Source: Planctomycetota bacterium (GTDB taxonomy: Bacteria; Planctomycetota; Planctomycetia; Gemmatales; Gemmataceae). Taken from it: a DNA stretch of 64,000 bases. Shown piece after piece: positions 1 to 64,000 of this stretch; position 1 is the stretch's first letter; each line of letters begins with the position of its first letter. The stretch lies in NCBI GenBank assembly GCA_029777335.1, contig JAKOSN010000171.1, positions 62,001 to 126,000 of the forward strand, given 5' to 3'. Below the pieces are notes generated by a model. It was not told the DNA's origin. It searched no databases and saw only the letters and a program-made list of their open reading frames with translations. The position numbers were made by a program, and so were the translations under genes.

Positions 1-300
1 TCCACTGGCTCGCCGTCGGCCCAGAACGAGCAGACCCACGCTCCCCACACCCCACAGAAGCACGGTCGCCGGCTCTGGCGTTTGCACTGGATCGCCACCA
101 CCTCCCCCAGGGATCACCTGCACCGAGCCTTCCAGCTGGATATCCTCGTAGACCCTGTTGGAGAAAAAATCACTCACCCGAAAGGTTCCCGAGGTGGAGA
201 CAAGAGCCTGGGCAGCCTCCGTGACAAAGGGAGTTCCTGTCGCTTGAACCGTGATTAACGTGCCAGCTCCTCCAAACCAGACAACCTGCCCAGGCAATTT
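1..300 (-). CDS. PEP-CTERM protein, C-terminal part (runs off window start)
   Basis: The minus strand is open from about 303 to the window edge and encodes a polar Gly/Thr/Val-rich segment ending in a clear PEP-CTERM sorting tail: TPEPATVLLWGVGS, a hydrophobic helix, then the basic cluster GRRR. Such tails mark secreted proteins processed by an exosortase. No N-terminal signal peptide is present in frame: an in-frame TAA sits at 304-306, and the only nearby start is a TTG at about 300. The visible piece is therefore either the end of a gene broken by a stop or frameshift, or a decayed copy. The stop codon lies outside the window. The tail is convincing; the gene's integrity is not. Confidence 0.5.
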
Positions 301-303
301 TCT

Positions 304-726
304 TTAAACATTCACGCCAAACTCAAACTCCCCCACTGGAACAGGAGCGCAGGGGATTCTCACAGTGCTCCACACCTTCCCATCCACGCCAGTCTGCTCC
401 ATCAGCCCGGCTCTGCCAAACCCGGGAAAGTGACCGTTTTTGCCAGAGGAGGGGGGGAATGGAAGAGGGGGAGGTTTCGGCGCTCTCCTGCAATGGCATG
501 AGCTGCTCCGGATCCTTCTGCGATCTGGAGATGCTGAAAAGTTCAGGGTTCTCCAAAGTCGCTAATTCCCCGATATCCTGGGCGAGGAACAGTGATTCCG
601 CGTTAATCCCGAGGTGGCCTGGATTGACACCAACGCAGGGGGTTGATAGTTATGGCGACCCTGTGCCAGCTCGGGGTCTGAAGACTCCGCACTGGTGCAT
701 TGGAAGGAGAGAGGTGGGCTCGCGCC
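304..726. other. Gene-free stretch with possible decayed coding sequence
   Basis: No complete gene is seen here. On the minus strand two different frames each give a protein-like peptide: 323 to about 650 contains LENPELFSISRSQKDPEQL, and about 304-480 contains VWSTVRIPCAPVPVGEFEFG. They join near G homopolymers at about 447-475. This could be the remains of the upstream half of the broken PEP-CTERM gene, or chance. The 3' part of the stretch should hold the promoter and ribosome binding site of ccmE. Confidence 0.35.
624..650 (+). promoter_or_regulatory. Candidate sigma70-type promoter upstream of ccmE
   Basis: A perfect -35 hexamer TTGACA (624-629) is followed after 15 bases by GATAGT (645-650), which matches 4 of 6 consensus positions. 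The spacer is short, so this is a weak call. It sits about 75 bases before the ccmE start and would drive the whole ccm run. Confidence 0.3.
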
Positions 727-1161
727 ATGAATGTGAAGGGCAAGATGGTCGTGGGTGCAACAGTCCTGGCCGGGGTGATCGCCTACCTGGCCTACCTCGG
801 GGCATCCAGCAGCTGGCAATATTATCTGCTGGTGGATGAATGTGTCGCGCAGGCAGATCGCTTCGCGGGCAAACGACTCCGGGTCAGCGGACGCGTGATG
901 GCGGGTTCTCTGAATGTGGCGAACAATCGGCGCCAGGCGGCCTTCGTACTCGAAGGAACCGAGCGCAAATTGCCGGTGAGCTGTCGTGGTACCCTCCCGG
1001 ACAATCTCGCCGAGGGGATGGAGGTTGTTGTGGAGGGGGCGTTGAAGACGGACGGCCACCTCCAGGGAGAGAAGGTGATCACACGTTGCGCCAGTAAATA
1101 TGCGGCGGAAGGGGTCGCGCGAGGTGGGAAAGAGGGACACGCGACTCCCTCGACCCGATGA
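727..1161 (+). CDS. ccmE: CcmE, cytochrome c maturation haem chaperone (CxxxY variant)
   Basis: This 144-residue protein has an N-terminal membrane helix (about 7-25) and a periplasmic OB-fold. CcmE carries haem from CcmC to the CcmF lyase. The conserved LPD...EG...VVVEG core (about 90-104) identifies the family. The usual haem-binding segment HxxxY is here CASKY: Cys121 replaces His and Tyr125 is kept. CxxxY-type CcmE is known from archaea and some bacteria such as Desulfovibrio, in a System I variant that lacks CcmH; none is found here. The start at 727 is preferred over an upstream TTG at 700 because the membrane helix follows at once and a GGAGAG lies upstream. ccmF follows after a short gap. 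Confidence 0.88.
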   Translation: MNVKGKMVVGATVLAGVIAYLAYLGASSSWQYYLLVDECVAQADRFAGKRLRVSGRVMAGSLNVANNRRQAAFVLEGTERKLPVSCRGTLPDNLAEGMEVVVEGALKTDGHLQGEKVITRCASKYAAEGVARGGKEGHATPSTR

Positions 1162-1227
1162 GAATGAACAAAGGCTCTGAGTACGTTGGGTGATGAGATC
1201 GCGGCATCTTGGCAGAGAGGAGCAAGA

Positions 1228-3249
1228 ATGCAGGGATATGGCCAGACGTTCTTGCTCGTGGTGCTCATTTGCTCCAGCTATGCGGCGTATGTGCACCTGG
1301 TCTGTCGACCCGAACGGGGACGCCTTCTGCACCGCGTGGCGACGCTCTGTGGCGTGATCGCCTTCCTCGGTCTCAGCGCCACCGTCGCCATTCTGGCCAC
1401 CGCCTTGATCACCAGAGACTTCACGTTGGACTACGTGGCGCGTTACTCCAGTCGCCTGTTGCCCTGGCACTATTCGCTCTCGGCACTGTGGGTGGGCCAG
1501 GCGGGTTCGTTGCTCCTCTGGGCGTGGATTTCGTCGGCGTTGATTCTCCTTTTCCGCTTCGTGTCGCCGCAAAGGGGGAGGTTGAACGATACCGCGTTCG
1601 GCGTCCAATTGGCCTGCCTGTGCTTTCTTACAGCAATCATGATCTTTGCGGCAGATCCGCTGAAACCGAGTCTGGCCGCTCCGCGCGAAGGACTTGGCCT
1701 CAGTCCCCTGCTCCAGCACCCGTCCATGCTCATCCACCCGCCGGTGATCTTTTGCGCCTACGCGATGTGGACCATCCCCTTCAGCCTGGCCGTGGCCGCT
1801 CTACTTGAAGGGCAGTTTGAAGGTACCTGGACACAGCTGGCGCGCCCGTGGGCTCTCTTCGCCTGGACAATCCTTCTCGCCGGGCTTCTCCTTGGAGCGC
1901 ACTGGGCGTATCAGGAACTTGGCTGGGGTGGTTACTGGGGATGGGATCCCGTGGAAAACGGTTCGCTCCTTCCCTGGTTGACCGGTACCGCGTTCCTCCA
2001 CTGTCTCATGGCATGGCGTTATCGAAACTGTTTAAAGAAAACCGCGCTTGGCCTTGCCATCTTGACCTTTGGCCTGTGTAACTTCGCCACCTTTCTCACG
2101 CGTAGTGGGATTTTCAGCAGCGTCCACGCCTTCAGTGAATCACCAATTGGGTGGATGTTCCTTGGGCTCATGGTGGTTCTCCTCCTCGGCGGGACGACCC
2201 TTCTCTTTCGTCATCGTTTGGCCTTGCAACCAGAAAAGGCGACAACGACGTTGTGGGCCAGGGAAACGATGGTCCTTGGAGCTACGCTGTTGCTCCTGGT
2301 GTTGACACTGATTGTGTTGATCGGGACGCTGGTTGGACCGGTTTCCAACTGGCTCACGGGCCATACCGTGCTCATCGCTGCCCCATTCTACAACAATGTC
2401 CTCATTCCGACGGGGTTGCTCCTTCTGGGGAGTACCGCGCTGGTGCCCTTGCTGCGCTGGGGACAGCCTCCAACTTCCGTGCAGCGACGTTGCCTGTGGG
2501 GATCTGCCGGGGTGGGGGTGATGGGGGTCCTGGGAGCGTGGCTTCTGGGCGCACAGCACTGGATTTCCTTGCTCGTCGCCGGGTGTGCCGGTGTCGCAAC
2601 CGCAACGCTTCTGGCGTCTCTTGTCCTGGATGGCCGTCGCCAGCATCCAGATCGGCTGTGGCAGGGGATGATCTCCGCCTTGCGGACGGGGCGCCGTCAC
2701 TATGCGGGGTATCTCGCTCACATGGGATTTGTTGCCCTCGTCATTGGCATTACTGGCTCCGCACTTGGAACCCGGCGTCAAGAAGTAACCATGAAGGAAG
2801 GCGAGAGCCTTTCCTGGGCTGGACGCGTGATTCATTATGTGCACCTCGATCAGTTCGAGCAGCCAGACAAGCTCGTCGTCGAGGCGGTACTGGAGATTTC
2901 CCATCCCGGGCAGACTTCCGCGGTGCTGCGCCCCGGGCGTCATTTTCATCTGCTCCAGAATGAATGGACGACTGAGGTGGATACCCACTCAACCTGGCTG
3001 GGGGATTTCTATACGGTTCTGAATGCGGGTCTGGGAAATGGCGAGATCGCTCTCACCCTCGTGGACAATCCCCTGATGCGCTGGATCTGGTTTGGCGGGT
3101 TTTTAATGGGTTTGGGAGCCCTGCTTGCCCTCTGGCCAACGCGAGTCCAGCAAGTTCGAATCCAGTCGTCCGGCACGACAACCTCACGCGAGTCAATCGC
3201 CGTCTTATCCAGGCACAAGGAACTCCAGCAACAGGTGGGATCACGCTGA
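1228..3249 (+). CDS. ccmF: CcmF, haem lyase of cytochrome c maturation System I
   Basis: This 673-residue polytopic inner-membrane protein of the haem-handling superfamily joins haem from CcmE to apocytochrome c. The tryptophan-rich WWD motif (GWGGYWGWDPVENGSLLPW, about 231-249) and conserved periplasmic histidines in HPSMLIHPP and SSVHAFSESP are visible. The C-terminal periplasmic domain and a final membrane helix match the family's usual length of about 650. ATG 1228 is chosen because AGAGGAG precedes it and the first membrane helix starts right after; an upstream GTG-type start is possible. ccmA begins 16 bases after the stop. CcmH, which normally works with CcmF to reduce the apocytochrome, is absent. 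Confidence 0.93.
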   Translation: MQGYGQTFLLVVLICSSYAAYVHLVCRPERGRLLHRVATLCGVIAFLGLSATVAILATALITRDFTLDYVARYSSRLLPWHYSLSALWVGQAGSLLLWAWISSALILLFRFVSPQRGRLNDTAFGVQLACLCFLTAIMIFAADPLKPSLAAPREGLGLSPLLQHPSMLIHPPVIFCAYAMWTIPFSLAVAALLEGQFEGTWTQLARPWALFAWTILLAGLLLGAHWAYQELGWGGYWGWDPVENGSLLPWLTGTAFLHCLMAWRYRNCLKKTALGLAILTFGLCNFATFLTRSGIFSSVHAFSESPIGWMFLGLMVVLLLGGTTLLFRHRLALQPEKATTTLWARETMVLGATLLLLVLTLIVLIGTLVGPVSNWLTGHTVLIAAPFYNNVLIPTGLLLLGSTALVPLLRWGQPPTSVQRRCLWGSAGVGVMGVLGAWLLGAQHWISLLVAGCAGVATATLLASLVLDGRRQHPDRLWQGMISALRTGRRHYAGYLAHMGFVALVIGITGSALGTRRQEVTMKEGESLSWAGRVIHYVHLDQFEQPDKLVVEAVLEISHPGQTSAVLRPGRHFHLLQNEWTTEVDTHSTWLGDFYTVLNAGLGNGEIALTLVDNPLMRWIWFGGFLMGLGALLALWPTRVQQVRIQSSGTTTSRESIAVLSRHKELQQQVGSR

Positions 3250-3265
3250 TATCCCAGGAAACGGA

Positions 3266-4030
3266 ATGACTCCACCACCCATCATCGCCAACCAAATTGA
3301 TATCAAGGGGCATGCTCTCGCAAACCCGACGGGAAGGGATCATGCGCCTGGATATGCTCTTGAAGCTCGGGGATTAACGTTTCTCCGCGGTCGACAGGTG
3401 ATTCTGCGCAATCTTGATCTTGGTGTCTCCCCGGGTGAGTTCGTTGGTCTCCACGGAAACAATGGGGCGGGGAAAACCACACTCTTTCATTGCCTCGCGG
3501 GCATCCTGCGTCCAAACGCTGGCACAATTCACTGGTTTGGCACTCCCGTGTCACGTGTTCCCCACGCACGCCGACTGATCGGCTACCTCGGGCATGAAAG
3601 CGGGCTTTATCTTGCCCTGACTGCCTGGGAGAATCTCCTGTTCGCTGCCCAGATGTATGGCTTGAAGGATGGCGCTGAGCGAACCAGGGAGATGCTGTCG
3701 CTCGTCGGGCTTCCCCTCCAGGCGCACAAAGCGGTAGGGGCTTTCTCCCGCGGAATGCGACAACGGTTGGCGATCGCTCGCGCGGTGATTCATCGGCCCC
3801 GGATACTCCTGCTCGACGAGGCGTTCACGAGCCTGGATGCTTCCAGTCAGGCCTGGCTGGAAGGATTTCTCCGCGAACTCTGCCAGCAGGGATGTGCGAT
3901 TCTCCTTGCCAGTCACGACACCGACCAGAGCCGCAGCCTCGCCGACCGACTTCTCTGTTTACGCTCTGGACAACTTCAGGAAATCCCTCGGCAACCGGGT
4001 GTGTCAAACCATTGCCATGATTGGTCATGA
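3266..4030 (+). CDS. ccmA: CcmA, haem-handling ABC transporter ATPase
   Basis: This 254-residue cytoplasmic ATPase works with CcmB and CcmC to release haem-loaded CcmE. Walker A (GNNGAGKTT), the ABC signature FSRGMRQR, Walker B (RILLLDEAF) and the H-loop SHD are all present. A roughly 30-residue N-terminal extension precedes the ABC domain. ATG 3266 follows an AGGAAA ribosome binding site. The stop overlaps the ccmB start by four bases (ATGA), so the two are probably translationally coupled. Confidence 0.92.
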   Translation: MTPPPIIANQIDIKGHALANPTGRDHAPGYALEARGLTFLRGRQVILRNLDLGVSPGEFVGLHGNNGAGKTTLFHCLAGILRPNAGTIHWFGTPVSRVPHARRLIGYLGHESGLYLALTAWENLLFAAQMYGLKDGAERTREMLSLVGLPLQAHKAVGAFSRGMRQRLAIARAVIHRPRILLLDEAFTSLDASSQAWLEGFLRELCQQGCAILLASHDTDQSRSLADRLLCLRSGQLQEIPRQPGVSNHCHDWS

Positions 4031-4728
4031 ATCGGAGTGTGCTGGCAGTGATTCAGGCGCTGCAACAATTCCGCTGTCTCGTTGTCAAGGATTTGCTGGC
4101 GGAGCTACGCCTCCGCCGGGTTTGGCCTTGCATGCTCTTGCTTGGGTTGCTATTGGTTCTGCTGATTGAGATGCAAATTGACCTCCCAGATGTTGCAAAA
4201 TATCAGGTACTCAGCGGCTTCTTCTGGTTGATTGTGTTCTTTGCCGGAACGTTCGCCCTGGAACGGTCCTTTGCCAGTGAACGCGAGGAAGGATGCTGGC
4301 GTACTCTTCAACTCTATCCGCTTCCACCGAGTGTGCTCTTTCTGGCAAAGGTGACGGTTAATGTTCTGGCGCTTGCCCTGCTAGAATGTTGTTTGATTCC
4401 GGCGTTCGTGGTGTTTTCCAACATCCCTCTTTTGGCTCATCCCTTTTGCCTGGTTGGGATTGCGAGCCTCGCCAACCTGGGGTGTGCAGTTGTCGGTGTG
4501 CTTGTCAGTGCCTTGACGGCGAGTGTCCCACACAAGGGAAATCTCCTTGCGCTCCTCCTCTTTCCGTTGATCACCCCGCTTCTGGTTGGCGCAGCAGCAT
4601 TAACGCAGCAAATGCTCCTCGAAGAATTCACCGAGGAATGGTGGCGCTGGCTTCAGGTTCTCGGATTGTTTGTGGTGTTGTTTTTCACGGTGGGCATTCT
4701 GGTGTTTGAATTTATTCTTGAGGATTGA
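4027..4728 (+). CDS. ccmB: CcmB, haem exporter membrane subunit
   Basis: This 233-residue protein has about six hydrophobic helices and is the membrane partner of CcmA in the CcmABCD complex. An N-terminal amphipathic segment with VVKDLLAELRLRR and the SEREEGCWRTLQLYPLPP loop after helix 2 are typical of CcmB. The ATG at 4027 overlaps the ccmA stop (ATGA). ccmC starts 3 bases after this gene ends. The family is clear from hydropathy, length and gene order. Confidence 0.9.
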   Translation: MNRSVLAVIQALQQFRCLVVKDLLAELRLRRVWPCMLLLGLLLVLLIEMQIDLPDVAKYQVLSGFFWLIVFFAGTFALERSFASEREEGCWRTLQLYPLPPSVLFLAKVTVNVLALALLECCLIPAFVVFSNIPLLAHPFCLVGIASLANLGCAVVGVLVSALTASVPHKGNLLALLLFPLITPLLVGAAALTQQMLLEEFTEEWWRWLQVLGLFVVLFFTVGILVFEFILED

Positions 4729-4731
4729 ACC

Positions 4732-5415
4732 GTGCGCCTGGTCCCTCGATCTCTCTCGTTTGTAGTCCATCTTTGCGTCACAGCAATCCTTGTTGCTGCT
4801 CTGGCCCTGGCTCTGGGGATGTTGTTCCTGTACGCTCCGACCGAAGCGACCATGGGCGATGTCCAGCGCATCCTGTATCTGCATGTGTCCGTTGCCTGGT
4901 GCGGATTGGCGGCCAGTGTTGCAATGGGAGGATACGGCCTCCTGTACCTCGTTCGTCGCCAACTGAGCTACGATCACTGGGCACAGGCCACGGGTGAGGT
5001 GAGTTGGCTTTGCGTCACTCTCACCTTGATCACGGGGTCGTTCTGGGCTCATGAAGCCTGGGGGGTGTGGTGGACCTGGGAGCCACGATTGATGTCTTCT
5101 TTTGTTCTGTGGCTTCTTTATGCCGGGATCTTCCTCACTCGGGGCGGTATCGATGATGTCCATCAGCGCGCGCGGACCGGTTCCATCCTGGCGATTTTGG
5201 CAGTGGTGGATATTCCATTGATCGTGATGGCCACACGATGGTTTCGTGGGGTCCACCCGGTTGCGCCCCGGATGGATGACCGAATGCATCTCACACTCCT
5301 GGTCGCAGCTTTGAGCTTCACCGCCTTCTTTGCCTGTTGTATCTATCAACGTCGTCGGCAACTTGAGTTAACCGAACGCCTCGCTGATCTCTCTGCGCGC
5401 CTGGATCCCTTTTGA
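4732..5415 (+). CDS. ccmC: CcmC, haem transfer protein to CcmE
   Basis: This 227-residue protein has six membrane helices and belongs to the haem-handling superfamily. CcmC binds haem through its WWD domain and two histidines and loads it onto CcmE. The tryptophan-rich motif is VWWTWEPRLMSS (Glu where many CcmC have Asp). Candidate haem-ligand histidines lie in LYLHVSVAW and FRGVHPVAP. It starts with GTG at 4732, directly behind ccmB. Because the partner CcmE carries Cys instead of His at its haem site, the CcmC-CcmE chemistry here should follow the variant System I. Confidence 0.9.
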   Translation: MRLVPRSLSFVVHLCVTAILVAALALALGMLFLYAPTEATMGDVQRILYLHVSVAWCGLAASVAMGGYGLLYLVRRQLSYDHWAQATGEVSWLCVTLTLITGSFWAHEAWGVWWTWEPRLMSSFVLWLLYAGIFLTRGGIDDVHQRARTGSILAILAVVDIPLIVMATRWFRGVHPVAPRMDDRMHLTLLVAALSFTAFFACCIYQRRRQLELTERLADLSARLDPF

Positions 5416-5472
5416 AAGATCCACCCGGACGCAATCCGTTCAACCATTTCTCCGATTGGAAATGAGATCCCG

Positions 5473-5637
5473 ATGGAAACGCTCGCCACGGTCTTTGTAA
5501 TTGGTTGGGGTGCAGTCGTTCTCTATCTCGGCTGGATGAGAGTTCTCCATCTGCGGCTTTCCCGGCGATTGCAAGAGCTGGAATCTCTCGTGGACAGTCG
5601 AGAGCCCACTTCTTCCTGGCAATCCAGAGCTGCCTGA
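5473..5637 (+). CDS. ccmD: CcmD-like small membrane protein
   Basis: This 54-residue protein has one membrane helix (about residues 4-22) followed by a charged helical segment (LRLSRRLQELESLVDS). That is the usual build of CcmD, which helps release holo-CcmE from CcmABC. CcmD sequences are poorly conserved, so the call rests on size, topology and its place right after ccmC. GGAAATGAG lies a suitable distance upstream of ATG 5473. Confidence 0.75.
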   Translation: METLATVFVIGWGAVVLYLGWMRVLHLRLSRRLQELESLVDSREPTSSWQSRAA

Positions 5638-5682
5638 GGCGAGAATGGTAATCGGCCAGGGATCCCCGCAGAGGAGGATGCT

Positions 5683-6711
5683 ATGATCGGTCCATTGTTT
5701 ATCGGTCTTGCACTGAGCCTTTCTGCAACCCTGGCCATCGACTCCACCCAGCGGATTGAAGGTCTCGTGGTTAATCAGACCCAGGGCGGAATCCCGGTTG
5801 CAGGTGCTGAGGTGATTCTCCGCGCCGGGCAAGATGGTGCGCTCGCGCTGGTTGCTCGGACGGTTTCCGATTCTACCGGCCATTTTACTTTCACCGATCT
5901 TCCTGTCGAACCCGGTGTGAGTTATCTTCCCGGGGCAAATCATCAAGGCATTCACTACCCCGGTTCGCGAATTCCGGCAACCGCTGGGTTTGCTCGTGCG
6001 ATTCTTTCGGTTTCCGACACTTCCACCTCTCCTGATCCACTGATTGCTGAACGGCACGAGCTGGATGTGCTGGCCAAGACCGGCGTGATGGAAATTACGG
6101 AAACACTCGTTATCAACAACCCGACCACTGCCACCTATGTTGGAACTCCCGGAGCAGACGGTCCGCCAACAACGTTGTCCCTGGCCATCCCTTCAGGATT
6201 TGAGCGAATCACCTTCACGAGTGAATTTCATGGCCGGCACTTCAAGGTTGCCGATAACCATCTGGTGACCGATCTGCCCTGGACACCGGGAAAACGTGAA
6301 TTGAAATTCACCTATGCCTTGCCCGTGGAAAGTTCGCATCAACTCTTCGAGCGAACCCTTGATCTTCCCACCCGCTCCCTCACCCTTCGGGTTCACGGCG
6401 CGGTCTCTGGCCAGGTCGTGTCCAATCTCCCCTCGGTTGCTGATGGGAAGGACGGCACCTTCGTGTTTCATGCTGCGAATGAGATGTTGCCCGCAGGACA
6501 CCGCTTGACGCTGGAACTTGGAAAGATGCCCACTCCGTGGATTGTTCACGCGCGCTGGGCTGCCCTTGGTGTACTTGCCGTCTTGATCGTGGGGACCACC
6601 ATCCTGGTGAAACGACGGCGCACATCCCCGGCGCTTGGCGCTCCACTCGTTCGCGCCAGGAATCCTTCACCCATCACTCTCCGAAGGAAGAAACACGCGC
6701 GCGTTCGTTGA
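5683..6711 (+). CDS. Membrane-anchored beta-domain protein at the end of the ccm operon
   Basis: This 342-residue protein has a signal peptide (about 1-18), then a domain like the carboxypeptidase regulatory (CnaB-type) fold, with IEGLVVNQTQGGIPVAGAEV and a TGHFTFTDLP turn. A second beta-rich periplasmic region follows (about 125-285), then one membrane helix (about 291-308) and a very basic cytoplasmic tail. There are no Cys pairs, so it is not a CcmG- or CcmH-type thiol protein. It lies 45 bases behind ccmD and in front of a terminator, so it is probably co-transcribed with System I. A role in apocytochrome handling is inferred only from position. Confidence 0.7.
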   Translation: MIGPLFIGLALSLSATLAIDSTQRIEGLVVNQTQGGIPVAGAEVILRAGQDGALALVARTVSDSTGHFTFTDLPVEPGVSYLPGANHQGIHYPGSRIPATAGFARAILSVSDTSTSPDPLIAERHELDVLAKTGVMEITETLVINNPTTATYVGTPGADGPPTTLSLAIPSGFERITFTSEFHGRHFKVADNHLVTDLPWTPGKRELKFTYALPVESSHQLFERTLDLPTRSLTLRVHGAVSGQVVSNLPSVADGKDGTFVFHAANEMLPAGHRLTLELGKMPTPWIVHARWAALGVLAVLIVGTTILVKRRRTSPALGAPLVRARNPSPITLRRKKHARVR

Positions 6712-7046
6712 GCGTTCTCATCCCACGCGGAACCACGCGCGTGATTTTTCTCCGGGCAGTTTCCCAGGACCTGAATCCATCACAGCTGTGAGCGCCCGGT
6801 TCTTTCCGGGGTGAACACACCCGGTAGCGCCGTTTGTGGATCCGGCTTGCCATTTGCGCAGCCTCCCCGGTATCATTCCTCGTGAAATGGAGAACTCCCA
6901 TCAGGGATTTCCTCTACAAACCAATCACGCCAGGGGTTTCTGTGAATCCTCGTTCGTGAGCGGCTAATGGCAACATCGAGGGGGCAATTGGCGCGGTTTT
7001 CGCCCGACGCCCTGCCTCCCTGGCATCAGTGCAGGTGGAGAACAAT
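6712..7046. other. Intergenic region between System I and the lipoprotein gene
   Basis: No gene is seen. The stretch starts with a terminator-like hairpin (6724-6749), and its last 15 bases hold a GGTGGAG ribosome binding site for the downstream lipoprotein. No clear promoter hexamers were found. Confidence 0.5.
6724..6749 (+). terminator. Candidate intrinsic terminator after the ccm operon
   Basis: A six-base GC stem, CACGCG (6724-6729) with CGCGTG (6738-6743) and an 8-base loop, is followed by ATTTTT. It lies 13 bases after the last gene of the ccm run. The stem is short but the T-run is well placed. Confidence 0.5.
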
Positions 7047-7673
7047 ATGCGATACGGTTTGTTCCTTGTTGGGATCTCGGCCCTGTGTATGCTCGGGTGC
7101 AGTGGGAATGAACCCAAGGTAAGTCGTGGACCAACCAAACCCGTGCGCGATGCCATGCGCGCCCACGGGGACGAGGAAGTTCAGAGTCGCGATCCTGTTG
7201 CCCAGAAGGATCCCGACGGCAAGGTGCGCTTCGGAAGCGTCATGTTGACGATTCCACAAGGATGGGAGCGCAAGGTTCCGCAATCGTCCTTTACTCAGGC
7301 GGAGTTTGCCTTGCCGCGCAGCAGTGGCGATGATGCGGATGGACGGCTCACGCTGAGTCAGGCCGGCGGATCGATCGAGGCCAATATCGAGCGCTGGAAA
7401 TCGCAATTCAGTGGCGCACAGGGTCCGCCAAAACAGGAACAGATCGACGCAGGTGGACTCAAAGTGACCATCGTGGACCTCGCAGGTGAATTCAACGATC
7501 AGCGCGGACCGTTCGCGCCGGCCGTCAAGCGATCTGGCTATCGCATGATCGCCGCCATCATCCCGGTCGAGGGAGAACTTCATTTCATCAAGGCAGTCGG
7601 TCCGCAGAAGACGATCGAAGCGAACAAGGAGAAGATTGTTACCTTCATCAAATCGGCGAAACGGATGGAGTAG
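7047..7673 (+). CDS. Small lipoprotein between the two cytochrome c maturation systems
   Basis: This 208-residue protein has a lipoprotein signal peptide ending in the lipobox CMLGC. The mature part has a polar linker with PVAQKDPDGKVRFG and a domain starting VMLTIPQGWERKVP, which resembles uncharacterised planctomycete lipoproteins; I do not recognise a named family. ATG 7047 follows GGTGGAG. It lies 226 bases in front of resB on the same strand. No haem motif or Cys pair is present beyond the lipobox Cys. Confidence 0.75.
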   Translation: MRYGLFLVGISALCMLGCSGNEPKVSRGPTKPVRDAMRAHGDEEVQSRDPVAQKDPDGKVRFGSVMLTIPQGWERKVPQSSFTQAEFALPRSSGDDADGRLTLSQAGGSIEANIERWKSQFSGAQGPPKQEQIDAGGLKVTIVDLAGEFNDQRGPFAPAVKRSGYRMIAAIIPVEGELHFIKAVGPQKTIEANKEKIVTFIKSAKRME

Positions 7674-7899
7674 CAACCGTCTGCCGAGACGTCCGCACCG
7701 GGTTTCACGGATAAGAGCGATCCCCAGGCGAACTGATGTTGCTCTGCGAACACCAGGCTTGCTATACCCGCAGGTCACGCAGATTTGCCCGTGTTGACTC
7801 GATCTCTGTGTGGAATCACAAAGATCTGCAAAAGCTGCTTTGCCGAATTACCTCGCTGAAGCAGGTAGTTCAACCCTCACTCTGTGGAGCCAGGTGCGG

Positions 7900-9888
7900 A
7901 TGTACTGGACCAAGCAAGAGAAAGCCAACCAGCCGAGATGGAAGCGCGGCCTGCGCGGAGCGCTTCAACTGCTCGGTTCTCTCAAACTTGCGGTTGTGTT
8001 GCTCGGCACTCTCGCTGCGGTGATCGCGACAGCGACCATTCTGGAGGCCAATCATGGCCGTCTCTACGCGCAGTGGTACGTCTACCACAGTGGTTGGTTC
8101 ATTGCCCTCCTGGCCCTCCTTGGGGTGAACATTCTGTGCGCCGCTCTGGCCCGCTTCCCGTGGAAACGCCATCAAACGGGGTTTGTGGTCACCCATGCCG
8201 GCCTTCTGATTCTTCTCGGCGGAGCCATCTACAGCTTTGTTGGAGGGATTGAAGGGCAGGTTTCCCTCCGTGAGGGAGAAACCACCACCCGCATGATCAT
8301 GCCCCAGCAGTGTCAGGTCACTGCCACCTGGGTGAATCGCCCCGAGGAACCTCCGTATGAGTTTGCCTTCGAGCCAGGTCCGAGTGACTGGCGCGAAGGG
8401 AAAACCTTGCATATCGGCGAGATCGATGGGATCAGCGCCCGCGTTCTCCGTTACTACAATCATGCCACGGCCGTGGAGGAGTGGGTTCCCGACCGCACCG
8501 AACTGGGGGGCCCCGTGGTCAAGCTCAAGGTGGAAGGCCCTCATGGCACCGACAGCATGGAGCAAACTCTTGCTGATCAGGATTACGGTGATGAGGTGTT
8601 CATCGGGCCCATCCGAACGCAGTTACAGCGGGCGATCTCTGAGGTGATGATCAAGGATTTTCTCACTCCGCCAACAGACAAACTCGGGGAGAAAGGCCTG
8701 CTCCTCGCCTATTACAAGGATCAGGTCGCCCGGATCATCATTCATGAGAGCCTTGGCAAAACGATCCCCATCGGGGATACCGGCGCGGCGGTGCAGATTG
8801 TCCGGTTCATGCCCAATGCTCGGCCCGATGCGCACGGACGCTTTGAATCCATGGGCGACCATCCGCGCAATCCGGTCGTGGAGATGCGCCTGACCATCCC
8901 GGGACAAAAGGACCCCGTGCGCCAGATGGCATTCGCCAAGAGCCCCTTGCTCAATCTCGATCCGGTTTATGAACGCGTTTGCCCGGTGAAGTGTTGCTAT
9001 TTGCATCCGGCGATCAAACCGCCCAACGCCGTGGATTTCATGCAAGGGAGCGATGACGCGCTTTACTGGCGGATTTTCGCCGATGGTCGGCTCGTCTCCA
9101 GTGAAAAGGCGAAACCGGGGAGTACGATCCAGCTGGCTGGAAAGTTTCAGCTTACTGTTGCCGACCATTTGCCCCACGCCCGCGCGAGAATTGTCTTTCA
9201 ACCGGTCGAGGTCGACCCCAACCAGAACGAGAAACCAGAGGCCGCCGCTGAGGTTGCTATTACGGTTGGAGGCACGACACAGACCGTGTGGCTGCAACGC
9301 AATCATCCCTCGCTGGGCACACGTGCAGTGGTCACCTCCGAGGGTCAACTCCAGGTTCGTCTTGGCTATGGGGAGGCGCCCCTGGGGTACGCACTTCGGT
9401 TGGTAGCGTTCAATCGCGAAAAGAATCCTGGCGGAATCGGCAATGCCAGCTATGCAAGCGTGGTCCGTGTTATCGATGAAGGCAGTGGGATCGATGACGA
9501 ATACGATATTTCCATGAACAAGCCCTTAACTTATAAAAAGCTCACCCTTTATCAATCGGGGTTTAATGAAGGGGGGCCGGGACAGCAGGCGTCCACCTTC
9601 AGTGTCGCTCACGACCCAGGACGACCCCTGAAATATGGCGGAAGCCTGATGATTTGCCTGGGGATCGCGATCATGTTTTACATGCGCGCCTACTTCTTCA
9701 AGAATGTCGCTCAGCACTCCTCCTGGTTCACCTTTCGTCGGAACAAGGCGCTGGTGCCCGCCACGCCTGCCAGCGTATCGGCTACCCCGGTGGAGGCAAC
9801 CTCCGCTCCCCAGACTCCCCTGGAGCCTCTCGTCTCCGCGACAAGGAATACCCCTGACAAAGAAGCACCATGCGCCCCGATCTCGTAA
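7900..9888 (+). CDS. resB: ResB/Ccs1-type cytochrome c maturation protein (System II)
   Basis: This 662-residue inner-membrane protein has three N-terminal helices (from GSLKLAVVLLGTLAA, WFIALLALLGVNILCA and VVTHAGLLILLGGA), a large periplasmic domain of about 450 residues, and one C-terminal helix (GGSLMICLGIAIMFYM). That is the ResB (CcsB/Ccs1) architecture. With CcsA/ResC it moves haem across the membrane and attaches it to cytochromes. The helix histidine in THAGLL fits the known haem-path His. ATG 7900 is the likely start; a GTG at 7810 would only add an unstructured leader. ccsA follows 70 bases downstream. Confidence 0.88.
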   Translation: MYWTKQEKANQPRWKRGLRGALQLLGSLKLAVVLLGTLAAVIATATILEANHGRLYAQWYVYHSGWFIALLALLGVNILCAALARFPWKRHQTGFVVTHAGLLILLGGAIYSFVGGIEGQVSLREGETTTRMIMPQQCQVTATWVNRPEEPPYEFAFEPGPSDWREGKTLHIGEIDGISARVLRYYNHATAVEEWVPDRTELGGPVVKLKVEGPHGTDSMEQTLADQDYGDEVFIGPIRTQLQRAISEVMIKDFLTPPTDKLGEKGLLLAYYKDQVARIIIHESLGKTIPIGDTGAAVQIVRFMPNARPDAHGRFESMGDHPRNPVVEMRLTIPGQKDPVRQMAFAKSPLLNLDPVYERVCPVKCCYLHPAIKPPNAVDFMQGSDDALYWRIFADGRLVSSEKAKPGSTIQLAGKFQLTVADHLPHARARIVFQPVEVDPNQNEKPEAAAEVAITVGGTTQTVWLQRNHPSLGTRAVVTSEGQLQVRLGYGEAPLGYALRLVAFNREKNPGGIGNASYASVVRVIDEGSGIDDEYDISMNKPLTYKKLTLYQSGFNEGGPGQQASTFSVAHDPGRPLKYGGSLMICLGIAIMFYMRAYFFKNVAQHSSWFTFRRNKALVPATPASVSATPVEATSAPQTPLEPLVSATRNTPDKEAPCAPIS

Positions 9889-9958
9889 CGGCTTTGAAAC
9901 CAATCGTCAGCGCGGCACAAAACAGGGATTCCCAGGAACCAGGTGGGGAACAGAACTC

Positions 9959-11836
9959 ATGAGGTTTGTCGTTGCTGCATTTGTGGGGTTGGTGACCAGC
10001 AGTCTCCCCGCCCTCGGCTCGGACCCGCGGGGATTCGATTGGAATCGTTGGCGGGATATCCCCGTGCAAAACGGCGGTCGGCAGAAACCGCTCGATACGC
10101 TGGCGTGGGAAATGCTCCGTCTGGTTAGCAATCGTTCCAGTTATGTGGACCCAGAAACCAATCAGAAACTGGACGCCACGGCACTCTATCTGACTCTTTT
10201 CTTTGAATGGCAGGGGTGGGATCATCCGGATCGCGATCAATTGTTGCTGCTCCTGGACTGGCGTCCCCAGTATTTCCATCTTCACAAGCCGGATCGGTGG
10301 GACGAAGCGCCTCTGCTGCGCATTGATTTCCTCGAACTGCGCACCCTGCTGAATCTCGACAAGGATCAACAATACATTTCGCCAGTTGCTCTAAGCAAGT
10401 GCGTGGTGGAAGAACCACAAACTGGTCGCCGAGTCCCGTTCAGTGCCTGGGCAGAGGAAATCAGTCGCCGCGAAGAGAAGGGAAAAAAACAGAGCGAACT
10501 GGAGAAGAAAGCACTCGAACTGGCCCATCGGTACTGGTCTTACCAGAATCACCGCATGGGGCATGAATTTGCCATCCTTCCCATCCAGGGTAACGATGCT
10601 CAGCAGTGGATGCCGATCACGCACCTGCTTCTCACACGCTTCGATAATGCCAACGACCCAACCGGACAGTATCGAGAGATTCAACAATTGCTGGGTGTCG
10701 CCCGCAAGGCATATCACCAGGGCGATGCGGCGACCTTCAACCGCTGTGCCGACGAGTTGAAAACGGTTCTGCGCACACTGGGTTCCGATGTGGGCGATTA
10801 TCCCACTCCGGGGAAGATGAAACTGGAAGTGATTTACAATCAATGGCCTCCCTTTCGTTTTGCCTGGATTGCCTTGTTGATTGCCTCGGTGGGGATGTTA
10901 CTCCACCTGGGGACCAACTGGAGACTCTTTTATGTCGGCTCAATCACTGCCCATGTTGTCGCGTTGATCGCCATGATCGTTGGATTCAGCATGCGCGTTG
11001 GTATCTCGGGTCGCCCCCCCGTCACCAACATGTATGAATCGGTGATTTACGTCGGCTTCGGCGTTGGGGTGTTTGGCTTGGTCTTCGAAGCAATTTACCG
11101 AGCCCGATACATCCTCACGGCCGCTGCCGCTGTCTCCACGATTGCCTTGGTTCTCGCGGATAATAGCCCCACGTTGCTGGATTCTTCCGTTCGCCCTCTC
11201 GAACCCGTGTTGCGCAGCAACTTCTGGCTCGTCACGCACGTGATGACCATCACCCTGAGCTATGCTGCCTTTGCCCTGGCCATGGGAATTGCGAACATTA
11301 CGCTGGGTTACTATCTCTGTGGATCGAACAATCACAGCACCATAAGTGCCCTGAGCCGTTTCACCTACAAGGCGATTCAAGTCGGGGTGTTGCTTCTGGC
11401 CGCCGGGATCATTCTTGGTGGTGTTTGGGCGGACTACTCCTGGGGCCGTTTCTGGGGGTGGGATCCCAAGGAAGTGTGGGCGCTCGTCGCTTTGCTGGGA
11501 TACCTGTGTGTTCTGCACGCGCGCTTCGCCGGGTGGGTCGGGCATCGCGGATTGGCGGCATTTTCTGTGATTTGCTTTTCGCTGGTGGTAATGGCCTGGT
11601 ATGGCGTGAACTTTGTCCTTGGCGCTGGCCTGCACAGCTATGGGTTCGGTGGGGGCGGTCAAGGGTACGTCTACTCCGCAGTCGCCCTGGAGATGCTTTA
11701 CGCTTGCCTGGCGCTCTTCCGGAGCCGACCTCGTGACAGGGACGACTCTGTGAACTCCCCTCCGGCTGAAAGCACACACGAAAAGGAACCGCAGTTGGCG
11801 TCAGCAACGAGCTACACCTGGCCTCCATCCTCCTGA
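9959..11836 (+). CDS. ccsA: CcsA/ResC-type haem lyase with large N-terminal domain (System II)
   Basis: This 625-residue protein has a signal peptide, a periplasmic domain of about 270 residues, then about eight membrane helices with the haem-handling WWD motif WGRFWGWDPKEVWALV and histidines in VTHVMTITLSY and LHSYGF. It is the partner of ResB. The N-terminal domain is larger than in Bacillus ResC but is often seen in planctomycete-type CcsA. ATG 9959 follows GGTGGGGAA and opens a proper signal peptide; the longer open frame upstream overlaps resB and is not used. A terminator follows 42 bases after the stop. Confidence 0.88.
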   Translation: MRFVVAAFVGLVTSSLPALGSDPRGFDWNRWRDIPVQNGGRQKPLDTLAWEMLRLVSNRSSYVDPETNQKLDATALYLTLFFEWQGWDHPDRDQLLLLLDWRPQYFHLHKPDRWDEAPLLRIDFLELRTLLNLDKDQQYISPVALSKCVVEEPQTGRRVPFSAWAEEISRREEKGKKQSELEKKALELAHRYWSYQNHRMGHEFAILPIQGNDAQQWMPITHLLLTRFDNANDPTGQYREIQQLLGVARKAYHQGDAATFNRCADELKTVLRTLGSDVGDYPTPGKMKLEVIYNQWPPFRFAWIALLIASVGMLLHLGTNWRLFYVGSITAHVVALIAMIVGFSMRVGISGRPPVTNMYESVIYVGFGVGVFGLVFEAIYRARYILTAAAAVSTIALVLADNSPTLLDSSVRPLEPVLRSNFWLVTHVMTITLSYAAFALAMGIANITLGYYLCGSNNHSTISALSRFTYKAIQVGVLLLAAGIILGGVWADYSWGRFWGWDPKEVWALVALLGYLCVLHARFAGWVGHRGLAAFSVICFSLVVMAWYGVNFVLGAGLHSYGFGGGGQGYVYSAVALEMLYACLALFRSRPRDRDDSVNSPPAESTHEKEPQLASATSYTWPPSS

Positions 11837-11877
11837 GCGGTTGTCAAGCACGCCAACGAAGCGAGAGGCCACGCAAG

Positions 11878-11924
11878 TCCCGGGACATCCACTCGACGGA
11901 TGTTCCGGGATTTCATTTTGTCTT
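11878..11924 (+). terminator. Intrinsic terminator after ccsA
   Basis: A 13-bp stem with one G-T wobble (11878-11890 with 11898-11910) has a 7-base loop and is followed by TTTCATTTTGTCTT. It is well placed 42 bases after the ccsA stop. Confidence 0.65.
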
Positions 11925-12231
11925 CCTCCTTCCGCACCCACTTCATTTCTTTTGGACGGCATCCTTCCACCTCTCCCAGAGGGGTTTGTAGCCAGCGATC
12001 ATCAATCCACCTGACCGCAGAGGGTGTACTGGCGAGTAAACCCATCGATCCAGAACGACCCGGCACGCATTGATAACGAGAAGTGAGGGACATCTTGTAG
12101 GGAAAAACCTTATTGTAAGGGTTATTCTTGAGGGAGAGGACTAAGGGGTTACATGTAATTCAATGATTTTTCCTGCCTGCACGATTATTTGCTTAAGAAG
12201 TTTTATCAAGGACCCGATTGATCCCATATGA

Positions 12232-12244
12232 CGCTAAATTAGCG
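12232..12244. promoter_or_regulatory. Palindrome CGCTAAATTAGCG upstream of the 18-haem cytochrome
   Basis: A perfect 6+1+6 palindrome lies 56 bases before the preferred ATG at 12301. Its size and position suit a dimeric regulator site, but only one copy was seen and no regulator gene is nearby. Confidence 0.3.
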
Positions 12245-12300
12245 CCGCGATTGTGCTGTTTCGATGGGCAGATGAGGGGTGTTCCGTTCGCTGTCCAAGC

Positions 12301-14079
12301 ATGGGGGATTGGATCGTGGGCAACCAGCCAAATGCCGGCAGGACCATTCGTTCGATACTAGGACACGTGCTTGGCTGTTTGTGCCTAGTAAGCACATTCG
12401 CCTGTAGTTCTCCCAAGTATCTCACAACTCGTCGTGGTGACGCGTCGAGTAGTGAAGGGAAGACTGAGCGGGCGGGCCATCACATCGGCCCGAATAAACT
12501 CAAACGGTCGACGGTGGTCATCACCACCTGGCAAGAAAAACAGTTCCCGCCCGTTGCCACCTCGGTCCCGAAGATCGAGGGCGCAGAGATGGTGAATGAT
12601 GACAGCCTGTGCATGACCTGCCACGAACAGTATGTCAAGTATCACCATACCAGCGTGCACACCAAGCAATCGTGCGAAACTTGCCATGGCCCAGGCAGCC
12701 AGCACATTCGCACGCGTGGCAAGGAGCCAAACACCCTCCTGAGTTTCAAACAGATGAAACCAGGTGAAAAGGCTGGCGTATGTATGACCTGCCATGAAAA
12801 GGATGCCTGTGCCCCCGGTCAGAAGTGGCGCACTTCAGCCCATGCCCATGCCGGGATTTCTTGCACCGATTGCCACAGGTCGCATTACAACGTTCCCGCG
12901 GGTACGCCGTCGACCACCGTGGCGGAAAATGGCACGCCCCCGTTGCAACTTGCGGCGGCTCTCCAACCGAAAAAGGAAGAACTGGATATGCAGGCAATCC
13001 GGGAGGCTTCACGCTCCCTGGGAGCGAAGAACCCGGAGACGTGTTTCCGCTGTCACCAAACTCATGCGGACATGCTTAAACCAGGCCACGCCCATCAGAT
13101 TGGTGGACCAGGCGGCTTCAGTTGCACCTCATGTCACGATGCCCATAGCAATGTGACCCAGGCCAACCGTAGTCAGCAATGTCTCCAATGTCACAAGAAT
13201 CATCCTCAGTGGTTAACGTCCAAGCATGCGGAACATGGGGTCGCCTGTGCGGATTGCCATAATCCACACGCGACCAAGATGGATATCAAGAGCGGTGATC
13301 CCAAGACGTGCTATCGTTGTCACCAGCAAAAGACCGAACTGGGGGATGTGGCTCACCCCCACCAGATCTGTGGCGCGATGGACATGAAATGTGCCACCTG
13401 TCACGATCCCCATGGGAATGTTCGTGAGGAAACCCGCACCGACCTGTGCTTGAAATGCCACAAGGGCCATCCAACCATGGCGTGGAAATCGTCTATCCAC
13501 TCGCAGTATGGGGTGGCGTGTGTGGATTGCCATAATCCTCATCCCAGCACTGAAGTTTCCGACTTCGTGGATATCCAGCACACCCACGTTCGTCGGCCCA
13601 GTCGGATGCCGATGTCCGTCGAGGAACCCTTTGTGTGTTACCAGTGCCATGCCAAGACCGCGGCTCAGTTTGAATTGCCGTCGCATCACCCGGTCCGTGA
13701 AGGCAAGATGGTGTGCTCGGCCTGTCATGACTCGCACGGAGCGCAGGAGAAGAACCTGCGCGAACCCACGGTCAACCTGGTGTGCTATCGGTGCCACAAC
13801 GAGAAGTCGGGACCCTTTGTATGGGAACATCCGCCTGTCAGTGAGAACTGCGATATCTGCCACAATCCGCACGGCTCGGTGGTCAACAACCTGCTCCATC
13901 AACCGGCAACGTTCCTGTGCCTGCGGTGTCACGCAGGGCATCGCGGTCAGCGGCGGAATATCGACCGGGTGAACCTGTATCGGCCCGCGTTCTACACCGA
14001 TTGTTCCCAATGTCACTCCCAGGTCCACGGCAGCGATTTGCCCTCCGCGACGCGCGAAGGTCCTCGGTTGACTCGCTAA
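12301..14079 (+). CDS. Lipoprotein multihaem cytochrome c with 18 CxxCH motifs
   Basis: This 592-residue exported cytochrome has an N-terminal hydrophobic segment (SILGHVLGCLCLVSTFAC) ending in STFAC, which fits the lipobox rule, so it is probably a lipoprotein. I count 18 CxxCH haem sites, from CMTCH (near residue 102) to CSQCH near the end, with many paired sites followed by NPH or DPHG. The spacing resembles DmsE/MtrA-type decahaem cytochromes, but those have about 330 residues and ten haems. This one is nearly twice that, suggesting an internally expanded chain. It precedes an outer-membrane barrel gene, as in porin-cytochrome conduits. The start is uncertain: GTG 12253 is also open, and neither has a clear Shine-Dalgarno. 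Confidence 0.88.
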   Translation: MGDWIVGNQPNAGRTIRSILGHVLGCLCLVSTFACSSPKYLTTRRGDASSSEGKTERAGHHIGPNKLKRSTVVITTWQEKQFPPVATSVPKIEGAEMVNDDSLCMTCHEQYVKYHHTSVHTKQSCETCHGPGSQHIRTRGKEPNTLLSFKQMKPGEKAGVCMTCHEKDACAPGQKWRTSAHAHAGISCTDCHRSHYNVPAGTPSTTVAENGTPPLQLAAALQPKKEELDMQAIREASRSLGAKNPETCFRCHQTHADMLKPGHAHQIGGPGGFSCTSCHDAHSNVTQANRSQQCLQCHKNHPQWLTSKHAEHGVACADCHNPHATKMDIKSGDPKTCYRCHQQKTELGDVAHPHQICGAMDMKCATCHDPHGNVREETRTDLCLKCHKGHPTMAWKSSIHSQYGVACVDCHNPHPSTEVSDFVDIQHTHVRRPSRMPMSVEEPFVCYQCHAKTAAQFELPSHHPVREGKMVCSACHDSHGAQEKNLREPTVNLVCYRCHNEKSGPFVWEHPPVSENCDICHNPHGSVVNNLLHQPATFLCLRCHAGHRGQRRNIDRVNLYRPAFYTDCSQCHSQVHGSDLPSATREGPRLTR

Positions 14080-14347
14080 GCCAGGGGAGATGTGTCAGGC
14101 GCTTCCTTCCAGCCTGAAGAACGCCTGACGCATCCCTGCCGGGTAATCTTCCTCCAACTCTCTTTCAGTCCAGGGAAGAGCCGTTGGAGGAAGACTCCCC
14201 TGGTCAAGTTGCCTCCCACCACCGAGCGACTCCCTCCGTTTGCAGCGATTGCCATTGAATCAAGTAACGCCAGGGTTCAGGAACAAATTCAGCCGGGCTG
14301 TCCCTGCGCAAGGCCCCCGGTCGATCCTCGAAATCAGGGTCCCGAAG

Positions 14348-16657
14348 ATGATACGTACAACGGCTGTCTGGTTAGTGGCGTTATCCATGCTCTGCACTGC
14401 CGTTCAGGCACAGGAGCTCCCCACGCCATTCACGGTCCAAGCGGAGGAAGGCGGAGAATCCCAGGCACCCCCTGGTGCGCAAGGTCAGTCACTTGGGGAG
14501 GCCCAGCCAGCGACCGGGTCGGAAGCGCTTCCCCCCGAGTGGGGAGGAGCCCCCGCCAGCGCGACGCCGACCTTTGATCCGTATGAGTTGTTCCCACTCG
14601 CAGGATTTGTTCCACTCCCGGGGGAGGGACGCCTTGATCCCTACAACCTGGGCATTACCTGGGGATTCGACACACCTGAGGGACCAAGTTGGGTTGGAAC
14701 CGGGCGCGAACGCTCTTCGCTGGCCGGGCGTTTTGGATGGTGGGGGACCTCGACGACTGGAAGCGCGACCAAGGTTGGGGAATGGCAAAGCCTCTCCCCC
14801 TCTGCCTTCTGGGATATTGATGGTTTGCAGACCACCGGGGACCGCACTTTCAACTTCTTTGCCACGGGACTGGATAATGACACGACACAGGGGATGTTGC
14901 AGTATTATGGACCTCTGATGCGTGCTCGTATCGATGCCCAGCAATTTCTGCATCGCCTCGATCACGATCCGATCAACAACATCGCCAATCGTCCTCTCCC
15001 AGTCCCCGCGGGATTTTCGGGAATTTACAAGACCGATCTGAACGCGGGAGATAACTATGCCATCCGCGTTGAACAACTGAACGGGGAAATGGTTACCTAC
15101 CTCGCTGATAACGTCAAGTTCCGTGTTCAGTTCTTCGGCATGAAGAAGTTTGGAGATCGTCAGGCAGAGGCGCTCGCCCACTGTTTCCAGGCCCGAGGGG
15201 TTGCGGGACGCAACTGCCACCTGCTGAGCCAGACCCAGCACATCGACTGGACCACTGCGGAGGTGACTCCCCGATTGGAGGCGACCTTTGGGCCAGTGAC
15301 GTTCGAATACGCGCGATTGATGCGCCAATTTACTCAGAACGACCAGGTTGTTACTCGGGATTACAACGGTACTTCCCCGGCCCTGATTTCCGGGACATAT
15401 CCGTATGCCGTGGTGCCGGACATCACGACGCAAATGGATCAGTTCCGTGTCAACTGGGCTGTCGCTGATAAAACCCGGTTCTACGGCTTTGGGTATTTTG
15501 GTCGGATGGATAACTACAACCGTGACATCGAGCGAAACTTCTCGGGCTACGATGTTCGCCTGACCGACTACACGCTGGATGGGGTGATGGTGACTGCCTA
15601 CGCCAAAGGATATCACCAAACCGGGAACAGTCCAAGTGTGCTGCTGACTGATGAACTCCAGGGACTGACCCCAACTCAGGCGAGAGAGAACATTCGGGCT
15701 CCGATTGAATACCATCGCACGAGTGCCGGCTTGCGTAATCGCTACATGCCGTACCTGTCTGCCCCGCTCTTCAGCCACCTGGCATTCACAGGCGGATACG
15801 AGTACGACTACCTGGGGCGGAATAATGCCATCTGGCAGACATCGGGCGAGGAATTCACCTTCAATCAGCCGAGTACGATCACTAACACGCTCTATGTGGG
15901 GGTGCAACAACCCTGGACTGCCACGGTCGACAGCTACGCCCGTTATCGTGTGAATTTCATTAGCAATCCGTTGTATGGATTCCGCGAAACGAGCGGGGTG
16001 CTCAACAGTGGCTTGCCCCAGCAAAGGCATGTTGTTGAGGTGGGGGGTGGTTGGTATCCGTTGGCGAACCTGGGGCTATCGGCCCGTCAGGAAGTGGATG
16101 TCGGCTGGCATGATGCGAACATCTCCGAGGTGCCCGGGAACGTACCGCGTTTCAATCAACAGAGCTATTCCACCAACCTGACGTTGTGGTATGCCCCCAC
16201 GCCGCGACTCGCCCTGGTTGGGAGTGCTGCCTTCATGTCCAACTGGATCGATCAGAATATCACGCTGGGGGATGATTACGTGGAACCTGGTGCCCCCAAC
16301 GTTGGGCTGCTCAATCCCGTTACGCTCCCGTGGTTCTATGGGGGGCGAAGTTCGATCTTCACCGCCCGGGCCGACTATCGATGGACTCCGACCGTCCGAG
16401 TCTACGCAGGGTATGAATTTGTGCATGGCAATGATGCCATCCAGAATCGGAACTTCACCAGTGCGTGGGGGAATCTGGGAGACTTCTCGCAGGTGATCAA
16501 CGATACCCATCGCGTTCTGGCGGGGCTCGACTGGAAACCGACGGAACTGATGAGTGTGTATCTCCGCTACACCTTCTTTGAATATGACGAGGCGAATGCG
16601 TCTTACAACAACGGCACCGCCCACATGGTGATGGCTGGGTTGACCCTCATCCGGTAA
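14348..16657 (+). CDS. Outer-membrane beta-barrel, candidate MtrB/PioB-like porin
   Basis: This 769-residue protein has a signal peptide (MIRTTAVWLVALSMLCTAVQA) and a proline/glutamate-rich linker. The long remainder is aromatic-rich with alternating strands, for example FNFFATGL, YGFGYFGRMD, YARYRVNF and YLRYTFFEYDE. This is typical of a large outer-membrane barrel of the 22-28 strand class. It lies 268 bases behind the 18-haem cytochrome on the same strand. Barrels paired with multihaem cytochromes (MtrB, PioB and the Geobacter OmbB type) sheath the cytochrome through the membrane; assigning this one to that role is inference from context and size. Residues Cys279, Cys290 and His291 (CX10CH) are an odd feature near a QTQHID segment. 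Confidence 0.75.
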   Translation: MIRTTAVWLVALSMLCTAVQAQELPTPFTVQAEEGGESQAPPGAQGQSLGEAQPATGSEALPPEWGGAPASATPTFDPYELFPLAGFVPLPGEGRLDPYNLGITWGFDTPEGPSWVGTGRERSSLAGRFGWWGTSTTGSATKVGEWQSLSPSAFWDIDGLQTTGDRTFNFFATGLDNDTTQGMLQYYGPLMRARIDAQQFLHRLDHDPINNIANRPLPVPAGFSGIYKTDLNAGDNYAIRVEQLNGEMVTYLADNVKFRVQFFGMKKFGDRQAEALAHCFQARGVAGRNCHLLSQTQHIDWTTAEVTPRLEATFGPVTFEYARLMRQFTQNDQVVTRDYNGTSPALISGTYPYAVVPDITTQMDQFRVNWAVADKTRFYGFGYFGRMDNYNRDIERNFSGYDVRLTDYTLDGVMVTAYAKGYHQTGNSPSVLLTDELQGLTPTQARENIRAPIEYHRTSAGLRNRYMPYLSAPLFSHLAFTGGYEYDYLGRNNAIWQTSGEEFTFNQPSTITNTLYVGVQQPWTATVDSYARYRVNFISNPLYGFRETSGVLNSGLPQQRHVVEVGGGWYPLANLGLSARQEVDVGWHDANISEVPGNVPRFNQQSYSTNLTLWYAPTPRLALVGSAAFMSNWIDQNITLGDDYVEPGAPNVGLLNPVTLPWFYGGRSSIFTARADYRWTPTVRVYAGYEFVHGNDAIQNRNFTSAWGNLGDFSQVINDTHRVLAGLDWKPTELMSVYLRYTFFEYDEANASYNNGTAHMVMAGLTLIR

Positions 16658-16674
16658 ACCATGGGCAGAGTGAT

Positions 16675-16730
16675 AAATCGCGTGTCGGGGATTGAGATTC
16701 TCCTCCCTCTCAATTCCCGACACGCGATTT
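16675..16730. terminator. Bidirectional terminator hairpin between barrel and 12-haem cytochrome
   Basis: Two 23-base arms (16675-16697 and 16708-16730) pair with a single G-T wobble around a 10-base loop. The stem base is AAA/TTT on both sides. It lies exactly between two convergent genes, 17 bases from the end of the barrel gene and 43 from the end of the opposing gene. Confidence 0.75.
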
Positions 16731-16773
16731 GTCGTTCTGGGGCATCACAAACGCTTCGAACGCGCATCCGTCT

Positions 16774-18576
16774 CTATGGTTTCCTGGCTCCTCCGGCCCG
16801 GATGACGGCCATCGCCTGCTGACAACGTTTGGCAATCGATTCCAGGATCTCCATGGAATACATCACGTTGTGAACGCCGTTTCCGCGTTTGACTAACTGG
16901 AGATCGGCCCGGGCACCTGTGAGCAGATCCGACGCTTTCTGCCGCGCATCAGGCGTGAGGTCCTTGGCCTGGTCGAACATTTTGCGAGCCTTGTCATAGG
17001 CCTCGTCCGCATCCATGGTGTAGATTTTCAGCCCCTGTTTCCACTGCTCGAAGGTCTTGGTGTAGCGCTCGCCGTGACAGGCGATGCACCCGTTGAGCGT
17101 TCCCTGCAGTGTCTCTCCACCATGGGGTGTCAGCGACTTCTCGGTGTGGCAGCCGAAGCAATTGGTGCGCGATCCAAACATCATGTTTGGCTGCCCATGG
17201 GGTACTCCCTGCGAGCCCTTTCCGCTGAGCAGTTCGATCTGCTCCAGGTGGTGGTTAGGGTGACAGGATGTGCAATTACTCATCGCGGAGGTAAGGAACT
17301 GCGGCTGTCCGGTGGGGGTGTTTCCGCGCGCAAGCTGGTGATGGATCTCGGAATGGCAATCGAGACACTTGGCCCGTTGCTCCGGTACGTGCGCGGCATG
17401 GTAATGCTCCACCTGCGCCAGCGAAAACGGTTCCTTCCACTGTTTGAAATACTCCGGTCGATCATGACATCGTTCGCAGTCGCGGCGAGACACCCTGGCA
17501 GTATCCACTGCGACATCCGCATGACACGCCACACAATCCACCTTGCGTTCGATGATCTGGCGATGATCCATTTTGATTTGTTGTTTCGTCAACTCCGGCG
17601 TTTTTAACTTCTCTCCCAGATCGGGAGGAGTTTTTGGATGGATCATCAGCTCCTTGGTAGGAAGCGTGTGACAAAGGAGGCATTGACTTGTACCAGTGTT
17701 GAAGCCCTCGTTGTGAAAATGACAGGTGTAGCAGGAGGTGGTCTTCATGGAGAAGTGCCCGCGCCGACTGGCATCCTTCCCCAGCAGATCGGGCGTGCCA
17801 TAGGAATGGCAGTTGGTACATTGCATGTCCTTGAGTTGGGCGAGGCGCAGCTGGCGGTGATAGAGGTGTGTCAGCTTCTCCAACTGCTCGGGTTTGACAC
17901 TGGTTTGCCAGCCCCGGACCATCTCAGTCATCTGGTTCATCCGTTGCTTCTGTGGGGTGGCTTCGCGTGCAACGTCCGCGATCCTGTCCAGCTTGTCCTT
18001 GCCGAGGAGCGCCTGGAGCGTCTCGTTGAGTTGCTCCAGTTCTTTTTGGGTGGCTTGTTCCTTCTCGTCTTGCAGTTTCATATGCTTGGCGTGGGTGAAC
18101 TTCACCGTTCCCAGTGACAGTTCCTTATCCATGAAGCGCATGTCGCCATGGCAGTTGCTGGTCAAGCAACTGCGGTTATCCACATGCGCCCGCGGCCGGG
18201 TGGATCCATACCGACCGCTAAAGTAACTGGCAACCTGGCTCAGCCCACGCAGTTTGGCCTTGATCGTGGTCCGTTCGCCGGGTGCGTAATGGCACTCGAC
18301 ACAGGCCACGTTCAGTTTTCCCCCGTGAATGTCGGCCTCCCACGATTCATAGTACGGCTCCATGATGTGGCAGGATCCACAAAACTGAGGCTGACTGGTT
18401 TTGTGTTCCGCCACCGCGAGCAATCCTCCGCTCAGAAGAAGGAGGAGGATCAGGGCAAACAGCAAACGCTTACCCCATCGCATCAGCCGACGCCCCCATG
18501 TCAGGCGGGGTGCTGGCGCGGGCGTGGCCCCGGCGCTGGGGGAAGCGGGGGGTTCGGAGTGTGGTTGTTCTGGCAT
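16774..18576 (-). CDS. NapC/NirT-type inner-membrane multihaem cytochrome, 12 haem motifs
   Basis: This 600-residue protein has a Pro/Ala-rich cytoplasmic start, one membrane anchor (about 37-55), then a NapC/NirT-like opening: CGSCHIMEPYYESW followed by CVECHYAPGE. I count 11 CxxCH motifs plus one CX4CH (CLTSNCH) as the third haem. Between haems 3 and 4 is a charged helical insertion of about 100 residues (KELEQLNETLQALLGKDKLD). A helical tail of about 100 residues closes the protein. NapC-family proteins oxidise menaquinol and pass electrons to periplasmic partners, so this is the likely quinol-side entry of the pathway. It lies downstream of the c554-like gene, separated by a hairpin. Confidence 0.88.
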   Translation of the reverse strand: MPEQPHSEPPASPSAGATPAPAPRLTWGRRLMRWGKRLLFALILLLLLSGGLLAVAEHKTSQPQFCGSCHIMEPYYESWEADIHGGKLNVACVECHYAPGERTTIKAKLRGLSQVASYFSGRYGSTRPRAHVDNRSCLTSNCHGDMRFMDKELSLGTVKFTHAKHMKLQDEKEQATQKELEQLNETLQALLGKDKLDRIADVAREATPQKQRMNQMTEMVRGWQTSVKPEQLEKLTHLYHRQLRLAQLKDMQCTNCHSYGTPDLLGKDASRRGHFSMKTTSCYTCHFHNEGFNTGTSQCLLCHTLPTKELMIHPKTPPDLGEKLKTPELTKQQIKMDHRQIIERKVDCVACHADVAVDTARVSRRDCERCHDRPEYFKQWKEPFSLAQVEHYHAAHVPEQRAKCLDCHSEIHHQLARGNTPTGQPQFLTSAMSNCTSCHPNHHLEQIELLSGKGSQGVPHGQPNMMFGSRTNCFGCHTEKSLTPHGGETLQGTLNGCIACHGERYTKTFEQWKQGLKIYTMDADEAYDKARKMFDQAKDLTPDARQKASDLLTGARADLQLVKRGNGVHNVMYSMEILESIAKRCQQAMAVIRAGGARKP

Positions 18577-18648
18577 ACGCGACCCAGTCCATGTCTTGGT
18601 GAAAGGAACTCACCCAACGCTGCTCTCCTCGTGGGAGTGCTACGGCGA

Positions 18649-18696
18649 CCGCGCGTGAGTGAAGAGCGGTTCCTGCCGCTCTTCACTCACGCGCGG
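18649..18696 (-). terminator. Perfect 21-bp hairpin between the two minus-strand cytochrome genes
   Basis: Arms 18649-18669 and 18676-18696 are perfect reverse complements around the 6-base loop TTCCTG. The structure begins 5 bases after the c554-like stop and lies 73 bases before the next gene's start. There is no T-run on the minus-strand exit side, so it may be an mRNA-stabilising or attenuating stem instead of a full terminator. Confidence 0.6.
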
Positions 18697-18701
18697 TGTT
18701 G

Positions 18702-19244
18702 TTACGGTTTGTCGTACGGAGGATGTTTCTTGTGGGCGCGCGTCAGGTGACAATCGACGCACACATTCTTGGGCTGCATCTTGTAGATGCTACTGCGCAC
18801 ATACTTGTCCTCATCCGCGGACAGTTTCTTTCCCGAAAACTGTTTGGCGATTTCGGAATGCTTACTCCCAGGGCCATGACAGCTCTCACACGAGGCACCC
18901 ACCAGATCCGGTGTGTCGGCGATGCTCTTGAACCCCGTCTCTTCACCGAAGCCCGTGCTGTGGCATTTCAAACACGTCTTGTCTTCCTGATACTTGGCGG
19001 GAAGTATCTCAAACCCCTTGGCATGCTTGGTGCTCTTCCACGAGAGGAGTTGATCGAAGTGACACGACCCACACACCTTGGAACCCACGTACTTCTGTCC
19101 TTCGGGGACTTTCTCAAAGGGCTTGGGTGTCCCCTGGGCCGCAAGTAAACCACGTCGCGCCGTGATCACCACGATTGTGACCGCCACGACAACGGCACCA
19201 AAAAACGCCATCGCTCGCCAGGGGGAGGCATGAAGTGTTCGCAT
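18702..19244 (-). CDS. Tetrahaem cytochrome c554-like protein
   Basis: This 180-residue protein has an N-terminal membrane or signal helix (AMAFFGAVVVAVTIVVI) and four CxxCH sites: CGSCH, CLKCH, CESCH (followed by GPGSKH) and CVDCH. The KYVGSKVCGSCH opening and the SCESCHGPGS motif match the cytochrome c554 domain family, first known as an electron carrier in ammonia oxidisers and widespread in multihaem proteins. ATG 19244 is chosen because GGAAGAGGG lies 5-6 bases upstream; an upstream in-frame start would add 25 non-conserved residues. It is the first gene of the minus-strand cytochrome pair and may shuttle electrons between the NapC-type protein and the outer-membrane conduit. Confidence 0.85.
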   Translation of the reverse strand: MRTLHASPWRAMAFFGAVVVAVTIVVITARRGLLAAQGTPKPFEKVPEGQKYVGSKVCGSCHFDQLLSWKSTKHAKGFEILPAKYQEDKTCLKCHSTGFGEETGFKSIADTPDLVGASCESCHGPGSKHSEIAKQFSGKKLSADEDKYVRSSIYKMQPKNVCVDCHLTRAHKKHPPYDKP

Positions 19245-19926
19245 GGTTTCCCTCTTCCATCTTGTCCGGGGATGCACACCCCAGAGTTCGCCAGCACCAT
19301 GTGCCTGCTCGTCACGCACCTCTTACGTCACTGTTCCAGTTTTTAATCTGCTGCTCCAAACACGAGTTGTCGTCTTCCCGCAACCTCGGTGACTACTGTC
19401 CGAGATGAACAACCGTTGAGTCAGGGGTTTCCCTGCCCTCTTTTTTTCATCTAGTTTGTGCATCTGACCTAATCCGTTGCAGGATATTTGTCAAGCCAAA
19501 ATCCCCCTCCTCAACTCAGCTTCTCTCCTCCCTCATCATTCATTAAGAATATAAACAATGTATGAATATCTTCATTTTCCCGGTCGAACCATGGGACTCC
19601 GACTTTTCTCTTTGGCAGATCGTGAATGCGCACGTTCTCTTCCCGCTCGGTCACGAATTCCTTCGATCTGCCTCATGATCCTCCGAAGATGACCGATCTT
19701 GACACCGGGGCACGTGCCGCTATTATCCGCCGAACCTGGGACATAATCACTCCACAAAGATCGTGTGCGTGAAGGAACTCCATCTGAAGGAGGCGAAGGG
19801 GGTCGGGTTTTCACTGCTTCAAAGTTGTCCACCGCGGAGCCTCCTGTGCATCCTCGCTTTTGTCTTCGCCATGGAGGCCGATTTCCTGTTGCCCGGTCAG
19901 TCACCGCCTTGCGAAGGGGCCACGCA
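19245..19926. other. Divergent intergenic region between c554-like gene and hemA
   Basis: No gene is supported in these 680 bases. The middle (about 19430-19580) is AT-rich, unlike the flanks, and probably holds divergent promoters for the cytochrome pair and hemA. A candidate minus-strand promoter is listed separately. The open frames over the hemA side lack coding character. Confidence 0.5.
19466..19494 (-). promoter_or_regulatory. Candidate promoter for the c554-like/NapC-type gene pair
   Basis: Reading the minus strand, a perfect TTGACA (19494-19489) is followed after 17 bases by TAGGTC (19471-19466), which keeps three of six -10 positions. It would leave a leader of about 215 bases. Weak call. 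Confidence 0.25.
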
Positions 19927-21210
19927 ATGATGATTGCGGTAGTCGGCTGCAGTTTTCGGGACACGCCCATTCAGCTGCGTGAACGGCTCGCGTTCGATCC
20001 GGCCACGCTGGAGCGAACGCTCGATGAGATTGCCCAACGCTTCCAATGCGAAGCCATCATCCTCAATACCTGCAACCGTGTGGAAATTTACCTGGGATGG
20101 GAGGGAGACCGGCCGGAGCCGGATTGCAACCAACTTGTTAAGCTTCTTGCAGAGGTTCACAATCTTCAACCAGAAGTGATCGCTCCGCACCTTTACCAAT
20201 ACCTGGGTGAAGCGGCGGTGCGTCATTTGCTGCGGGTCGCCAGTGGCCTGGATAGCCTGATCCTCGGCGAGGGGCAAATCGCCGGGCAAGTTCGGGAAGC
20301 GTATGAGAAGGCCCGCCTGAGGCAGTGTCTTGGTCCCGTTCTCAACTCACTCTTCCAACATGCCCTGCGCACCGCCAAGCGAGTGCGCACCGAGACAGCG
20401 ATCACCCGAGGGAAGGTCTCTGTCTCCAGTGCCGCCGTGGCATTTGTTTGCCAGGTTTTTTCTCGTTTTGATGATAAGATCGTCCTGGTGATTGGAGCGG
20501 GCAAGATGGGTGTCCTGACCCTGCGGAGCCTGCGCACCCTTTCGCCAAAACAGATTCTGGTCACCAATCGCAGCTGGGACAAAGCCCTGGCCGTGGCGAA
20601 CAGCTGTGGGGGCACCGCTGTCCCGTGGGAGCAACTCGACGAGGTGTTGGCGCTGGCCGATATCGTCTTGAGCACGACTGGCGCCCCTGAACCCGTGGTC
20701 ACCGTCGCACGCTACCAGAAGATCCTTGCACGGCGCACCCGCGGGTCCCTTGTCATACTCGATATCGCGGTGCCCCGAGATTTTGATCCGTCGATCCACG
20801 ACGGCGATCGTACCTGTCTCTTTAACATTGACGATCTCAATCGCATTCGTGACCAAACTCTCGAAGAGCGTCGCAAACACCTCGTCCCTGCCGAGGCTCT
20901 CGTTGAGGAGCAAACCAGGGTCATGTTGCAAGAATGGACCAGGCGCCGTAATGGCCCCGTGATTAAACGATTGACTCAGGACTTTGAATTGAAACGCCAG
21001 GCGGTCGAAGGGCAACTGTTAACCCGCTTGAACGGCCGACTGAGTGAAGGAGAGAAGAAATATATTCAAGGCGCATTTCGATTATTACAGAACCAGATCC
21101 TGCACGGTCCGATCCGTGCTCTGGCGGAGGAATCGAACCGGGTTCAGACCCTTGGAGCAAGACACACTCTGCACGATGCTGTGTGCAAACTCTTTCAACT
21201 CCAGGAGTGA
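19927..21210 (+). CDS. hemA: Glutamyl-tRNA reductase
   Basis: This 427-residue cytoplasmic enzyme reduces glutamyl-tRNA(Glu) to glutamate-1-semialdehyde, the first committed step of C5 haem synthesis. The catalytic Cys lies in LNTCNRVE. SGLDSLILGEGQI and the NADPH-binding segment VLVIGAGKMG are present, followed by the helical dimerisation domain. The length is standard. ATG 19927 (or 19930) begins MMIAVVGCSFRDTP, the normal HemA N-terminus; the open frame upstream is not conserved. Its place behind the cytochrome genes fits the haem demand of 34 haems per set of cytochromes. Confidence 0.95.
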   Translation: MMIAVVGCSFRDTPIQLRERLAFDPATLERTLDEIAQRFQCEAIILNTCNRVEIYLGWEGDRPEPDCNQLVKLLAEVHNLQPEVIAPHLYQYLGEAAVRHLLRVASGLDSLILGEGQIAGQVREAYEKARLRQCLGPVLNSLFQHALRTAKRVRTETAITRGKVSVSSAAVAFVCQVFSRFDDKIVLVIGAGKMGVLTLRSLRTLSPKQILVTNRSWDKALAVANSCGGTAVPWEQLDEVLALADIVLSTTGAPEPVVTVARYQKILARRTRGSLVILDIAVPRDFDPSIHDGDRTCLFNIDDLNRIRDQTLEERRKHLVPAEALVEEQTRVMLQEWTRRRNGPVIKRLTQDFELKRQAVEGQLLTRLNGRLSEGEKKYIQGAFRLLQNQILHGPIRALAEESNRVQTLGARHTLHDAVCKLFQLQE

Positions 21211-21348
21211 GCGGCGATCCAGCACGGAGCGGTGGGTTCGGTCACCTGGCACTACCGCGCTGCAGATCGACACGGGTCTCTTCTTCCCCGTGGCCAGGGT
21301 GAGGAAGCAACTGGGAGAGTACCCCGCTCACAACCGTGTAAATTGGTG

Positions 21349-22401
21349 TCAACTCTTCATCGGTCGGACCACGTGAGAATCCAGCACAGCAGTCACGGCA
21401 CGGTAGGCGGTCTCCACATCAATCGCCCGAATATGTTCGCCCTGGAGATCATACCGATAGGCGTGATGATGGCGTGGACGTTTCCGTTGGACCAGTTGAT
21501 GCTCGTTCCCCCATGGCCCGGTTCGCTCGGGGAGCGTGGGACCAAAGAGCGCCACCAGAGGCGTGTGCAGGGCTGCGGCGATGTGCATGGGCCCTGAATC
21601 CCCGGTCACCATCAACCCGGCACGCTGATAGAGACAGATCGCCTCGTCCAGCGTTAACTGCCCCACCAGCGACAGGGCGGGACTCGGTTCTAGCAGGCGT
21701 AGCAGATGCCCTGCCTCGCCCTGACGGTCCTGCGTTCCGCTGACCACGATCGCCGTGGGCCAATCGTCACGCAGACGATGAGCCAACTGTGCGTAGCGAT
21801 CCAGCGGCCATTCCTTGGAGCGCCAACGACTGAATGGATTGAGCAGCACAAAGCCTCGCGTTGGAAAGTCTGCCTCCTGGAGCAACCGTTCCAAACGCTG
21901 ATCTGCCTGGGGCGAACAGAAGACCTCGGGAGCGAGCGTCGCCACGGGGACTCCAAGCGCTTCGAGGATGTCAGCACACACTTGCACCGCATGCTTGCGG
22001 AGATCCGGGCGCACCACGCGATCCCACCCGGGGCGCCAGCCACCGCGTCCCCCCATCCAGCGTGCTCCGCTCAGATAGACCTGCAAGGCGCTGCGCCGTA
22101 CCCCTTGCAAATCGAGCGCGAGATCGAACCGTGGTTGCCGATGGGGTCGCAAGGATTGGATCGCGGCGCGCGTGCGACGCACCCATCCGTGTGCTGCTGG
22201 ATCCGTCTCGATCACTGCATCCAGATGAGGATTCCAGCGCACCACGGCGGCATGGCAGCGATCCACCGCCATGGTGATGTGCGCCCTGGGAAAGCGAGTC
22301 CTCAGGGCGCGCAGGCATGGCGTTCCATGGACGATATCGCCCAGGGAGCTGAGCTTCACCACCAGAATCCGCCGGATGCGCTCGGGATGGATCGAGATCA
22401 T
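21349..22401 (-). CDS. Glycosyltransferase family 9 (heptosyltransferase-type)
   Basis: This 350-residue protein has the GT9 N-terminus RILVVKLSSLGDIVHGTP and the C-terminal nucleotide-sugar segment GDSGPMHIAAAL with VALFGPT and RTGPWG. GT9 enzymes such as WaaC and WaaF add heptose to the LPS inner core from ADP-heptose. The exact sugar is not knowable here. ATG 22401 with GGAG just upstream is preferred over a longer frame. With lpxC and ompH in the window it supports an LPS-type outer membrane. Confidence 0.85.
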   Translation of the reverse strand: MISIHPERIRRILVVKLSSLGDIVHGTPCLRALRTRFPRAHITMAVDRCHAAVVRWNPHLDAVIETDPAAHGWVRRTRAAIQSLRPHRQPRFDLALDLQGVRRSALQVYLSGARWMGGRGGWRPGWDRVVRPDLRKHAVQVCADILEALGVPVATLAPEVFCSPQADQRLERLLQEADFPTRGFVLLNPFSRWRSKEWPLDRYAQLAHRLRDDWPTAIVVSGTQDRQGEAGHLLRLLEPSPALSLVGQLTLDEAICLYQRAGLMVTGDSGPMHIAAALHTPLVALFGPTLPERTGPWGNEHQLVQRKRPRHHHAYRYDLQGEHIRAIDVETAYRAVTAVLDSHVVRPMKS

Positions 22402-22499
22402 CGCCACTCCGGTCGAAAGGAGTCTCCTGGATCGGGGCGGCACCATACCCCCTGCACCGTGGGAATCAAGCCCGCTCGCCGGCCTGGCGGGAAACCCTC

Positions 22500-22528
22500 T
22501 TGACAACCCTTCCCGCCCTCTCTATACC
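22500..22528 (+). promoter_or_regulatory. Sigma70-type promoter for the 2OG oxygenase gene
   Basis: TTGACA (22500-22505), a 17-base spacer and TATACC (22523-22528) give a perfect -35, ideal spacing and 4 of 6 in the -10. The predicted start is about 45 bases before ATG 22580. Confidence 0.55.
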
Positions 22529-22579
22529 CCACGCGCGCCTGTCACCTATTCAGTTCGATCGGGTCGGGAGGGAGGAGTG

Positions 22580-23212
22580 ATGTTCGCCATCAATTTGAGC
22601 CGATTCTGCGGCACACCTCTGCAACGCGACCCCTTCGATTATGTGATCGTCGCCAACGTTCTGAAGCGCGAGATCCTTTCCTCAGTGCAGAACGATTTTC
22701 CGCGGATCAACGATCCCGGGTCGTATCCCCTCTCAGAACTCCGTTATGGGGCCACTTTCGGGGCGCTGATCAAGGAACTGCGTGGGCGGCGCATGCGGGA
22801 AGCGTTCGAAGACAAGTTTAGTCTGAATCTCGAACCGTATCCCACCGTGGTGACCGTGCGTGGTCATTGTGGTCCCAACGATGGCCGCATTCACACCGAT
22901 TTGCCGGGCAAGGTGCTCACCGTGTTGCTGTACCTGAATCCCTCCTGGCAAAGCACGGGGGGCCGGCTGCGTCTGCTGCGTTCCGCAACCGATCTGAATG
23001 AGGTGGCTGCCGAGGTTCCTCCGCTGGAAGGCACCCTGCTCGCTTTTCGCCGCTGCGATCACTCCTGGCACGGCCACCAGCCCTTCACCGGGCCGCGCCG
23101 GGTCATCCAGGTGAACTGGGTCACACGACGACATCTCTGGGCCCTGCGCCGCGAGGAGTTGAGTTCGCGCGTCCTGCGCTGGGCGAAAAAATGGCTCCCG
23201 CAATCGGCATGA
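22580..23212 (+). CDS. 2-oxoglutarate/Fe(II)-dependent oxygenase, prolyl-4-hydroxylase type
   Basis: This 210-residue protein has the double-stranded beta-helix iron site: HTD (in GRIHTDLPGK), a distal His in HSWHGHQPF and an oxoglutarate-binding Arg in GPRRVIQVNW. The fold matches the P4H-like 2OG oxygenases that hydroxylate proteins or small molecules; the substrate is unknown. A strong GGAGGAG ribosome binding site precedes ATG 22580, and a good promoter lies upstream. It is divergent from the GT9 gene, so a role in modifying a surface polymer or sugar is possible but unproven. Confidence 0.8.
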   Translation: MFAINLSRFCGTPLQRDPFDYVIVANVLKREILSSVQNDFPRINDPGSYPLSELRYGATFGALIKELRGRRMREAFEDKFSLNLEPYPTVVTVRGHCGPNDGRIHTDLPGKVLTVLLYLNPSWQSTGGRLRLLRSATDLNEVAAEVPPLEGTLLAFRRCDHSWHGHQPFTGPRRVIQVNWVTRRHLWALRREELSSRVLRWAKKWLPQSA

Positions 23213-23324
23213 GACGCCATCCCGCCTAACATTTCGCTCGCCAAGCGGCGAAGGCGTCGTCTATGATGACTCCCACGGTTCCTGTCCCGCCAGGGGGAAC
23301 GCCCCTTGCCACGGAGAGTCAGTC

Positions 23325-24167
23325 ATGGGATTCATCGACGCGCACGTGCATGTCTGGACGCCAGTCACCGATCACTATCCCCTTGCTTCGGGCTTCAAAA
23401 AGGCCGATATGAAGCCCCCGTCGTTCACGCCCGAAGAACTCTTCAAACACTCCAGGCCAGCCGGGGTGGATCGCATCAATCTCATCCAGATGAGCTATTA
23501 CGGATTCGATAACTCCTACATGCTCGACATGATCAACAGCTACAAGGGAGTTTTCGTCGGGACTGCGATTGTCGATCCCCTTGGAACCAAACCCGACGCC
23601 GCGATGGCCGCCTTGCCGAAGGAGAAGATTCGAGCCTTTCGGATTCTCCCGGCTCAAAGCAAACAGCCGGTAGAAAAATGGCTCCAGCCGCCAGGTTTTG
23701 CCAGGATGTTCGCAGCAGGGGCCAAGAATAACCAGGCGATGAGTTGCCTGATCAACCCGGATGCCCTCCCGGAACTGGATCGCATGTGCAAGCAGTTCCC
23801 CGACACACCGGTGATCATCGATCATCTCTGCCGCATTGGGGCGAACGGCAAGATCGAGGACCGCGATGTCGATGCGCTCTGTGCCATGGCGAAGTACCCG
23901 CGCGTGATGGTCAAGGTGGGGGCGTTTTACGCCCTGGGCAAGAAAAAGGCTCCCTACACCGACCTCGCCCCGCTGATCAAGAAGGTGGTGCACGCTTTCA
24001 CGGTGAAGCGCTGCATGTGGGAGAGCGATTGCCCCTTCCAGGTGGTCGAGGGACACAAGTATCAGGACAGCATCGACCTGGTGCGCAAGCACCTCGACTT
24101 CCTGAGCGACGACGACAAGAACTGGCTGTTGCGTCGAACGGCGGAGGATTTCTTTTTCAAGAAGTGA
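23325..24167 (+). CDS. Amidohydrolase-2 family TIM-barrel metal hydrolase
   Basis: This 280-residue protein begins FIDAHVHVW, the N-terminal metal-binding HxH strand of the amidohydrolase 2 family. It continues with VIIDHLCRIG (metal His), MVKVGAFYAL and the terminal Asp strand CMWESDCPFQ. The family includes decarboxylases and lactonases of aromatic or sugar-acid pathways (for example ACMSD and fuconolactone hydrolases); the substrate cannot be fixed here. ATG 23325 is preceded by CGGAGAG. Confidence 0.82.
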   Translation: MGFIDAHVHVWTPVTDHYPLASGFKKADMKPPSFTPEELFKHSRPAGVDRINLIQMSYYGFDNSYMLDMINSYKGVFVGTAIVDPLGTKPDAAMAALPKEKIRAFRILPAQSKQPVEKWLQPPGFARMFAAGAKNNQAMSCLINPDALPELDRMCKQFPDTPVIIDHLCRIGANGKIEDRDVDALCAMAKYPRVMVKVGAFYALGKKKAPYTDLAPLIKKVVHAFTVKRCMWESDCPFQVVEGHKYQDSIDLVRKHLDFLSDDDKNWLLRRTAEDFFFKK

Positions 24168-24244
24168 ATGCTCCTGGGAACGCGAATACGCTTGTCGGCA
24201 ACGGTATCTCTTTCTCTCGGACCTGGTAACGGAGAGATGATTCG

Positions 24245-24649
24245 ATGGCAGGCACAACAAATGATATGACGGGCATCCAGAAGCTCGGCATTCTGGTGAT
24301 TGTGATCTCCTCGGGTTTTACCGCAATGGAGATGGGTGGATTTGGATTTGGCCTGCAACTCGATCTGCCGGTCAGTCTCGCCATCTCCGCTGCCGGCGGC
24401 GGATTGGGGGGAGCGATGCTGGCCAGGCGGAGCCGGTTGCTCGGCTTTGTCTGTGGCCTGCTGGCCGGGCCGTGTGGATTGCTGGGGGTCTACTATTACG
24501 TGCGGGGTCGGCAGGAAGTGTGGAACGTGGAACTGGTCGCCGTTCAGGGAGCGGCGAGCCTGCCGGCGGTGGGGTTGTATCACCTGGTCTGCCAGCTTCT
24601 GCCCAGCCCCGACGAGAATCCTCCCATCCCCGACGAGGGTCAGGGATGA
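24245..24649 (+). CDS. Small membrane protein of unknown function
   Basis: This 134-residue protein has three or four hydrophobic helices, with Gly-rich stretches (ISAAGGGLGGAMLARR) and a Pro/Glu/Asp tail. ACGGAGAG lies upstream of the ATG. No family is recognised. It sits between the amidohydrolase and a convergent membrane-protein gene whose stop lies 10 bases away. Confidence 0.65.
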   Translation: MAGTTNDMTGIQKLGILVIVISSGFTAMEMGGFGFGLQLDLPVSLAISAAGGGLGGAMLARRSRLLGFVCGLLAGPCGLLGVYYYVRGRQEVWNVELVAVQGAASLPAVGLYHLVCQLLPSPDENPPIPDEGQG

Positions 24650-24659
24650 AGCCGGACGG

Positions 24660-25151
24660 TCAGTTCGCCTCCAGTCGTTCGCGCCGAATGCGCGCCGCCT
24701 GTTCTTCGAGCATTTCCCGGCGATCGGACTGGATCTGGCGCAGCTGAGCGAAGCGATAACGGCGGATCGCCCAGAGATCCCATCCCGCCAGGGCGACCAC
24801 GGCGAGCAAAATGAGGAGAAAAACGATCCAGTAACGCGTGTACAGATCGGCAAAGGCACGTTGTTCCTCGGTCCAGCTGAGTTGCGAGGATTGCTCGGTC
24901 TGAGAGGCGAGGCGCTCCGCAGGTTCTTCCAGATAGACCAACGCACCAAGCAACAACCCGGCCAGGACGAGCATCAGGAAACTCGTCACCAGACGCCGCC
25001 ACGCCTGCCAGCGCAGATAGAGGCGTTCCTCGCTGGATTCCGCCTGGACCTTGCCGCGCAACGTTTTCACCTGCGACCACCCATAGTAGCAGGCGAGCCC
25101 GAGCAGCAGAACAATCAGAAATCCGCCAAAAACGATCTGCAAAATGGTCAC
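24660..25151 (-). CDS. Membrane protein of unknown function with coiled-coil tail
   Basis: This 163-residue protein starts at GTG 25151 and has three membrane helices (about 5-22, 57-74 and 108-128), with a charged helical C-terminus (LRQIQSDRREMLEEQAARIRRERLEAN spread over the last 30 residues). No named family is recognised. It is 42 bases downstream of the M28 peptidase gene on the same strand and probably co-transcribed. Confidence 0.65.
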   Translation of the reverse strand: MTILQIVFGGFLIVLLLGLACYYGWSQVKTLRGKVQAESSEERLYLRWQAWRRLVTSFLMLVLAGLLLGALVYLEEPAERLASQTEQSSQLSWTEEQRAFADLYTRYWIVFLLILLAVVALAGWDLWAIRRYRFAQLRQIQSDRREMLEEQAARIRRERLEAN

Positions 25152-25193
25152 AGGTGGTAATCTCGCTCAGAGAGTTGGCCATGGCTGGGAAGG

Positions 25194-26198
25194 TCACTTG
25201 CAGCGCTGAATCCAGACTGCCAGCACACGCGCGACCTGCTCCATCGTCTCCCCTGAGCAGTTCTCCGGAGTGTCGGTCAGCCGGTGCCAGTGCTTGTACT
25301 CAAAATCAATGATGTCGACGGCGGGAATGCCAACGTTGTTCAACGCCAGGTGATCATCCTGGACAGGGGTTTTGCTTAACTCGTTGCCGATAAACGCTTC
25401 GCATTTCTGTTCGGCGGCAATTCCCCACACATCCTGCACCAGGCGTCCGGCCTTGGCCCAGGAATATTGCTCGACCGGAAAGCGCGGCTTTTCAGCGCCC
25501 CCCACCATGTCGAGCAAGATGGCAGCCAGGTAGCGCGTGCGATTGCGGCGACCGGCATATTCACGGGCAAAATGCTCCGAGCCGAAGAAATACTTATCGC
25601 CGCGATTGTCATCATCGACAAAGACATATTCCTCGCCGTCGAAGAGCACAAAATCCACTCCGACCTTGAGCGTCAGGTCGTTCATGTGATGGGCGAGTTC
25701 CATCAGAATGGCCACCCCCGAACCGCCATCGTTGGCGCTAACAAAGGGCTGTTTCCACTTGCGCCGGTCGGGTTCCTGGTCGGCCTGGGGACGGGTGTCG
25801 TAGTGTGAGCAGAGAATCACGCGCCGGGGTTCGTCGGGTTTCCACCGAACGATGAGGTTGGCCATCGCACAGGGTTGGCGCTGACTGTTCTGGCGGGCCG
25901 TGAACTTTTGCAACTCCACCTTGCCGCCCAGTTTCTCGAAGTGCTTGACGAGCAACTCCTGCTGTTTCTTCATCCCGTCGGTGCCACTGATGCGCGGCCC
26001 AATCTGGCACAGATCCTTGAGATACCCCATGCAGCGCTTGGCATCGAAGGGAGGAATCTTGACCGCCGGGGCGCGCTCGGCGGCGAACTCTTCCTCGGGA
26101 GGACGGGCCGTGCCATTCCAGGGTCGCAACATGAGCAGGGCTCCTACGAGAGTGAGCAGAATTGCTCCGCAAACCAGACCACTCATCCAGCGCTTCAT
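25194..26198 (-). CDS. M28 peptidase, glutaminyl-peptide cyclotransferase-like
   Basis: This 334-residue protein has an N-terminal membrane anchor or signal (about 6-25) and an M28 zinc-exopeptidase fold. Metal and catalytic residues are visible in SHYDTRP, ANDGGSG, LFDGEE and the late HWHRLTDTPEN. The order and the single DGEE block match glutaminyl cyclase-like M28 members, which cyclise N-terminal Gln or act as aminopeptidases. It is predicted to be periplasmic. ATG 26198 is chosen because the anchor starts there; the longer frame has no coding character. Confidence 0.85.
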   Translation of the reverse strand: MKRWMSGLVCGAILLTLVGALLMLRPWNGTARPPEEEFAAERAPAVKIPPFDAKRCMGYLKDLCQIGPRISGTDGMKKQQELLVKHFEKLGGKVELQKFTARQNSQRQPCAMANLIVRWKPDEPRRVILCSHYDTRPQADQEPDRRKWKQPFVSANDGGSGVAILMELAHHMNDLTLKVGVDFVLFDGEEYVFVDDDNRGDKYFFGSEHFAREYAGRRNRTRYLAAILLDMVGGAEKPRFPVEQYSWAKAGRLVQDVWGIAAEQKCEAFIGNELSKTPVQDDHLALNNVGIPAVDIIDFEYKHWHRLTDTPENCSGETMEQVARVLAVWIQRCK

Positions 26199-26294
26199 GC
26201 CATGGCCCTCAGGAGCCTTCGGGAAGTGTCTGCCCCTCATCATACAGCAGGGAGCGGTGGCGGGCGAGACGGTTCTGCACCAGGCGGGTTCATC

Positions 26295-26323
26295 TTGACC
26301 GCTGGTTGCGACTGAGGTACAAC
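26295..26323 (+). promoter_or_regulatory. Candidate promoter for the ompH-like gene
   Basis: TTGACC (26295-26300), a 17-base spacer and TACAAC (26318-26323). The -35 matches five of six and the -10 four of six. The predicted start is about 90 bases before the GTG at 26418. Confidence 0.4.
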
Positions 26324-26417
26324 GCGGCCCTCTACTCCAGGGGATCAACCGGAACAGCTTTGGGTGCATTCCGGCCGGCAGTCGGAATGTTCGGAACCAC
26401 TCAATGAGGAGAGAGAC

Positions 26418-27080
26418 GTGAAGAGGACCGTTGCTCTGGTGGCGGGACTGGCGGCACTGGGCGTGATGGGTTGGCTTGGCAGCCGTCTGTCAGCGCAACA
26501 GGGTGCTGCTCCGGCTCGTCCGGCCGCTCCGCAAACCCGTATTGCCCTGCTCAACCTTAATTACGTTATTAAGGGTTACAAGAAGTATCAGAACTTCCAG
26601 AACGAGTTCAAAGCCAAGGTCATGGAACATGAAAACATGATCAAGGCCAAGGCCACGCAGGCGGAAACGCTGGCGAAGGACTTGCAGAACCCCAGTCTCG
26701 ATGCCACCAAGCGCGAGGCGATGGAAAAGCAGATTCGCGATCTGAAGCGCGATGTGGAAGACATGAATGCCTCCGCCCGGCAGTCGCTGGCCAAGCTCAA
26801 CGATGAGCAGATGGTCATCCTCTTCAAGGAAGTGCGCGATGCCGCCCAGCGCCACGCGATGGCCAACAATTTCGAACTCGTTCTGCACTACAACGACGCC
26901 ACCACCCAGGCGGAGTATGACAGTGCGCCGAACATCGCTCGCAAGATGCACTCCACCGGCTGCATGCCGATGTACTGGGCTCAGGGGATGGACATCAGCG
27001 CCGATGTCATGCATGCCCTGAACACCCACTACAGCAAAACCGCTCCGGCGACCACCCCCGCGGCGGGCGGCGGACGCTAA
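26418..27080 (+). CDS. OmpH/Skp-family periplasmic chaperone
   Basis: This 220-residue protein has a signal peptide (ALVAGLAALGVMGWLG), a beta strand RIALLNLNYVIKGYKKYQ and two long coiled-coil helices with KAKVMEHENMIKAKATQAE. That is the Skp trimer build that guards outer-membrane proteins in transit. It starts with GTG 26418 behind GAGGAGAGAG. A Pro/Thr/Ala tail follows. It stands just in front of lpxC, a neighbourhood often used for outer-membrane assembly genes. Confidence 0.82.
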   Translation: MKRTVALVAGLAALGVMGWLGSRLSAQQGAAPARPAAPQTRIALLNLNYVIKGYKKYQNFQNEFKAKVMEHENMIKAKATQAETLAKDLQNPSLDATKREAMEKQIRDLKRDVEDMNASARQSLAKLNDEQMVILFKEVRDAAQRHAMANNFELVLHYNDATTQAEYDSAPNIARKMHSTGCMPMYWAQGMDISADVMHALNTHYSKTAPATTPAAGGGR

Positions 27081-27100
27081 GCCGGTCGAGTTCGACTTCC

Positions 27101-27155
27101 CCAGGCGAGCGTGGAGTCATGCTTTTCGCTCGCCTGGGCAGTTGCTTTAACTGCC
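27101..27155 (+). terminator. Tandem hairpins between ompH-like gene and lpxC
   Basis: A perfect 11-bp stem (27101-27111 with 27127-27137) abuts a second 7-bp stem (GGCAGTT 27137-27143 with AACTGCC 27149-27155), which is followed by TTCTTC. Placed 20 bases after the ompH stop, this is probably a terminator or attenuator before lpxC. Confidence 0.5.
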
Positions 27156-27253
27156 TTCTTCTCCCGCGCCTTTTTCTCTGCTGCTTCCTGGGGGAACTGC
27201 GCACGGGTGATGGCCCTTCTGGTTTGCCTCGCACCGAGGCCAGAGAGTCCAAT

Positions 27254-28135
27254 ATGCGCAGGTACAGTGAACGGAATCAGCAAACCCTCCAGCGTTCAGC
27301 CGAGGTCACGGGCATCGGCTATCTCACCGGCGCCCAGGTCCGCCTTCGGTTTCTCCCCGCCCCTCCCAATACGGGCGTTGTCTTTGTGCGCACCGATCTC
27401 CGCCCGATCGCCACGGTTCACGCCTCGGTGGAGAATGTGACCGGCACCGCACGACGGACCACCCTGGGCCATCCGCCCGTGCAGATTGGGTTGATCGAAC
27501 ATGTGCTCGCCGCTCTCGCCGGGCTGCACATTGACAACTGTCGCGTGGAACTGAACGCGCCGGAACCGCCGGGGATGGATGGCTCGGCACAGGCGTTTGT
27601 CGAGGCGGTGCAGAGTGCGGGGACCGAGGTGCAGTCCGTGCCTCGGGGAATCTGGACCCTCGATGGGCCGGTGAGCGTTTCGCAACCGGGCGCCACTCTC
27701 ACCCTGCATCCCAGCGAACGTCCGGGGTTGACCATCAGCTATTTCCTCGACTACGGCCCGAACACCTCGCTCGGGCGCCAGTGTCACACGCAGGTCATCA
27801 CCCCGCAAACGTTCCCGCAAGACATCGCCACCAGCCGGACCTTCATTCTGGAGAGCGAGGTGGCGGAGCTGCGCAAGCAGGGGCTGGGCGCACGGACCAC
27901 CCCGGCGGATCTGCTCGTTTTCGGTCCGCAGGGGCCGATCAAGAACTATCTCCGCCACGCCAATGAACCGGCGCGCCACAAGATCCTCGATATCGTTGGC
28001 GATCTGGCCCTGCTCGGTGTCGACTTGCAGGGACATGTGGTCGCCTATCGCTCGGGCCATCCGCTGAATGTTGAGCTGGTGCGAACGCTGCGCGAGCGGA
28101 TGGTTGCTCCGCAGTGCTGCGCCCGAGCTGCCTGA
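27254..28135 (+). CDS. lpxC: LpxC, UDP-3-O-acyl-N-acetylglucosamine deacetylase
   Basis: This 293-residue cytoplasmic zinc enzyme catalyses the first committed step of lipid A synthesis. It has the zinc ligands: His in IEHVLAAL, and His and Asp in HKILDIVGDLALLG. The family segments EPPGMDGSAQAF, SRTFILESEVAELRKQGLG and GPIKNYLR are also present. ATG 27254 starts the conserved region; the upstream extension covers hairpin DNA and is rejected. A Gfo/Idh-type oxidoreductase gene follows 41 bases later. LpxC points to lipid A in this organism. Confidence 0.93.
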   Translation: MRRYSERNQQTLQRSAEVTGIGYLTGAQVRLRFLPAPPNTGVVFVRTDLRPIATVHASVENVTGTARRTTLGHPPVQIGLIEHVLAALAGLHIDNCRVELNAPEPPGMDGSAQAFVEAVQSAGTEVQSVPRGIWTLDGPVSVSQPGATLTLHPSERPGLTISYFLDYGPNTSLGRQCHTQVITPQTFPQDIATSRTFILESEVAELRKQGLGARTTPADLLVFGPQGPIKNYLRHANEPARHKILDIVGDLALLGVDLQGHVVAYRSGHPLNVELVRTLRERMVAPQCCARAA

Positions 28136-28176
28136 ATCCCTCTCCGCCCTGGATGTTTCGCCAAGAAGAGAGGCCC

Positions 28177-29280
28177 ATGATGAAGCGTTTGCGGCTCGCG
28201 GTCGTTGGGGTAGGACACCTGGGAAAGGAACACGCCCGGATTCTCGCCAGCCTTCCCGAGGTCAATCTCGTCGGCGTGGTTGATGCCCGCCAGGAGCAGG
28301 CCCAGGCCGTCGCGGAGCGGTGCCGCACGCGCGCCTTCACCGAGCACACCCCGTTGCTCACCGAGGTCGATGCCGCTGTCCTGGCGGTCCCAACGCAGTA
28401 TCACCACCCGGTCGCCTGTGATTTCCTGAGCCGCGGTATCCCCGTGCTCGTGGAAAAGCCGATCACCCCGTCGCTGGACCAGGCCGATCACCTGGTCGAT
28501 CTGGCCCGCCGAAACGGGACGATTGTTCAGGTTGGTCATATTGAACGCTTTAACCCGGCCTTCGAGGCGCTCCGCGGCAAACCCTTGCAGCCCAAGTGGA
28601 TCCAGGCCCGTCGGCTCTGCCCCTTCAGCGGTCGCTCCACCGATGTCGGCGTGGTTCTCGACCTGATGATCCACGATCTCGACCTGATCCTGTCGCTGGT
28701 GAAGGCTCCCGTGCAGACGGTCTCGGCGCTGGGGATGACTCTGCTGGGGGGACACGAGGACCTGGTCACAGCGCACCTGACGTTCAGCAATGGCTGCGTC
28801 GCCGAGGTGCAGGCCAGCCGCATTCACACGGGCGCCGTGCGGCAAATGGACGTGTGGGCTCCCGAGGGGATGGTCAGTCTCGACTTCCAGCGCAAACATC
28901 TCACGCTGGTTCAGCCAAGCCAGGCGATCCGGCTCCAGCGCGTGAATGCCAAACGCTTTGATTCCGCCACCGTCGCCGCGCTGCGGGCCGATCCCTTCGG
29001 GCAATTCTTCTCCAAACAGGAGTGCGATTGTCAGGATGGCGGGCCCGACGCGCTGACGCGCGAACTGCTCGATTTCCTGCAGTGTGTGCGTGAAGGACTG
29101 GCCCCGCGTGTCAGCGGAGAACATGGCCGCGAAGCGCTGGCACTGGCGTTGCGCATCGTCGATAGTGTGCAGAAGCACCGCTGGAATGGGCAGGTGGGAG
29201 GCCCCACCGGACCCAGCGATCTCCCCTTGCCCCTGGGTTCGCTCTTTACTCCGCCGAGCGCAACTCCGCTGGCGGCCTGA
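28177..29280 (+). CDS. Gfo/Idh/MocA family oxidoreductase next to lpxC
   Basis: This 367-residue NAD(P)-dependent oxidoreductase has an N-terminal Rossmann segment LAVVGVGHLGKEHARIL, the EKP motif VEKPITPS and the catalytic region DVGVVLDLMIHDLDLIL. The family oxidises sugars and sugar nucleotides. Gfo/Idh genes recur in lipid A gene clusters, and GnnA, which oxidises UDP-GlcNAc on the way to a 2,3-diamino-glucose lipid A, belongs to this family. That role is a fair guess from the lpxC neighbour but is not shown; no GnnB aminotransferase is adjacent. ATG 28177 follows AGAAGAGAGG. Confidence 0.83.
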   Translation: MMKRLRLAVVGVGHLGKEHARILASLPEVNLVGVVDARQEQAQAVAERCRTRAFTEHTPLLTEVDAAVLAVPTQYHHPVACDFLSRGIPVLVEKPITPSLDQADHLVDLARRNGTIVQVGHIERFNPAFEALRGKPLQPKWIQARRLCPFSGRSTDVGVVLDLMIHDLDLILSLVKAPVQTVSALGMTLLGGHEDLVTAHLTFSNGCVAEVQASRIHTGAVRQMDVWAPEGMVSLDFQRKHLTLVQPSQAIRLQRVNAKRFDSATVAALRADPFGQFFSKQECDCQDGGPDALTRELLDFLQCVREGLAPRVSGEHGREALALALRIVDSVQKHRWNGQVGGPTGPSDLPLPLGSLFTPPSATPLAA

Positions 29281-29289
29281 AGGAATTCA

Positions 29290-29322
29290 CCCGGCGTCAA
29301 TCCGCCTCAGGCTGACGCCGGG
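29290..29322. terminator. Bidirectional hairpin between Gfo/Idh gene and arfB
   Basis: A perfect 10-bp stem, CCCGGCGTCA (29290-29299) with TGACGCCGGG (29313-29322), has a 13-base loop. It lies 9 bases after one gene and overlaps the last codons of the convergent arfB. There is no T-run. Confidence 0.5.
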
Positions 29323-29719
29323 ACTCCTTGGTGGCGGACCGATGGCGCTTGGCGGCCAGGCGCCGCAACCGCGATCCCCTGGTCGGGCGCGACGGCCGAC
29401 GCGGTTTGGGTACCGCCAGCGCCTGAAGAATCATGTCGCGGAGTTTGTCCAGGCAATCCTGGCGATTCTTCTCCTGATCGCGAAAGCGCTGCGAGGAGAG
29501 CACCAGATCGCCTTCCTGGGTGAGCCGTTTTTTCTGCAAGGCACTGAGCCGTTGTTTGACCGCATCCGGGAGGCTGGGGCTGACACCGAGGTGCCAGCGC
29601 AACACCGCCTTGGACGCCACCTTGTTGACGTTTTGCCCTCCTGGACCACTGGCGCGCACAAAACTCCACTCCCATTCACTCTCGGGAATGCGGATCGTCT
29701 CATTAATTTCCAGCATCAT
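29297..29719 (-). CDS. arfB: ArfB-type peptidyl-tRNA hydrolase (alternative ribosome rescue)
   Basis: This 140-residue protein has the class I release-factor catalytic loop SGPGGQNVNKV. It has no stop-codon recognition domain and ends in a long basic tail (PRRPSRPTRGSRLRRLAAKRHR) that fits the mRNA channel. This is the ArfB (YaeJ) architecture, which frees peptides from stalled ribosomes. Two adjacent ATGs (29719 and 29716) follow AGGGAGAG; the second has the better spacing. Confidence 0.9.
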   Translation of the reverse strand: MMLEINETIRIPESEWEWSFVRASGPGGQNVNKVASKAVLRWHLGVSPSLPDAVKQRLSALQKKRLTQEGDLVLSSQRFRDQEKNRQDCLDKLRDMILQALAVPKPRRPSRPTRGSRLRRLAAKRHRSATKESRRQPEAD

Positions 29720-29826
29720 CTCTCCCTGGCGTTTCCCTGTGCACGGGGTGAAACTTCGCGCTGATCTGTGAAGTATACTCGATCAAGCCGCTCGTCGCGT
29801 AGATCGTCTTGAGCCGAGGTTCCACC

Positions 29827-31080
29827 ATGTCCACACCTCCTCTGGATCGCCGTCGGTTTTTAACCCGAAGTGCTGCGGGGCTCGGCGCCCTGTCCACCGT
29901 GCTCGCCACCGGGTGTGATCCCCAGCAGCAGGCCGCCAAAGAGCCGGTCCAGGCGATCCCCGCGGAGGACGTCGATCTGGTGGGACCGCGTCCGCCTTAC
30001 AAGGGGCCCAATGTCGTTCTGATCCGCTTTGGCGGCGGCGTGCGTCGACGCGAAACCGTCGCCTTTCCTGATCAAACGTGGTGCCCCTTTGTGGTGCACG
30101 AACTCGCCCAGCAGGGCGTTCTGTTCACGAACGTCGAGATCGCCAACAAACCAGGCGTATCCACCAGCCACGGCCAGGGAACCCTGTTCATCCTCACCGG
30201 GCAGTACGCACACTACGAAGATTTTGAGAAACGGCCCCTCGCGGAACGCTTCGTTTCACCGATCCCGACGATCTTTGAATATCTCCGCCGCACCTATGAT
30301 ATCCCCGAATATCAGACACTGATCGTGAACGGCGAGGATCGCGTGAACGAGGATTTTTATACTTTTTCCAATCATCACCAGTACGGCATTCATTACAAGT
30401 CCACCGTGCTCAGCCTCTATCGCTTCAAGACCTATCTGCTGCGGGAGGAAGTCAAACACGGCAACTTCAGTGAACCAGTGCGTGCCCAGAAGGAAAAGCA
30501 ACTGCGCGAGATGGAAGCCAAGGATTATCGCACCGTCGATCACACCGTGCAAAGCCCGGAGCTGGATCGTTTCTGGGAAGGATGGAAGCAATACTACGGC
30601 ACGACCGGGCTGGTCAATCCGCGTGGGGATCGAGTGCTCACTGCCCTGGCCTTGCGAGCCATCAAGGAATTGCAACCGCGGTTAATGATGGTCAATTATC
30701 AGGATGCCGACTACGTCCACTGGGGGAATCCGCATTTTTACACCCGGGCCCTGGCGATCATGGACGACGGCATCCGCCAGATTTACGATGCGGTCCAGGC
30801 CAGCGAGTCTTATCGCAACAACACCGTCTTTGTGGTGGTGCCCGATTGTGGCCGCGACGATAATCGCACCATGTCGGTCCCGTTCCAGCATCACTTTAAC
30901 ACCAAAAGCGCCCATGAGATCTTCGCGCTGATCGCCTGGCCCAGGGGACAGGGCCCCGCGAAGAAAACAGTGGTGAATCGCAGCTTGCAACAACAAATCA
31001 GCGTGACGCGCACCGTGGGGGAGATCATGAATTTTGCCACGCCCCATGCGGCAGCCGATTCCTTGCTCAAGGTCGTCTAA
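29827..31080 (+). CDS. Tat-exported alkaline-phosphatase-like lipoprotein
   Basis: This 417-residue protein has a twin-arginine signal, DRRRFLTRSAAGLG, that runs into a lipobox-like ATGC, so it is probably a Tat-exported lipoprotein. The body resembles the alkaline phosphatase/sulfatase superfamily: VVLIRFGGG at strand 1, the THGQ-like segment STSHGQGTLFILTG, and late metal-type motifs VVVPDCGRDDN and FQHHFNTK. The first strand lacks the usual DD pair, so activity is uncertain. It lies 14 bases ahead of a membrane protein gene and is probably co-expressed with it. Confidence 0.72.
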   Translation: MSTPPLDRRRFLTRSAAGLGALSTVLATGCDPQQQAAKEPVQAIPAEDVDLVGPRPPYKGPNVVLIRFGGGVRRRETVAFPDQTWCPFVVHELAQQGVLFTNVEIANKPGVSTSHGQGTLFILTGQYAHYEDFEKRPLAERFVSPIPTIFEYLRRTYDIPEYQTLIVNGEDRVNEDFYTFSNHHQYGIHYKSTVLSLYRFKTYLLREEVKHGNFSEPVRAQKEKQLREMEAKDYRTVDHTVQSPELDRFWEGWKQYYGTTGLVNPRGDRVLTALALRAIKELQPRLMMVNYQDADYVHWGNPHFYTRALAIMDDGIRQIYDAVQASESYRNNTVFVVVPDCGRDDNRTMSVPFQHHFNTKSAHEIFALIAWPRGQGPAKKTVVNRSLQQQISVTRTVGEIMNFATPHAAADSLLKVV

Positions 31081-31094
31081 CCACGGGGGCTGCC

Positions 31095-32405
31095 ATGTCG
31101 ATGACGCAGGAACTCGATCCTCTGCACGACGAACATCCCGCTCCGCCGGAGCCGCCCGAGCCGCGCTCGACCAAACGACGCTGGCCGGTGCTGGGGATTC
31201 TGCTGTGGCCGTTTCGCTGGGGCTGGCGCATCCTGGTCGGCACCACCTTCTGTTTTAGCGGCTACATCCTGAGCTATTTCACCGCCATCATGGTCGTGGG
31301 GTGGCTGTATCGCTGGGCCCAGGGACGGGTGGTGCATGGGTGGTGGAAACAAAGTCCGCTTCGCCCGCATCAGTCCTGGGAGGATTTTCTGGACAGCCTT
31401 GGTCCCGATGCGCCGGTGTCGCGACCACGCTGGTTTGTGATGAGCCATGTGCGCGAAAAGCTCAATCATCCTGGCCCCGATGGGCAGAAACCGAGTCGCC
31501 TGCGCCGGGCCGCCCGCATCCTGACCATCCCGTTTCACTCGGCATGGTGCAATCTGACTCTCGGCGTGCAGGGATTGCTGTGCGTCTTTTTACTCACGGG
31601 GTGGGGCTGTGCGCTGATGACCTTCTCGTGGGAGTTTGGCTGGCTGAACTCCTTTAACAAGGGGTATGAACAGGCAGCCATTGGACCGCTTACCGGGCTG
31701 ACCGGCATTGCCCTCTTCATCGCCGCCATGTTCTATGTTCCGATGGCGCAGATGCACATGGCTGTCACCGGCGATTATCGCGCCTTCTTCCATGTGCGTT
31801 TTGTCTGGACGCTCGTTCAGTCACGCATCACCCCCTATGTGGGGCTGGCGGCGGTGATCGTCTTCCTGGCCTTGCCGTTGCAGGGCTTAAAAACCTGGGC
31901 CGGGTTGCGCTCCGGGTATGATCAAACCTGGATGGACGCCTCGGACGCCGAGTTACTGCAACTTCTCTCGAATTTCCTGCGCGGCGTGGCTCTCTATCTC
32001 TTTGTCAGCCTGTTGATCATCTATGCCCTGGCGGCGCGCATCTATCAATCGGCGGTCTTGAAGGCATTGCGGCGCGGCTGGCTGCACCGGGAAGATCTGC
32101 ACCCTCGGCTCCGCGTGTGGCTGGAGAAGCTCGCTTGTGTGCCCGAGCGGCAACCGGATCCGCATGACCTGGTCAAGGTGGTGCGCTGGAGTGCGCGCTG
32201 GAACTATCGCCGGGTGATGTATGCCCTGCTCGCGGTCCTCTGGTTCGGGATGGTGGGGGCACAGGTCTACGTGGGCGAATTTCTCAACTATCACCCGGCC
32301 ATTGGCTTCCTCAATCATCCGCTGGTGCAGATCCCCTCGGTGGATTACATTCCGGCACACCTGCACGAGTCGGCGACGCGACCCGCACCCGCCGACCCGC
32401 ATTGA
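31095..32405 (+). CDS. Polytopic membrane protein of unknown function
   Basis: This 436-residue protein has a Pro/Glu-rich cytoplasmic start and about six membrane helices, including LVGTTFCFSGYILSYFTAIMV, LFIAAMFYVPMAQMHMAV and VALYLFVSLLIIYALAAR. Trp and Arg are frequent. No family is recognised. It follows the Tat phosphatase-like lipoprotein closely, and a joint role at the inner membrane is possible. A GT39-like gene starts 146 bases downstream. Confidence 0.7.
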   Translation: MSMTQELDPLHDEHPAPPEPPEPRSTKRRWPVLGILLWPFRWGWRILVGTTFCFSGYILSYFTAIMVVGWLYRWAQGRVVHGWWKQSPLRPHQSWEDFLDSLGPDAPVSRPRWFVMSHVREKLNHPGPDGQKPSRLRRAARILTIPFHSAWCNLTLGVQGLLCVFLLTGWGCALMTFSWEFGWLNSFNKGYEQAAIGPLTGLTGIALFIAAMFYVPMAQMHMAVTGDYRAFFHVRFVWTLVQSRITPYVGLAAVIVFLALPLQGLKTWAGLRSGYDQTWMDASDAELLQLLSNFLRGVALYLFVSLLIIYALAARIYQSAVLKALRRGWLHREDLHPRLRVWLEKLACVPERQPDPHDLVKVVRWSARWNYRRVMYALLAVLWFGMVGAQVYVGEFLNYHPAIGFLNHPLVQIPSVDYIPAHLHESATRPAPADPH

Positions 32406-32550
32406 CCTGCGCCCGGAAAAGCGCTACGATTCCGACCCTGCCCCTGCGGGCGAAGTCGGCGGGGTGGAGTTTCCTCTCGCATCGCGCGTGCACCGAAACT
32501 CCGTACACCGTCGGCGTGACGAAACCGGGGTCGAAGGTACGAGGTGGTTC

Positions 32551-34143
32551 ATGGAAGAGCCCGCAACTCCGCCCACGGGAATCGCAGCCTGGACACGTCG
32601 TGATACCATCCTCCTTCTGCTCCTCTTTGCCTGTGCCGCTGGGCTCCGCCTGTGGCATTTGACCCACACCGAGGTGACCGCCCGCGACAGCATTGGCTTC
32701 ATTCGCATCGCCTGGCAGTTTCTTCAGCACACCCCAAAGGAGTGGCCGGGGGTGATTGATGCCAGCGAGCAGCACCCCGCCTATCCCCTGGCCGTCGCGA
32801 CCCTGTCTCGTCTGCTGCGGGGGTTTCTCCAGGGGCCGGAAACGTGGCGGATGCAGGTGAGTGCCCAGCTCGTCAGCGCCCTGGCGGCGATTTTGCTGGT
32901 CTGGCCGCTCTTTGCCCTGGGGCGCGAGTTTTTCGATCGGCGCGTGGGGGTTGGCGTCGCCCTGCTGGTGCAATTCTTCCCGGTCAGCGGACGCTTGTTG
33001 ACCGATGGCCTTTCCGAAGCGCTCTTTCTGCTGTTCAGTGCCACCGCTCTCTATGGCGCATTTCGGGGGCTACGCACGCGCCAGCCCGTGGTCTTTGCCC
33101 TGACCGGAAGCGCGGGCGGACTCGCTTATCTGACCCGTCCCGAAGGAGCTCTGCTCGTGGCGGCAACAGGCTGTGTGCTTCTCGCAACACCCTTCATTGC
33201 CGGGTGGAAGCGCTCCTGGGCCAATGTGGCGGTCTGTGGGGGAGCTCTCGCCGTGCCGGCCTTGCTCCTGGCTGCCCCGTTGGTTCTCAGCACCGGGCGC
33301 GTGACCATCAAGCCGACCGGGCAGCGGATTCTGGATCAGGTTCCGCCCTCGATGCAGCCGACGGCGGTCCCTGAAGCGCGGGCGGTGGGCTCGCCGCTGC
33401 TGGCGGTCTGGTGGCAGGGAGAAGAGGATCCCTCCCAGCGCAGGCTCTGGGGCGCCCGGGTGCTGCTCACGGAGATCATCCAGGGTTCGCTCTACGTCGG
33501 CTGGGTGCCGGCTCTCCTGGGCTTGTGGTGGTTTCGCGCGCGATTTCGCACCACCCCGGGCGTTTGGGTGATGGCGCTGGTCTCGGCCGGCGTGGCGCTG
33601 GCGTTGTGGCGGGTTGCGGTGGTCGTTGGCTATATTTCCGATCGCCATACTCTATTGATCTTGCTCTGTGGCGCCTACTGGGCGGTGGCGGCCTTGCTGA
33701 CGCTTGGGGAACAATTGCTGACGCGGCGCGGCATGGGAGCCGAGAAGGCGCACCGCTGGGCCCTGGTGGTGCCGCTCGCGTTTGCCTGCTGCGGCCTGCC
33801 CAAAACCCTTGAACCGTTGCATCAACATCGCGCTGGGTTTCGCCAGGTGGGGCAATGGCTGGCCGAGCACACCGACCCCAGCGACGAGGTGGACGATCCC
33901 TACTGCTGGTCGCACTATCACTCGGGACGCGTCTTTCTGGAGGGGCTCGCGCTGCCGGTTCCGCCCGGGCATCGTCATCTGACCTACATTGTGCTGGAGG
34001 ATGCCGGGAATCCCCATCTGCGCCTGGGACCCCGCCTGGAAGAAGCACGCAAGCGCACCGAGGAGGGAGCGATGGTTCTTGAATGGAAGGGGAAGCGGGG
34101 CAAGAAACCGGTCGTCATCCGAGTCTATGCGGTCCCCGAGTGA
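32551..34143 (+). CDS. GT39/ArnT-like membrane glycosyltransferase
   Basis: This 530-residue protein has about ten membrane helices and the GT-C signature at the first periplasmic loop: HTEVTARDSIGFIRIAW, with the acidic pair used by dolichyl/polyprenyl-phosphate-sugar-dependent enzymes. The next loop, IDASEQHPAYPLAVA, also fits. These enzymes transfer sugars from a lipid carrier to lipid A, proteins or cell-wall polymers. A soluble C-terminal part of about 110 residues ends in a basic segment. ATG 32551 follows GAGGTGG. Confidence 0.78.
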   Translation: MEEPATPPTGIAAWTRRDTILLLLLFACAAGLRLWHLTHTEVTARDSIGFIRIAWQFLQHTPKEWPGVIDASEQHPAYPLAVATLSRLLRGFLQGPETWRMQVSAQLVSALAAILLVWPLFALGREFFDRRVGVGVALLVQFFPVSGRLLTDGLSEALFLLFSATALYGAFRGLRTRQPVVFALTGSAGGLAYLTRPEGALLVAATGCVLLATPFIAGWKRSWANVAVCGGALAVPALLLAAPLVLSTGRVTIKPTGQRILDQVPPSMQPTAVPEARAVGSPLLAVWWQGEEDPSQRRLWGARVLLTEIIQGSLYVGWVPALLGLWWFRARFRTTPGVWVMALVSAGVALALWRVAVVVGYISDRHTLLILLCGAYWAVAALLTLGEQLLTRRGMGAEKAHRWALVVPLAFACCGLPKTLEPLHQHRAGFRQVGQWLAEHTDPSDEVDDPYCWSHYHSGRVFLEGLALPVPPGHRHLTYIVLEDAGNPHLRLGPRLEEARKRTEEGAMVLEWKGKRGKKPVVIRVYAVPE

Positions 34144-34235
34144 AGCAACTCGGCGCTTGCCAAGCTGTTCGTGCTCCCGCACAATACTGATTCACACCCA
34201 GTTCCAGACACAACCTCAGAGGCGGAGTGCGAACG

Positions 34236-35084
34236 ATGAAGATCGGCATGAATCTGCTCTTGTGGACGGGATTCGTCACCGAGGAGCACTATCCCTTGCT
34301 GGCAAAGTTGAAAGCCGCGGGGTACGATGGCGTGGAGATCCCACTATTTAGCGGCGATGCGGCGCACTATCGCCATCTGGGGCGCGAGCTGGCCAACCAC
34401 GGGCTGGGATGCACGGCGGTCACCGTCGTCAATCCGAACGCCAACCCCATCAGCCCCGATGCCGCGCTGCGCCGCGCCGGGCTTGATCACATCAAGTGGG
34501 CGATCGAGATGCTGGCGATCATGGGCGGCGAGGTCCTCTGCGGTCCCTATCACTCGCCGCTGGCAGTCTTCAGCGGACAGGGCCCCACGCTGGAGGAAAA
34601 GCAACACGCCGCCGAGGTGCTGCACCAGGCCGCGGACTTTGCCCGCCAGCAGAATATCATGCTCGGCATTGAGTATCTCAATCGCTTTGAGTGCTATTTC
34701 CTGACCACGGCGCGCGATACCCGGGCGTTTGTGGAGCAGGTCAATCATCCCAACTTCCGCATGATGTACGATACCTTCCACGCCAACATTGAAGAGAAGG
34801 CGCTTGGGTCGACGATTCACAGCGTCGCCGACCGCGTGGTTCATGTGCACATCAGCGAAAATGATCGCGGCACGCCTGGAACGGGCCATGTGCACTGGGA
34901 CGAAACCTTCAAGGCGTTGAAGGAGATCAAGTACGATCGCTGGCTGGTGATCGAGGCGTTCAGCCGTGCCCTCCCCGACCTGGCCGCCGCCACGCGGGTG
35001 TGGCGTGATCTCTTCCCCAGCATGGAAGAGGTGTACACCGAGGGCATCCGCTTCATCAAGGAAAAGTGGTCCACCATCCATTAA
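34236..35084 (+). CDS. Sugar phosphate isomerase/epimerase-like TIM barrel
   Basis: This 282-residue protein is of the xylose-isomerase-like TIM-barrel superfamily. Metal-ligand segments are visible in IEYLNRFE, MMYDTFHANIEE, VHISENDRGTPGTGHVHW and VIEAFS. The pattern is closest to D-tagatose/D-psicose 3-epimerases. The sugar is not fixed by the sequence. ATG 34236 follows GGCGGAG. A good terminator lies just downstream. Confidence 0.82.
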   Translation: MKIGMNLLLWTGFVTEEHYPLLAKLKAAGYDGVEIPLFSGDAAHYRHLGRELANHGLGCTAVTVVNPNANPISPDAALRRAGLDHIKWAIEMLAIMGGEVLCGPYHSPLAVFSGQGPTLEEKQHAAEVLHQAADFARQQNIMLGIEYLNRFECYFLTTARDTRAFVEQVNHPNFRMMYDTFHANIEEKALGSTIHSVADRVVHVHISENDRGTPGTGHVHWDETFKALKEIKYDRWLVIEAFSRALPDLAAATRVWRDLFPSMEEVYTEGIRFIKEKWSTIH

Positions 35085-35101
35085 GCCAGCGAAAGCATCG
35101 A

Positions 35102-35154
35102 GGGCGGTTTCCCCGCGCCTTGCCCGGCAGACACGGAAGCCGCCCCCTTTCTTT
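35102..35154 (+). terminator. Intrinsic terminator after the epimerase-like gene
   Basis: An 11-bp stem with one G-T wobble (35102-35112 with 35135-35145) and a 22-base loop is followed by CCTTTCTTT. It sits 17 bases after the stop. Confidence 0.55.
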
Positions 35155-35249
35155 CAGCGCAGGACGAACGCCCGGCGCGTTCTCCATTGCCGCGCAGCAC
35201 CCGACGGGCTAGTTTGCCCAGTGGCGAGTGCCTCGGGAGCAAACAGCGC

Positions 35250-36590
35250 ATGGCGGAACGTTCGGCAGAGCGGATCACGATTGTCGGTTCGGGATTGGCC
35301 GGTGCCCTGATGGCCTGCTATCTCGCTCGTGCAGGGCATGCCGTTGATCTCTACGAAAAACGTCCCGATCCACGCGGTCACGAACAGGTGCGCGGGCGCT
35401 CGATCAACCTGGCTTTGTCGGTGCGAGGCATTCACGCCCTGCACGAGGTCGAGGTGGCCGACGAGGTGCTGCGCCACGCCATCCCCATGCCTGGGCGCAT
35501 GATCCATCCTCTCCACGGGAGACCGTACTTTCAGCCCTATGGCAAGGATCCCAGCCACGCCATTCACTCGGTTTCCCGCAGCGATCTCAATGTGGCGCTC
35601 ATCGAGGCGGCCGCCCGTTCGCCCCGCGTGCGGCTTTTCTTCGAGCAGCGCTGTGGCGATATCGATCTGCGCACCGCCACCCTGGACCTGCAGGCGGGCA
35701 GCAACTCCGACAGGCAGCGCATTCCCTGTGAAGTGGTGATCGGGGCCGATGGGGCGTTCTCGGCGGTGCGTGCCCAGATGCAAAAACACGAACGTTTCAA
35801 CTACCGCCAGGATTATGAAACGCACGGCTACAAGGAGTTGCACATTCCGCCCGGAGCAGAGGGTGCCTTTCAGATGGAAAAGCACGCCCTGCACATCTGG
35901 CCGCGCCGCAGTTTCATGCTGATCGCTCTTCCCAATAACGATGGCTCCTTCACGTGCACCCTTTTTGCTCCTTTTGAGGGCGCCAATAGTTTCACTCAGC
36001 TGCAGAATGCGGAGGAGGTTCGTCGGTTTTTCACCACGCAGTTCCCCGACGTGGTCCCCCTGATGCCCACGCTCGTCGAGGATTTTTTCACCAATCCGAC
36101 GGGGCCGCTTGTCACCATCCGCTGCAATCCCTGGCACGTCGCCGATCGAGTGGTTCTCCTGGGCGATGCCTGTCATGCGGTGGTCCCCTTTCTGGGGCAG
36201 GGGATGAACGCCGCCTTTGAGGACTGCTCGATCCTGGCGCGGCTCTTGCAAGAGCACAGCACCGACCGCGAAGCGGCTTTTCGGGCTTACGAGCAGGCAC
36301 GCAAGGAACATGTGGACACCCTGGCGGACCTGGCGATTCTCAACTTTCTGGAGATGCGCGACCACGTTGGTTCCCGCTGGTTTGTGCTGAAAAAGAAGGC
36401 GGAGATTTTGCTCCACAGGGTGCTGGGAAGCTGGTACGTCCCCCTCTACACGTTGATCAGTTTTACGCGCACTCCCTACGCCGATGCTTTGAGGCAGGCG
36501 CAGCATCAGCAACGGCGGGTGCGTCTGGTGCTGGGCCTGGGGCTGCTCCTCCTCGTGGTCCTGCTGCGGATGCTTGTGCCATGGACCTGA
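35250..36590 (+). CDS. kmo: Kynurenine 3-monooxygenase
   Basis: This 446-residue FAD-dependent hydroxylase converts L-kynurenine to 3-hydroxykynurenine with NADPH and O2. The FAD-binding GSGLAG and LYEKR at the N-terminus, RGRSINLALSVRG (a KMO hallmark) and the second FAD motif LLGDACHAVVPFLGQG are visible. The C-terminus is a hydrophobic anchor (LGLGLLLLVVLLRML), as in membrane-bound KMO. ATG 35250 follows CGGGAGC. It overlaps the next gene by 10 bases, so kmo and the tryptophan dioxygenase are translationally coupled; kynurenine formamidase and kynureninase are not adjacent. Confidence 0.92.
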   Translation: MAERSAERITIVGSGLAGALMACYLARAGHAVDLYEKRPDPRGHEQVRGRSINLALSVRGIHALHEVEVADEVLRHAIPMPGRMIHPLHGRPYFQPYGKDPSHAIHSVSRSDLNVALIEAAARSPRVRLFFEQRCGDIDLRTATLDLQAGSNSDRQRIPCEVVIGADGAFSAVRAQMQKHERFNYRQDYETHGYKELHIPPGAEGAFQMEKHALHIWPRRSFMLIALPNNDGSFTCTLFAPFEGANSFTQLQNAEEVRRFFTTQFPDVVPLMPTLVEDFFTNPTGPLVTIRCNPWHVADRVVLLGDACHAVVPFLGQGMNAAFEDCSILARLLQEHSTDREAAFRAYEQARKEHVDTLADLAILNFLEMRDHVGSRWFVLKKKAEILLHRVLGSWYVPLYTLISFTRTPYADALRQAQHQQRRVRLVLGLGLLLLVVLLRMLVPWT

Positions 36591-37363
36591 CCTATGCCCG
36601 CTATCTGCATCTGACGCAACTCCTCTCCCTCCAGGAACCGCGTTCCGATCCGGTGGAACATGATGAATTGCTTTTTATCGTGATCCACCAGGTTTATGAA
36701 CTCTGGTTCAAACTGCTCCTGCATGAACTGGAGAAGATTCAACGCGATTTTCTCGGCGGCGATCTGTATGGGGCGCTCCACACCTTCAAGCGCTGTCGCA
36801 CAATCATGAAAACACTGGTGGAGCAGATTGACATTCTTGAAACGCTCACGCCGCTCTCGTTCAACAGCTTTCGGTCGCGCCTGGAAACCTCGTCCGGGTT
36901 TCAATCGGTGCAATTTCGCGAACTGGAGTTCTTTTTAGGATACAAGCGACCTGAGATGTTGCAATATCTGCCAACCGAGGGCCCCGAGAAGGAGCATTTG
37001 CTCAAACGGTTGCAGCGGCCCTCACTGGTCGATGCGTTTTATCAGTTCCTGGTGTACCATGGGGTCTCGATTCCCGAAGCGCTGCGCCAGCGCGATCCAG
37101 CTCAACCAACGATTCCCGACGAAACGATTCAGGCGGGGTTATTGCAACTGTATCGCGAGCACAAGGATCTGCGAATCCTCTTTGAGTTGATGACCGATTT
37201 TGACGAAGGGTTTCAGGAGTGGCGTTATCGCCATATCAAGGTGGTCGAGCGCACCATTGGCAACAAGCAGGGAACGGGCGGATCGCTGGGAGTGGCGTTT
37301 CTCAAGCAATCGCTGTTTCTTTCCATCTTCCCCGATCTGTGGGCGATTCGGCATCAATTCTGA
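36581..37363 (+). CDS. kynA: Tryptophan 2,3-dioxygenase
   Basis: This 260-residue haem dioxygenase opens the indole ring of L-tryptophan to N-formylkynurenine. The family N-terminus is seen in FIVIHQVYELWFKLLLHEL, with SGFQSVQFRELEF for substrate binding. The proximal haem His lies in WRYRHIKVVERTIG, followed by the KQGTGGS loop that holds the substrate. The length matches bacterial TDO. It is encoded just after kmo with a 10-base overlap, and its 3' end overlaps the convergent transporter gene by 10 bases. It is another haem user in this window. Confidence 0.94.
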   Translation: MDLTYARYLHLTQLLSLQEPRSDPVEHDELLFIVIHQVYELWFKLLLHELEKIQRDFLGGDLYGALHTFKRCRTIMKTLVEQIDILETLTPLSFNSFRSRLETSSGFQSVQFRELEFFLGYKRPEMLQYLPTEGPEKEHLLKRLQRPSLVDAFYQFLVYHGVSIPEALRQRDPAQPTIPDETIQAGLLQLYREHKDLRILFELMTDFDEGFQEWRYRHIKVVERTIGNKQGTGGSLGVAFLKQSLFLSIFPDLWAIRHQF

Positions 37364-38307
37364 GGGGCGTGGCAGGGAGCCCCGGGTTCGTTGATCGGCG
37401 CTTCCCGAGTTGGCACCTCGGTCTGTTCTGGCTGCGGTAGACGGTGGGCGCGATAGCCATGCAGCATCAACCAGGCGGTCGGTCCCAGAACCAGAACGGT
37501 GCCCAGGAGCGTCTGTGCCCCCGGGATGCGGCCCCAGAGCACGCCTTCGAGTAGCATCGCAAAGACAATCTGGGTGAGCCCGATGACCGACACCTTGGCA
37601 GGTGCGCCGGCGGCGAAGGCGCGCGTGAGAAAGAGCTGGCCGATGGTCGCAGTCACTCCCACCCCCAGCAACAGCAGCCAGGCCCAGCCCGTGAGGCTGG
37701 TACTCAGGTCGCGCGGCCGGTCCAGACAGGTAAAGCACAGGGCCGCGACCACGGTGGCCACTCCCGAAAAATGGACCACAATGGCGCGGGTGTCGATGGC
37801 TTGCAGTCGATGCAGCCCGAGCATGGCGATGGCGGTGAAGAACGACGCTCCCAGGGCCGCCAGGGTGGCGAGATTGCCCTCGGCGAGATGCGGCTGTTGA
37901 ATGAGTGCCACGCCCACCACCCCGCTCAGGATGGCCGGCCAGATGGCCAACCCGGGCGATTCACCGAGCAAGGGCCAGGACAGAATCGCCACCCAGAGCG
38001 GAAAGAGATTGGTAAGGGTGAGCACATCGGCCACCGGCAAATGGGTGAAGGCATAAAAGGTGAGCATCATGCTCATGCTGCCGGCGATGCTGCGTAACCA
38101 CAAAATGCCGGGTTTCCACAGGACCAGGGGAGCCCCGGCGTGAATGGCGAGCAGGGCGGCGAAGAGCAGAACCAGCCCGGCGCGGGCCATGACCACCACC
38201 TGCCAGTCGCAGTGATCGCCCAGTTCCCGTGCCAGCACGCTCATGATGGCGAAGGAAACGCTGCCGCACAGCATCCACAGATAAGGGCGAAGCGATTCGC
38301 GCGTCAT
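37354..38307 (-). CDS. EamA/DMT-family transporter
   Basis: This 317-residue protein has ten predicted membrane helices in two EamA repeats. Typical segments are FAIMSVLARELG, LTNLFPLWVAILSWPLLGE (end of the first repeat) and LTQIVFAMLLEGVLWG (end of the second). The family exports metabolites such as amino acids or nucleotides; the substrate is not fixed. It overlaps the upstream AlkD-like gene by four bases, and its 3' end overlaps the end of the tryptophan dioxygenase gene. Confidence 0.85.
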   Translation of the reverse strand: MTRESLRPYLWMLCGSVSFAIMSVLARELGDHCDWQVVVMARAGLVLLFAALLAIHAGAPLVLWKPGILWLRSIAGSMSMMLTFYAFTHLPVADVLTLTNLFPLWVAILSWPLLGESPGLAIWPAILSGVVGVALIQQPHLAEGNLATLAALGASFFTAIAMLGLHRLQAIDTRAIVVHFSGVATVVAALCFTCLDRPRDLSTSLTGWAWLLLLGVGVTATIGQLFLTRAFAAGAPAKVSVIGLTQIVFAMLLEGVLWGRIPGAQTLLGTVLVLGPTAWLMLHGYRAHRLPQPEQTEVPTREAPINEPGAPCHAPQN

Positions 38308-39029
38308 GCCGAGTCTCCTGGTTGGGCAACGGCGCCCTTGAGATACGCTTGCCGCCGCGGTTCGGGAAAGCGTTCGATGGCGTAGCGTAACATGGTGCGA
38401 GGCATCTGTGCGTGGTGTTGCTGCAGAAACGCCTCGGCGGTGGCGAGATCACGTTTGCCCACCTCGCGCAACATCCAGCCGACGGCCTTGTGGATCAGAT
38501 CCTCGCGATCGGCGAGCAGCCGCGAAGCCAGATGCAGCAGATCCGCAAAATCGCCTTTTTTGATAAAGTGAAAGGTCGCGAGGATGGCGATGCGTCGTTC
38601 CCAAAGACTGGCCGACTCCGCCAGCCGAGCCAGGAGGGTGCGCGGCCGATCGGCGAGGTGCGCGCCGACGAGAGATTCGGCGGAAACATCGACCAGATCC
38701 CAGTTATTCACGTAGCTGGTGCTGGCGAGGTAGAGTTCGTGGATGGCCTGGCGGGTGGAGGCTTCTCCCCGTTGATAGGCGCGCACCAGGATGAGAAGGG
38801 CGAGCAGCCGCTCCTCGTGATAGCTCGACCGTAGCAGGGCAGCGCATTCGGAGAGAGGAAGCTCCTGATACTGACGGGCGAGGCGGCGCAGCGGAGGCAC
38901 CTTGATCCCGAGGAAGCGATCGCCAGCGGCGTACTGTCCCGGGGCGGTTTTGAAGAAGCGTTGTTGCCCTCGTGCGATGTCGTCGTTGCCGAGCTGGCGC
39001 AGGAGGGTCTGGATCTCGACCGCGGTCAT
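38304..39029 (-). CDS. AlkD-like DNA alkylation repair protein
   Basis: This 241-residue all-helical HEAT-like protein is of the AlkD family, DNA glycosylases that remove 3- and 7-alkylpurines without base flipping. The catalytic WxxxD is present in SYVNNWDLVD. Conserved segments LGIKVPPLRRLA, HEERLLAL and LIHKAVGWMLREVGKRD are also seen. ATG 39029 is chosen over a longer start at 39092. It overlaps the EamA transporter gene by four bases (ATGA), so the two are co-translated. Confidence 0.85.
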   Translation of the reverse strand: MTAVEIQTLLRQLGNDDIARGQQRFFKTAPGQYAAGDRFLGIKVPPLRRLARQYQELPLSECAALLRSSYHEERLLALLILVRAYQRGEASTRQAIHELYLASTSYVNNWDLVDVSAESLVGAHLADRPRTLLARLAESASLWERRIAILATFHFIKKGDFADLLHLASRLLADREDLIHKAVGWMLREVGKRDLATAEAFLQQHHAQMPRTMLRYAIERFPEPRRQAYLKGAVAQPGDSA

Positions 39030-39174
39030 GGCGAGGGATTCCGTGCGGGCGCGGGATGGCCTGGTAGTGATCTTAGGGAAAAGCGTCGCCATGAAAGAGC
39101 AGACGCGAAAGATTTTTGTGAACCTGTCGCGGGGGTGGGCTGTCCTTTAAGTAACGAAATCAACGGAGCCGATC

Positions 39175-39245
39175 GCGTTCATGACGTAGCGGAAGCGTAC
39201 CACCTTCCCACGGTGGAAGCGCGGGTTCGATCCCCGCTGAACGCT
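39175..39245 (+). tRNA. tRNA-Gly (anticodon CCC)
   Basis: The acceptor stem GCGTTCA/TGAACGC is perfect. The D stem is ACG/CGT, and the anticodon stem CCACC/GGTGG holds loop TTCCCAC with anticodon CCC. The T arm is GCGGG-TTCGATC-CCCGC and the discriminator is T. CCA is not encoded. Confidence 0.92.
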
Positions 39246-39287
39246 CTGTCCCTGTGCCCCACGACAAGAGCTTACAAACGGAAACCT

Positions 39288-39333
39288 TTCGTCTCATAAG
39301 CGAAAGAAGTTGGTTCGACTCCAACCTCCCCGA
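39288..39333 (+). tRNA. 3' half of a tRNA-Met (CAU), probably not functional
   Basis: An anticodon arm (TTCGT-CTCATAA-GCGAA, anticodon CAT at 39295-39297), a 4-base variable loop, a perfect T arm (GTTGG-TTCGACT-CCAAC), a 3' acceptor strand CTCCCCG and discriminator A are all present. No matching 5' acceptor or D arm lies upstream. It looks like the duplicated 3' half left by site-specific integration into a tRNA gene, or a decayed tRNA. A CGGGGAG that could pair with the acceptor lies downstream at 39350-39356. Confidence 0.5.
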
Positions 39334-39394
39334 CTGCAGCGATACTTCCACGGGGAGAGCAGAAACAGCTCTCGCAACTTGCACAGGGATTTTT

Positions 39395-39468
39395 GCCTGG
39401 GTAGCTCAGCTGGTAGCAGCGTCTCCCTGAAGAGGAGAAGGTCGTCGGTTCAATTCCGACCTCAGGCA
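39395..39468 (+). tRNA. tRNA-Phe (anticodon GAA)
   Basis: The acceptor stem GCCTGGG/CTCAGGC has one G-T pair. The D arm is GTAGCTCAGCTGGTAGC. The anticodon stem TCTCC/GGAGA holds loop CTGAAGA with anticodon GAA. The T arm is GTCGG-TTCAATT-CCGAC and the discriminator is A. CCA is not encoded. Confidence 0.92.
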
Positions 39469-39701
39469 CTTCCTCTCGCGCGCATGATTGCATTTCCACG
39501 CCTGGCGCCAATTTCTCCTTGTGAATATCCCTTTCAACGGCTGTCTCCGCAGGCACGCACTCGGCCGGCGGGGCGCCACAGCGAAATCGAATACGATGGC
39601 ACCCGAGGGTGCTGGACAGGGCGCACTTCGGGGCGTAGCCTACGCTTGCGTGGTCGCCGCTGTCGGCCAGGAATGATCCCAACCCTCGGGAGATCGTGTG
39701 C

Positions 39702-40370
39702 ATGTCGCGGAAGTTACTGGCCGAATTCCTTGGCACCTATTTTCTGGTGTTCGCGGGGACCGGTGCGATCGTCATCAACGGGGTGAGCGGCGGAAAGGTC
39801 GGACATGTCGGCATCGGCCTGACCTTCGGGCTGGTGGTGCTCGCCCTCATTTATACCCTCGGGGATGTGTCCGGCGCACACATCAACCCGGCGGTCACCC
39901 TTGGTTTCTGGGCCGCCCGGCTCTTCCCTCGCGCGCACGTGCTGCCGTACATCCTTACGCAGTGCCTGGGAGCGTGCCTGGCCAGTCTCTCGTTGCACCT
40001 GCTCTTTCCGCTCGATGAAACCCATCTGGGCGCCACCTTGCCCTTTGGGGCGGAAGCGACCTCGTTTCTGCTCGAAGTCTTCCTGACGTGGTTTCTGATG
40101 TTTGTGGTGCTCCAGGTCGCCTGCGGCAAGGAACCGGACAAACGCATCTTTGTCGGAGTGGCAGTCGGCGCAGTCATCGCCCTGGAAGCGATCTTTGCCG
40201 GGCCGATCTGTGGCGCCTCGATGAATCCCGCCCGTTCCCTGGGGCCCGCGCTGGTCAGCGGGCATCTCCAATCACTCTGGATCTATCTGCTTGCTCCCCC
40301 CCTCGGCGCGCTTCTGGGGGTGGGGTGCTGGCTAGCGCTTCAGGAACCTGCCGCTCGCTCCGAGGAGTGA
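39702..40370 (+). CDS. Aquaporin / MIP-family channel
   Basis: This 222-residue protein has six membrane helices and the two NPA half-helices that form the pore: GAHINPAVT and GASMNPARS. The N-terminal EFLGTYFLVFAGTGAIV is typical. Short loops suggest a water channel (AqpZ-like) over a glycerol facilitator, but the selectivity residues were not fully assigned. ATG 39702 follows CGGGAG. It lies downstream of the tRNA cluster with no partner gene. Confidence 0.9.
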   Translation: MSRKLLAEFLGTYFLVFAGTGAIVINGVSGGKVGHVGIGLTFGLVVLALIYTLGDVSGAHINPAVTLGFWAARLFPRAHVLPYILTQCLGACLASLSLHLLFPLDETHLGATLPFGAEATSFLLEVFLTWFLMFVVLQVACGKEPDKRIFVGVAVGAVIALEAIFAGPICGASMNPARSLGPALVSGHLQSLWIYLLAPPLGALLGVGCWLALQEPAARSEE

Positions 40371-40592
40371 GCCCTCCCTACTCCGCAACTTGAGTCGATC
40401 TTGATTCCGTTTCCATCCACCGATATAGCCCCCTCGACTGATCCAGAAAGGCGCCTGGGGAAGTTGGAATTCGCCGACTGGAATCAGGTCATCGGTGCCC
40501 ACGGGTCGTGCCGCCCCAGCAGGAGCGCTGCCACGCACGCTGAGCAACCTGTCGCCTGAGCGGACGGACCTGGCGAGAGCGGAGGGGATCTC

Positions 40593-41888
40593 ATGAGACG
40601 GAGTTGGTGGTTCAGCGGCGCCCTGGTGATGCTCATGGGGTGTCATGCGCCCTATCGCGAGTTCGAGCCACCCGACCGGACAACCATGATGCCCGATCGC
40701 AATGGCAACATCGTCCCGGCTCCAACTCCTCCGGCGTGGTCGCAGCAGCCGGCGGTTTCTCCGCTGGCTTACCGCAGTTCTCCCCCGGCTGAGCAGATGG
40801 CCCCCTCCTCCATTCCAACCCGGGCTCAGACCGCCTCTGCGCCGGGGCGTCTGGCGGCCACCTCCGCGCCACTGCCGCCCAGCCCGGTGGCCAGGGCTTC
40901 CGAAACGATCGAAAGCGTTGCGACCGGCAGAAACATGGCTGCCGCGCCGAAATCACCGATTCGCCCCGTCAGCTATGAGACGCCTTCCGAGGTTCTGCCC
41001 CCGCCCCGTCCACCGCTCCCCGGCCAGCCACGTGTTCCCCTCCTACCGGTCACCGCGGAGCAACTCGCCAAACAGGAGCGCTCCCCCGAGACCCCTTCCC
41101 CGGTTCCTGGATCCTTGCCTCCGCTTCCCGACCAACCCGTGCCGGTTCCGTCTCCTGAGCTGGCAGACAAATCGGAGAAGCGGGAGAAAATGGAGAAGAA
41201 GGACAGCACCGAGACAGCACAGGCGGAACCGAACGACAAGGTCAGCGAAAGCAACAGTTCGCCGACGGTGCGCATGGTCAACAGCAAGCGAATTCTGCTC
41301 AATTACGAGCTGAAAGACGTGGGGCCCTCCGGGGTGGCCGGGGTGGATCTCTATGTCACTCGCGACGGTAAGGATTGGAAGAAGGAAGAGAAATCGACAC
41401 GGAGCGGTCCGCCCTATGTGGTCGAGGTGGACGAGGAGGGGACCTACGGCTTTACCCTGGTGGCGCGCAGCGGTCTGGGACGAGGGCGAAAACCTCCTCG
41501 CCCCGGCGAACAGCCCCAGGTGTGGGTCGAGGTCGATCTGACCAGCCCAGTGGTCAAGATCACCGAGGTCAAGCAAGGGATGGGAAACAAGGTGCTCGAG
41601 GTCACCATCCACTGGACCGCCAGCGACCGCAACCTGTCGCGCCGCCCGGTGACGTTGTCCTACGCCGAAAAACCCGAAGGCCCGTGGACGCCCCTCGCCG
41701 CCAACATCGAAAACACTGGTTCCTACGTCTGGCAGGTCCCCGCCAAGGGACCGACGCAGTTCCACCTCAAGGCCGAGGTGATCGATCTGGTGGGGAACGT
41801 GGGCTCTGCTCAGTCCTCTCGACCGATCCTGATCGACATGTCCGAACCGCGCGTCTCCATCCTCGCCGTCGAGCCAGCTGGCAAGTAA
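40593..41888 (+). CDS. Proline-rich lipoprotein with beta-sandwich C-terminal domains
   Basis: This 431-residue protein has a lipobox LMGC at about residue 17. A long, low-complexity Pro/Ser/Ala linker follows (about 20-210). Then come two Ig-like beta domains with RILLNYELKDVGPSGVAGVDLYVT and VTIHWTASDRNLSRRPVTLSYAEKPEGPW, the kind of domain that spans an envelope gap. No enzyme motif is seen and no named family is recognised. The upstream 220 bases hold no supported gene. Confidence 0.72.
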   Translation: MRRSWWFSGALVMLMGCHAPYREFEPPDRTTMMPDRNGNIVPAPTPPAWSQQPAVSPLAYRSSPPAEQMAPSSIPTRAQTASAPGRLAATSAPLPPSPVARASETIESVATGRNMAAAPKSPIRPVSYETPSEVLPPPRPPLPGQPRVPLLPVTAEQLAKQERSPETPSPVPGSLPPLPDQPVPVPSPELADKSEKREKMEKKDSTETAQAEPNDKVSESNSSPTVRMVNSKRILLNYELKDVGPSGVAGVDLYVTRDGKDWKKEEKSTRSGPPYVVEVDEEGTYGFTLVARSGLGRGRKPPRPGEQPQVWVEVDLTSPVVKITEVKQGMGNKVLEVTIHWTASDRNLSRRPVTLSYAEKPEGPWTPLAANIENTGSYVWQVPAKGPTQFHLKAEVIDLVGNVGSAQSSRPILIDMSEPRVSILAVEPAGK

Positions 41889-42198
41889 ACGCTCGCGGAA
41901 ACCAGCGCCCAACCCTCGGTACACTTTCTCAACAGCGGAAGTGTGCCGGGGGTTGCTTTGTTGCTGGTGTGCCAGCCTGACCCAGAACTGTGCGGAAGCT
42001 GACCAGTCGATCAGGGATTTGCTTACTGAACGAAAGCTCACAGCACGCCCCCTCCTCACCCCGACACTCGGGGGAAACTGGCCTGGAGAGGAGAACGGAT
42101 TGGCGAAGGCGAGGTGCGTCGTCTGGCACGCTGTGTGCACTGATGATTTGTTGGATCTGGAACAGGAACCTCAAGCGCCATCGTGGCGGGGGTGTACC
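41889..42198. other. Gene-free stretch upstream of the universal stress protein
   Basis: Nothing beyond a weak 6-bp hairpin near 41920 and a G-rich ribosome binding site just before 42199 was seen. An open frame runs through it in frame with the stress protein gene, but its sequence has no domain character. Confidence 0.4.
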
Positions 42199-42690
42199 AT
42201 GCTGAAGATCCGAACGATTCTGCACGCAACGGATTTCTCGCCCCCCGCGGACAATGCCTTCCAACTGGCCTGCTCCCTGGCGCGCGATCACGGCGCCAAG
42301 TTGGTGGTGTTGCATGTCGTGTCCCCCGCGGTGCCTGCTGACTTTCTCCCCCCCCGCCCGCGACCGAAAAGCTATCGCCAGATGCTTCGGCAGCAACTAC
42401 GCCTGGTGAAACCGAGCGAGGGGGAGATCGAACTCAAACATCAGCTGGTAGAAGGAGATCCGGCGACCGAAATCCTGCGTGTCGCCACCGAACTGGATTG
42501 CGACCTGATCGTCCTGGGGACGCATGGTCGGACGGGGCTGGAACGGCTGGTCATGGGGAGCGTGGCCGAAGCAGTCGTGCGCAAGGCGATGTGCCCGGTT
42601 CTGACGGTGCGCACACCGTTCTTTGCGCGGGAGTTCTTCGAGGAGGCGGAGAAGGAGACAACGACCCCGATGGAGCCCGCCAAGGTGTGA
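42199..42690 (+). CDS. Universal stress protein (UspA family)
   Basis: This 163-residue protein has the Usp fold: ILHATDFSPPADNAF at strand 1 and helix 1, LVVLHVV, and the ATP-binding loop GTHGRTGLERLVMGSVAEAV (the GxxG...GS pattern). These proteins help survival under energy or oxidative stress. ATG 42199 follows a G-rich ribosome binding site. An imperfect hairpin lies 80 bases downstream. Confidence 0.88.
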   Translation: MLKIRTILHATDFSPPADNAFQLACSLARDHGAKLVVLHVVSPAVPADFLPPRPRPKSYRQMLRQQLRLVKPSEGEIELKHQLVEGDPATEILRVATELDCDLIVLGTHGRTGLERLVMGSVAEAVVRKAMCPVLTVRTPFFAREFFEEAEKETTTPMEPAKV

Positions 42691-42770
42691 ACCGGGTGGT
42701 TTGCCTCGACGGGACGCTGGCGGTTGTCACGAACAGTTTGTCGGCGCCCAACCACACTCGTGCGGACCTT

Positions 42771-42814
42771 GAAACCAGGATGTGCTCAGAAGCTCCTGAA
42801 CACGTCCTGGTTTC
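42771..42814 (+). terminator. Hairpin after the universal stress protein gene
   Basis: A 14-bp stem with one wobble pair (42771-42784 with 42801-42814) encloses a 16-base loop. There is no T-run, so termination would need a factor, or the stem may protect the mRNA 3' end. Confidence 0.4.
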
Positions 42815-42928
42815 CTGCTGCGCGTGCAGAGGGCGCCTCTTTCTTCTCACTTTTGTCTTGTCCTCGCTCCCTTCCGCGTGCTATCACTTCTATACCCGCC
42901 TGGTTTCTCTCCCTCAGGATCGACTCCC

Positions 42929-43987
42929 ATGGTTCGCTTCTCCTTCTTTCTTCTCGCCGCAATGGGTCTGCTGGTATTGATTGGGTTGAGGCAACACTCC
43001 GCCGGGCAATCTCCCACGCCTCCTCGTGGAGAGAATGCGGGCGAAAAAGGCGCAAAACCCCGAGAGGACAGGCACGCCGAGGAGGAGGCCAAACGCATCC
43101 GCAAGGCGCTCGAGAAGGCCAGCCGACCGGTCGAAACCGTTCGCGACCACCTGGTGAAGGAGTTGAACCGGTTGCCTGCCCTGGATGCTCCCCCCGCAGC
43201 CGAGCCTCGGAGCGAATTCCAGCAATGGTTCACCCGGCTGAGCAACGGGCAGTCCGTCTGGCGTCGGAACGACATTCGAGCCAAGGGCTTGCGCGAAGTG
43301 TTCGATCGGATCATTCAGGAGCAGGCGAGCAAAGGGGAGGAGTTAACCCGTGAACAATTCCTCCGCTACGCCTGGGACAACCTGCGCCCGGAAAACGCGA
43401 CTCCCTGGAAGGTCCGCACCGAGGGCCATGCCGTTACGGGGGAGTCCGATAAGCTCTTCGCCAAGGTCGATCACAATCGCGATGGAGTGGTCGATTACGA
43501 CGAGATGTCTGATTCGCTCCGCGCGGAGCGGAGTCGCTGGGATAGCAACGGCGATGGGGTGATCGATCGCAATGAATACTTGAAGTATTTCGAGGCGCGG
43601 GTAGAACGCTTGCAGGTCGAGGTGGGCACGCCAGCGGTCGCTCCCTCCAGTCCCCCCGCGCCCAGGTCCGCAACTCCTCCTGGCCCACGGTCAACCGCCA
43701 CGCTCCCACCCCCGGAGCAGCCTGCCCTCGCCCCGAGCGGAAAGCGTTCAGAGAAGCAATCGGCAACCTTGCCCGAGTGGTTTCGCCGTCTGGACACCGA
43801 CCAGGATGGCCAGGTAGCGCTGTACGAATGGAAAGACGCGGGACTGCCTGTCGAAGTGTTTCAGAACGTCGATGGCACTGGCGATGGACTAATCACTCGC
43901 GAGGAAGTGGTGCGTTATCTGAAACACACCACGCAGCAATCGCCGGCGGTCATTACTGCCAAAAGCGCTCCTTTTACTCGGCAATGA
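42929..43987 (+). CDS. Secreted EF-hand calcium-binding protein
   Basis: This 352-residue protein has a signal peptide (FSFFLLAAMGLLVLIGL), a charged helical region and four EF-hand loops: DHNRDGVVDYDE and DSNGDGVIDRNE in one pair, DTDQDGQVALYE and DGTGDGLITREE in another. A Pro/Ala/Ser linker separates the pairs. Such secreted EF-hand proteins are common in planctomycetes; their role is unknown. ATG 42929 is preferred because the signal peptide starts there. Confidence 0.78.
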   Translation: MVRFSFFLLAAMGLLVLIGLRQHSAGQSPTPPRGENAGEKGAKPREDRHAEEEAKRIRKALEKASRPVETVRDHLVKELNRLPALDAPPAAEPRSEFQQWFTRLSNGQSVWRRNDIRAKGLREVFDRIIQEQASKGEELTREQFLRYAWDNLRPENATPWKVRTEGHAVTGESDKLFAKVDHNRDGVVDYDEMSDSLRAERSRWDSNGDGVIDRNEYLKYFEARVERLQVEVGTPAVAPSSPPAPRSATPPGPRSTATLPPPEQPALAPSGKRSEKQSATLPEWFRRLDTDQDGQVALYEWKDAGLPVEVFQNVDGTGDGLITREEVVRYLKHTTQQSPAVITAKSAPFTRQ

Positions 43988-44012
43988 TCCACACACTGGC
44001 TCCCCTTTGCTC

Positions 44013-44040
44013 TTGACAGGGTTGGTGCAGTCGCTATTGT
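44013..44040 (+). promoter_or_regulatory. Candidate sigma70-type promoter
   Basis: TTGACA (44013-44018), a 16-base spacer and TATTGT (44035-44040, four of six). The predicted start is about 43 bases before ATG 44090. Confidence 0.45.
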
Positions 44041-44089
44041 GCGCGCCTCGCAATCCAATAACTGTCGTATTTGTTCACAGGGGGATGCT

Positions 44090-44413
44090 ATGCGCCACTG
44101 GATGTGGGCTACAGCTGTGGCGGCGATGTTGGCCCTGGTCGGGTCGGCGTCGGCGCAGACGACCAACGGTTTCTTTGGCCCGAGTCCAAGCCAGATCACC
44201 TACCAGCCGATCAACACCTCCGACTCGGTCGTGCCGATTGCCTCGCCGATTACCCGGAGCCCCTTTGGAAAGCTCCTCGATTTCTTCCCCAGTTTCTCCT
44301 TCGGGAACAGTAAACCGATAATCGGGCAGAGCATCTTTCCCACGGGCTACGGGGTTCCCAAGGGCTATCTGCGCCCGTTTGGGTATCAACGAGCACCCAT
44401 TTACGAGAACTGA
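44090..44413 (+). CDS. Short secreted protein of unknown function
   Basis: This 107-residue protein has a signal peptide (MWATAVAAMLALVGSASAQ) and a Phe/Pro/Gly/Ser-rich mature part without Cys. CAGGGGGATG stands before the ATG and a candidate promoter lies upstream, so it is probably expressed. No family is recognised. The 3' end overlaps the convergent pxpB-like gene by 13 bases. Confidence 0.65.
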   Translation: MRHWMWATAVAAMLALVGSASAQTTNGFFGPSPSQITYQPINTSDSVVPIASPITRSPFGKLLDFFPSFSFGNSKPIIGQSIFPTGYGVPKGYLRPFGYQRAPIYEN

Positions 44414-45126
44414 GCCACGCCACGAGGAACGGTGCAGCTGGGGCCCGCCTCGGCTGCATCGTGTCGTGGCAAACGCTGTCCCTGCAGGCGTTCAAACGTG
44501 CGGCGATCAATACGCTGAAATTGCACCCGATCGCCGGTGCGGAGAGGAAAATACCCAGCACGCACATTAACCATCTCCAGGGGGGTTCGCCCGACAAGGT
44601 TCCACCCTCCTGGGCGGCTCTCGGTGTAGATCCCGGTCTGTCGTCCGGTCAATCCCACACTCCCGGCTTCCACGCGAACACGGGGAGTGTCCAATCGTGC
44701 TACACCAGCCAGGGGAGCAGGGAGATACCCCAGATACGGAAACCCCGGACAGAAGCCAATCGCATAGACCGTGTAGATTGTCTCGCTGTGCAGCCGAATG
44801 ATTGCCTCGGCGTTGAGCCCAGTGTGAGCCTCGATGCGGGCCAGGTCCAGCTGAAACTCATAACAGCACGGGATACGGTGAAGAGGCCCTGGTTGGAATG
44901 GGATGGCCTGCCCGGTTTGGAGCATCCGTTCCACCCAGGCGAGCACCGGTGCGAGGCCGGTCTGCTCCAGCTGGACGAAGACCGCAACGCTCCGGTATGC
45001 CTGGACCACGTCGAGCAGCCACGGGGGGTTAGCGATGCGCACCGCCGTTGCCAGGCGGAACGCTTGGAGTTCGGTCTCCAGGGAGGCGAGGATCGCCTGA
45101 TCACCCATGGGAGCGAGGGTTGCCAT
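44401..45126 (-). CDS. pxpB: PxpB/KipI-like 5-oxoprolinase subunit
   Basis: This 241-residue protein shows the PxpB (KipI/YbgJ) hallmarks FCPGFPYLGYL, SVGLTGRQTGIY and GGWNLVGRTP. PxpB normally works with PxpC and PxpA to hydrolyse 5-oxoproline to glutamate using ATP; KipI of Bacillus also inhibits a kinase. Here no pxpC or pxpA is adjacent. It is the last gene of the minus-strand operon, starting 3 bases after the enolase-superfamily gene, with an AGGTAGG ribosome binding site inside that gene's end. Confidence 0.85.
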   Translation of the reverse strand: MATLAPMGDQAILASLETELQAFRLATAVRIANPPWLLDVVQAYRSVAVFVQLEQTGLAPVLAWVERMLQTGQAIPFQPGPLHRIPCCYEFQLDLARIEAHTGLNAEAIIRLHSETIYTVYAIGFCPGFPYLGYLPAPLAGVARLDTPRVRVEAGSVGLTGRQTGIYTESRPGGWNLVGRTPLEMVNVRAGYFPLRTGDRVQFQRIDRRTFERLQGQRLPRHDAAEAGPSCTVPRGVAQFS

Positions 45127-45129
45127 CGG

Positions 45130-46227
45130 CTATCCTACCTTGAACCGCTGTACCATTTCGGGATTGATCTCCAGACCGAGGCCCGGCGTTGGAGACGGAA
45201 CCAGGCGCCCCCCAGCAAAGGTTGGAGGCTGCTGCCACAGGGGGTTCAGCCAGGGCATCCACTCCACAGAGGTTACGTGGGGAAGACCACAGGCCAGGTG
45301 CACCCCCACTTCCGGGAGGAGATGCGGGGATACGGGGCGATGGTGTTGTTCAGCCAGCGCATACACCTTGAGCCAGCCGGTGAGTCCGCCCAGACGTGTG
45401 ATGTCGGGTTGGACCACGGCCAGGGCATCGCGTTGGAGGTAGGTGTTGAACTCATCCAGTCCAAAAAGCATTTCACCCGCGGCGATGGGAATTTCCAGCT
45501 TGGAGGCCAGGCGTGCATGCCCCTCGACATCCTCGCAGGAGATTGGCTCCTCGAACCAGTCGGCGCCAATTTCCTCCTCGAAAAAGCGGCCCATGGCGAG
45601 GGCGGTGGCGTAGTCGTAGCGTTCGTTGGCATCAACCCCAAACCAGATCTCCTCGCCCAGCGCTTCGCGAATCTGCGTGAGCCGTTCGGCGTCCGTTTCC
45701 GGATCGCCTCCCACCTTCACCTTGATCCCCATCAGCCCCATCTTGAGGTAGGGCGCTGAGGCATCAATGATCTGCTGAGGAGTCATCCACAGCCAGGCGG
45801 AGTCGGAGCCGTAGACCGGCGCGGCCTCGCGGGCTCCGCCAAGCAGCTTGTAGAGTGGTAAACCCGCCGCTTTCCCTTTCAGATCCCACAAAGCCAGATC
45901 GAACGCCGAATACGCCTGGGACACCAGACCACGGCGCCCGACTGTCTGCAGGCGCCAGTAAACCTTCGTTGCCAGCCGTTCATGATCCAGCGGATCCTCA
46001 CCCAGCAGGAGCGGTTTCAGATCGTCCTCGGCAAGCGCAAGGAGCGCGCGCCCACTACTCTGGAGGGCGTAGGCGAATCCCAGCCCACGCAACCCCGTGT
46101 CGGTTTCCATCTGGACCAGCAAGGTGACGATGTGATTGAGCCGCCCAGAGGCTGCCTCAACGGGGGATGCACGCGGGCGCGCCAGGGGCACGTGCAGCAT
46201 ATCACAATCGCAACGCGTGATTCGCAT
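45130..46227 (-). CDS. Enolase-superfamily enzyme (mandelate racemase/muconate lactonising type)
   Basis: This 365-residue protein has the capping domain (MRITRCDCDMLHVPLARP) and a barrel with the KxK motif GIKVKVGG, the metal ligands in FGVDANERYD, WFEEPIS and AAGEMLFG, and QPDITRLGG and SPHLLPEVG for the His/Asp side. The KxK and His pattern suits the mandelate racemase subgroup, including sugar-acid dehydratases; amino-acid or dipeptide epimerases are an alternative suggested by the neighbours. ATG 46227 follows GAGGAG. It is 8 bases behind the small-subunit gene and 3 ahead of pxpB. Confidence 0.82.
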   Translation of the reverse strand: MRITRCDCDMLHVPLARPRASPVEAASGRLNHIVTLLVQMETDTGLRGLGFAYALQSSGRALLALAEDDLKPLLLGEDPLDHERLATKVYWRLQTVGRRGLVSQAYSAFDLALWDLKGKAAGLPLYKLLGGAREAAPVYGSDSAWLWMTPQQIIDASAPYLKMGLMGIKVKVGGDPETDAERLTQIREALGEEIWFGVDANERYDYATALAMGRFFEEEIGADWFEEPISCEDVEGHARLASKLEIPIAAGEMLFGLDEFNTYLQRDALAVVQPDITRLGGLTGWLKVYALAEQHHRPVSPHLLPEVGVHLACGLPHVTSVEWMPWLNPLWQQPPTFAGGRLVPSPTPGLGLEINPEMVQRFKVG

Positions 46228-46234
46228 CAGCCCA

Positions 46235-46357
46235 TTACTCCTCGTCCCCACTCCCCAACTGCTGCTTGGAGGTGAGGAGTTTGTAGAAGCAGTAGCCCGT
46301 CATCCCCATGATGATGGCCCAGGCGATTCCCAAAAAAAGCCAGGCATCCAGTGGCAT
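46235..46357 (-). CDS. MetS-like small subunit of the NSS transporter
   Basis: This 40-residue protein (MPLDAWLFLGIAWAIIMG and a short charged tail) has one membrane helix. It starts 3 bases after the end of the NSS transporter gene. In Corynebacterium the methionine carrier MetP needs the tiny partner MetS, and such small subunits recur behind NSS genes, so this is probably its counterpart. Sequence alone would not identify it; the call rests on size, topology and position. Confidence 0.72.
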   Translation of the reverse strand: MPLDAWLFLGIAWAIIMGMTGYCFYKLLTSKQQLGSGDEE

Positions 46358-46359
46358 CG

Positions 46360-48333
46360 TCACGCCCTCCCCTCGGCCCGTCGGCGGCTCCAGGCCCAGA
46401 AGACCAGGACACACAAAAAGGCATACACTCCCACCAAGAGCAGCCGATCGATATTCCGCCAGGTTGGCAGTGCCTCATAAAAATGTTCTGCGTCGGTGCG
46501 CGAGGCGAGCAACCTATCGAGTCGCTCCTCTCTCGCTTCCGGAGTCAACGTACGGTTCTTTTCCAGATCCTTGCGTTTGTTGTCAAGTTTGTACAGCTCG
46601 GCGCGGCGCTCTTCGAGGGTTAGTCCTTCCTTCTTTTCAATCGCAGCGCTCTCATTGTTCAGGGCGGTGATTTCGGCCTGTCGTTGCTCGTCGGTGCGTT
46701 TCAGATCCGCCTCCGCCTTGCGGATCGCCTCATCAATACTCTTGAGTTTGGCCGGCCTGGTTTCGGCAATATCATTGTGCAGGAGTTTCCCAATCACCCC
46801 ATCACCCGCGAATTCCCAACGCGGGAAAGGGCCCCCCGTGAAAAGCCCGCGCAGATAGGGGGTCCAGCTCTGCGCCTCGGTTTTGGGTTTTCCGGTTGCC
46901 TTATCGAGCATTTCAACCTCGCCCACAGGCTTGAAAACCACACTTACCAGGATGATCAACAGAAAGACTGGAGTGACATACTTGATGATGTAATAAAAGA
47001 AGCGTGGAATCTGCAATTCTGCCCCGCTGAGCATTTCGGCCCAGCCGCGGTCCATCCCCGAGATCCAGGCGAAGAGAATCGCCTCTCCCATCGCAAAAAC
47101 TACCAGCATGACCGTTCCGGCCCAGTAATCAAATTCATCCGAAAATGCATTGGAATGAAAGAGGGCAACCGGCAGGGCGAGCGGAAGGAGCATGACACCA
47201 AAAGCCAGGGCGCTCTTCTCACGCGAGTAATTGAATTCCTGCTGCAAAAAAGCCATCAAGGGCTGACCCATGGCCAGCGAGCTGGTAATGGCAGCAAAGA
47301 AGAGGAGGCCAAACCACATGAAACCCGCCACCGGGGCGAACGCACCCCACTTGTTGAACAGCGAGGGGAACACAAAAAAGCCAAGTGAAAAGCCGGAGCC
47401 GCCTGCGGTTCTTTCCTGCACTTCACTCAGCCCCAGATAAGCGACCGCAATGGGGATAAGAATCGATCCCCCCAGGATCACCTCACAGAATTCGTTGGTC
47501 CAACCCGCGGTCGCTCCTGTCAGGGCAATATCGTCCTGTTGGCGCAAATACGAGGCGTAGCAGTGAATGGATCCCATACCGATGGAGAGAGTGAAGAAGA
47601 TCTGTCCCGCCGCCGCCAACCACACGGTGGGATCATCCAGCTGGGTGTAGCGTGGTTCCCAGACAAAACGCAGTCCTTCCAGGGCGGGCGCCTGCGCGTT
47701 CACATCGTTCTCCGGAGTGATGAACAGTCCGCGCACTGCCAGGATGGCCGCAAACAGAATCAGGAGCGGCATCCCCACCTTGGAAACCAGTTCGATCCCC
47801 TTGGCCAACCCCCGCGAGAGGATAAAAACGTTGAGAGTGATACACAGGGCAAAGAGTCCCATGCCCCAGGGACTGATGGCGATCAGTTGATAATCCTTTT
47901 CGCCAGTGAGGGAACCAAAGAAGTTGCCCACTCCCTCGGGATCCATCCCCTTGAATCCGTTCATTAATGAATAGCCGGCGTAAGCCATCGTCCAGGTTTC
48001 AATGTAAAGATAATACGAGGCGATCACCAGGCAGGACCACAGCCCCATCACTCCGAAATATTTCCAGAAGCGATTGCGTGAATGCGTCTGAAAGATACCC
48101 GGGGCGGAATGGTGCCCATGCTGTCCGCCGTAGCGTCCCATGGCCCACTCCACCCAGATGAGCGGCAAGCCGACGACCACCAGCGCGACGAAGTATGGAA
48201 TGAGAAAGGCTCCGCCCCCATTCTTGGCCGCCTGGGCCGGGAAGCGAAGGAAGTTCCCCAGCCCGACGGCGTTCCCCGCCATGGCCAGAACCAACCCCAC
48301 GCGCGAGGCCCAGCGTTCTTTCTTCTTCGCCAT
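46360..48333 (-). CDS. NSS-family sodium-dependent amino-acid transporter with coiled-coil insertion
   Basis: This 657-residue transporter of the neurotransmitter:sodium symporter family starts WASRVGLVLAMAGNAVGLGNFLRFP, the unwound helix-1 region that binds sodium and substrate (split here as WASRVGLVLAMAG and NAVGLGNFLRFP). It has GGGAFLIPYF and about eleven more helices. The final part is unusual: a charged helical segment of about 100 residues (KAEADLKRTDEQRQ, LTLEERRAELYKLDNKRK) is placed before the last membrane helix. It overlaps the dtd stop by one base (TGATG) and is followed by the small-subunit gene. Confidence 0.9.
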   Translation of the reverse strand: MAKKKERWASRVGLVLAMAGNAVGLGNFLRFPAQAAKNGGGAFLIPYFVALVVVGLPLIWVEWAMGRYGGQHGHHSAPGIFQTHSRNRFWKYFGVMGLWSCLVIASYYLYIETWTMAYAGYSLMNGFKGMDPEGVGNFFGSLTGEKDYQLIAISPWGMGLFALCITLNVFILSRGLAKGIELVSKVGMPLLILFAAILAVRGLFITPENDVNAQAPALEGLRFVWEPRYTQLDDPTVWLAAAGQIFFTLSIGMGSIHCYASYLRQQDDIALTGATAGWTNEFCEVILGGSILIPIAVAYLGLSEVQERTAGGSGFSLGFFVFPSLFNKWGAFAPVAGFMWFGLLFFAAITSSLAMGQPLMAFLQQEFNYSREKSALAFGVMLLPLALPVALFHSNAFSDEFDYWAGTVMLVVFAMGEAILFAWISGMDRGWAEMLSGAELQIPRFFYYIIKYVTPVFLLIILVSVVFKPVGEVEMLDKATGKPKTEAQSWTPYLRGLFTGGPFPRWEFAGDGVIGKLLHNDIAETRPAKLKSIDEAIRKAEADLKRTDEQRQAEITALNNESAAIEKKEGLTLEERRAELYKLDNKRKDLEKNRTLTPEAREERLDRLLASRTDAEHFYEALPTWRNIDRLLLVGVYAFLCVLVFWAWSRRRAEGRA

Positions 48334-48794
48334 CAATTCGATCCTTCGCGTTCTGGAGGACTGTCGAGAATCAACGTCACGGGGCCGTCGTTGATCAGCT
48401 CCACCTGCATCATGGCGCCAAACTGTCCGGTGGCAACCGTGATTCCCTGGGCGCGAATCGCATCCACAAACGCCTCGTACAACGGAATCGCCACTTCCGG
48501 CGGTGCGGCACCGATGAAACTCGGCCGCCTGCCCTTGCGACAATCGCCAAACAGGGTGAACTGACTGACGACGAGGACCTCCCCCCGGCACTCGGTCACG
48601 CTCAGATTCATCTTGCCATCGCTATCGGCGAACACGCGCAGAGAGACGGTTTTGTCCGCCAACCATTGAGCCTGCGCGATCGTATCGGTCGGCGCCACCC
48701 CAAGAAGCACGAGCAAACCGGGACCAATGGCGCCAACCACCTCCCCGGCGACGACAACGCGAGCGGACTGGACCCTTTGCAGAACGGCGCGCAT
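48333..48794 (-). CDS. dtd: D-aminoacyl-tRNA deacylase
   Basis: This 153-residue enzyme removes D-amino acids, and glycine, from mischarged tRNA. Family motifs are [12 protein letters not shown] at the N-terminus, SQFTLFGD in the active site and the cross-subunit NDGPVT near the C-terminus. ATG 48794 starts the conserved region. It is the first gene of the tight dtd-NSS-MetS-like-enolase-pxpB run. Confidence 0.93.
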
Positions 48795-48901
48795 AGGCTG
48801 GCCTTGCCCCAGGGAGCTTTCAATCCAAACCTTCGTACAGGCTATTGAACAAGGATTATAGCGGCGATCCGACAGGTGGCTTCCTGAAATCCGGCGACTT
48901 C

Positions 48902-49420
48902 TCAGGAAGGATGCTCGATCGGGGCGCACGCCCTCTCAGGCAGGGTGAGAAAGCGGAGGACATCTGTGTGCAGATCGATCCATGCGACGGTGTAAGCATC
49001 GGCGTCATGCAGCGCCCCAGGATTGATGCGCCGGGTCGCCCCCTCCTGCCGGTCAGCCGGGATATGCGTATGTCCCGAAAAAAGGTAGTGGGGTTGAGCA
49101 CGCATTAACCTGCGCACATCGGTATGCAGATGCCCATGCACAATTCCGATGCGTTTGCTGGCGAGCATCACCTCTCCGCCCCAGCCGAGGCACACGCCAC
49201 CGATCTCTCTTATGGCCCGCTCCAGGGTTGGAACACTATCGGCATCGTGATTCCCAAACGTGAAGTAACAAGGAAGTCCCGCAAATGGTCGGACCAGTTC
49301 CGCGCCCGTCACATCCCCACAATGGATGAGGACATCCACTCCTTCCTGGCGCAGCAGTTCAATGGCGCGGATGGTGCGGTCCCTTTGATCATGGGTATCC
49401 GAAAGGATGCCAAGACGCAT
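48902..49420 (-). CDS. YfcE/MJ0936-type metallophosphoesterase
   Basis: This 172-residue calcineurin-like phosphoesterase has LSDTHD, HCGDVTG, FGNHD, VHGH and SGHTHIP. These are the five metal-binding blocks of the family in order. Members cleave phosphodiesters; the substrate is unknown. ATG 49420 is chosen as the start of LGILSDTH. It stands 107 bases ahead of dtd and may be co-transcribed with it. Confidence 0.9.
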
Positions 49421-49474
49421 CGCTGTGTTCTCTCGTTGAGCGCCATTGCTGCCTACTTCCCCCACCGGGAGTGC

Positions 49475-52400
49475 TTACGGGGTCTCCGCTCGCGCTGCTG
49501 CTGCGGGATCCCGGCTGTACGGCTTGCGGTTCGAGAAACTCTCGACCAGGATCATCCCGGCGACGATCCAGGGGACGAGACCCATCAACAAGACGATCGG
49601 ACCCACCCGGACCCAGCGCGCCAGCAGCAGGCGCCCAACAAGCTGGATGGCGAGCACCGGAGTCAAGAACAGTCCCGCCAGCATCAATAACCCCACTCCC
49701 GCCTGTCCAGCCGGATGGCTCCCGTCGAGCATCACGACGAGTGTTTGGAAGGGAGCGCCCCCCGCGCGCCAGTAAGTCAGCCCGTGGGACCACTGACTGC
49801 CCCATCCGACCAGCGCCGCGCCAACGAGTACGCCAAGGAGGAGCAGACTCACTCCGGCCATCTCCAGGCGACGCTGCCACGGTCCAGCTATTTTCTCTCT
49901 CTTTTTTCTCGCTTTTGGGGGCTGCATCAGCGGAGCCGTCCCCTCACGTCCCTGGCGGCGCAGACACTCGTCGTATTCGTTCTGCAACGTCCTGAGCCAC
50001 GGCGGGACGTGATAGGGTTCGCCCAGTCCGGTCAGCGCTTGCTGGATCTGGTTGGCGGCTTCCAGCGCCTCGCTGTAGGCGCGCTCCGCCGCTGGCCACT
50101 CTTCCCGGGCGCTGTGCAACCGCGCCAGCGCCTGGAACACGCTCAGATCTCGTCGCCAGCCGAGGTGGTTTTTCCGCAACCGCTCATACTCGCTGCGGAG
50201 CGGCTTCAGCGCCTCGATCTCCTGCAGGTGTGCCAGACTGATCAGTTGCGCGGCCAGGAGATTGACCCGTACCGAGGGGCGATTCTGCACAAGGGGATGG
50301 GCCAGCAACCCCTGCACCCGCTGCGCGGCCTCCTGCGCCTGGCTCTGGTCGAGGAGCAGATCGATCCTCTCGATCGCGATCATCAGGGCCCCCGCCTCAT
50401 GGTGCAATTGAGCAAAGTGAGCGCTGGCCTCGTCCAGATCGCGTCCGGCCTCTTCGCGGTGGCCCGCGAGGCGGGCGACGCTGCTCCGTACCAGCGCGAG
50501 CAGGGCGTTGCTAAAGGGGGTGGTTTCCAGCGGGTAGGTTTCAATCTCGGCAAGCAAACGGCGCGCCTGGGGGAGATGCCCCAGTTCACACCAGGCAAGG
50601 ACCGCTTCCAGCCCAAAGACAAATCGCCCCAGTTGATCGCCCACCTTGCGCCAGAGTTCGTCCATCGCCTGCGCCATGTAGATCCGCCCCGTGGGTGGTC
50701 CGCTCACCAGGCCGCGCCACAGCGCACGCAGCACGAGCGCGCCATCGGTCTCGGCATGAAAGACTCCCACGCGCACCCGCATCGGGATGAGATTGCTCAG
50801 GTACAGCCCATTAATCACCGCGACCATCAGCCAGAAGGATTTCCCCCAGGACAGCCAGTACCACAAAAGCAACCCGATCCCTGCCAGGAGAAAGTTGGCG
50901 AGCACGCCGCCCAGCAAGTAGGGCAGGACCTGCCGTCGGGTGGGATACAGCGCAGGGAAGAACGTGAAGGTGAACCCCTGCATCGAGAGCGTTGGCGCCA
51001 GGTAGTAGCGGCCTCCGCTCCAGGTGAAAACAAAAACCGGACGGGCCAGCCCCACCCCACACGAGGTGACCGTGAACCCGTTCCACCGCGCAAGGAGCGC
51101 ATGCCCCAGTTCATGCACCAGGGTCGCCACGTACAGGACCGGCCACAGCGCGAGGAGCATCAGAAACTGATTCGAGAAGACCAGATCCAGCACCCCGTTC
51201 AGCAACTGCCTCCCCAGCGCGGGCGTCTCAGTGCCATGCTCCACCGGCTCGAAAGGGATGGCCTCCCACACCGTCGCTCCAGCCATCAACCGAGACCCAT
51301 CTCGGCTCCAGTTGAGTTTCACCCCCGGGCCGCCCTGGAGCTGGATCCCTTCCACACTGAATGCCAGCAACTCCCTCCCACTGGCGGCATCCCAGATTTT
51401 CAGCTGCTCATCGAGCGTTGCCAGCCGTTGACTGTCGGGACTGAACACCACCCGTCCGCTGGCTCCGTCGAGAGTCACACCCTGTTCGCCCGTCAAGAGA
51501 TCGTGCAACTCCAATCGTGGCATCCGGTGCGAGCCACCACTGGTTACACTGAAGCAACGCCCATCCGGCCGGAAGACAACCCGGCTCACATGCTCCTGCA
51601 CCGGAAAGCGAAAGCCGGCCTCGGTGTCCCAGACGTGGGTCCCCAGGGCGGTGACATACAGGAGCAACTTGCCCCCACGCGGGCTGAAGCCAAATTGCGA
51701 GGGATACGGCCCGGGGCGGTCCAAGGCGTGGCGGATATTATCACTTTGAAGATCCCAGAGATAGATTTTTTCGGGAGTCGCCTCCGCCAGCATTGTTCCG
51801 TCTGGGCTCAGTGCGGCGCCCAGGATCTCGAACGGCCGCGCCTGGAGATGGATCAGGGTGCGGCTCGCCCCATCCCAGACGCGCACCGCCCCCTCATTCG
51901 TGCTGGGCTCTCGTGTCACCGCGGTGAACCGTGAACCGTTTAGACTGAAGAGGATTTCTTCCAATTTGCCGGGGAAGGATTCGTGGAATGTCTGCTCTCC
52001 GGTGGTGAGGTCCCAGGCCTGAACGGTCGTTGTCCATTCCCCCAATTCCATCCCTTGCACAGCCGGGACGCGGCACTGCCCCGCGACCAAGGTGTTGCCC
52101 TCGGGGCTAAAAAGCAGGCGCTGGAGCGTCCCGCCTGCCACTGGCCAGCGAAAAAGTTGGCGCCCGCTCCGGACCTCGCGCACCACGACCGCTCCGTCTG
52201 GCTCATCGGTCGCGATCCGGTCGCCATCGGCATTGATCGCCAGACAGAGTCGTCCTGCCTGCACCAGGGTTGCATCCTGGCGCTGAGTTGTCGGCCAGAT
52301 TTGCACGGTGCCCTGCTGGCTGCCCGCCACCAACTGGCTGCCATCGGCACTGAAGACGACACGGGTGACGGGGCTGGCCAGTCCGCGATAGGCTCGAACC

Positions 52401-54316
52401 AACGTTCCCGTGGCGGCATCCCACAGTCCCACGCTGGCGTCGTTGCGGCCACAGGCCAGCCAGCGACCGTCCGGACTGAAGGAGAATTGACAATCAGGTG
52501 TCAGTTGATTCAAGGTGAAGCGTTCCTTGCCGGTGCGCCCGTCCCACACGCGTAGCTCGCCACTGCCTCCCAGGGCAGCCAGTGCAGCGCCATCCTTGCT
52601 CACCGCGGCTCGCCTGATCCGTTCACGGGCGGAGACCGACAGGAGCGGGCGCGCCTGGCCGGGCCGACGCACCACCAGGCGCGTTCCCGTGTTCACCACC
52701 ACTTGCCGGGATTCGGGAATCACGCTGAGAATGGGCATCTCGTCCGGCATGGTCTGCACCACCGCCTCGGTCTCCACCTCCCAGATGCGAGGTCCCGCGA
52801 CCAGCCAGCGTCCGTCCTTGACGAAGAAGGCCGGGCCACTCTTGCTCGTCAACGTGGCCCGCACCTGTCCTTCGGGCCAGGACCACAGCCGCACTTCCAC
52901 CGCGGCATCTTCCCTTGTGGATTCACCCACCGCCGCCAACAGGTTCCCCGTTGGGTTGAAAGCGAGACTGGTGATCCGTTTCCCCTGCCAGGAGAGGGCG
53001 CGCACCGGAGCCCCGCTCCCTGCCTCCAGGATGCGGACGACGCCCATGCCCCCCGCCGACGCGATCAGCTGATTGTCGGGAGTGCAGGCCAGCCCGGTAA
53101 CTGGATCTTGCTGAGGGTAGAACGCGGCATCGGCGATGCACAGATGCCTGAGATAAAACCATTCCCAGTGGCGCAGGCGCACCGGACATTGCTGCAACGT
53201 CTGGGTGGCCGCCTGAATGCGATTCGCCTCCCACTCCTGGCGTGCCTGAGCAATATTACGGAGATAAAGGATCTGCTCAGTTTGTTCAAGGGTGCGCTGC
53301 ATCTCGGCCAGGTGCTGAGCCCCCACGGCAAGGAGCCCCACAACCACAACCAGGAACGCCAACAGGATCGGGTGGGCGCGCACCCATGGCCCCAGCCGCT
53401 GGATTGGTGCGGGTGCGCGGGCCTGAATCGGCTTGCCCACCAGGTATGCCTGCAGATCGTCCGCCAGAGCGAGAGCGGTCTCGTAGCGTCGGGCCGGTTG
53501 TTTTTCCAGGCAATGCAGACAGATCCGCTCCAGTGCGGGGGAGAGATTCGGCTGTAGTTGTGAAGGGGGGAGGGGAGGACGTGTGCGCACCAGGTCAAGC
53601 GTGGTGGAGGTGTGCGGAGTCTGAAACGGTGGCCGGCCGGTCAGGCATTCGTAGAGGATCGCTCCCAGGGCGTAGATATCGCTGCGGACACCGGGCCGCA
53701 CCTGCCATCGCCCCACCTGCTCGGGGGCCACGTAGGAAGCGGTTCGCTCCAGCGGTCCACTCACCCCCGCCGCTTCCAGTTCGGTCAGCAATCCAAGGTC
53801 AATCAAGCGAGGCACCAGGGCGCCTTCCGGTTCACTGCCATCGTTCCCGGTGAGCACCACATGCGCAGGTGCCAGTTCGCCATGGATGATCCCCGCCTGA
53901 TGCGCAGCGTGCAGGGCGCGCGCCACTACTTCGAGAAGCCGGGCGGCGGCGCGCGGCTCCAGAGGACCACTGCGGTGAAGTTTGTCACGCAGCGATTCCC
54001 CGGGGATATAGTCACGGATCAGATAGAGTTTGCCCTCAACGAGCGTGAGATCACGAAGCGGAACCAGGTGCGGGTCGTGCAGGCAGGTCAGTGTCTCGGC
54101 ATCGAGGCGCAGATTCTCCAGCAGGTCCTCGCACGGCGCGGATCGCTCGGGGACCACCTGAATGACCACGACACGACCGTTCTCCGTCACCCGCCCCAGG
54201 TAGAGGAGTCCCTTCGTGCCGGTCCCCAGGTGCCGCAGGATCTCGTAGCCGGGGAGGACGGGCAACGATCCTGGGAGCGAGGCTACCTCGCCGGGTTGTG
54301 CGAAGCCATCGGTCAT
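49475..54316 (-). CDS. Giant pseudokinase-WD40-M50 protease fusion membrane protein
   Basis: This 1613-residue protein starts with a serine/threonine-kinase fold (about 22-295) with loop GTGTKG and APE at 197-199. The catalytic residues are lost: Gln53 replaces the VAIK Lys, and HGELAPAH (145-152) replaces HRDLKPEN, though DLG (173-175) remains. A membrane helix follows (about 316-332), then a long WD40-like propeller with repeated SPDG/LRVWD-type blades (about 425-1010). Next is a polytopic domain with LVHELGHALLARW (zinc HExxH, near 1067), YLLGGVLANFLLAGIG and a late TDG, as in M50/site-2 proteases. A helical-repeat region (about 1215-1475) and C-terminal membrane helices close it. A regulated intramembrane protease with a sensor propeller is inferred. 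Confidence 0.85.
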   Translation of the reverse strand: MTDGFAQPGEVASLPGSLPVLPGYEILRHLGTGTKGLLYLGRVTENGRVVVIQVVPERSAPCEDLLENLRLDAETLTCLHDPHLVPLRDLTLVEGKLYLIRDYIPGESLRDKLHRSGPLEPRAAARLLEVVARALHAAHQAGIIHGELAPAHVVLTGNDGSEPEGALVPRLIDLGLLTELEAAGVSGPLERTASYVAPEQVGRWQVRPGVRSDIYALGAILYECLTGRPPFQTPHTSTTLDLVRTRPPLPPSQLQPNLSPALERICLHCLEKQPARRYETALALADDLQAYLVGKPIQARAPAPIQRLGPWVRAHPILLAFLVVVVGLLAVGAQHLAEMQRTLEQTEQILYLRNIAQARQEWEANRIQAATQTLQQCPVRLRHWEWFYLRHLCIADAAFYPQQDPVTGLACTPDNQLIASAGGMGVVRILEAGSGAPVRALSWQGKRITSLAFNPTGNLLAAVGESTREDAAVEVRLWSWPEGQVRATLTSKSGPAFFVKDGRWLVAGPRIWEVETEAVVQTMPDEMPILSVIPESRQVVVNTGTRLVVRRPGQARPLLSVSARERIRRAAVSKDGAALAALGGSGELRVWDGRTGKERFTLNQLTPDCQFSFSPDGRWLACGRNDASVGLWDAATGTLVRAYRGLASPVTRVVFSADGSQLVAGSQQGTVQIWPTTQRQDATLVQAGRLCLAINADGDRIATDEPDGAVVVREVRSGRQLFRWPVAGGTLQRLLFSPEGNTLVAGQCRVPAVQGMELGEWTTTVQAWDLTTGEQTFHESFPGKLEEILFSLNGSRFTAVTREPSTNEGAVRVWDGASRTLIHLQARPFEILGAALSPDGTMLAEATPEKIYLWDLQSDNIRHALDRPGPYPSQFGFSPRGGKLLLYVTALGTHVWDTEAGFRFPVQEHVSRVVFRPDGRCFSVTSGGSHRMPRLELHDLLTGEQGVTLDGASGRVVFSPDSQRLATLDEQLKIWDAASGRELLAFSVEGIQLQGGPGVKLNWSRDGSRLMAGATVWEAIPFEPVEHGTETPALGRQLLNGVLDLVFSNQFLMLLALWPVLYVATLVHELGHALLARWNGFTVTSCGVGLARPVFVFTWSGGRYYLAPTLSMQGFTFTFFPALYPTRRQVLPYLLGGVLANFLLAGIGLLLWYWLSWGKSFWLMVAVINGLYLSNLIPMRVRVGVFHAETDGALVLRALWRGLVSGPPTGRIYMAQAMDELWRKVGDQLGRFVFGLEAVLAWCELGHLPQARRLLAEIETYPLETTPFSNALLALVRSSVARLAGHREEAGRDLDEASAHFAQLHHEAGALMIAIERIDLLLDQSQAQEAAQRVQGLLAHPLVQNRPSVRVNLLAAQLISLAHLQEIEALKPLRSEYERLRKNHLGWRRDLSVFQALARLHSAREEWPAAERAYSEALEAANQIQQALTGLGEPYHVPPWLRTLQNEYDECLRRQGREGTAPLMQPPKARKKREKIAGPWQRRLEMAGVSLLLLGVLVGAALVGWGSQWSHGLTYWRAGGAPFQTLVVMLDGSHPAGQAGVGLLMLAGLFLTPVLAIQLVGRLLLARWVRVGPIVLLMGLVPWIVAGMILVESFSNRKPYSRDPAAAARAETP

Positions 54317-54473
54317 GATCCAACCCTTGCGGTCAGGAGGAACGAAGCGCCTGTCAGTGTATCGGGATCGAGCCAGGGACGCAAACGCGGGGCGATCTAC
54401 CTTGACAGATGGAGGCACTTCCACCAAGCTACGCGAGGGATATCCATGGGCGCGGACAGGAAAGAGAACTGAG

Positions 54474-54734
54474 ATGGCGGACCTGACTCCCTACCAGCAG
54501 AAGATTGTCAAGCGCTACTACGACAACCAGGACACGCTGCAGAGACAGCGCCTGGCCGAACTGGTGAGCGAGCTGTATCTGAGCGAGGGAAAGAAGCGGC
54601 AACAGGTGTGGAAACGGGTGATCACGGCGATGCAGAAACTTGAGATTCCGCAGGCGCGCATCGATCATCTGGTGGCAAAGGACAATCCTGCTCTCGTCGC
54701 CGAGGTGGTCAAGGAACTGGAAGCGAAGAAGTGA
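54474..54734 (+). CDS. Small helical protein of unknown function
   Basis: This 86-residue charged helical protein opens LTPYQQKIVKRYYDNQDTL and contains LVSELYLSEGKKRQQVWKRV. It looks like a compact, soluble helical bundle with good coding character and a ribosome binding site (AGGAAAGAGA) upstream. No named family is recognised; similar short proteins occur in planctomycetes. It is divergent from the giant fusion gene, sharing a 157-base intergenic region. Confidence 0.7.
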   Translation: MADLTPYQQKIVKRYYDNQDTLQRQRLAELVSELYLSEGKKRQQVWKRVITAMQKLEIPQARIDHLVAKDNPALVAEVVKELEAKK

Positions 54735-54871
54735 ACGTCGCTACTCCCCTGGTGCGCTCCGCGTTGGTGCAGGAGAGGCGATCTTGATGGCTCCTCCCAC
54801 GTGAAACGCTGCGGGAGGAACGAGCGACGCCATGCTGCACAAGGACGGAGCGACCAGGGTCCGCTGGTGGT

Positions 54872-56407
54872 TCACGGGGCCTTCGGTGCTGGACCGGAGG
54901 TGTTGCGCAGAAGACCGGAGAGCGACTGCAAATAGAGGTCGTCGTCGCTTGGGCCGGTCGCAGGTTTGGTGCCGGTTCCGCCAGGCTTCCCCACCCCGCT
55001 GAAGAGGTCATCAAGATCGAGTCCCTTGCCGCCCCCCAGTTTTCCCTTCAGTTGTTCGAGTTTGTCCGCAGCCGCGATCAGGTCCCCCTTCTGATAGGCA
55101 TCCACCAGGGATTCGTAGAAGTCCACCACCGCATAGGCGGGGTCATCCTTCGCGACCAGTTCGTCGAGCAGCTTGCGTGTCTGGGTAATGCGCGCCCGGG
55201 CATCGGGAGCGATCGTGCCGTTGCGGAACCATTCGCGGCGCACCACCAGAAGCCAGTCATCGGCCAGGGCACGTTCCATGGTGAGGCGAAAGCCTGGCGA
55301 ATACTCGAAGGTGAGATCGGGATCGTATTTGAAGGCGGCGGCATCGTTGTTCACCAACCGGGGCCCGCCCCACAAGGTGAACTTGTTCAACTTGCTCGCC
55401 CCATTGAAGGTATCGACGTAACAACCGCCTGCGAGGAAGAGTTTCTCCTTGTCTTTCGCGCTGTCGGCGCCCTTGCTGACCAGGTCGGACCAGACCTGAT
55501 CGTGCGCCTTGAGGTCCGCAGCCATCACCACCCATTCGGTCACGTTGTCGTGCATGTCATAAATGTTCCAGGCATTGGGCCGGGTGCGTCCCACCTCCAG
55601 CAACTTGCCGACCCCGGCATCGAGGCGGGGCGGGGTTTTGAAGAGCTTGCTGTAATACTCGACCAGGATCTCGTTCACCTTGGGGCGTTCGGAGTCCTTC
55701 GCCTCCGCCGCCATCGTCAGGATCTGCTGCTGCAACAACTCGGGCGTTGTGCCCACCTCGCCTGGCTTGACCAGCGCCAGCCAGACTTCCTTGCACTTCA
55801 CCTGCGTGGGCACCGAGAGTTCGGCAAACGCCACGGTGGTGTTGAAGTGGGGCAGCGTTGTCCCGGCCCGGGCGGCGTACTGCCACTGGTAGTGGCTGGG
55901 GAGGCGAAACCTCCGGGTTTCCACGCTGGGAGTGGGGGATTTGCGGCGTTCCTCGTCGAAGCGTTCTTGCAACTTCTTGCAGAAGTTGACCGCGTCGCTG
56001 AGGTCGGCAAAAAACAGCGGATGCTGACTGTTGGGGTTGTCGAAGGCATCCACCATCCATTTGAGATCGGGATTCTTTTCTGCCTGCTTCTGCGCCAGCA
56101 GCTTCATCGGTGCCAGGGCCTTGTCCCCCATAAGCAGACGAAACTGGGCGATGGTAACTTCGGTTTCGCCCATGTAGAAGGGACGGATGGGGACGGGTTT
56201 GGCGTTGGCGATTGGATTGCCTGGAGTGAGCATCCCAGCAGGACAAAAGCGAAACCGCAGTTGCATTGGTCCCGCCGCGCCCGGCACCGCGAGGATGAAC
56301 TCCTCGCCGGGAGCCGCCGCCGAGGCCGCACTCGCCCACCCCAGCAACAAGCCGCCCAGACACACCCAGCGCCAGAGAGCGCTGGGCAGAGAAACGGGTC
56401 TGCTCAT
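54872..56407 (-). CDS. FGE/SUMF1-like secreted protein
   Basis: This 511-residue protein has a signal peptide (ALWRWVCLGGLLLGWASAASA) and a formylglycine-generating-enzyme-like domain: PFYMGETEVTIAQFRLLMG, RRFRLPSHYQWQYAARAG and PNAWNIYDMHDNVTEWV, then FLAGGCYVD and YSPGFRLTME. The catalytic Cys pair of true FGE was not seen, so it is more likely a binding or structural member. A helical tail of about 130 residues with Gly/Lys runs follows. It is the last gene of the vWA-ABC-FtsX cluster. Confidence 0.78.
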   Translation of the reverse strand: MSRPVSLPSALWRWVCLGGLLLGWASAASAAAPGEEFILAVPGAAGPMQLRFRFCPAGMLTPGNPIANAKPVPIRPFYMGETEVTIAQFRLLMGDKALAPMKLLAQKQAEKNPDLKWMVDAFDNPNSQHPLFFADLSDAVNFCKKLQERFDEERRKSPTPSVETRRFRLPSHYQWQYAARAGTTLPHFNTTVAFAELSVPTQVKCKEVWLALVKPGEVGTTPELLQQQILTMAAEAKDSERPKVNEILVEYYSKLFKTPPRLDAGVGKLLEVGRTRPNAWNIYDMHDNVTEWVVMAADLKAHDQVWSDLVSKGADSAKDKEKLFLAGGCYVDTFNGASKLNKFTLWGGPRLVNNDAAAFKYDPDLTFEYSPGFRLTMERALADDWLLVVRREWFRNGTIAPDARARITQTRKLLDELVAKDDPAYAVVDFYESLVDAYQKGDLIAAADKLEQLKGKLGGGKGLDLDDLFSGVGKPGGTGTKPATGPSDDDLYLQSLSGLLRNTSGPAPKAP

Positions 56408-56441
56408 GATGACCTCGGCGATCTCCAGGAACGGTTCAACA

Positions 56442-58337
56442 TTAACGGAAACGCCCTTCCACGATGGCATCGAACGGATCAAGCCGACTGGCTTTCCAGG
56501 CCGGGAGCAACGCGCCCAGGCCACAGCACACCAGCGCCCCGCCCAGAATGATCAGAAAGTCGGCCACGTACAGTTCCACCGCCACGACTGGCTTCCACGA
56601 GGCGAAGAAACTCCCGCTCGGCGGCGGCCAGGCCAGAGCCAGCGAGAGCAGATACCCCGCCCCCGCACTCAGCCCGGCAGCCAGAATGCCGATCACTGCA
56701 GCACGGATAAAAATGGTCATGAAAATCCCCGCGCGTGACATCCCCATGACACGGAGAATGCCGATGGTTCCTCTTTTGCGATCGGTGGAGTCCAGAAGAA
56801 CGCTGAAGACCGTCACCACGCCAAAGAGGAACACCCCCGTCCCCACGACCAGCACCAGCAGTTGCAGCGAGCGATCCTGGTCGTGAATCTCGGTGATGCG
56901 GGCGGTCTCGGACATCACCGCGAACTTCAGATTGTTGAGCGCCTCGACCACGGCGGGGATATCATCAATCGACTGTGCATAGAGCCGGGCCTTGTCGTAC
57001 AGGGGAGGATCGGGAATCGCCACAAACAACTGCGTGAGCGGATCGAAATCGACCATCCCCGCCCGATGAGCTGCCAGCCACGCGGTCACGTTGGCCGGGA
57101 CCACCGCAATCGCTCGCCCCCGGTCCTCGGCGGGAACCGTGCTGCGCGACAGAACCTTCAGCGAGACCTCGCCCTGGCGCAGCGGCCATTTCAGCGTCTC
57201 GGCGCCGTTGAATCCACCAGGATGCGCGACGCGGACGCTCATCGGTTCGTCGTCGTAAGTACAGGGGAGAGCGGGATCGCGAAAGTACTCCCGCAGCCAG
57301 GTGCGTTTGGGAAGCGACAGGCCCACCATCAGCCAGGGTTTGCCCTCAATCTCGCCACTGGCAACCTCGTTCCATGGCACCACCACATCGTCGGCCGCCG
57401 TGGACTGACTCAGTTCCGAGGGCGACAGGATCAGGGCGCGCCTGCGATCGGTTTTCGAGGCCGACGTGGATAGCTCATACACGCGCAGATTCTCGCGTTT
57501 GTCGGGTTTGAGCAGCAGAGTGAGCGCCTCGGGTAACTGCGTGGTGCGATCTTCAATGACCAGGCCGCGTTCCTTCAGTTGCTCCCGATCGTCCGCGGTC
57601 AGGTCGCTGCTCTTTTCGCAAAAGACGAGATAACTGCTATAGGCATCGCGCGCGGAGGTTTTGGCCGCGGGCCAGCCATAGTCCGCCACGCGATAACCGC
57701 GGATGTATTGCTCAAAGCGATCGAGAACGTTGACATCCAGATAACCAATCATCGCCCGGGCATTATCCGTGGGGATCACCGATAGCACCTTGAGATCGAG
57801 GGTGACCGACTCGGGTTTCTCGCCCTTTTCGCGAGTCAACACGACCTGCACGGAGTCGCCCGGCTTGACGTCGAGTTGCGTGGCGAGCGGATGGGCGAGC
57901 ACCACCCCTTTCTCATCGGGTTGCGGTAAGGTGGCTCCGAGTTGTTGCAGAAGCGGATCGCCCTGGCGGGTGGAGTAAAGGGTGGCGGAACTGACGGTGC
58001 GCGCCTCGCCCCTGGCGGGCTGACTGCGGAGTGCCACCACCCGCTGCGTTTCCGGGATGATCAACTGAACCGCCGGGAGGTCGGTCTGCAAACTCGCGAT
58101 GCGCGCGGGTGTCATCAATTCGCCCTTCTGAGCCGACCAGAACATCACCTGGCGCCCAGTGGGTGAGGTCAGCAGTTCCTTGCGCAGGTTGGCGACATGC
58201 CCGCGTTTCAGCCCCAGCAGGAGCAGGATCGGCAGACAGATGCCCGCAACGATGATCACATGGTGCTGCGTGGTGGACCACAGCCGGACCAGATCCAGAA
58301 CGCCCAGACGAACATAATAGAACCAGCGTGTGATCAT
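56442..58337 (-). CDS. FtsX/MacB-type ABC transporter permease
   Basis: This 631-residue protein has one N-terminal membrane helix (HHVIIVAGICLPILLLLG), a large periplasmic domain of about 430 residues and three C-terminal helices (LVVGTGVFLFGVVTVFSVLL, FIRAAVIGILAAGLSAGAGYL and IILGGALVCCGLGALL). The last block ends PAWKASRLDPFDAI, typical of MacB/FtsX mechanotransmission proteins, which work on periplasmic substrates without moving them through a pore. Its start overlaps the ATPase stop by four bases. Confidence 0.85.
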   Translation of the reverse strand: MITRWFYYVRLGVLDLVRLWSTTQHHVIIVAGICLPILLLLGLKRGHVANLRKELLTSPTGRQVMFWSAQKGELMTPARIASLQTDLPAVQLIIPETQRVVALRSQPARGEARTVSSATLYSTRQGDPLLQQLGATLPQPDEKGVVLAHPLATQLDVKPGDSVQVVLTREKGEKPESVTLDLKVLSVIPTDNARAMIGYLDVNVLDRFEQYIRGYRVADYGWPAAKTSARDAYSSYLVFCEKSSDLTADDREQLKERGLVIEDRTTQLPEALTLLLKPDKRENLRVYELSTSASKTDRRRALILSPSELSQSTAADDVVVPWNEVASGEIEGKPWLMVGLSLPKRTWLREYFRDPALPCTYDDEPMSVRVAHPGGFNGAETLKWPLRQGEVSLKVLSRSTVPAEDRGRAIAVVPANVTAWLAAHRAGMVDFDPLTQLFVAIPDPPLYDKARLYAQSIDDIPAVVEALNNLKFAVMSETARITEIHDQDRSLQLLVLVVGTGVFLFGVVTVFSVLLDSTDRKRGTIGILRVMGMSRAGIFMTIFIRAAVIGILAAGLSAGAGYLLSLALAWPPPSGSFFASWKPVVAVELYVADFLIILGGALVCCGLGALLPAWKASRLDPFDAIVEGRFR

Positions 58338-59422
58338 ACGCTCGGCTCCTCTCGCGGTTCGGCGTTTTCCTGCGCGGGAGCCGTGGAGAGGTCGTTTTCA
58401 CCTGGCTCCGGTTCGCTGGCAACTTTCGGCTCCTCGGTCGGTGGAGTCACTGGGGGCGTGGCAGGATCTGCCGCGGTGAAAACCGGCGCTTCCTCCGGCA
58501 GGGTGAGGGAATCTTCGGGCGGATGCGGCTCGGGAGGCGGGGGCAGCGGTGATTCTGCGACTGATACCGTCACGCGCCCGTTGCCACAGGTCGCCTGGTT
58601 GGGTTCGAGGGCGACCACCTCCCCCGCAGATTCTCCCTTGACCGGAGCCATGCGCACGATCATATCGGCAAAGGCACAGGCGAGTTCCTCGTCATGAGTG
58701 ATCATGATGGTGGCGCCATGGGCCTCGGTGGAGGTCTGCAGTGCGCGCAGTTGCTCCAAAGCTCCCCAGGCCAGTTCGCGATTGAGTGCCGCGGTGGGTT
58801 CATCGACAAACACCAGCGTGGGATGGTGGGCAATGGCTCGCGCCAGGGCCACACGCTGATACTCGCCGCCCGACAGCTTGTTCACGCGCGAATACTCCAG
58901 GCGGGAACCCGAGCGAGCAGTTTCTCCATTCGTTGTGGGACGCCGTAGCTGGAAGGCATCGAGCAATTCCTGGACGCGTTGCCAGCAGGCGGCACCGGTG
59001 ATCCCATTCAGGCGCAGAGGGACAGCGATATTCTCACGCACCGTGAGCGCGGGCAACAGTTCCCCACTCTGCAGGGCGAAGCCAATTTGTTCCCGGCGCA
59101 ATTGTTCGATGGTGCGGCGCTGTTTCTGCAGCAGGATCTCCTTGAGATCATATTCGAAAATGTCGCCTCCGGTGCGGCGGGGGCGCATCCGAAAACGCGC
59201 CAGTTTCTCGGGATGCGAGGGGTGACGCAGCATGCCCAGAATGGTGAGCAGGGTGGTTTTGCCACACCCGCTCGGGCCAAGTAGCGCCACCACGCTCCCC
59301 CGCTGAATGCTCAGCCGTTGCCGCACGTGGACGACGAACCGCTCGCCCCGCGCGGGATCGTAGAGATGCTGTTCGAGACCCTCGATCTCGAGAACCGGAT
59401 CATCGTGGGAGAGGTGGTTCAT
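58334..59422 (-). CDS. LolD/MacB-type ABC ATPase
   Basis: This 362-residue ATPase has Walker A (GPSGCGKTT), Q-loop FALQSGELLP, signature LSGGEYQRVALARA, Walker B (TLVFVDEPTA) and switch His (MITHDEE). A Pro/Glu/Thr-rich tail of about 95 residues follows the ABC core and is unusual. Start 59422 is the likely one; 59497 is also open and neither has a clean ribosome binding site. It is coupled to the permease by a four-base overlap. Confidence 0.86.
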   Translation of the reverse strand: MNHLSHDDPVLEIEGLEQHLYDPARGERFVVHVRQRLSIQRGSVVALLGPSGCGKTTLLTILGMLRHPSHPEKLARFRMRPRRTGGDIFEYDLKEILLQKQRRTIEQLRREQIGFALQSGELLPALTVRENIAVPLRLNGITGAACWQRVQELLDAFQLRRPTTNGETARSGSRLEYSRVNKLSGGEYQRVALARAIAHHPTLVFVDEPTAALNRELAWGALEQLRALQTSTEAHGATIMITHDEELACAFADMIVRMAPVKGESAGEVVALEPNQATCGNGRVTVSVAESPLPPPPEPHPPEDSLTLPEEAPVFTAADPATPPVTPPTEEPKVASEPEPGENDLSTAPAQENAEPREEPSV

Positions 59423-59536
59423 AAGATTGGTTATGCGCGGCCCGTGTCGGAGGATGGCGAGGCTCTGAAGGTTGTCTCGCCGTGCCGTCCCGAGCATCCC
59501 CTCGCGACAGCACGGCGAGAACCAGGCGAGTCACAC

Positions 59537-61675
59537 TCACGGCAGTTCGTTCAAACGGAGGAAGGTGAACTTCTCGTTCACCGCCTTGTCCGACAACGTC
59601 AGCCAGTCCGCACGGCTGTCGAGCAGGTCATCAATGCGCTTGATGGCTGTCTCCAGCCGGGCCAGCCACTGCGTGAAGGCGTCCGAGGTCATCAAAGCCA
59701 GGTCGGCGGCACTGGTGTTGAGGGCGGCGGTGCGCAGCGGCAGATCGGAGACGACCTCTTTCAGTTTGACATCGGCTGTGATCGCCTGCCCGGCGCTGGT
59801 CTCGGCCAGGATCTGTTTGAGATCGTTCAGAATGGCGCTCACATCCTGGCGATCGGCCTTCGCCACCCGGCCCTTGAACTTGGTGTGGAGGGCATCGAGG
59901 GTGCTGCGCAGATGTTTCAGCTCCTTCTGCGAAACGAGCACTTTCTTGTGCGCCACTTCACGCCCGCGCAGGTCGCGCACCTGGGCCGTTCCCACCAGCG
60001 TCGGCTGATCCTTGAACTTCTCTGCGGCGGCTCCCACCAGGGTGTAGAGCGGCTGCGAAATGGGGTTCTTCGTGGGCGCGGGGAGTTCGCCCTTTTCGCG
60101 CACACTCACCAGTGCCTTGAACGAATCACGCAGTTTGCCGGCGATCTCCACCGAGGCCTTGCGAATGCTCTCGGAGTTTGGCTCGACCTCGATAAACACG
60201 CCGTCGGCCTCGCCGCCGTTCCGGGAGATGTCCTTGTACTGCGACAGCGCCAGGTCGGCCTGCTGCTTGATCAGCTGGTACGCGAATGCCTTGGCCAGCA
60301 AATCCACCACGGTGTCCTTGTCGTTGTTATACTTGGCCAGCAGCGCCTGCACTTCGGTCTTCAGTTCGGCCTCGTTGTTCATGACCAGCTTTTCCGACAC
60401 CTTGATGAAGTCGGCAAACTCGGTCGCCTTTCCCGGAGGCGGCGCTGCAGGCTGCTTGGAAAGCCGCATGGCGTGGAACGTCTTGGCCGTGCGCGCGCGT
60501 GAATCCGTTCCGCCCTGAGGCCGGGCTCGCCCGATCAACTGCGGAATGCTCAGACCCGAACTGTTGTACCCACGCGGAAAGAGTTCATCGACGATCTTGG
60601 TCAGCTGGTTTCCTGGTCCCTTGGTGAACTGGCTGACATTCTTTCCCTTGGGATTGAGCTGGCAACTGGCCTTCCCCACGAGAATGATGTGCTTGACGCT
60701 GTTGCTCGTCCAGGTAGGTCGCGTGACGGCGGTATTTAACCCGGCCAGCACGTCGTCGGGGAAGTCATCACCGGTCATCGTCGCGGAGACAGTGTTGAGT
60801 TTTCGCAAAAAGAGATCCGGATCCTCCGTGAGATCGCACACCAGGTTGCTGGCGTACTTCGCCTTGGCGGTGTTGTCCTGGTACTCGACAATCCCCAGCC
60901 GCACGGCCCCCTTCAACTCCTTGGTGTTCTGAATCTCCTTGACCTGTTCGCGAATCAACTCCTTGAGAGATTCGAGAAGTTCCTTGCCATCGTACTTGTC
61001 GAGCATGAAATCGGTCGTTTCAATGACGAACACGATCTCCAGCTTGACATCGCGCAGCTCATTGCGTTCCTTGGCAATCGTCCCCCCCTGACCGAGGGCC
61101 TGGACGTTCCCCGCATAGACGATGACCGGATACGCGGTATCGTCCCCCTTATCTTCCCTGGGCGATTTGTGGATCAACGCATAACGCCGTTTGCCCTCGG
61201 GGGTGGCATTTTGTTTGGCGGGTTCCAACCCTGGCCCCAGATCAACACTGAATGCTCGATCGGCCTGCGGTTCGATCGGATCAAGGATGAAACGGGTGTT
61301 CCACGATTTGACATCCTTCTCCGGAATCCACCCCAGCGGGACGCCCTCGGAGGTGCCCACGCGGACCTTGTTGTTCACCACCTTGTCCCCGTTATCCGCC
61401 TTCAGGCGAAAGAAGATGGCAAACGGCTCAATTGGATCCCCCTGCTCCTCAGGCGTTCTGGAGAGCGTGGCCCGCGCGCTGACCACCACCACTTTCTCAT
61501 AAAGGCTGGTTTCCTTCCCCCGGTCATCCACGGCCCGGATGAGCAATTTCTGGTCGGCACGCAGGAGGGCCGGCCAGAGTAAAGCGCAACCGAACACGAG
61601 CACGGCACGGGGCAAGTGGTTTTGGCAGGATTTTGCAAGCGATCGAACGATCCCTGACCGCTGGGGCAAAGACAT
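59537..61675 (-). CDS. Secreted protein with von Willebrand A-like domain
   Basis: This 712-residue protein has a signal peptide (RAVLVFGCALLWPALLRA), a beta-rich part (about 40-205), a vWA-like domain opening EIVFVIETTDFM, with LGIVEYQDNT and DDFPDDVLAGLNTAV later, and a helical C-terminus of about 260 residues. The canonical metal site DxSxS reads ETTDF, so metal binding is doubtful. It stands first among the vWA-ATPase-permease-FGE genes and may present substrate to the permease. Confidence 0.78.
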   Translation of the reverse strand: MSLPQRSGIVRSLAKSCQNHLPRAVLVFGCALLWPALLRADQKLLIRAVDDRGKETSLYEKVVVVSARATLSRTPEEQGDPIEPFAIFFRLKADNGDKVVNNKVRVGTSEGVPLGWIPEKDVKSWNTRFILDPIEPQADRAFSVDLGPGLEPAKQNATPEGKRRYALIHKSPREDKGDDTAYPVIVYAGNVQALGQGGTIAKERNELRDVKLEIVFVIETTDFMLDKYDGKELLESLKELIREQVKEIQNTKELKGAVRLGIVEYQDNTAKAKYASNLVCDLTEDPDLFLRKLNTVSATMTGDDFPDDVLAGLNTAVTRPTWTSNSVKHIILVGKASCQLNPKGKNVSQFTKGPGNQLTKIVDELFPRGYNSSGLSIPQLIGRARPQGGTDSRARTAKTFHAMRLSKQPAAPPPGKATEFADFIKVSEKLVMNNEAELKTEVQALLAKYNNDKDTVVDLLAKAFAYQLIKQQADLALSQYKDISRNGGEADGVFIEVEPNSESIRKASVEIAGKLRDSFKALVSVREKGELPAPTKNPISQPLYTLVGAAAEKFKDQPTLVGTAQVRDLRGREVAHKKVLVSQKELKHLRSTLDALHTKFKGRVAKADRQDVSAILNDLKQILAETSAGQAITADVKLKEVVSDLPLRTAALNTSAADLALMTSDAFTQWLARLETAIKRIDDLLDSRADWLTLSDKAVNEKFTFLRLNELP

Positions 61676-61806
61676 CGCGGGGTCCTCCAGTGTAGCTACC
61701 GTCGCATTCCGAAGCCTGGGATTATCACACCACTATGATCGATGCAGGCCGCCCGTGTCAATCGTCTGGGACAGACAACGTTGGTTCCCCGAGCGGCTCT
61801 CTTTTC

Positions 61807-64000
61807 TCAAGGTTGGCTCAGGGCGGTCAACACAGCGAGACGGGATTCCGCCTTGATGCGATCCGCCTCGTTAGGAGCCGCCTGCAGGGCTTTCTTGTAG
61901 GCATCGACGGCCTCGGCCTGGTGGCCAAGGCGCTCATGCAGATCCCCCAGGGTCAGGTAGCTTTTGGCATCCTTGAAACGGCCGGCCTGTTGTTCCTGCT
62001 GCGCCTGCTTCAAAGCAGCGGTCAACTGCGTTTGGCCGCCGCCCTCGGCCAGTTCAGCCTCGTCGATCTGGCAGTAAATCAACTCATTGCGCAGCACCTG
62101 GGAATCGGGATGACGGCGCATCCCCTCGTTGAGAAGCTGGGTGGCCTCCGCGATGCGGAACTCCCGGCGCAACTTCTGGGCAGCGGTGACATAACTGAGA
62201 GGATCGGTAAGCCGTTCCCTCGCCTTGCTATTGAGAGCGACGATTTGCGGATAGCGATCCCGGAGCAGGGCGGATTGTTGCAGCAATTTTTCGGTTTGCT
62301 TCTGTGCGGCCAGCGCCTGAGCCAGCATCTCGCGCGCTGCGGCATTGCCCGCCTCGAACTTCGCCACCGCGTATTCTTCCAGGGCCAGCCCCAGACCATA
62401 GCAGGCGAGTGGTTCGGTGGCGGACTCGACAGCCTTCTTCATCTGGGCGGCCGTCAAGGTGGACAGCTGGCTGGCATCGATTTCCGGCAGGGCGGGCCGC
62501 AAGGCTTCCAGCAGGGCCTGGTCATACTGCTTGCCGGCGATCAGCGTGAGGACGGCCATCGTCCGGGCGCGCACCATCAGAGCCGCCCGGGCATCGGCCT
62601 CGCGCTTGTCGAGGAGTTTCGCCGCATCGATCATGGGTGTTTGACCGGGGCCGGTTGACTCGACCTGTTTTAACGCGTTCCCCATCAACTTGGCGGCCGC
62701 CTCGGCTTCCCCCAGTCGAATGGCGACCGCTCCCTCCACAAAATGCGCCATCAGGTCGCGAAGCTGGCGTTCCTCGACCGCCAACTTGATCGCCTGATTC
62801 TCGGGACGCGACAGCATGGCGGCGAGCAAAGGCGAACCAAACAGTTTGACGGCCGAGCGACTGAAAGGCAACCGAGCCTGGACATCGGCCGCAGCGGCAA
62901 AGGCGGTCATCGCCTCATCGCGATAGGCGGGGAGATAACGCACCGCGAGAAACCCCTGAGCCAGACGAGCCGCCACGAGGGCCTCCCGCAGAGGAATCTG
63001 GTCGGCGGGTTTGGCGGCATCAATCTGCCGCTGCAACTCCGTGACCACCACCGGCAACCCCTGGAAGAGTTTCTTTCCCTCGTCGTCGGCGAGTTTTGGA
63101 TCGAGGATGGTGGCGTAGGCAAGACTCAAGGCCTGGTACGCCCTGGCGGTCTGAACCGCGGGTTGGTCGCCAGCCAGCTGCACGGCCCTGGCCAGAAGCT
63201 GGCGCGCCTCACGCAGCTGATCACTCAGAGCGGTCCGCTCACGGGGCGTGACCTTCTCCACCCCCTGGCGTGACATTCGCTCCCAGGCATCCAGGAGTTC
63301 CACGCGAGCACGAACCTGGACGCTGTTCAGATCCTCCTTGAGAAGCTGGGCAGCCATCCCGCGCCTGAGCAAACCGCGAACGGCAGCGAGATCAAGACCA
63401 GCGCGCATCTCATCCTCCGCCCGGGTTAAAAGCAACGCCGGCACCCGGTGCACCTGCATCCCCTCCTTGAGCAAGAGAGCCCCCTGCGCGGGCGAGCCGG
63501 CAAAGGTCAGCTGGGCAGCCGCATCGAGATACCCTTGTGGGCTGCTCATCTGAGCCAGACGCATCTTGACCTCGTTCTCCATCAGCTTGCCGGTCGCGGG
63601 TTCCTTCGCCAGTTGTTGCTGAGCTTTCTCCAGGTTGGCCTTCGCCTCGGCAAAGAACGGCGCGGCTTTTTGATGGCCGGCGGCATCGACCGAATCCGCC
63701 GCCGTCAGCATCAAGCCGAGTTCACGTTGACTCATCCCGCGCACATAGTACGCCAGCAGACTGGCGCCCTGCGGCACCTTGAGCACCTCGGCCGCCAGTT
63801 GACTCGCCTCCTCAAGTTGCTTCTGCTCTGGTTTGGCAGGATCGACCATCGCCAGCCGGTAGGCCATCAGCGCCTGCAACGACTGGAAGTGCGTCACCAT
63901 GTCGTTGACCACCGGGGCCGTCACCTCGGTGATCAGCTTCAACTCGGTTTGATCCGCGGCGTCCAGTCTGGGTTCATCCTTGAAGAGGTAATAGTCACGT
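61807..64000 (-). CDS. TPR-like helical repeat protein, 5' end outside window
   Basis: The minus-strand frame stays open to the window edge, with residues RDYYLFKDEPRLDAADQTEL visible upstream of a TTG that could be mistaken for a start. At least 731 residues of mostly helical repeats are seen, Ala/Leu/Gln-rich, ending in a clear TPR: HERLGHQAEAVDAYKKALQ. No enzyme motif was found. It lies 131 bases ahead of the vWA gene and may belong to the same cluster. Confidence 0.8.
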   Translation of the reverse strand, partial: RDYYLFKDEPRLDAADQTELKLITEVTAPVVNDMVTHFQSLQALMAYRLAMVDPAKPEQKQLEEASQLAAEVLKVPQGASLLAYYVRGMSQRELGLMLTAADSVDAAGHQKAAPFFAEAKANLEKAQQQLAKEPATGKLMENEVKMRLAQMSSPQGYLDAAAQLTFAGSPAQGALLLKEGMQVHRVPALLLTRAEDEMRAGLDLAAVRGLLRRGMAAQLLKEDLNSVQVRARVELLDAWERMSRQGVEKVTPRERTALSDQLREARQLLARAVQLAGDQPAVQTARAYQALSLAYATILDPKLADDEGKKLFQGLPVVVTELQRQIDAAKPADQIPLREALVAARLAQGFLAVRYLPAYRDEAMTAFAAAADVQARLPFSRSAVKLFGSPLLAAMLSRPENQAIKLAVEERQLRDLMAHFVEGAVAIRLGEAEAAAKLMGNALKQVESTGPGQTPMIDAAKLLDKREADARAALMVRARTMAVLTLIAGKQYDQALLEALRPALPEIDASQLSTLTAAQMKKAVESATEPLACYGLGLALEEYAVAKFEAGNAAAREMLAQALAAQKQTEKLLQQSALLRDRYPQIVALNSKARERLTDPLSYVTAAQKLRREFRIAEATQLLNEGMRRHPDSQVLRNELIYCQIDEAELAEGGGQTQLTAALKQAQQEQQAGRFKDAKSYLTLGDLHERLGHQAEAVDAYKKALQAAPNEADRIKAESRLAVLTALSQP

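Follow-up and report, generated by a model that had tools for sequence, protein, structure and literature searches.

A predicted MtrAB-type electron conduit with an 18-haem cytochrome in a planctomycete of the family Gemmataceae

In the genome of a Planctomycetota bacterium (Gemmataceae), one locus very probably codes for a conduit that carries electrons across the cell envelope, comparable to the outer-membrane cables of metal-respiring bacteria. Exchange of electrons with the outside of the cell is known chiefly from Proteobacteria and Desulfobacterota; within Planctomycetota it appears to be little studied, anammox bacteria excepted (PMC7188810). The conduit had been proposed in a first-pass annotation of the window, the 64,000-nt stretch of contig JAKOSN010000171.1 that we analyzed and whose positions serve as coordinates here. 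Family profiles, fold models, haem layout, co-inheritance and a recurring neighborhood all support this proposal. Because the cytochrome P0001 belongs to the DmsE/MtrA family, and because MtrA and MtrB are the PDB matches of P0001 and the barrel P0002, we regard the two as an MtrAB-type pair. P0001 departs from the MtrA norm in that its haem wire has grown from 10 to 18 haems through two four-haem blocks.

All four conduit genes lie where the first-pass annotation placed them, in two convergent units, P0001-P0002 and P0004-P0003 (Table 1). A strong inverted repeat separates the stop codons of the two units and is probably a bidirectional terminator. The proposed siting between two cytochrome c maturation systems and hemA also holds, with Ccm and ResB/CcsA genes upstream and hemA downstream. 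P0001 and P0004 were listed as ORFs from GTG 12253 and GTG 19319, respectively, and the listed start of the CcsA-type ORF is probably too early. Homologues of the Ccm genes occur near the conduit in loci L176 and L179; ResB/CcsB adjoins it in L034, L036, L038 and L176, as does the CcsA-type gene in these four and in L037. The carboxypeptidase-regulatory-like protein repeatedly accompanies the cassette (41% in L176, 36% in L179). The genome carries two copies of hemA, the paralogue at C49 being 64% identical. As claimed, no terminal reductase is nearby: neither a molybdopterin enzyme nor any other was present among the scanned window proteins. Elsewhere, the genome encodes several COX1-family oxidases and an NrfH with an NrfA-like gene.

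Table 1. Features of the conduit locus and its surroundings, in window positions
Feature	Position	Strand	Basis
CcmF, CcmA, CcmB, CcmC-like (maturation system I)	1186..5415	+	PF16327, PF00005, PF03379, PF01578
Carboxypeptidase-regulatory-like protein	5683..6711	+	PF13620, 31.0 bits, slightly below cut-off
ResB/CcsB (maturation system II)	7810..9888	+	PF05140, 94.5 bits
CcsA-type assembly protein (system II)	9704..11836	+	PF01578, 108.9 bits
P0001, MtrA/DmsE/OmcK-family lipoprotein cytochrome, 18 CXXCH	12301..14079	+	Family profiles, PDB, haem layout
Two tandem tetrahaem modules inside P0001	13042..13626	+	Mutual identity; missing in 10-haem relatives
P0002, predicted outer-membrane 26-strand beta-barrel, MtrB/OmcL (GSU2204) type	14348..16657	+	NF041027, model, Foldseek, synteny
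Inverted repeat between convergent operons, AAATCGCGTGTCGGG...CCCGACACGCGATTT	about 16677..16732	.	Read from sequence
P0003, inner-membrane NapC/NrfH-type quinol dehydrogenase domain with multihaem extension	16774..18576	-	PF03264, 63.7 bits (cut-off 24.1)
P0004, secreted tetrahaem c554-like periplasmic carrier	18702..19244	-	PF13435, 61.7 bits (cut-off 20.8)
hemA, glutamyl-tRNA reductase	about 19930..21210	+	PF05201, PF01488, PF00745

P0001 scored above two curated cut-offs, those of TIGR03508 (287.8 bits; cut-off 192.2) and of NF041028, the GSU2203 family profile (331.9 bits; cut-off 325). Judged by these profiles, it is a DmsE/MtrA-family cytochrome. Its best PDB match, both by sequence and by fold, was MtrA (6r2q_A), the sole significant fold match of a moderate-confidence model (pLDDT 64.8) built without haems. 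The 18 haems ascribed to P0001 were borne out by a count of 18 CXXCH motifs, compared to a mean of 0.27 and a maximum of 3 in 500 residue shuffles. Its designation as a lipoprotein agrees with a lipobox-like start (...LVSTFAC) and with a Cys at the matching place in relatives. Rather than the ten haems of the MtrA/DmsE family, P0001 has all ten canonical positions with eight more inserted, in the order canonical haems 1-4, two tetrahaem modules, canonical haems 5-10 (4+4+4+6 = 18). Module 1 holds haems 5-8 (about residues 264-352) and module 2 haems 9-12 (about residues 353-458). The modules are 46% identical to each other, with an alignment score of 229, whereas 500 haem-preserving shuffles never exceeded 76, and on this alignment they are homologous.

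The barrel is more divergent in sequence. P0002 matched NF041027 (GSU2204/OmcL) with 165 bits (E 3e-48), below the NCBIfam cut-off of 350; by this profile it is homologous to GSU2204 (OmcL), yet outside the named family. Since Pfam profiles gave no match and a PDB sequence search with P0002 returned only chance enolase matches, we assigned the family from NCBIfam and fold. In the model (pLDDT 78.9, strands mostly >90), P0002 is a barrel of 26 long strands whose nearest solved structure is MtrB (6r2q_B; Foldseek E 9.3e-19), ten orders of magnitude ahead of the next match (8.8e-9). The first-pass annotation had called P0002 an outer-membrane barrel and named a substrate porin as the finding that would overturn the proposal; the MtrB-like model argues otherwise. 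P0002 contains no CXXCH. Used alone as a query against viral and genome contigs, P0002 found no relative, because the barrel sequence drifts fast, while the cytochrome alignment recovered relatives that the barrel query missed.

P0003 falls within the NapC/NrfH superfamily, with one N-terminal membrane helix, read from the sequence, and a first haem motif of CGSCHIM. It has 11 CXXCH motifs and one CX4CH (CLTSNCH); as the CX4CH is conserved in four P0003 homologues, the earlier count of 12 haem motifs is right. Homologues lie beside conduits in L037, L032, L176, L072 and L068, and near conduits in Zixibacteria and Elusimicrobia. Two other identities for P0003 were rejected. ImcH has three membrane helices with an adjoining CX3CH (PMC6295460), and P0003 has a single helix and CX4CH but no CX3CH. 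Proteins of the CbcL/MtrH/MtoC kind are multihaem, as is P0003, but P0003 lacks a cytochrome b domain. P0004, described beforehand as a tetrahaem c554-like carrier, indeed carries four CXXCH motifs and exceeds its profile cut-off. Its homologues reach 54-57% in L176 and L037 and 40% in L179.

In nearly all 80 fetched loci, a homologous barrel gene lies directly 3' of the cytochrome gene. The cytochrome and barrel trees contain the same eight-member planctomycete clade, made up of this locus and seven others (SH-aLRT 100 in each). By synteny and trees, the two genes are thus adjacent and co-inherited, as in an MtrAB-type pair. The first-pass annotation had suggested looking for co-occurrence in relatives, and all four genes, together with CcsAB, are found in Pirellulales SJ322 (L037) and in G681 (L176). 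Genes for 12-haem NapC/NrfH-type proteins, tetrahaem c554 and cytochrome maturation are found again next to the pair in planctomycetes of other families. Within the same clusters, relatives (L037, L032) also carry CbcL-like quinone oxidoreductases, which combine multihaem and cytochrome b domains; we found no CbcL homologue in the genome that holds the window. The CbcL-like proteins of relatives and the several COX1-family oxidases of this genome are a further argument for a conduit.

The system is rare, occurring in 5 of 398 genomes of the class. A close homologue was absent from 36 same-family genomes, and the draft assembly comprises 356 contigs with an estimated contamination of 4.8%, as might be expected if the contig were a contaminant or mis-binned and the locus foreign to the planctomycete. 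This is extremely improbable: the hemA of this contig shares 51-62% identity with same-family genomes but at most 50% with others, and the nearest relatives of the conduit are all from Planctomycetota. A single horizontal gain from Geobacter was also rejected, since those nearest relatives are planctomycete. The surprise that the first-pass annotation expressed at the phylum is justified only in part. The pair is real in a planctomycete, but it is an OmcKL-like member of the known MtrA/DmsE-MtrB superfamily, which spans many phyla. Earlier papers have already noted porin-cytochrome genes in Planctomycetota (PMC5566968, PMC10732223). The phylum goes unmentioned in an mtrCAB survey for which MtrC was a requirement (PMC8805035).

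From the genes and models, we infer how the complex could assemble, carry electrons and engage a partner, and in which direction. P0004, and possibly P0003 too, would hand electrons to P0001, which would act as a haem wire of the MtrA/OmcK type with a lipid anchor. Its final haems would sit within the P0002 barrel and come out at the cell surface. The inserted pair of modules would extend this wire at the periplasmic side, and P0001 is best read as a wire within and below the barrel rather than as an additional surface cytochrome. If the locus is a conduit, its likeliest physiological direction is outward, and we favor disposal of respiratory electrons under oxygen shortage, with Fe(III), Mn(IV), humics or another cell as the acceptor. 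As the organism has genes for ordinary aerobic respiration, this route may play only a minor part.

Electrons could instead move inward, from Fe(II), another mineral or a partner cell to the quinone pool and on to oxygen or nitrite reductases, which we consider possible but rather unlikely. MtrAB homologues can run in both directions (PMC10734462), CymA-type proteins have been proposed for either (PMC6295460), and OmcKL of ANME-partner bacteria has been proposed for electron uptake (PMC10553843). The COX1-family oxidases could serve as acceptors, and no MtrC-type extracellular decahaem was present among the scanned window genes, which sets the locus apart from MtrCAB and would suit uptake. However, no RuBisCO was found in the genome, this being the sole carbon fixation route looked for, and the OmcK/OmcL branch is tied in Geobacter to conditions with Fe(III) oxide, where GSU2203/GSU2204 are up-regulated in cultures with hematite and magnetite (PMC4070692). 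Membership of P0001 in the DmsE family raises another alternative, that the conduit feeds an extracellular oxidoreductase encoded elsewhere in the genome, as DmsEFAB does for DMSO or iodate. L033 does encode, roughly 3 kb away from the conduit, a protein of 806 residues whose start is Tat-like, but no such enzyme was among the scanned window proteins or recognized beside the conduit in gene lists of the other planctomycete loci, and we think this very unlikely. Outward flow is our preferred reading, and the locus points to an ability, in a few planctomycetes, to trade electrons with an extracellular partner.

The length of the wire varies among relatives. The seven clade-mates have either a single module, giving 14 haems, or two modules, giving 18 plus one additional haem, and across Planctomycetota haem counts mostly rise by fours (10, 14, 18, 22), while fetched homologues from other phyla have 9-11 haems. 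Speculatively, Planctomycetota may lengthen an MtrA-type wire by whole tetrahaem steps (4n+6) to bridge an unusually deep and variable periplasm, such that the outer-membrane wire meets the 12-haem quinol dehydrogenase directly. Such a modular, length-tuned cable would have arisen at least twice among planctomycetes, using two different modules. Within one family, the natural wires of 10, 14, 18 and 22 haems could serve to measure conduction against length and to test what constrains a periplasm-spanning wire. MtrAB-type conduits accompanied by a dedicated quinol dehydrogenase and carrier are carried by a small number of planctomycetes, drawn from several families.

By profile, P0001-P0002 is nearest to OmcK/OmcL (GSU2203/GSU2204) of Geobacter and ANME-partner bacteria (PMC10553843). 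Cytochrome precedes barrel in both, the cytochromes share a lipoprotein-like start, P0001 passes the GSU2203 family cut-off and P0002 matches the GSU2204 profile. In contrast to OmcK, with 10 haems, P0001 has 18; P0002 falls under the family cut-off and lacks the CXXCH of OmcL; and NapC-type and c554 genes are attached at the planctomycete locus. With Shewanella MtrAB (6r2q), P0001 shares the ten haem positions typical of the MtrA family, the HGS at the C-terminal end among them, and P0002, as modeled, the 26-strand barrel for which MtrB is the best match. The differences are the pair of tetrahaem modules added between haems 4 and 5, the lack of MtrC in the window and an identity between P0002 and MtrB of 13% in the structural alignment. 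PioAB and MtoAB, for which electron uptake has been proposed, are likewise cytochrome-barrel pairs without MtrC; the planctomycete pair is closer by profile to OmcK/OmcL, with no sign of Fe(II) oxidation and no RuBisCO. P0003 resembles CymA, NrfH and NapC in its single membrane helix, PF03264 domain and haem-1 CXXCH with a Met two residues on, but carries a long multihaem extension, which brings the total to 12 motifs, and a conserved CX4CH. PCC3 of iron oxidizers also has a many-haem, possibly periplasm-spanning cytochrome, together with an extracellular cytochrome and a five-helix membrane protein, and is reported to be non-homologous to MtrAB (PMC5566968), whereas the P0001 wire is, by its family profiles, homologous to MtrA.

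The first-pass annotation had proposed a four-gene electron conduit here, and all four genes were found where it had placed them. They form two convergent units whose stop codons are separated by a long inverted repeat. The haem counts given are not due to chance, since residue shuffles of P0001 yielded at most three CXXCH motifs versus the 18 in the protein. Likewise, 12 haem sites in P0003 (11 CXXCH and one CX4CH) are a fair count, since sequence comparison revealed that the CX4CH is kept in four homologues. As had also been claimed, both cytochrome maturation systems (system I: CcmF, CcmA, CcmB, and a CcmC-like protein; system II: ResB and CcsA) are encoded upstream of the conduit genes, with hemA downstream. 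The genome contains two hemA copies, 64% identical to each other, while the same-family genomes searched show one each. The copy adjoining the conduit might help to meet the haem needs of that system or be a product of the draft assembly.

Positions of the conduit genes and other features
Feature	Sequence	Position	Strand
P0001, MtrA/DmsE/OmcK-family lipoprotein cytochrome	window	12301-14079	+
P0002, outer-membrane barrel	window	14348-16657	+
P0003, NapC/NrfH-type inner-membrane multihaem protein	window	16774-18576	-
P0004, c554-like tetrahaem carrier	window	18702-19244	-
Perfect inverted repeat, 20-bp stem, P0003/P0004 gap	window	18649-18696	
Carboxypeptidase-regulatory-like protein	window	5683-6708	
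hemA, adjoining the conduit	window	19930-21210	
hemA, other copy	G000:C49 (same genome)	48773-50038	
NrfH and NrfA-like gene	L130 (same genome)	7323-9320	
Multihaem cytochrome with TPR repeats	L129 (same genome)	8560-10911	
Multihaem cytochrome with TPR repeats	L136 (same genome)	7082-10318	
Multihaem cytochrome with TPR repeats	L137 (same genome)	7792-9912	
P0003-like protein near OmcK-type conduit	L068	15048-16634	
P0003-like protein near OmcK-type conduit	L072	18126-19694	

For both the DmsE/MtrA family (TIGR03508) and the narrower GSU2203 (OmcK) family (NF041028), P0001 scored above the curated cut-off. Its top PDB chain by sequence was 6r2q_A, whose labels conflict: the sequence table names the molecule cystathionine beta-synthase, while the entry title is 'Structure of the Mtr complex'. 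A multihaem chain of 333 residues fits MtrA. The same chain was the sole significant fold match of the mature P0001 model, which reached only moderate confidence and in which a linker of ~69 residues before the first haem was mostly below pLDDT 50. P0002 matched the profile of the GSU2204 (OmcL) family (E 3e-48, but under its cut-off), listed in a review as an MtrB/PioB-like outer-membrane barrel (PMC13188914). In a P0002 model built from 68 window and locus sequences, strands were mostly above pLDDT 90, and our count of long strands was 26, as published for MtrB (PMC7198977). Because of this equal number, the bore is likely to be similar to that of MtrB. Foldseek placed MtrB first (E 9.3e-19), followed by siderophore receptors (8.8e-9). 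A substrate-porin fold, which the first-pass annotation had named as refuting the conduit, was thus not what we found, since the model is 26-stranded and MtrB ranks ahead of the siderophore receptors. One CXXCH is frequent in barrels of this family; P0002 has GRNCH there, with the first Cys lost.

When its haem segments were stacked, P0001 consisted of canonical haems 1-4, two segments of four haems each, and canonical haems 5-10, which carry SHHPVREGK, GPFVWEHPPV, and HGSDLPS signatures. Both inserted segments follow the pattern CYRCH...H.HQI...CxxCHD.HG...CLxCH...H...GVACxDCHNPH and are 46% identical (score 229 versus a maximum of 76 in haem-preserving shuffles); 14-haem relatives carry a single module, with which the second segment shares 57-60% identity. 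Complete planctomycete matches with at least 10 haems had 10, 14, 18, or 22, except for two (L031 and L032) with 19, in which one further haem lies near the C-terminus. A cytochrome profile search of species genomes identified 312 relatives, of which the best 80 were fetched. Exactly 10 haems occurred in 63 of these 80, and the non-planctomycete proteins among them had 9 to 11, although this set was chosen by similarity and longer wires elsewhere could have escaped. For three proteins from other planctomycete classes (L022, L024, and L025), some extra haems arise from repetition of the haem 1-4 unit, including its CHGP-like signature, and the proteins fall on long branches in another part of the cytochrome tree. 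Based on this different repeat unit and tree position, elongation by tetrahaem blocks seems to have occurred at least twice in Planctomycetota. These three loci, from other families of the phylum, represent a second type of elongated conduit, with 18- or 22-haem MtrA-like proteins followed by barrels that have 4 to 8 CXXCH of their own.

A homologous barrel lies directly 3′ of the cytochrome gene in nearly all of the best 80 of the 312 loci. The top eight of the 312 relatives were all from Planctomycetota. One clade of the cytochrome tree (SH-aLRT 100) comprised the window together with seven planctomycete loci, and the barrel tree contained the same eight-member clade. Next outside were 10-haem proteins, including those of a Thermodesulfobacteriota bin and a proteobacterial bin, and beyond these a wider group containing a Geobacter homologue. 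Neither P0001 nor full-length P0002 was detected in 36 other same-family genomes (one gave a weak, short P0002 match). The cytochrome was present in 5 of 398 sampled genomes of the class, the window's own included, across five families, and some DmsE/MtrA-type protein in 21 of 392 genomes of the phylum sample. Two sampled genomes are those of fetched loci (G521 is L036 and G616 is L037), as gene coordinates or proteins were identical. Since they share the window's class, the host falls in the class to which Pirellulales belongs; its family, with more than 36 genera and one other sampled family in the order, may be Gemmataceae. One planctomycete contig (L023, G304:C451) carries three pairs of 10-haem cytochrome and barrel within 16 kb.

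The expectation that the four genes co-occur in relatives was borne out by two loci. In L037 (Pirellulales SJ322), the cytochrome and barrel genes are accompanied by genes for homologues of P0003 and P0004, a CbcL-like protein, and a protein of 1311 residues that matches CcsA. L176, from another family, encodes CcmA, CcmB, a homologue of the window's carboxypeptidase-regulatory-like protein, ResB, CcsA, the cytochrome, the barrel, two more multihaem proteins, P0004, and P0003. Together with L179 (cytochrome, barrel, CcmF, CcmA, CcmB, the same carboxypeptidase-regulatory-like homologue, and P0004), these arrangements reveal that maturation genes and conduit occur together in several families. 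Near OmcK-type conduits of Elusimicrobia and Zixibacteria, there are also P0003-like proteins, which have 13 CXXCH plus a CX3CH.

Planctomycete PCC4 clusters are mentioned in iron-oxidizer surveys (PMC5566968), and porin-cytochrome genes have been listed for Planctomycetota in a metagenome study of a tunnel (PMC10732223). In the open-licence papers searched, we found no description of this gene cluster or of 14-, 18-, or 22-haem MtrA homologues. With the families, modelled folds, haem order, co-inheritance, and neighbourhood of the conduit established, a path can be proposed. P0003 would exchange electrons with quinone, P0003 and P0004 would hand electrons to P0001, and P0001 would thread through P0002, its periplasmic end presumably tethered by the N-terminal lipid anchor and ~69-residue linker. 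Since the planctomycete periplasm is variable and often enlarged (PMC5394234), we hypothesize that a longer wire would be useful.

As to direction, outward flow is our first choice, a moderate preference and not a finding. No RuBisCO was found in the window's genome, and COX1-family oxidases are present. Another contig carries an NrfA-like gene together with an NrfH whose score passed its cut-off, and the host is therefore probably able to reduce nitrite to ammonium. Elsewhere, the genome encodes three multihaem cytochromes with TPR repeats. Among known systems, Geobacter cultures with hematite and magnetite show up-regulation of GSU2203 and GSU2204 (PMC4070692), and the role proposed for OmcKL of ANME partners is electron uptake (PMC10553843).
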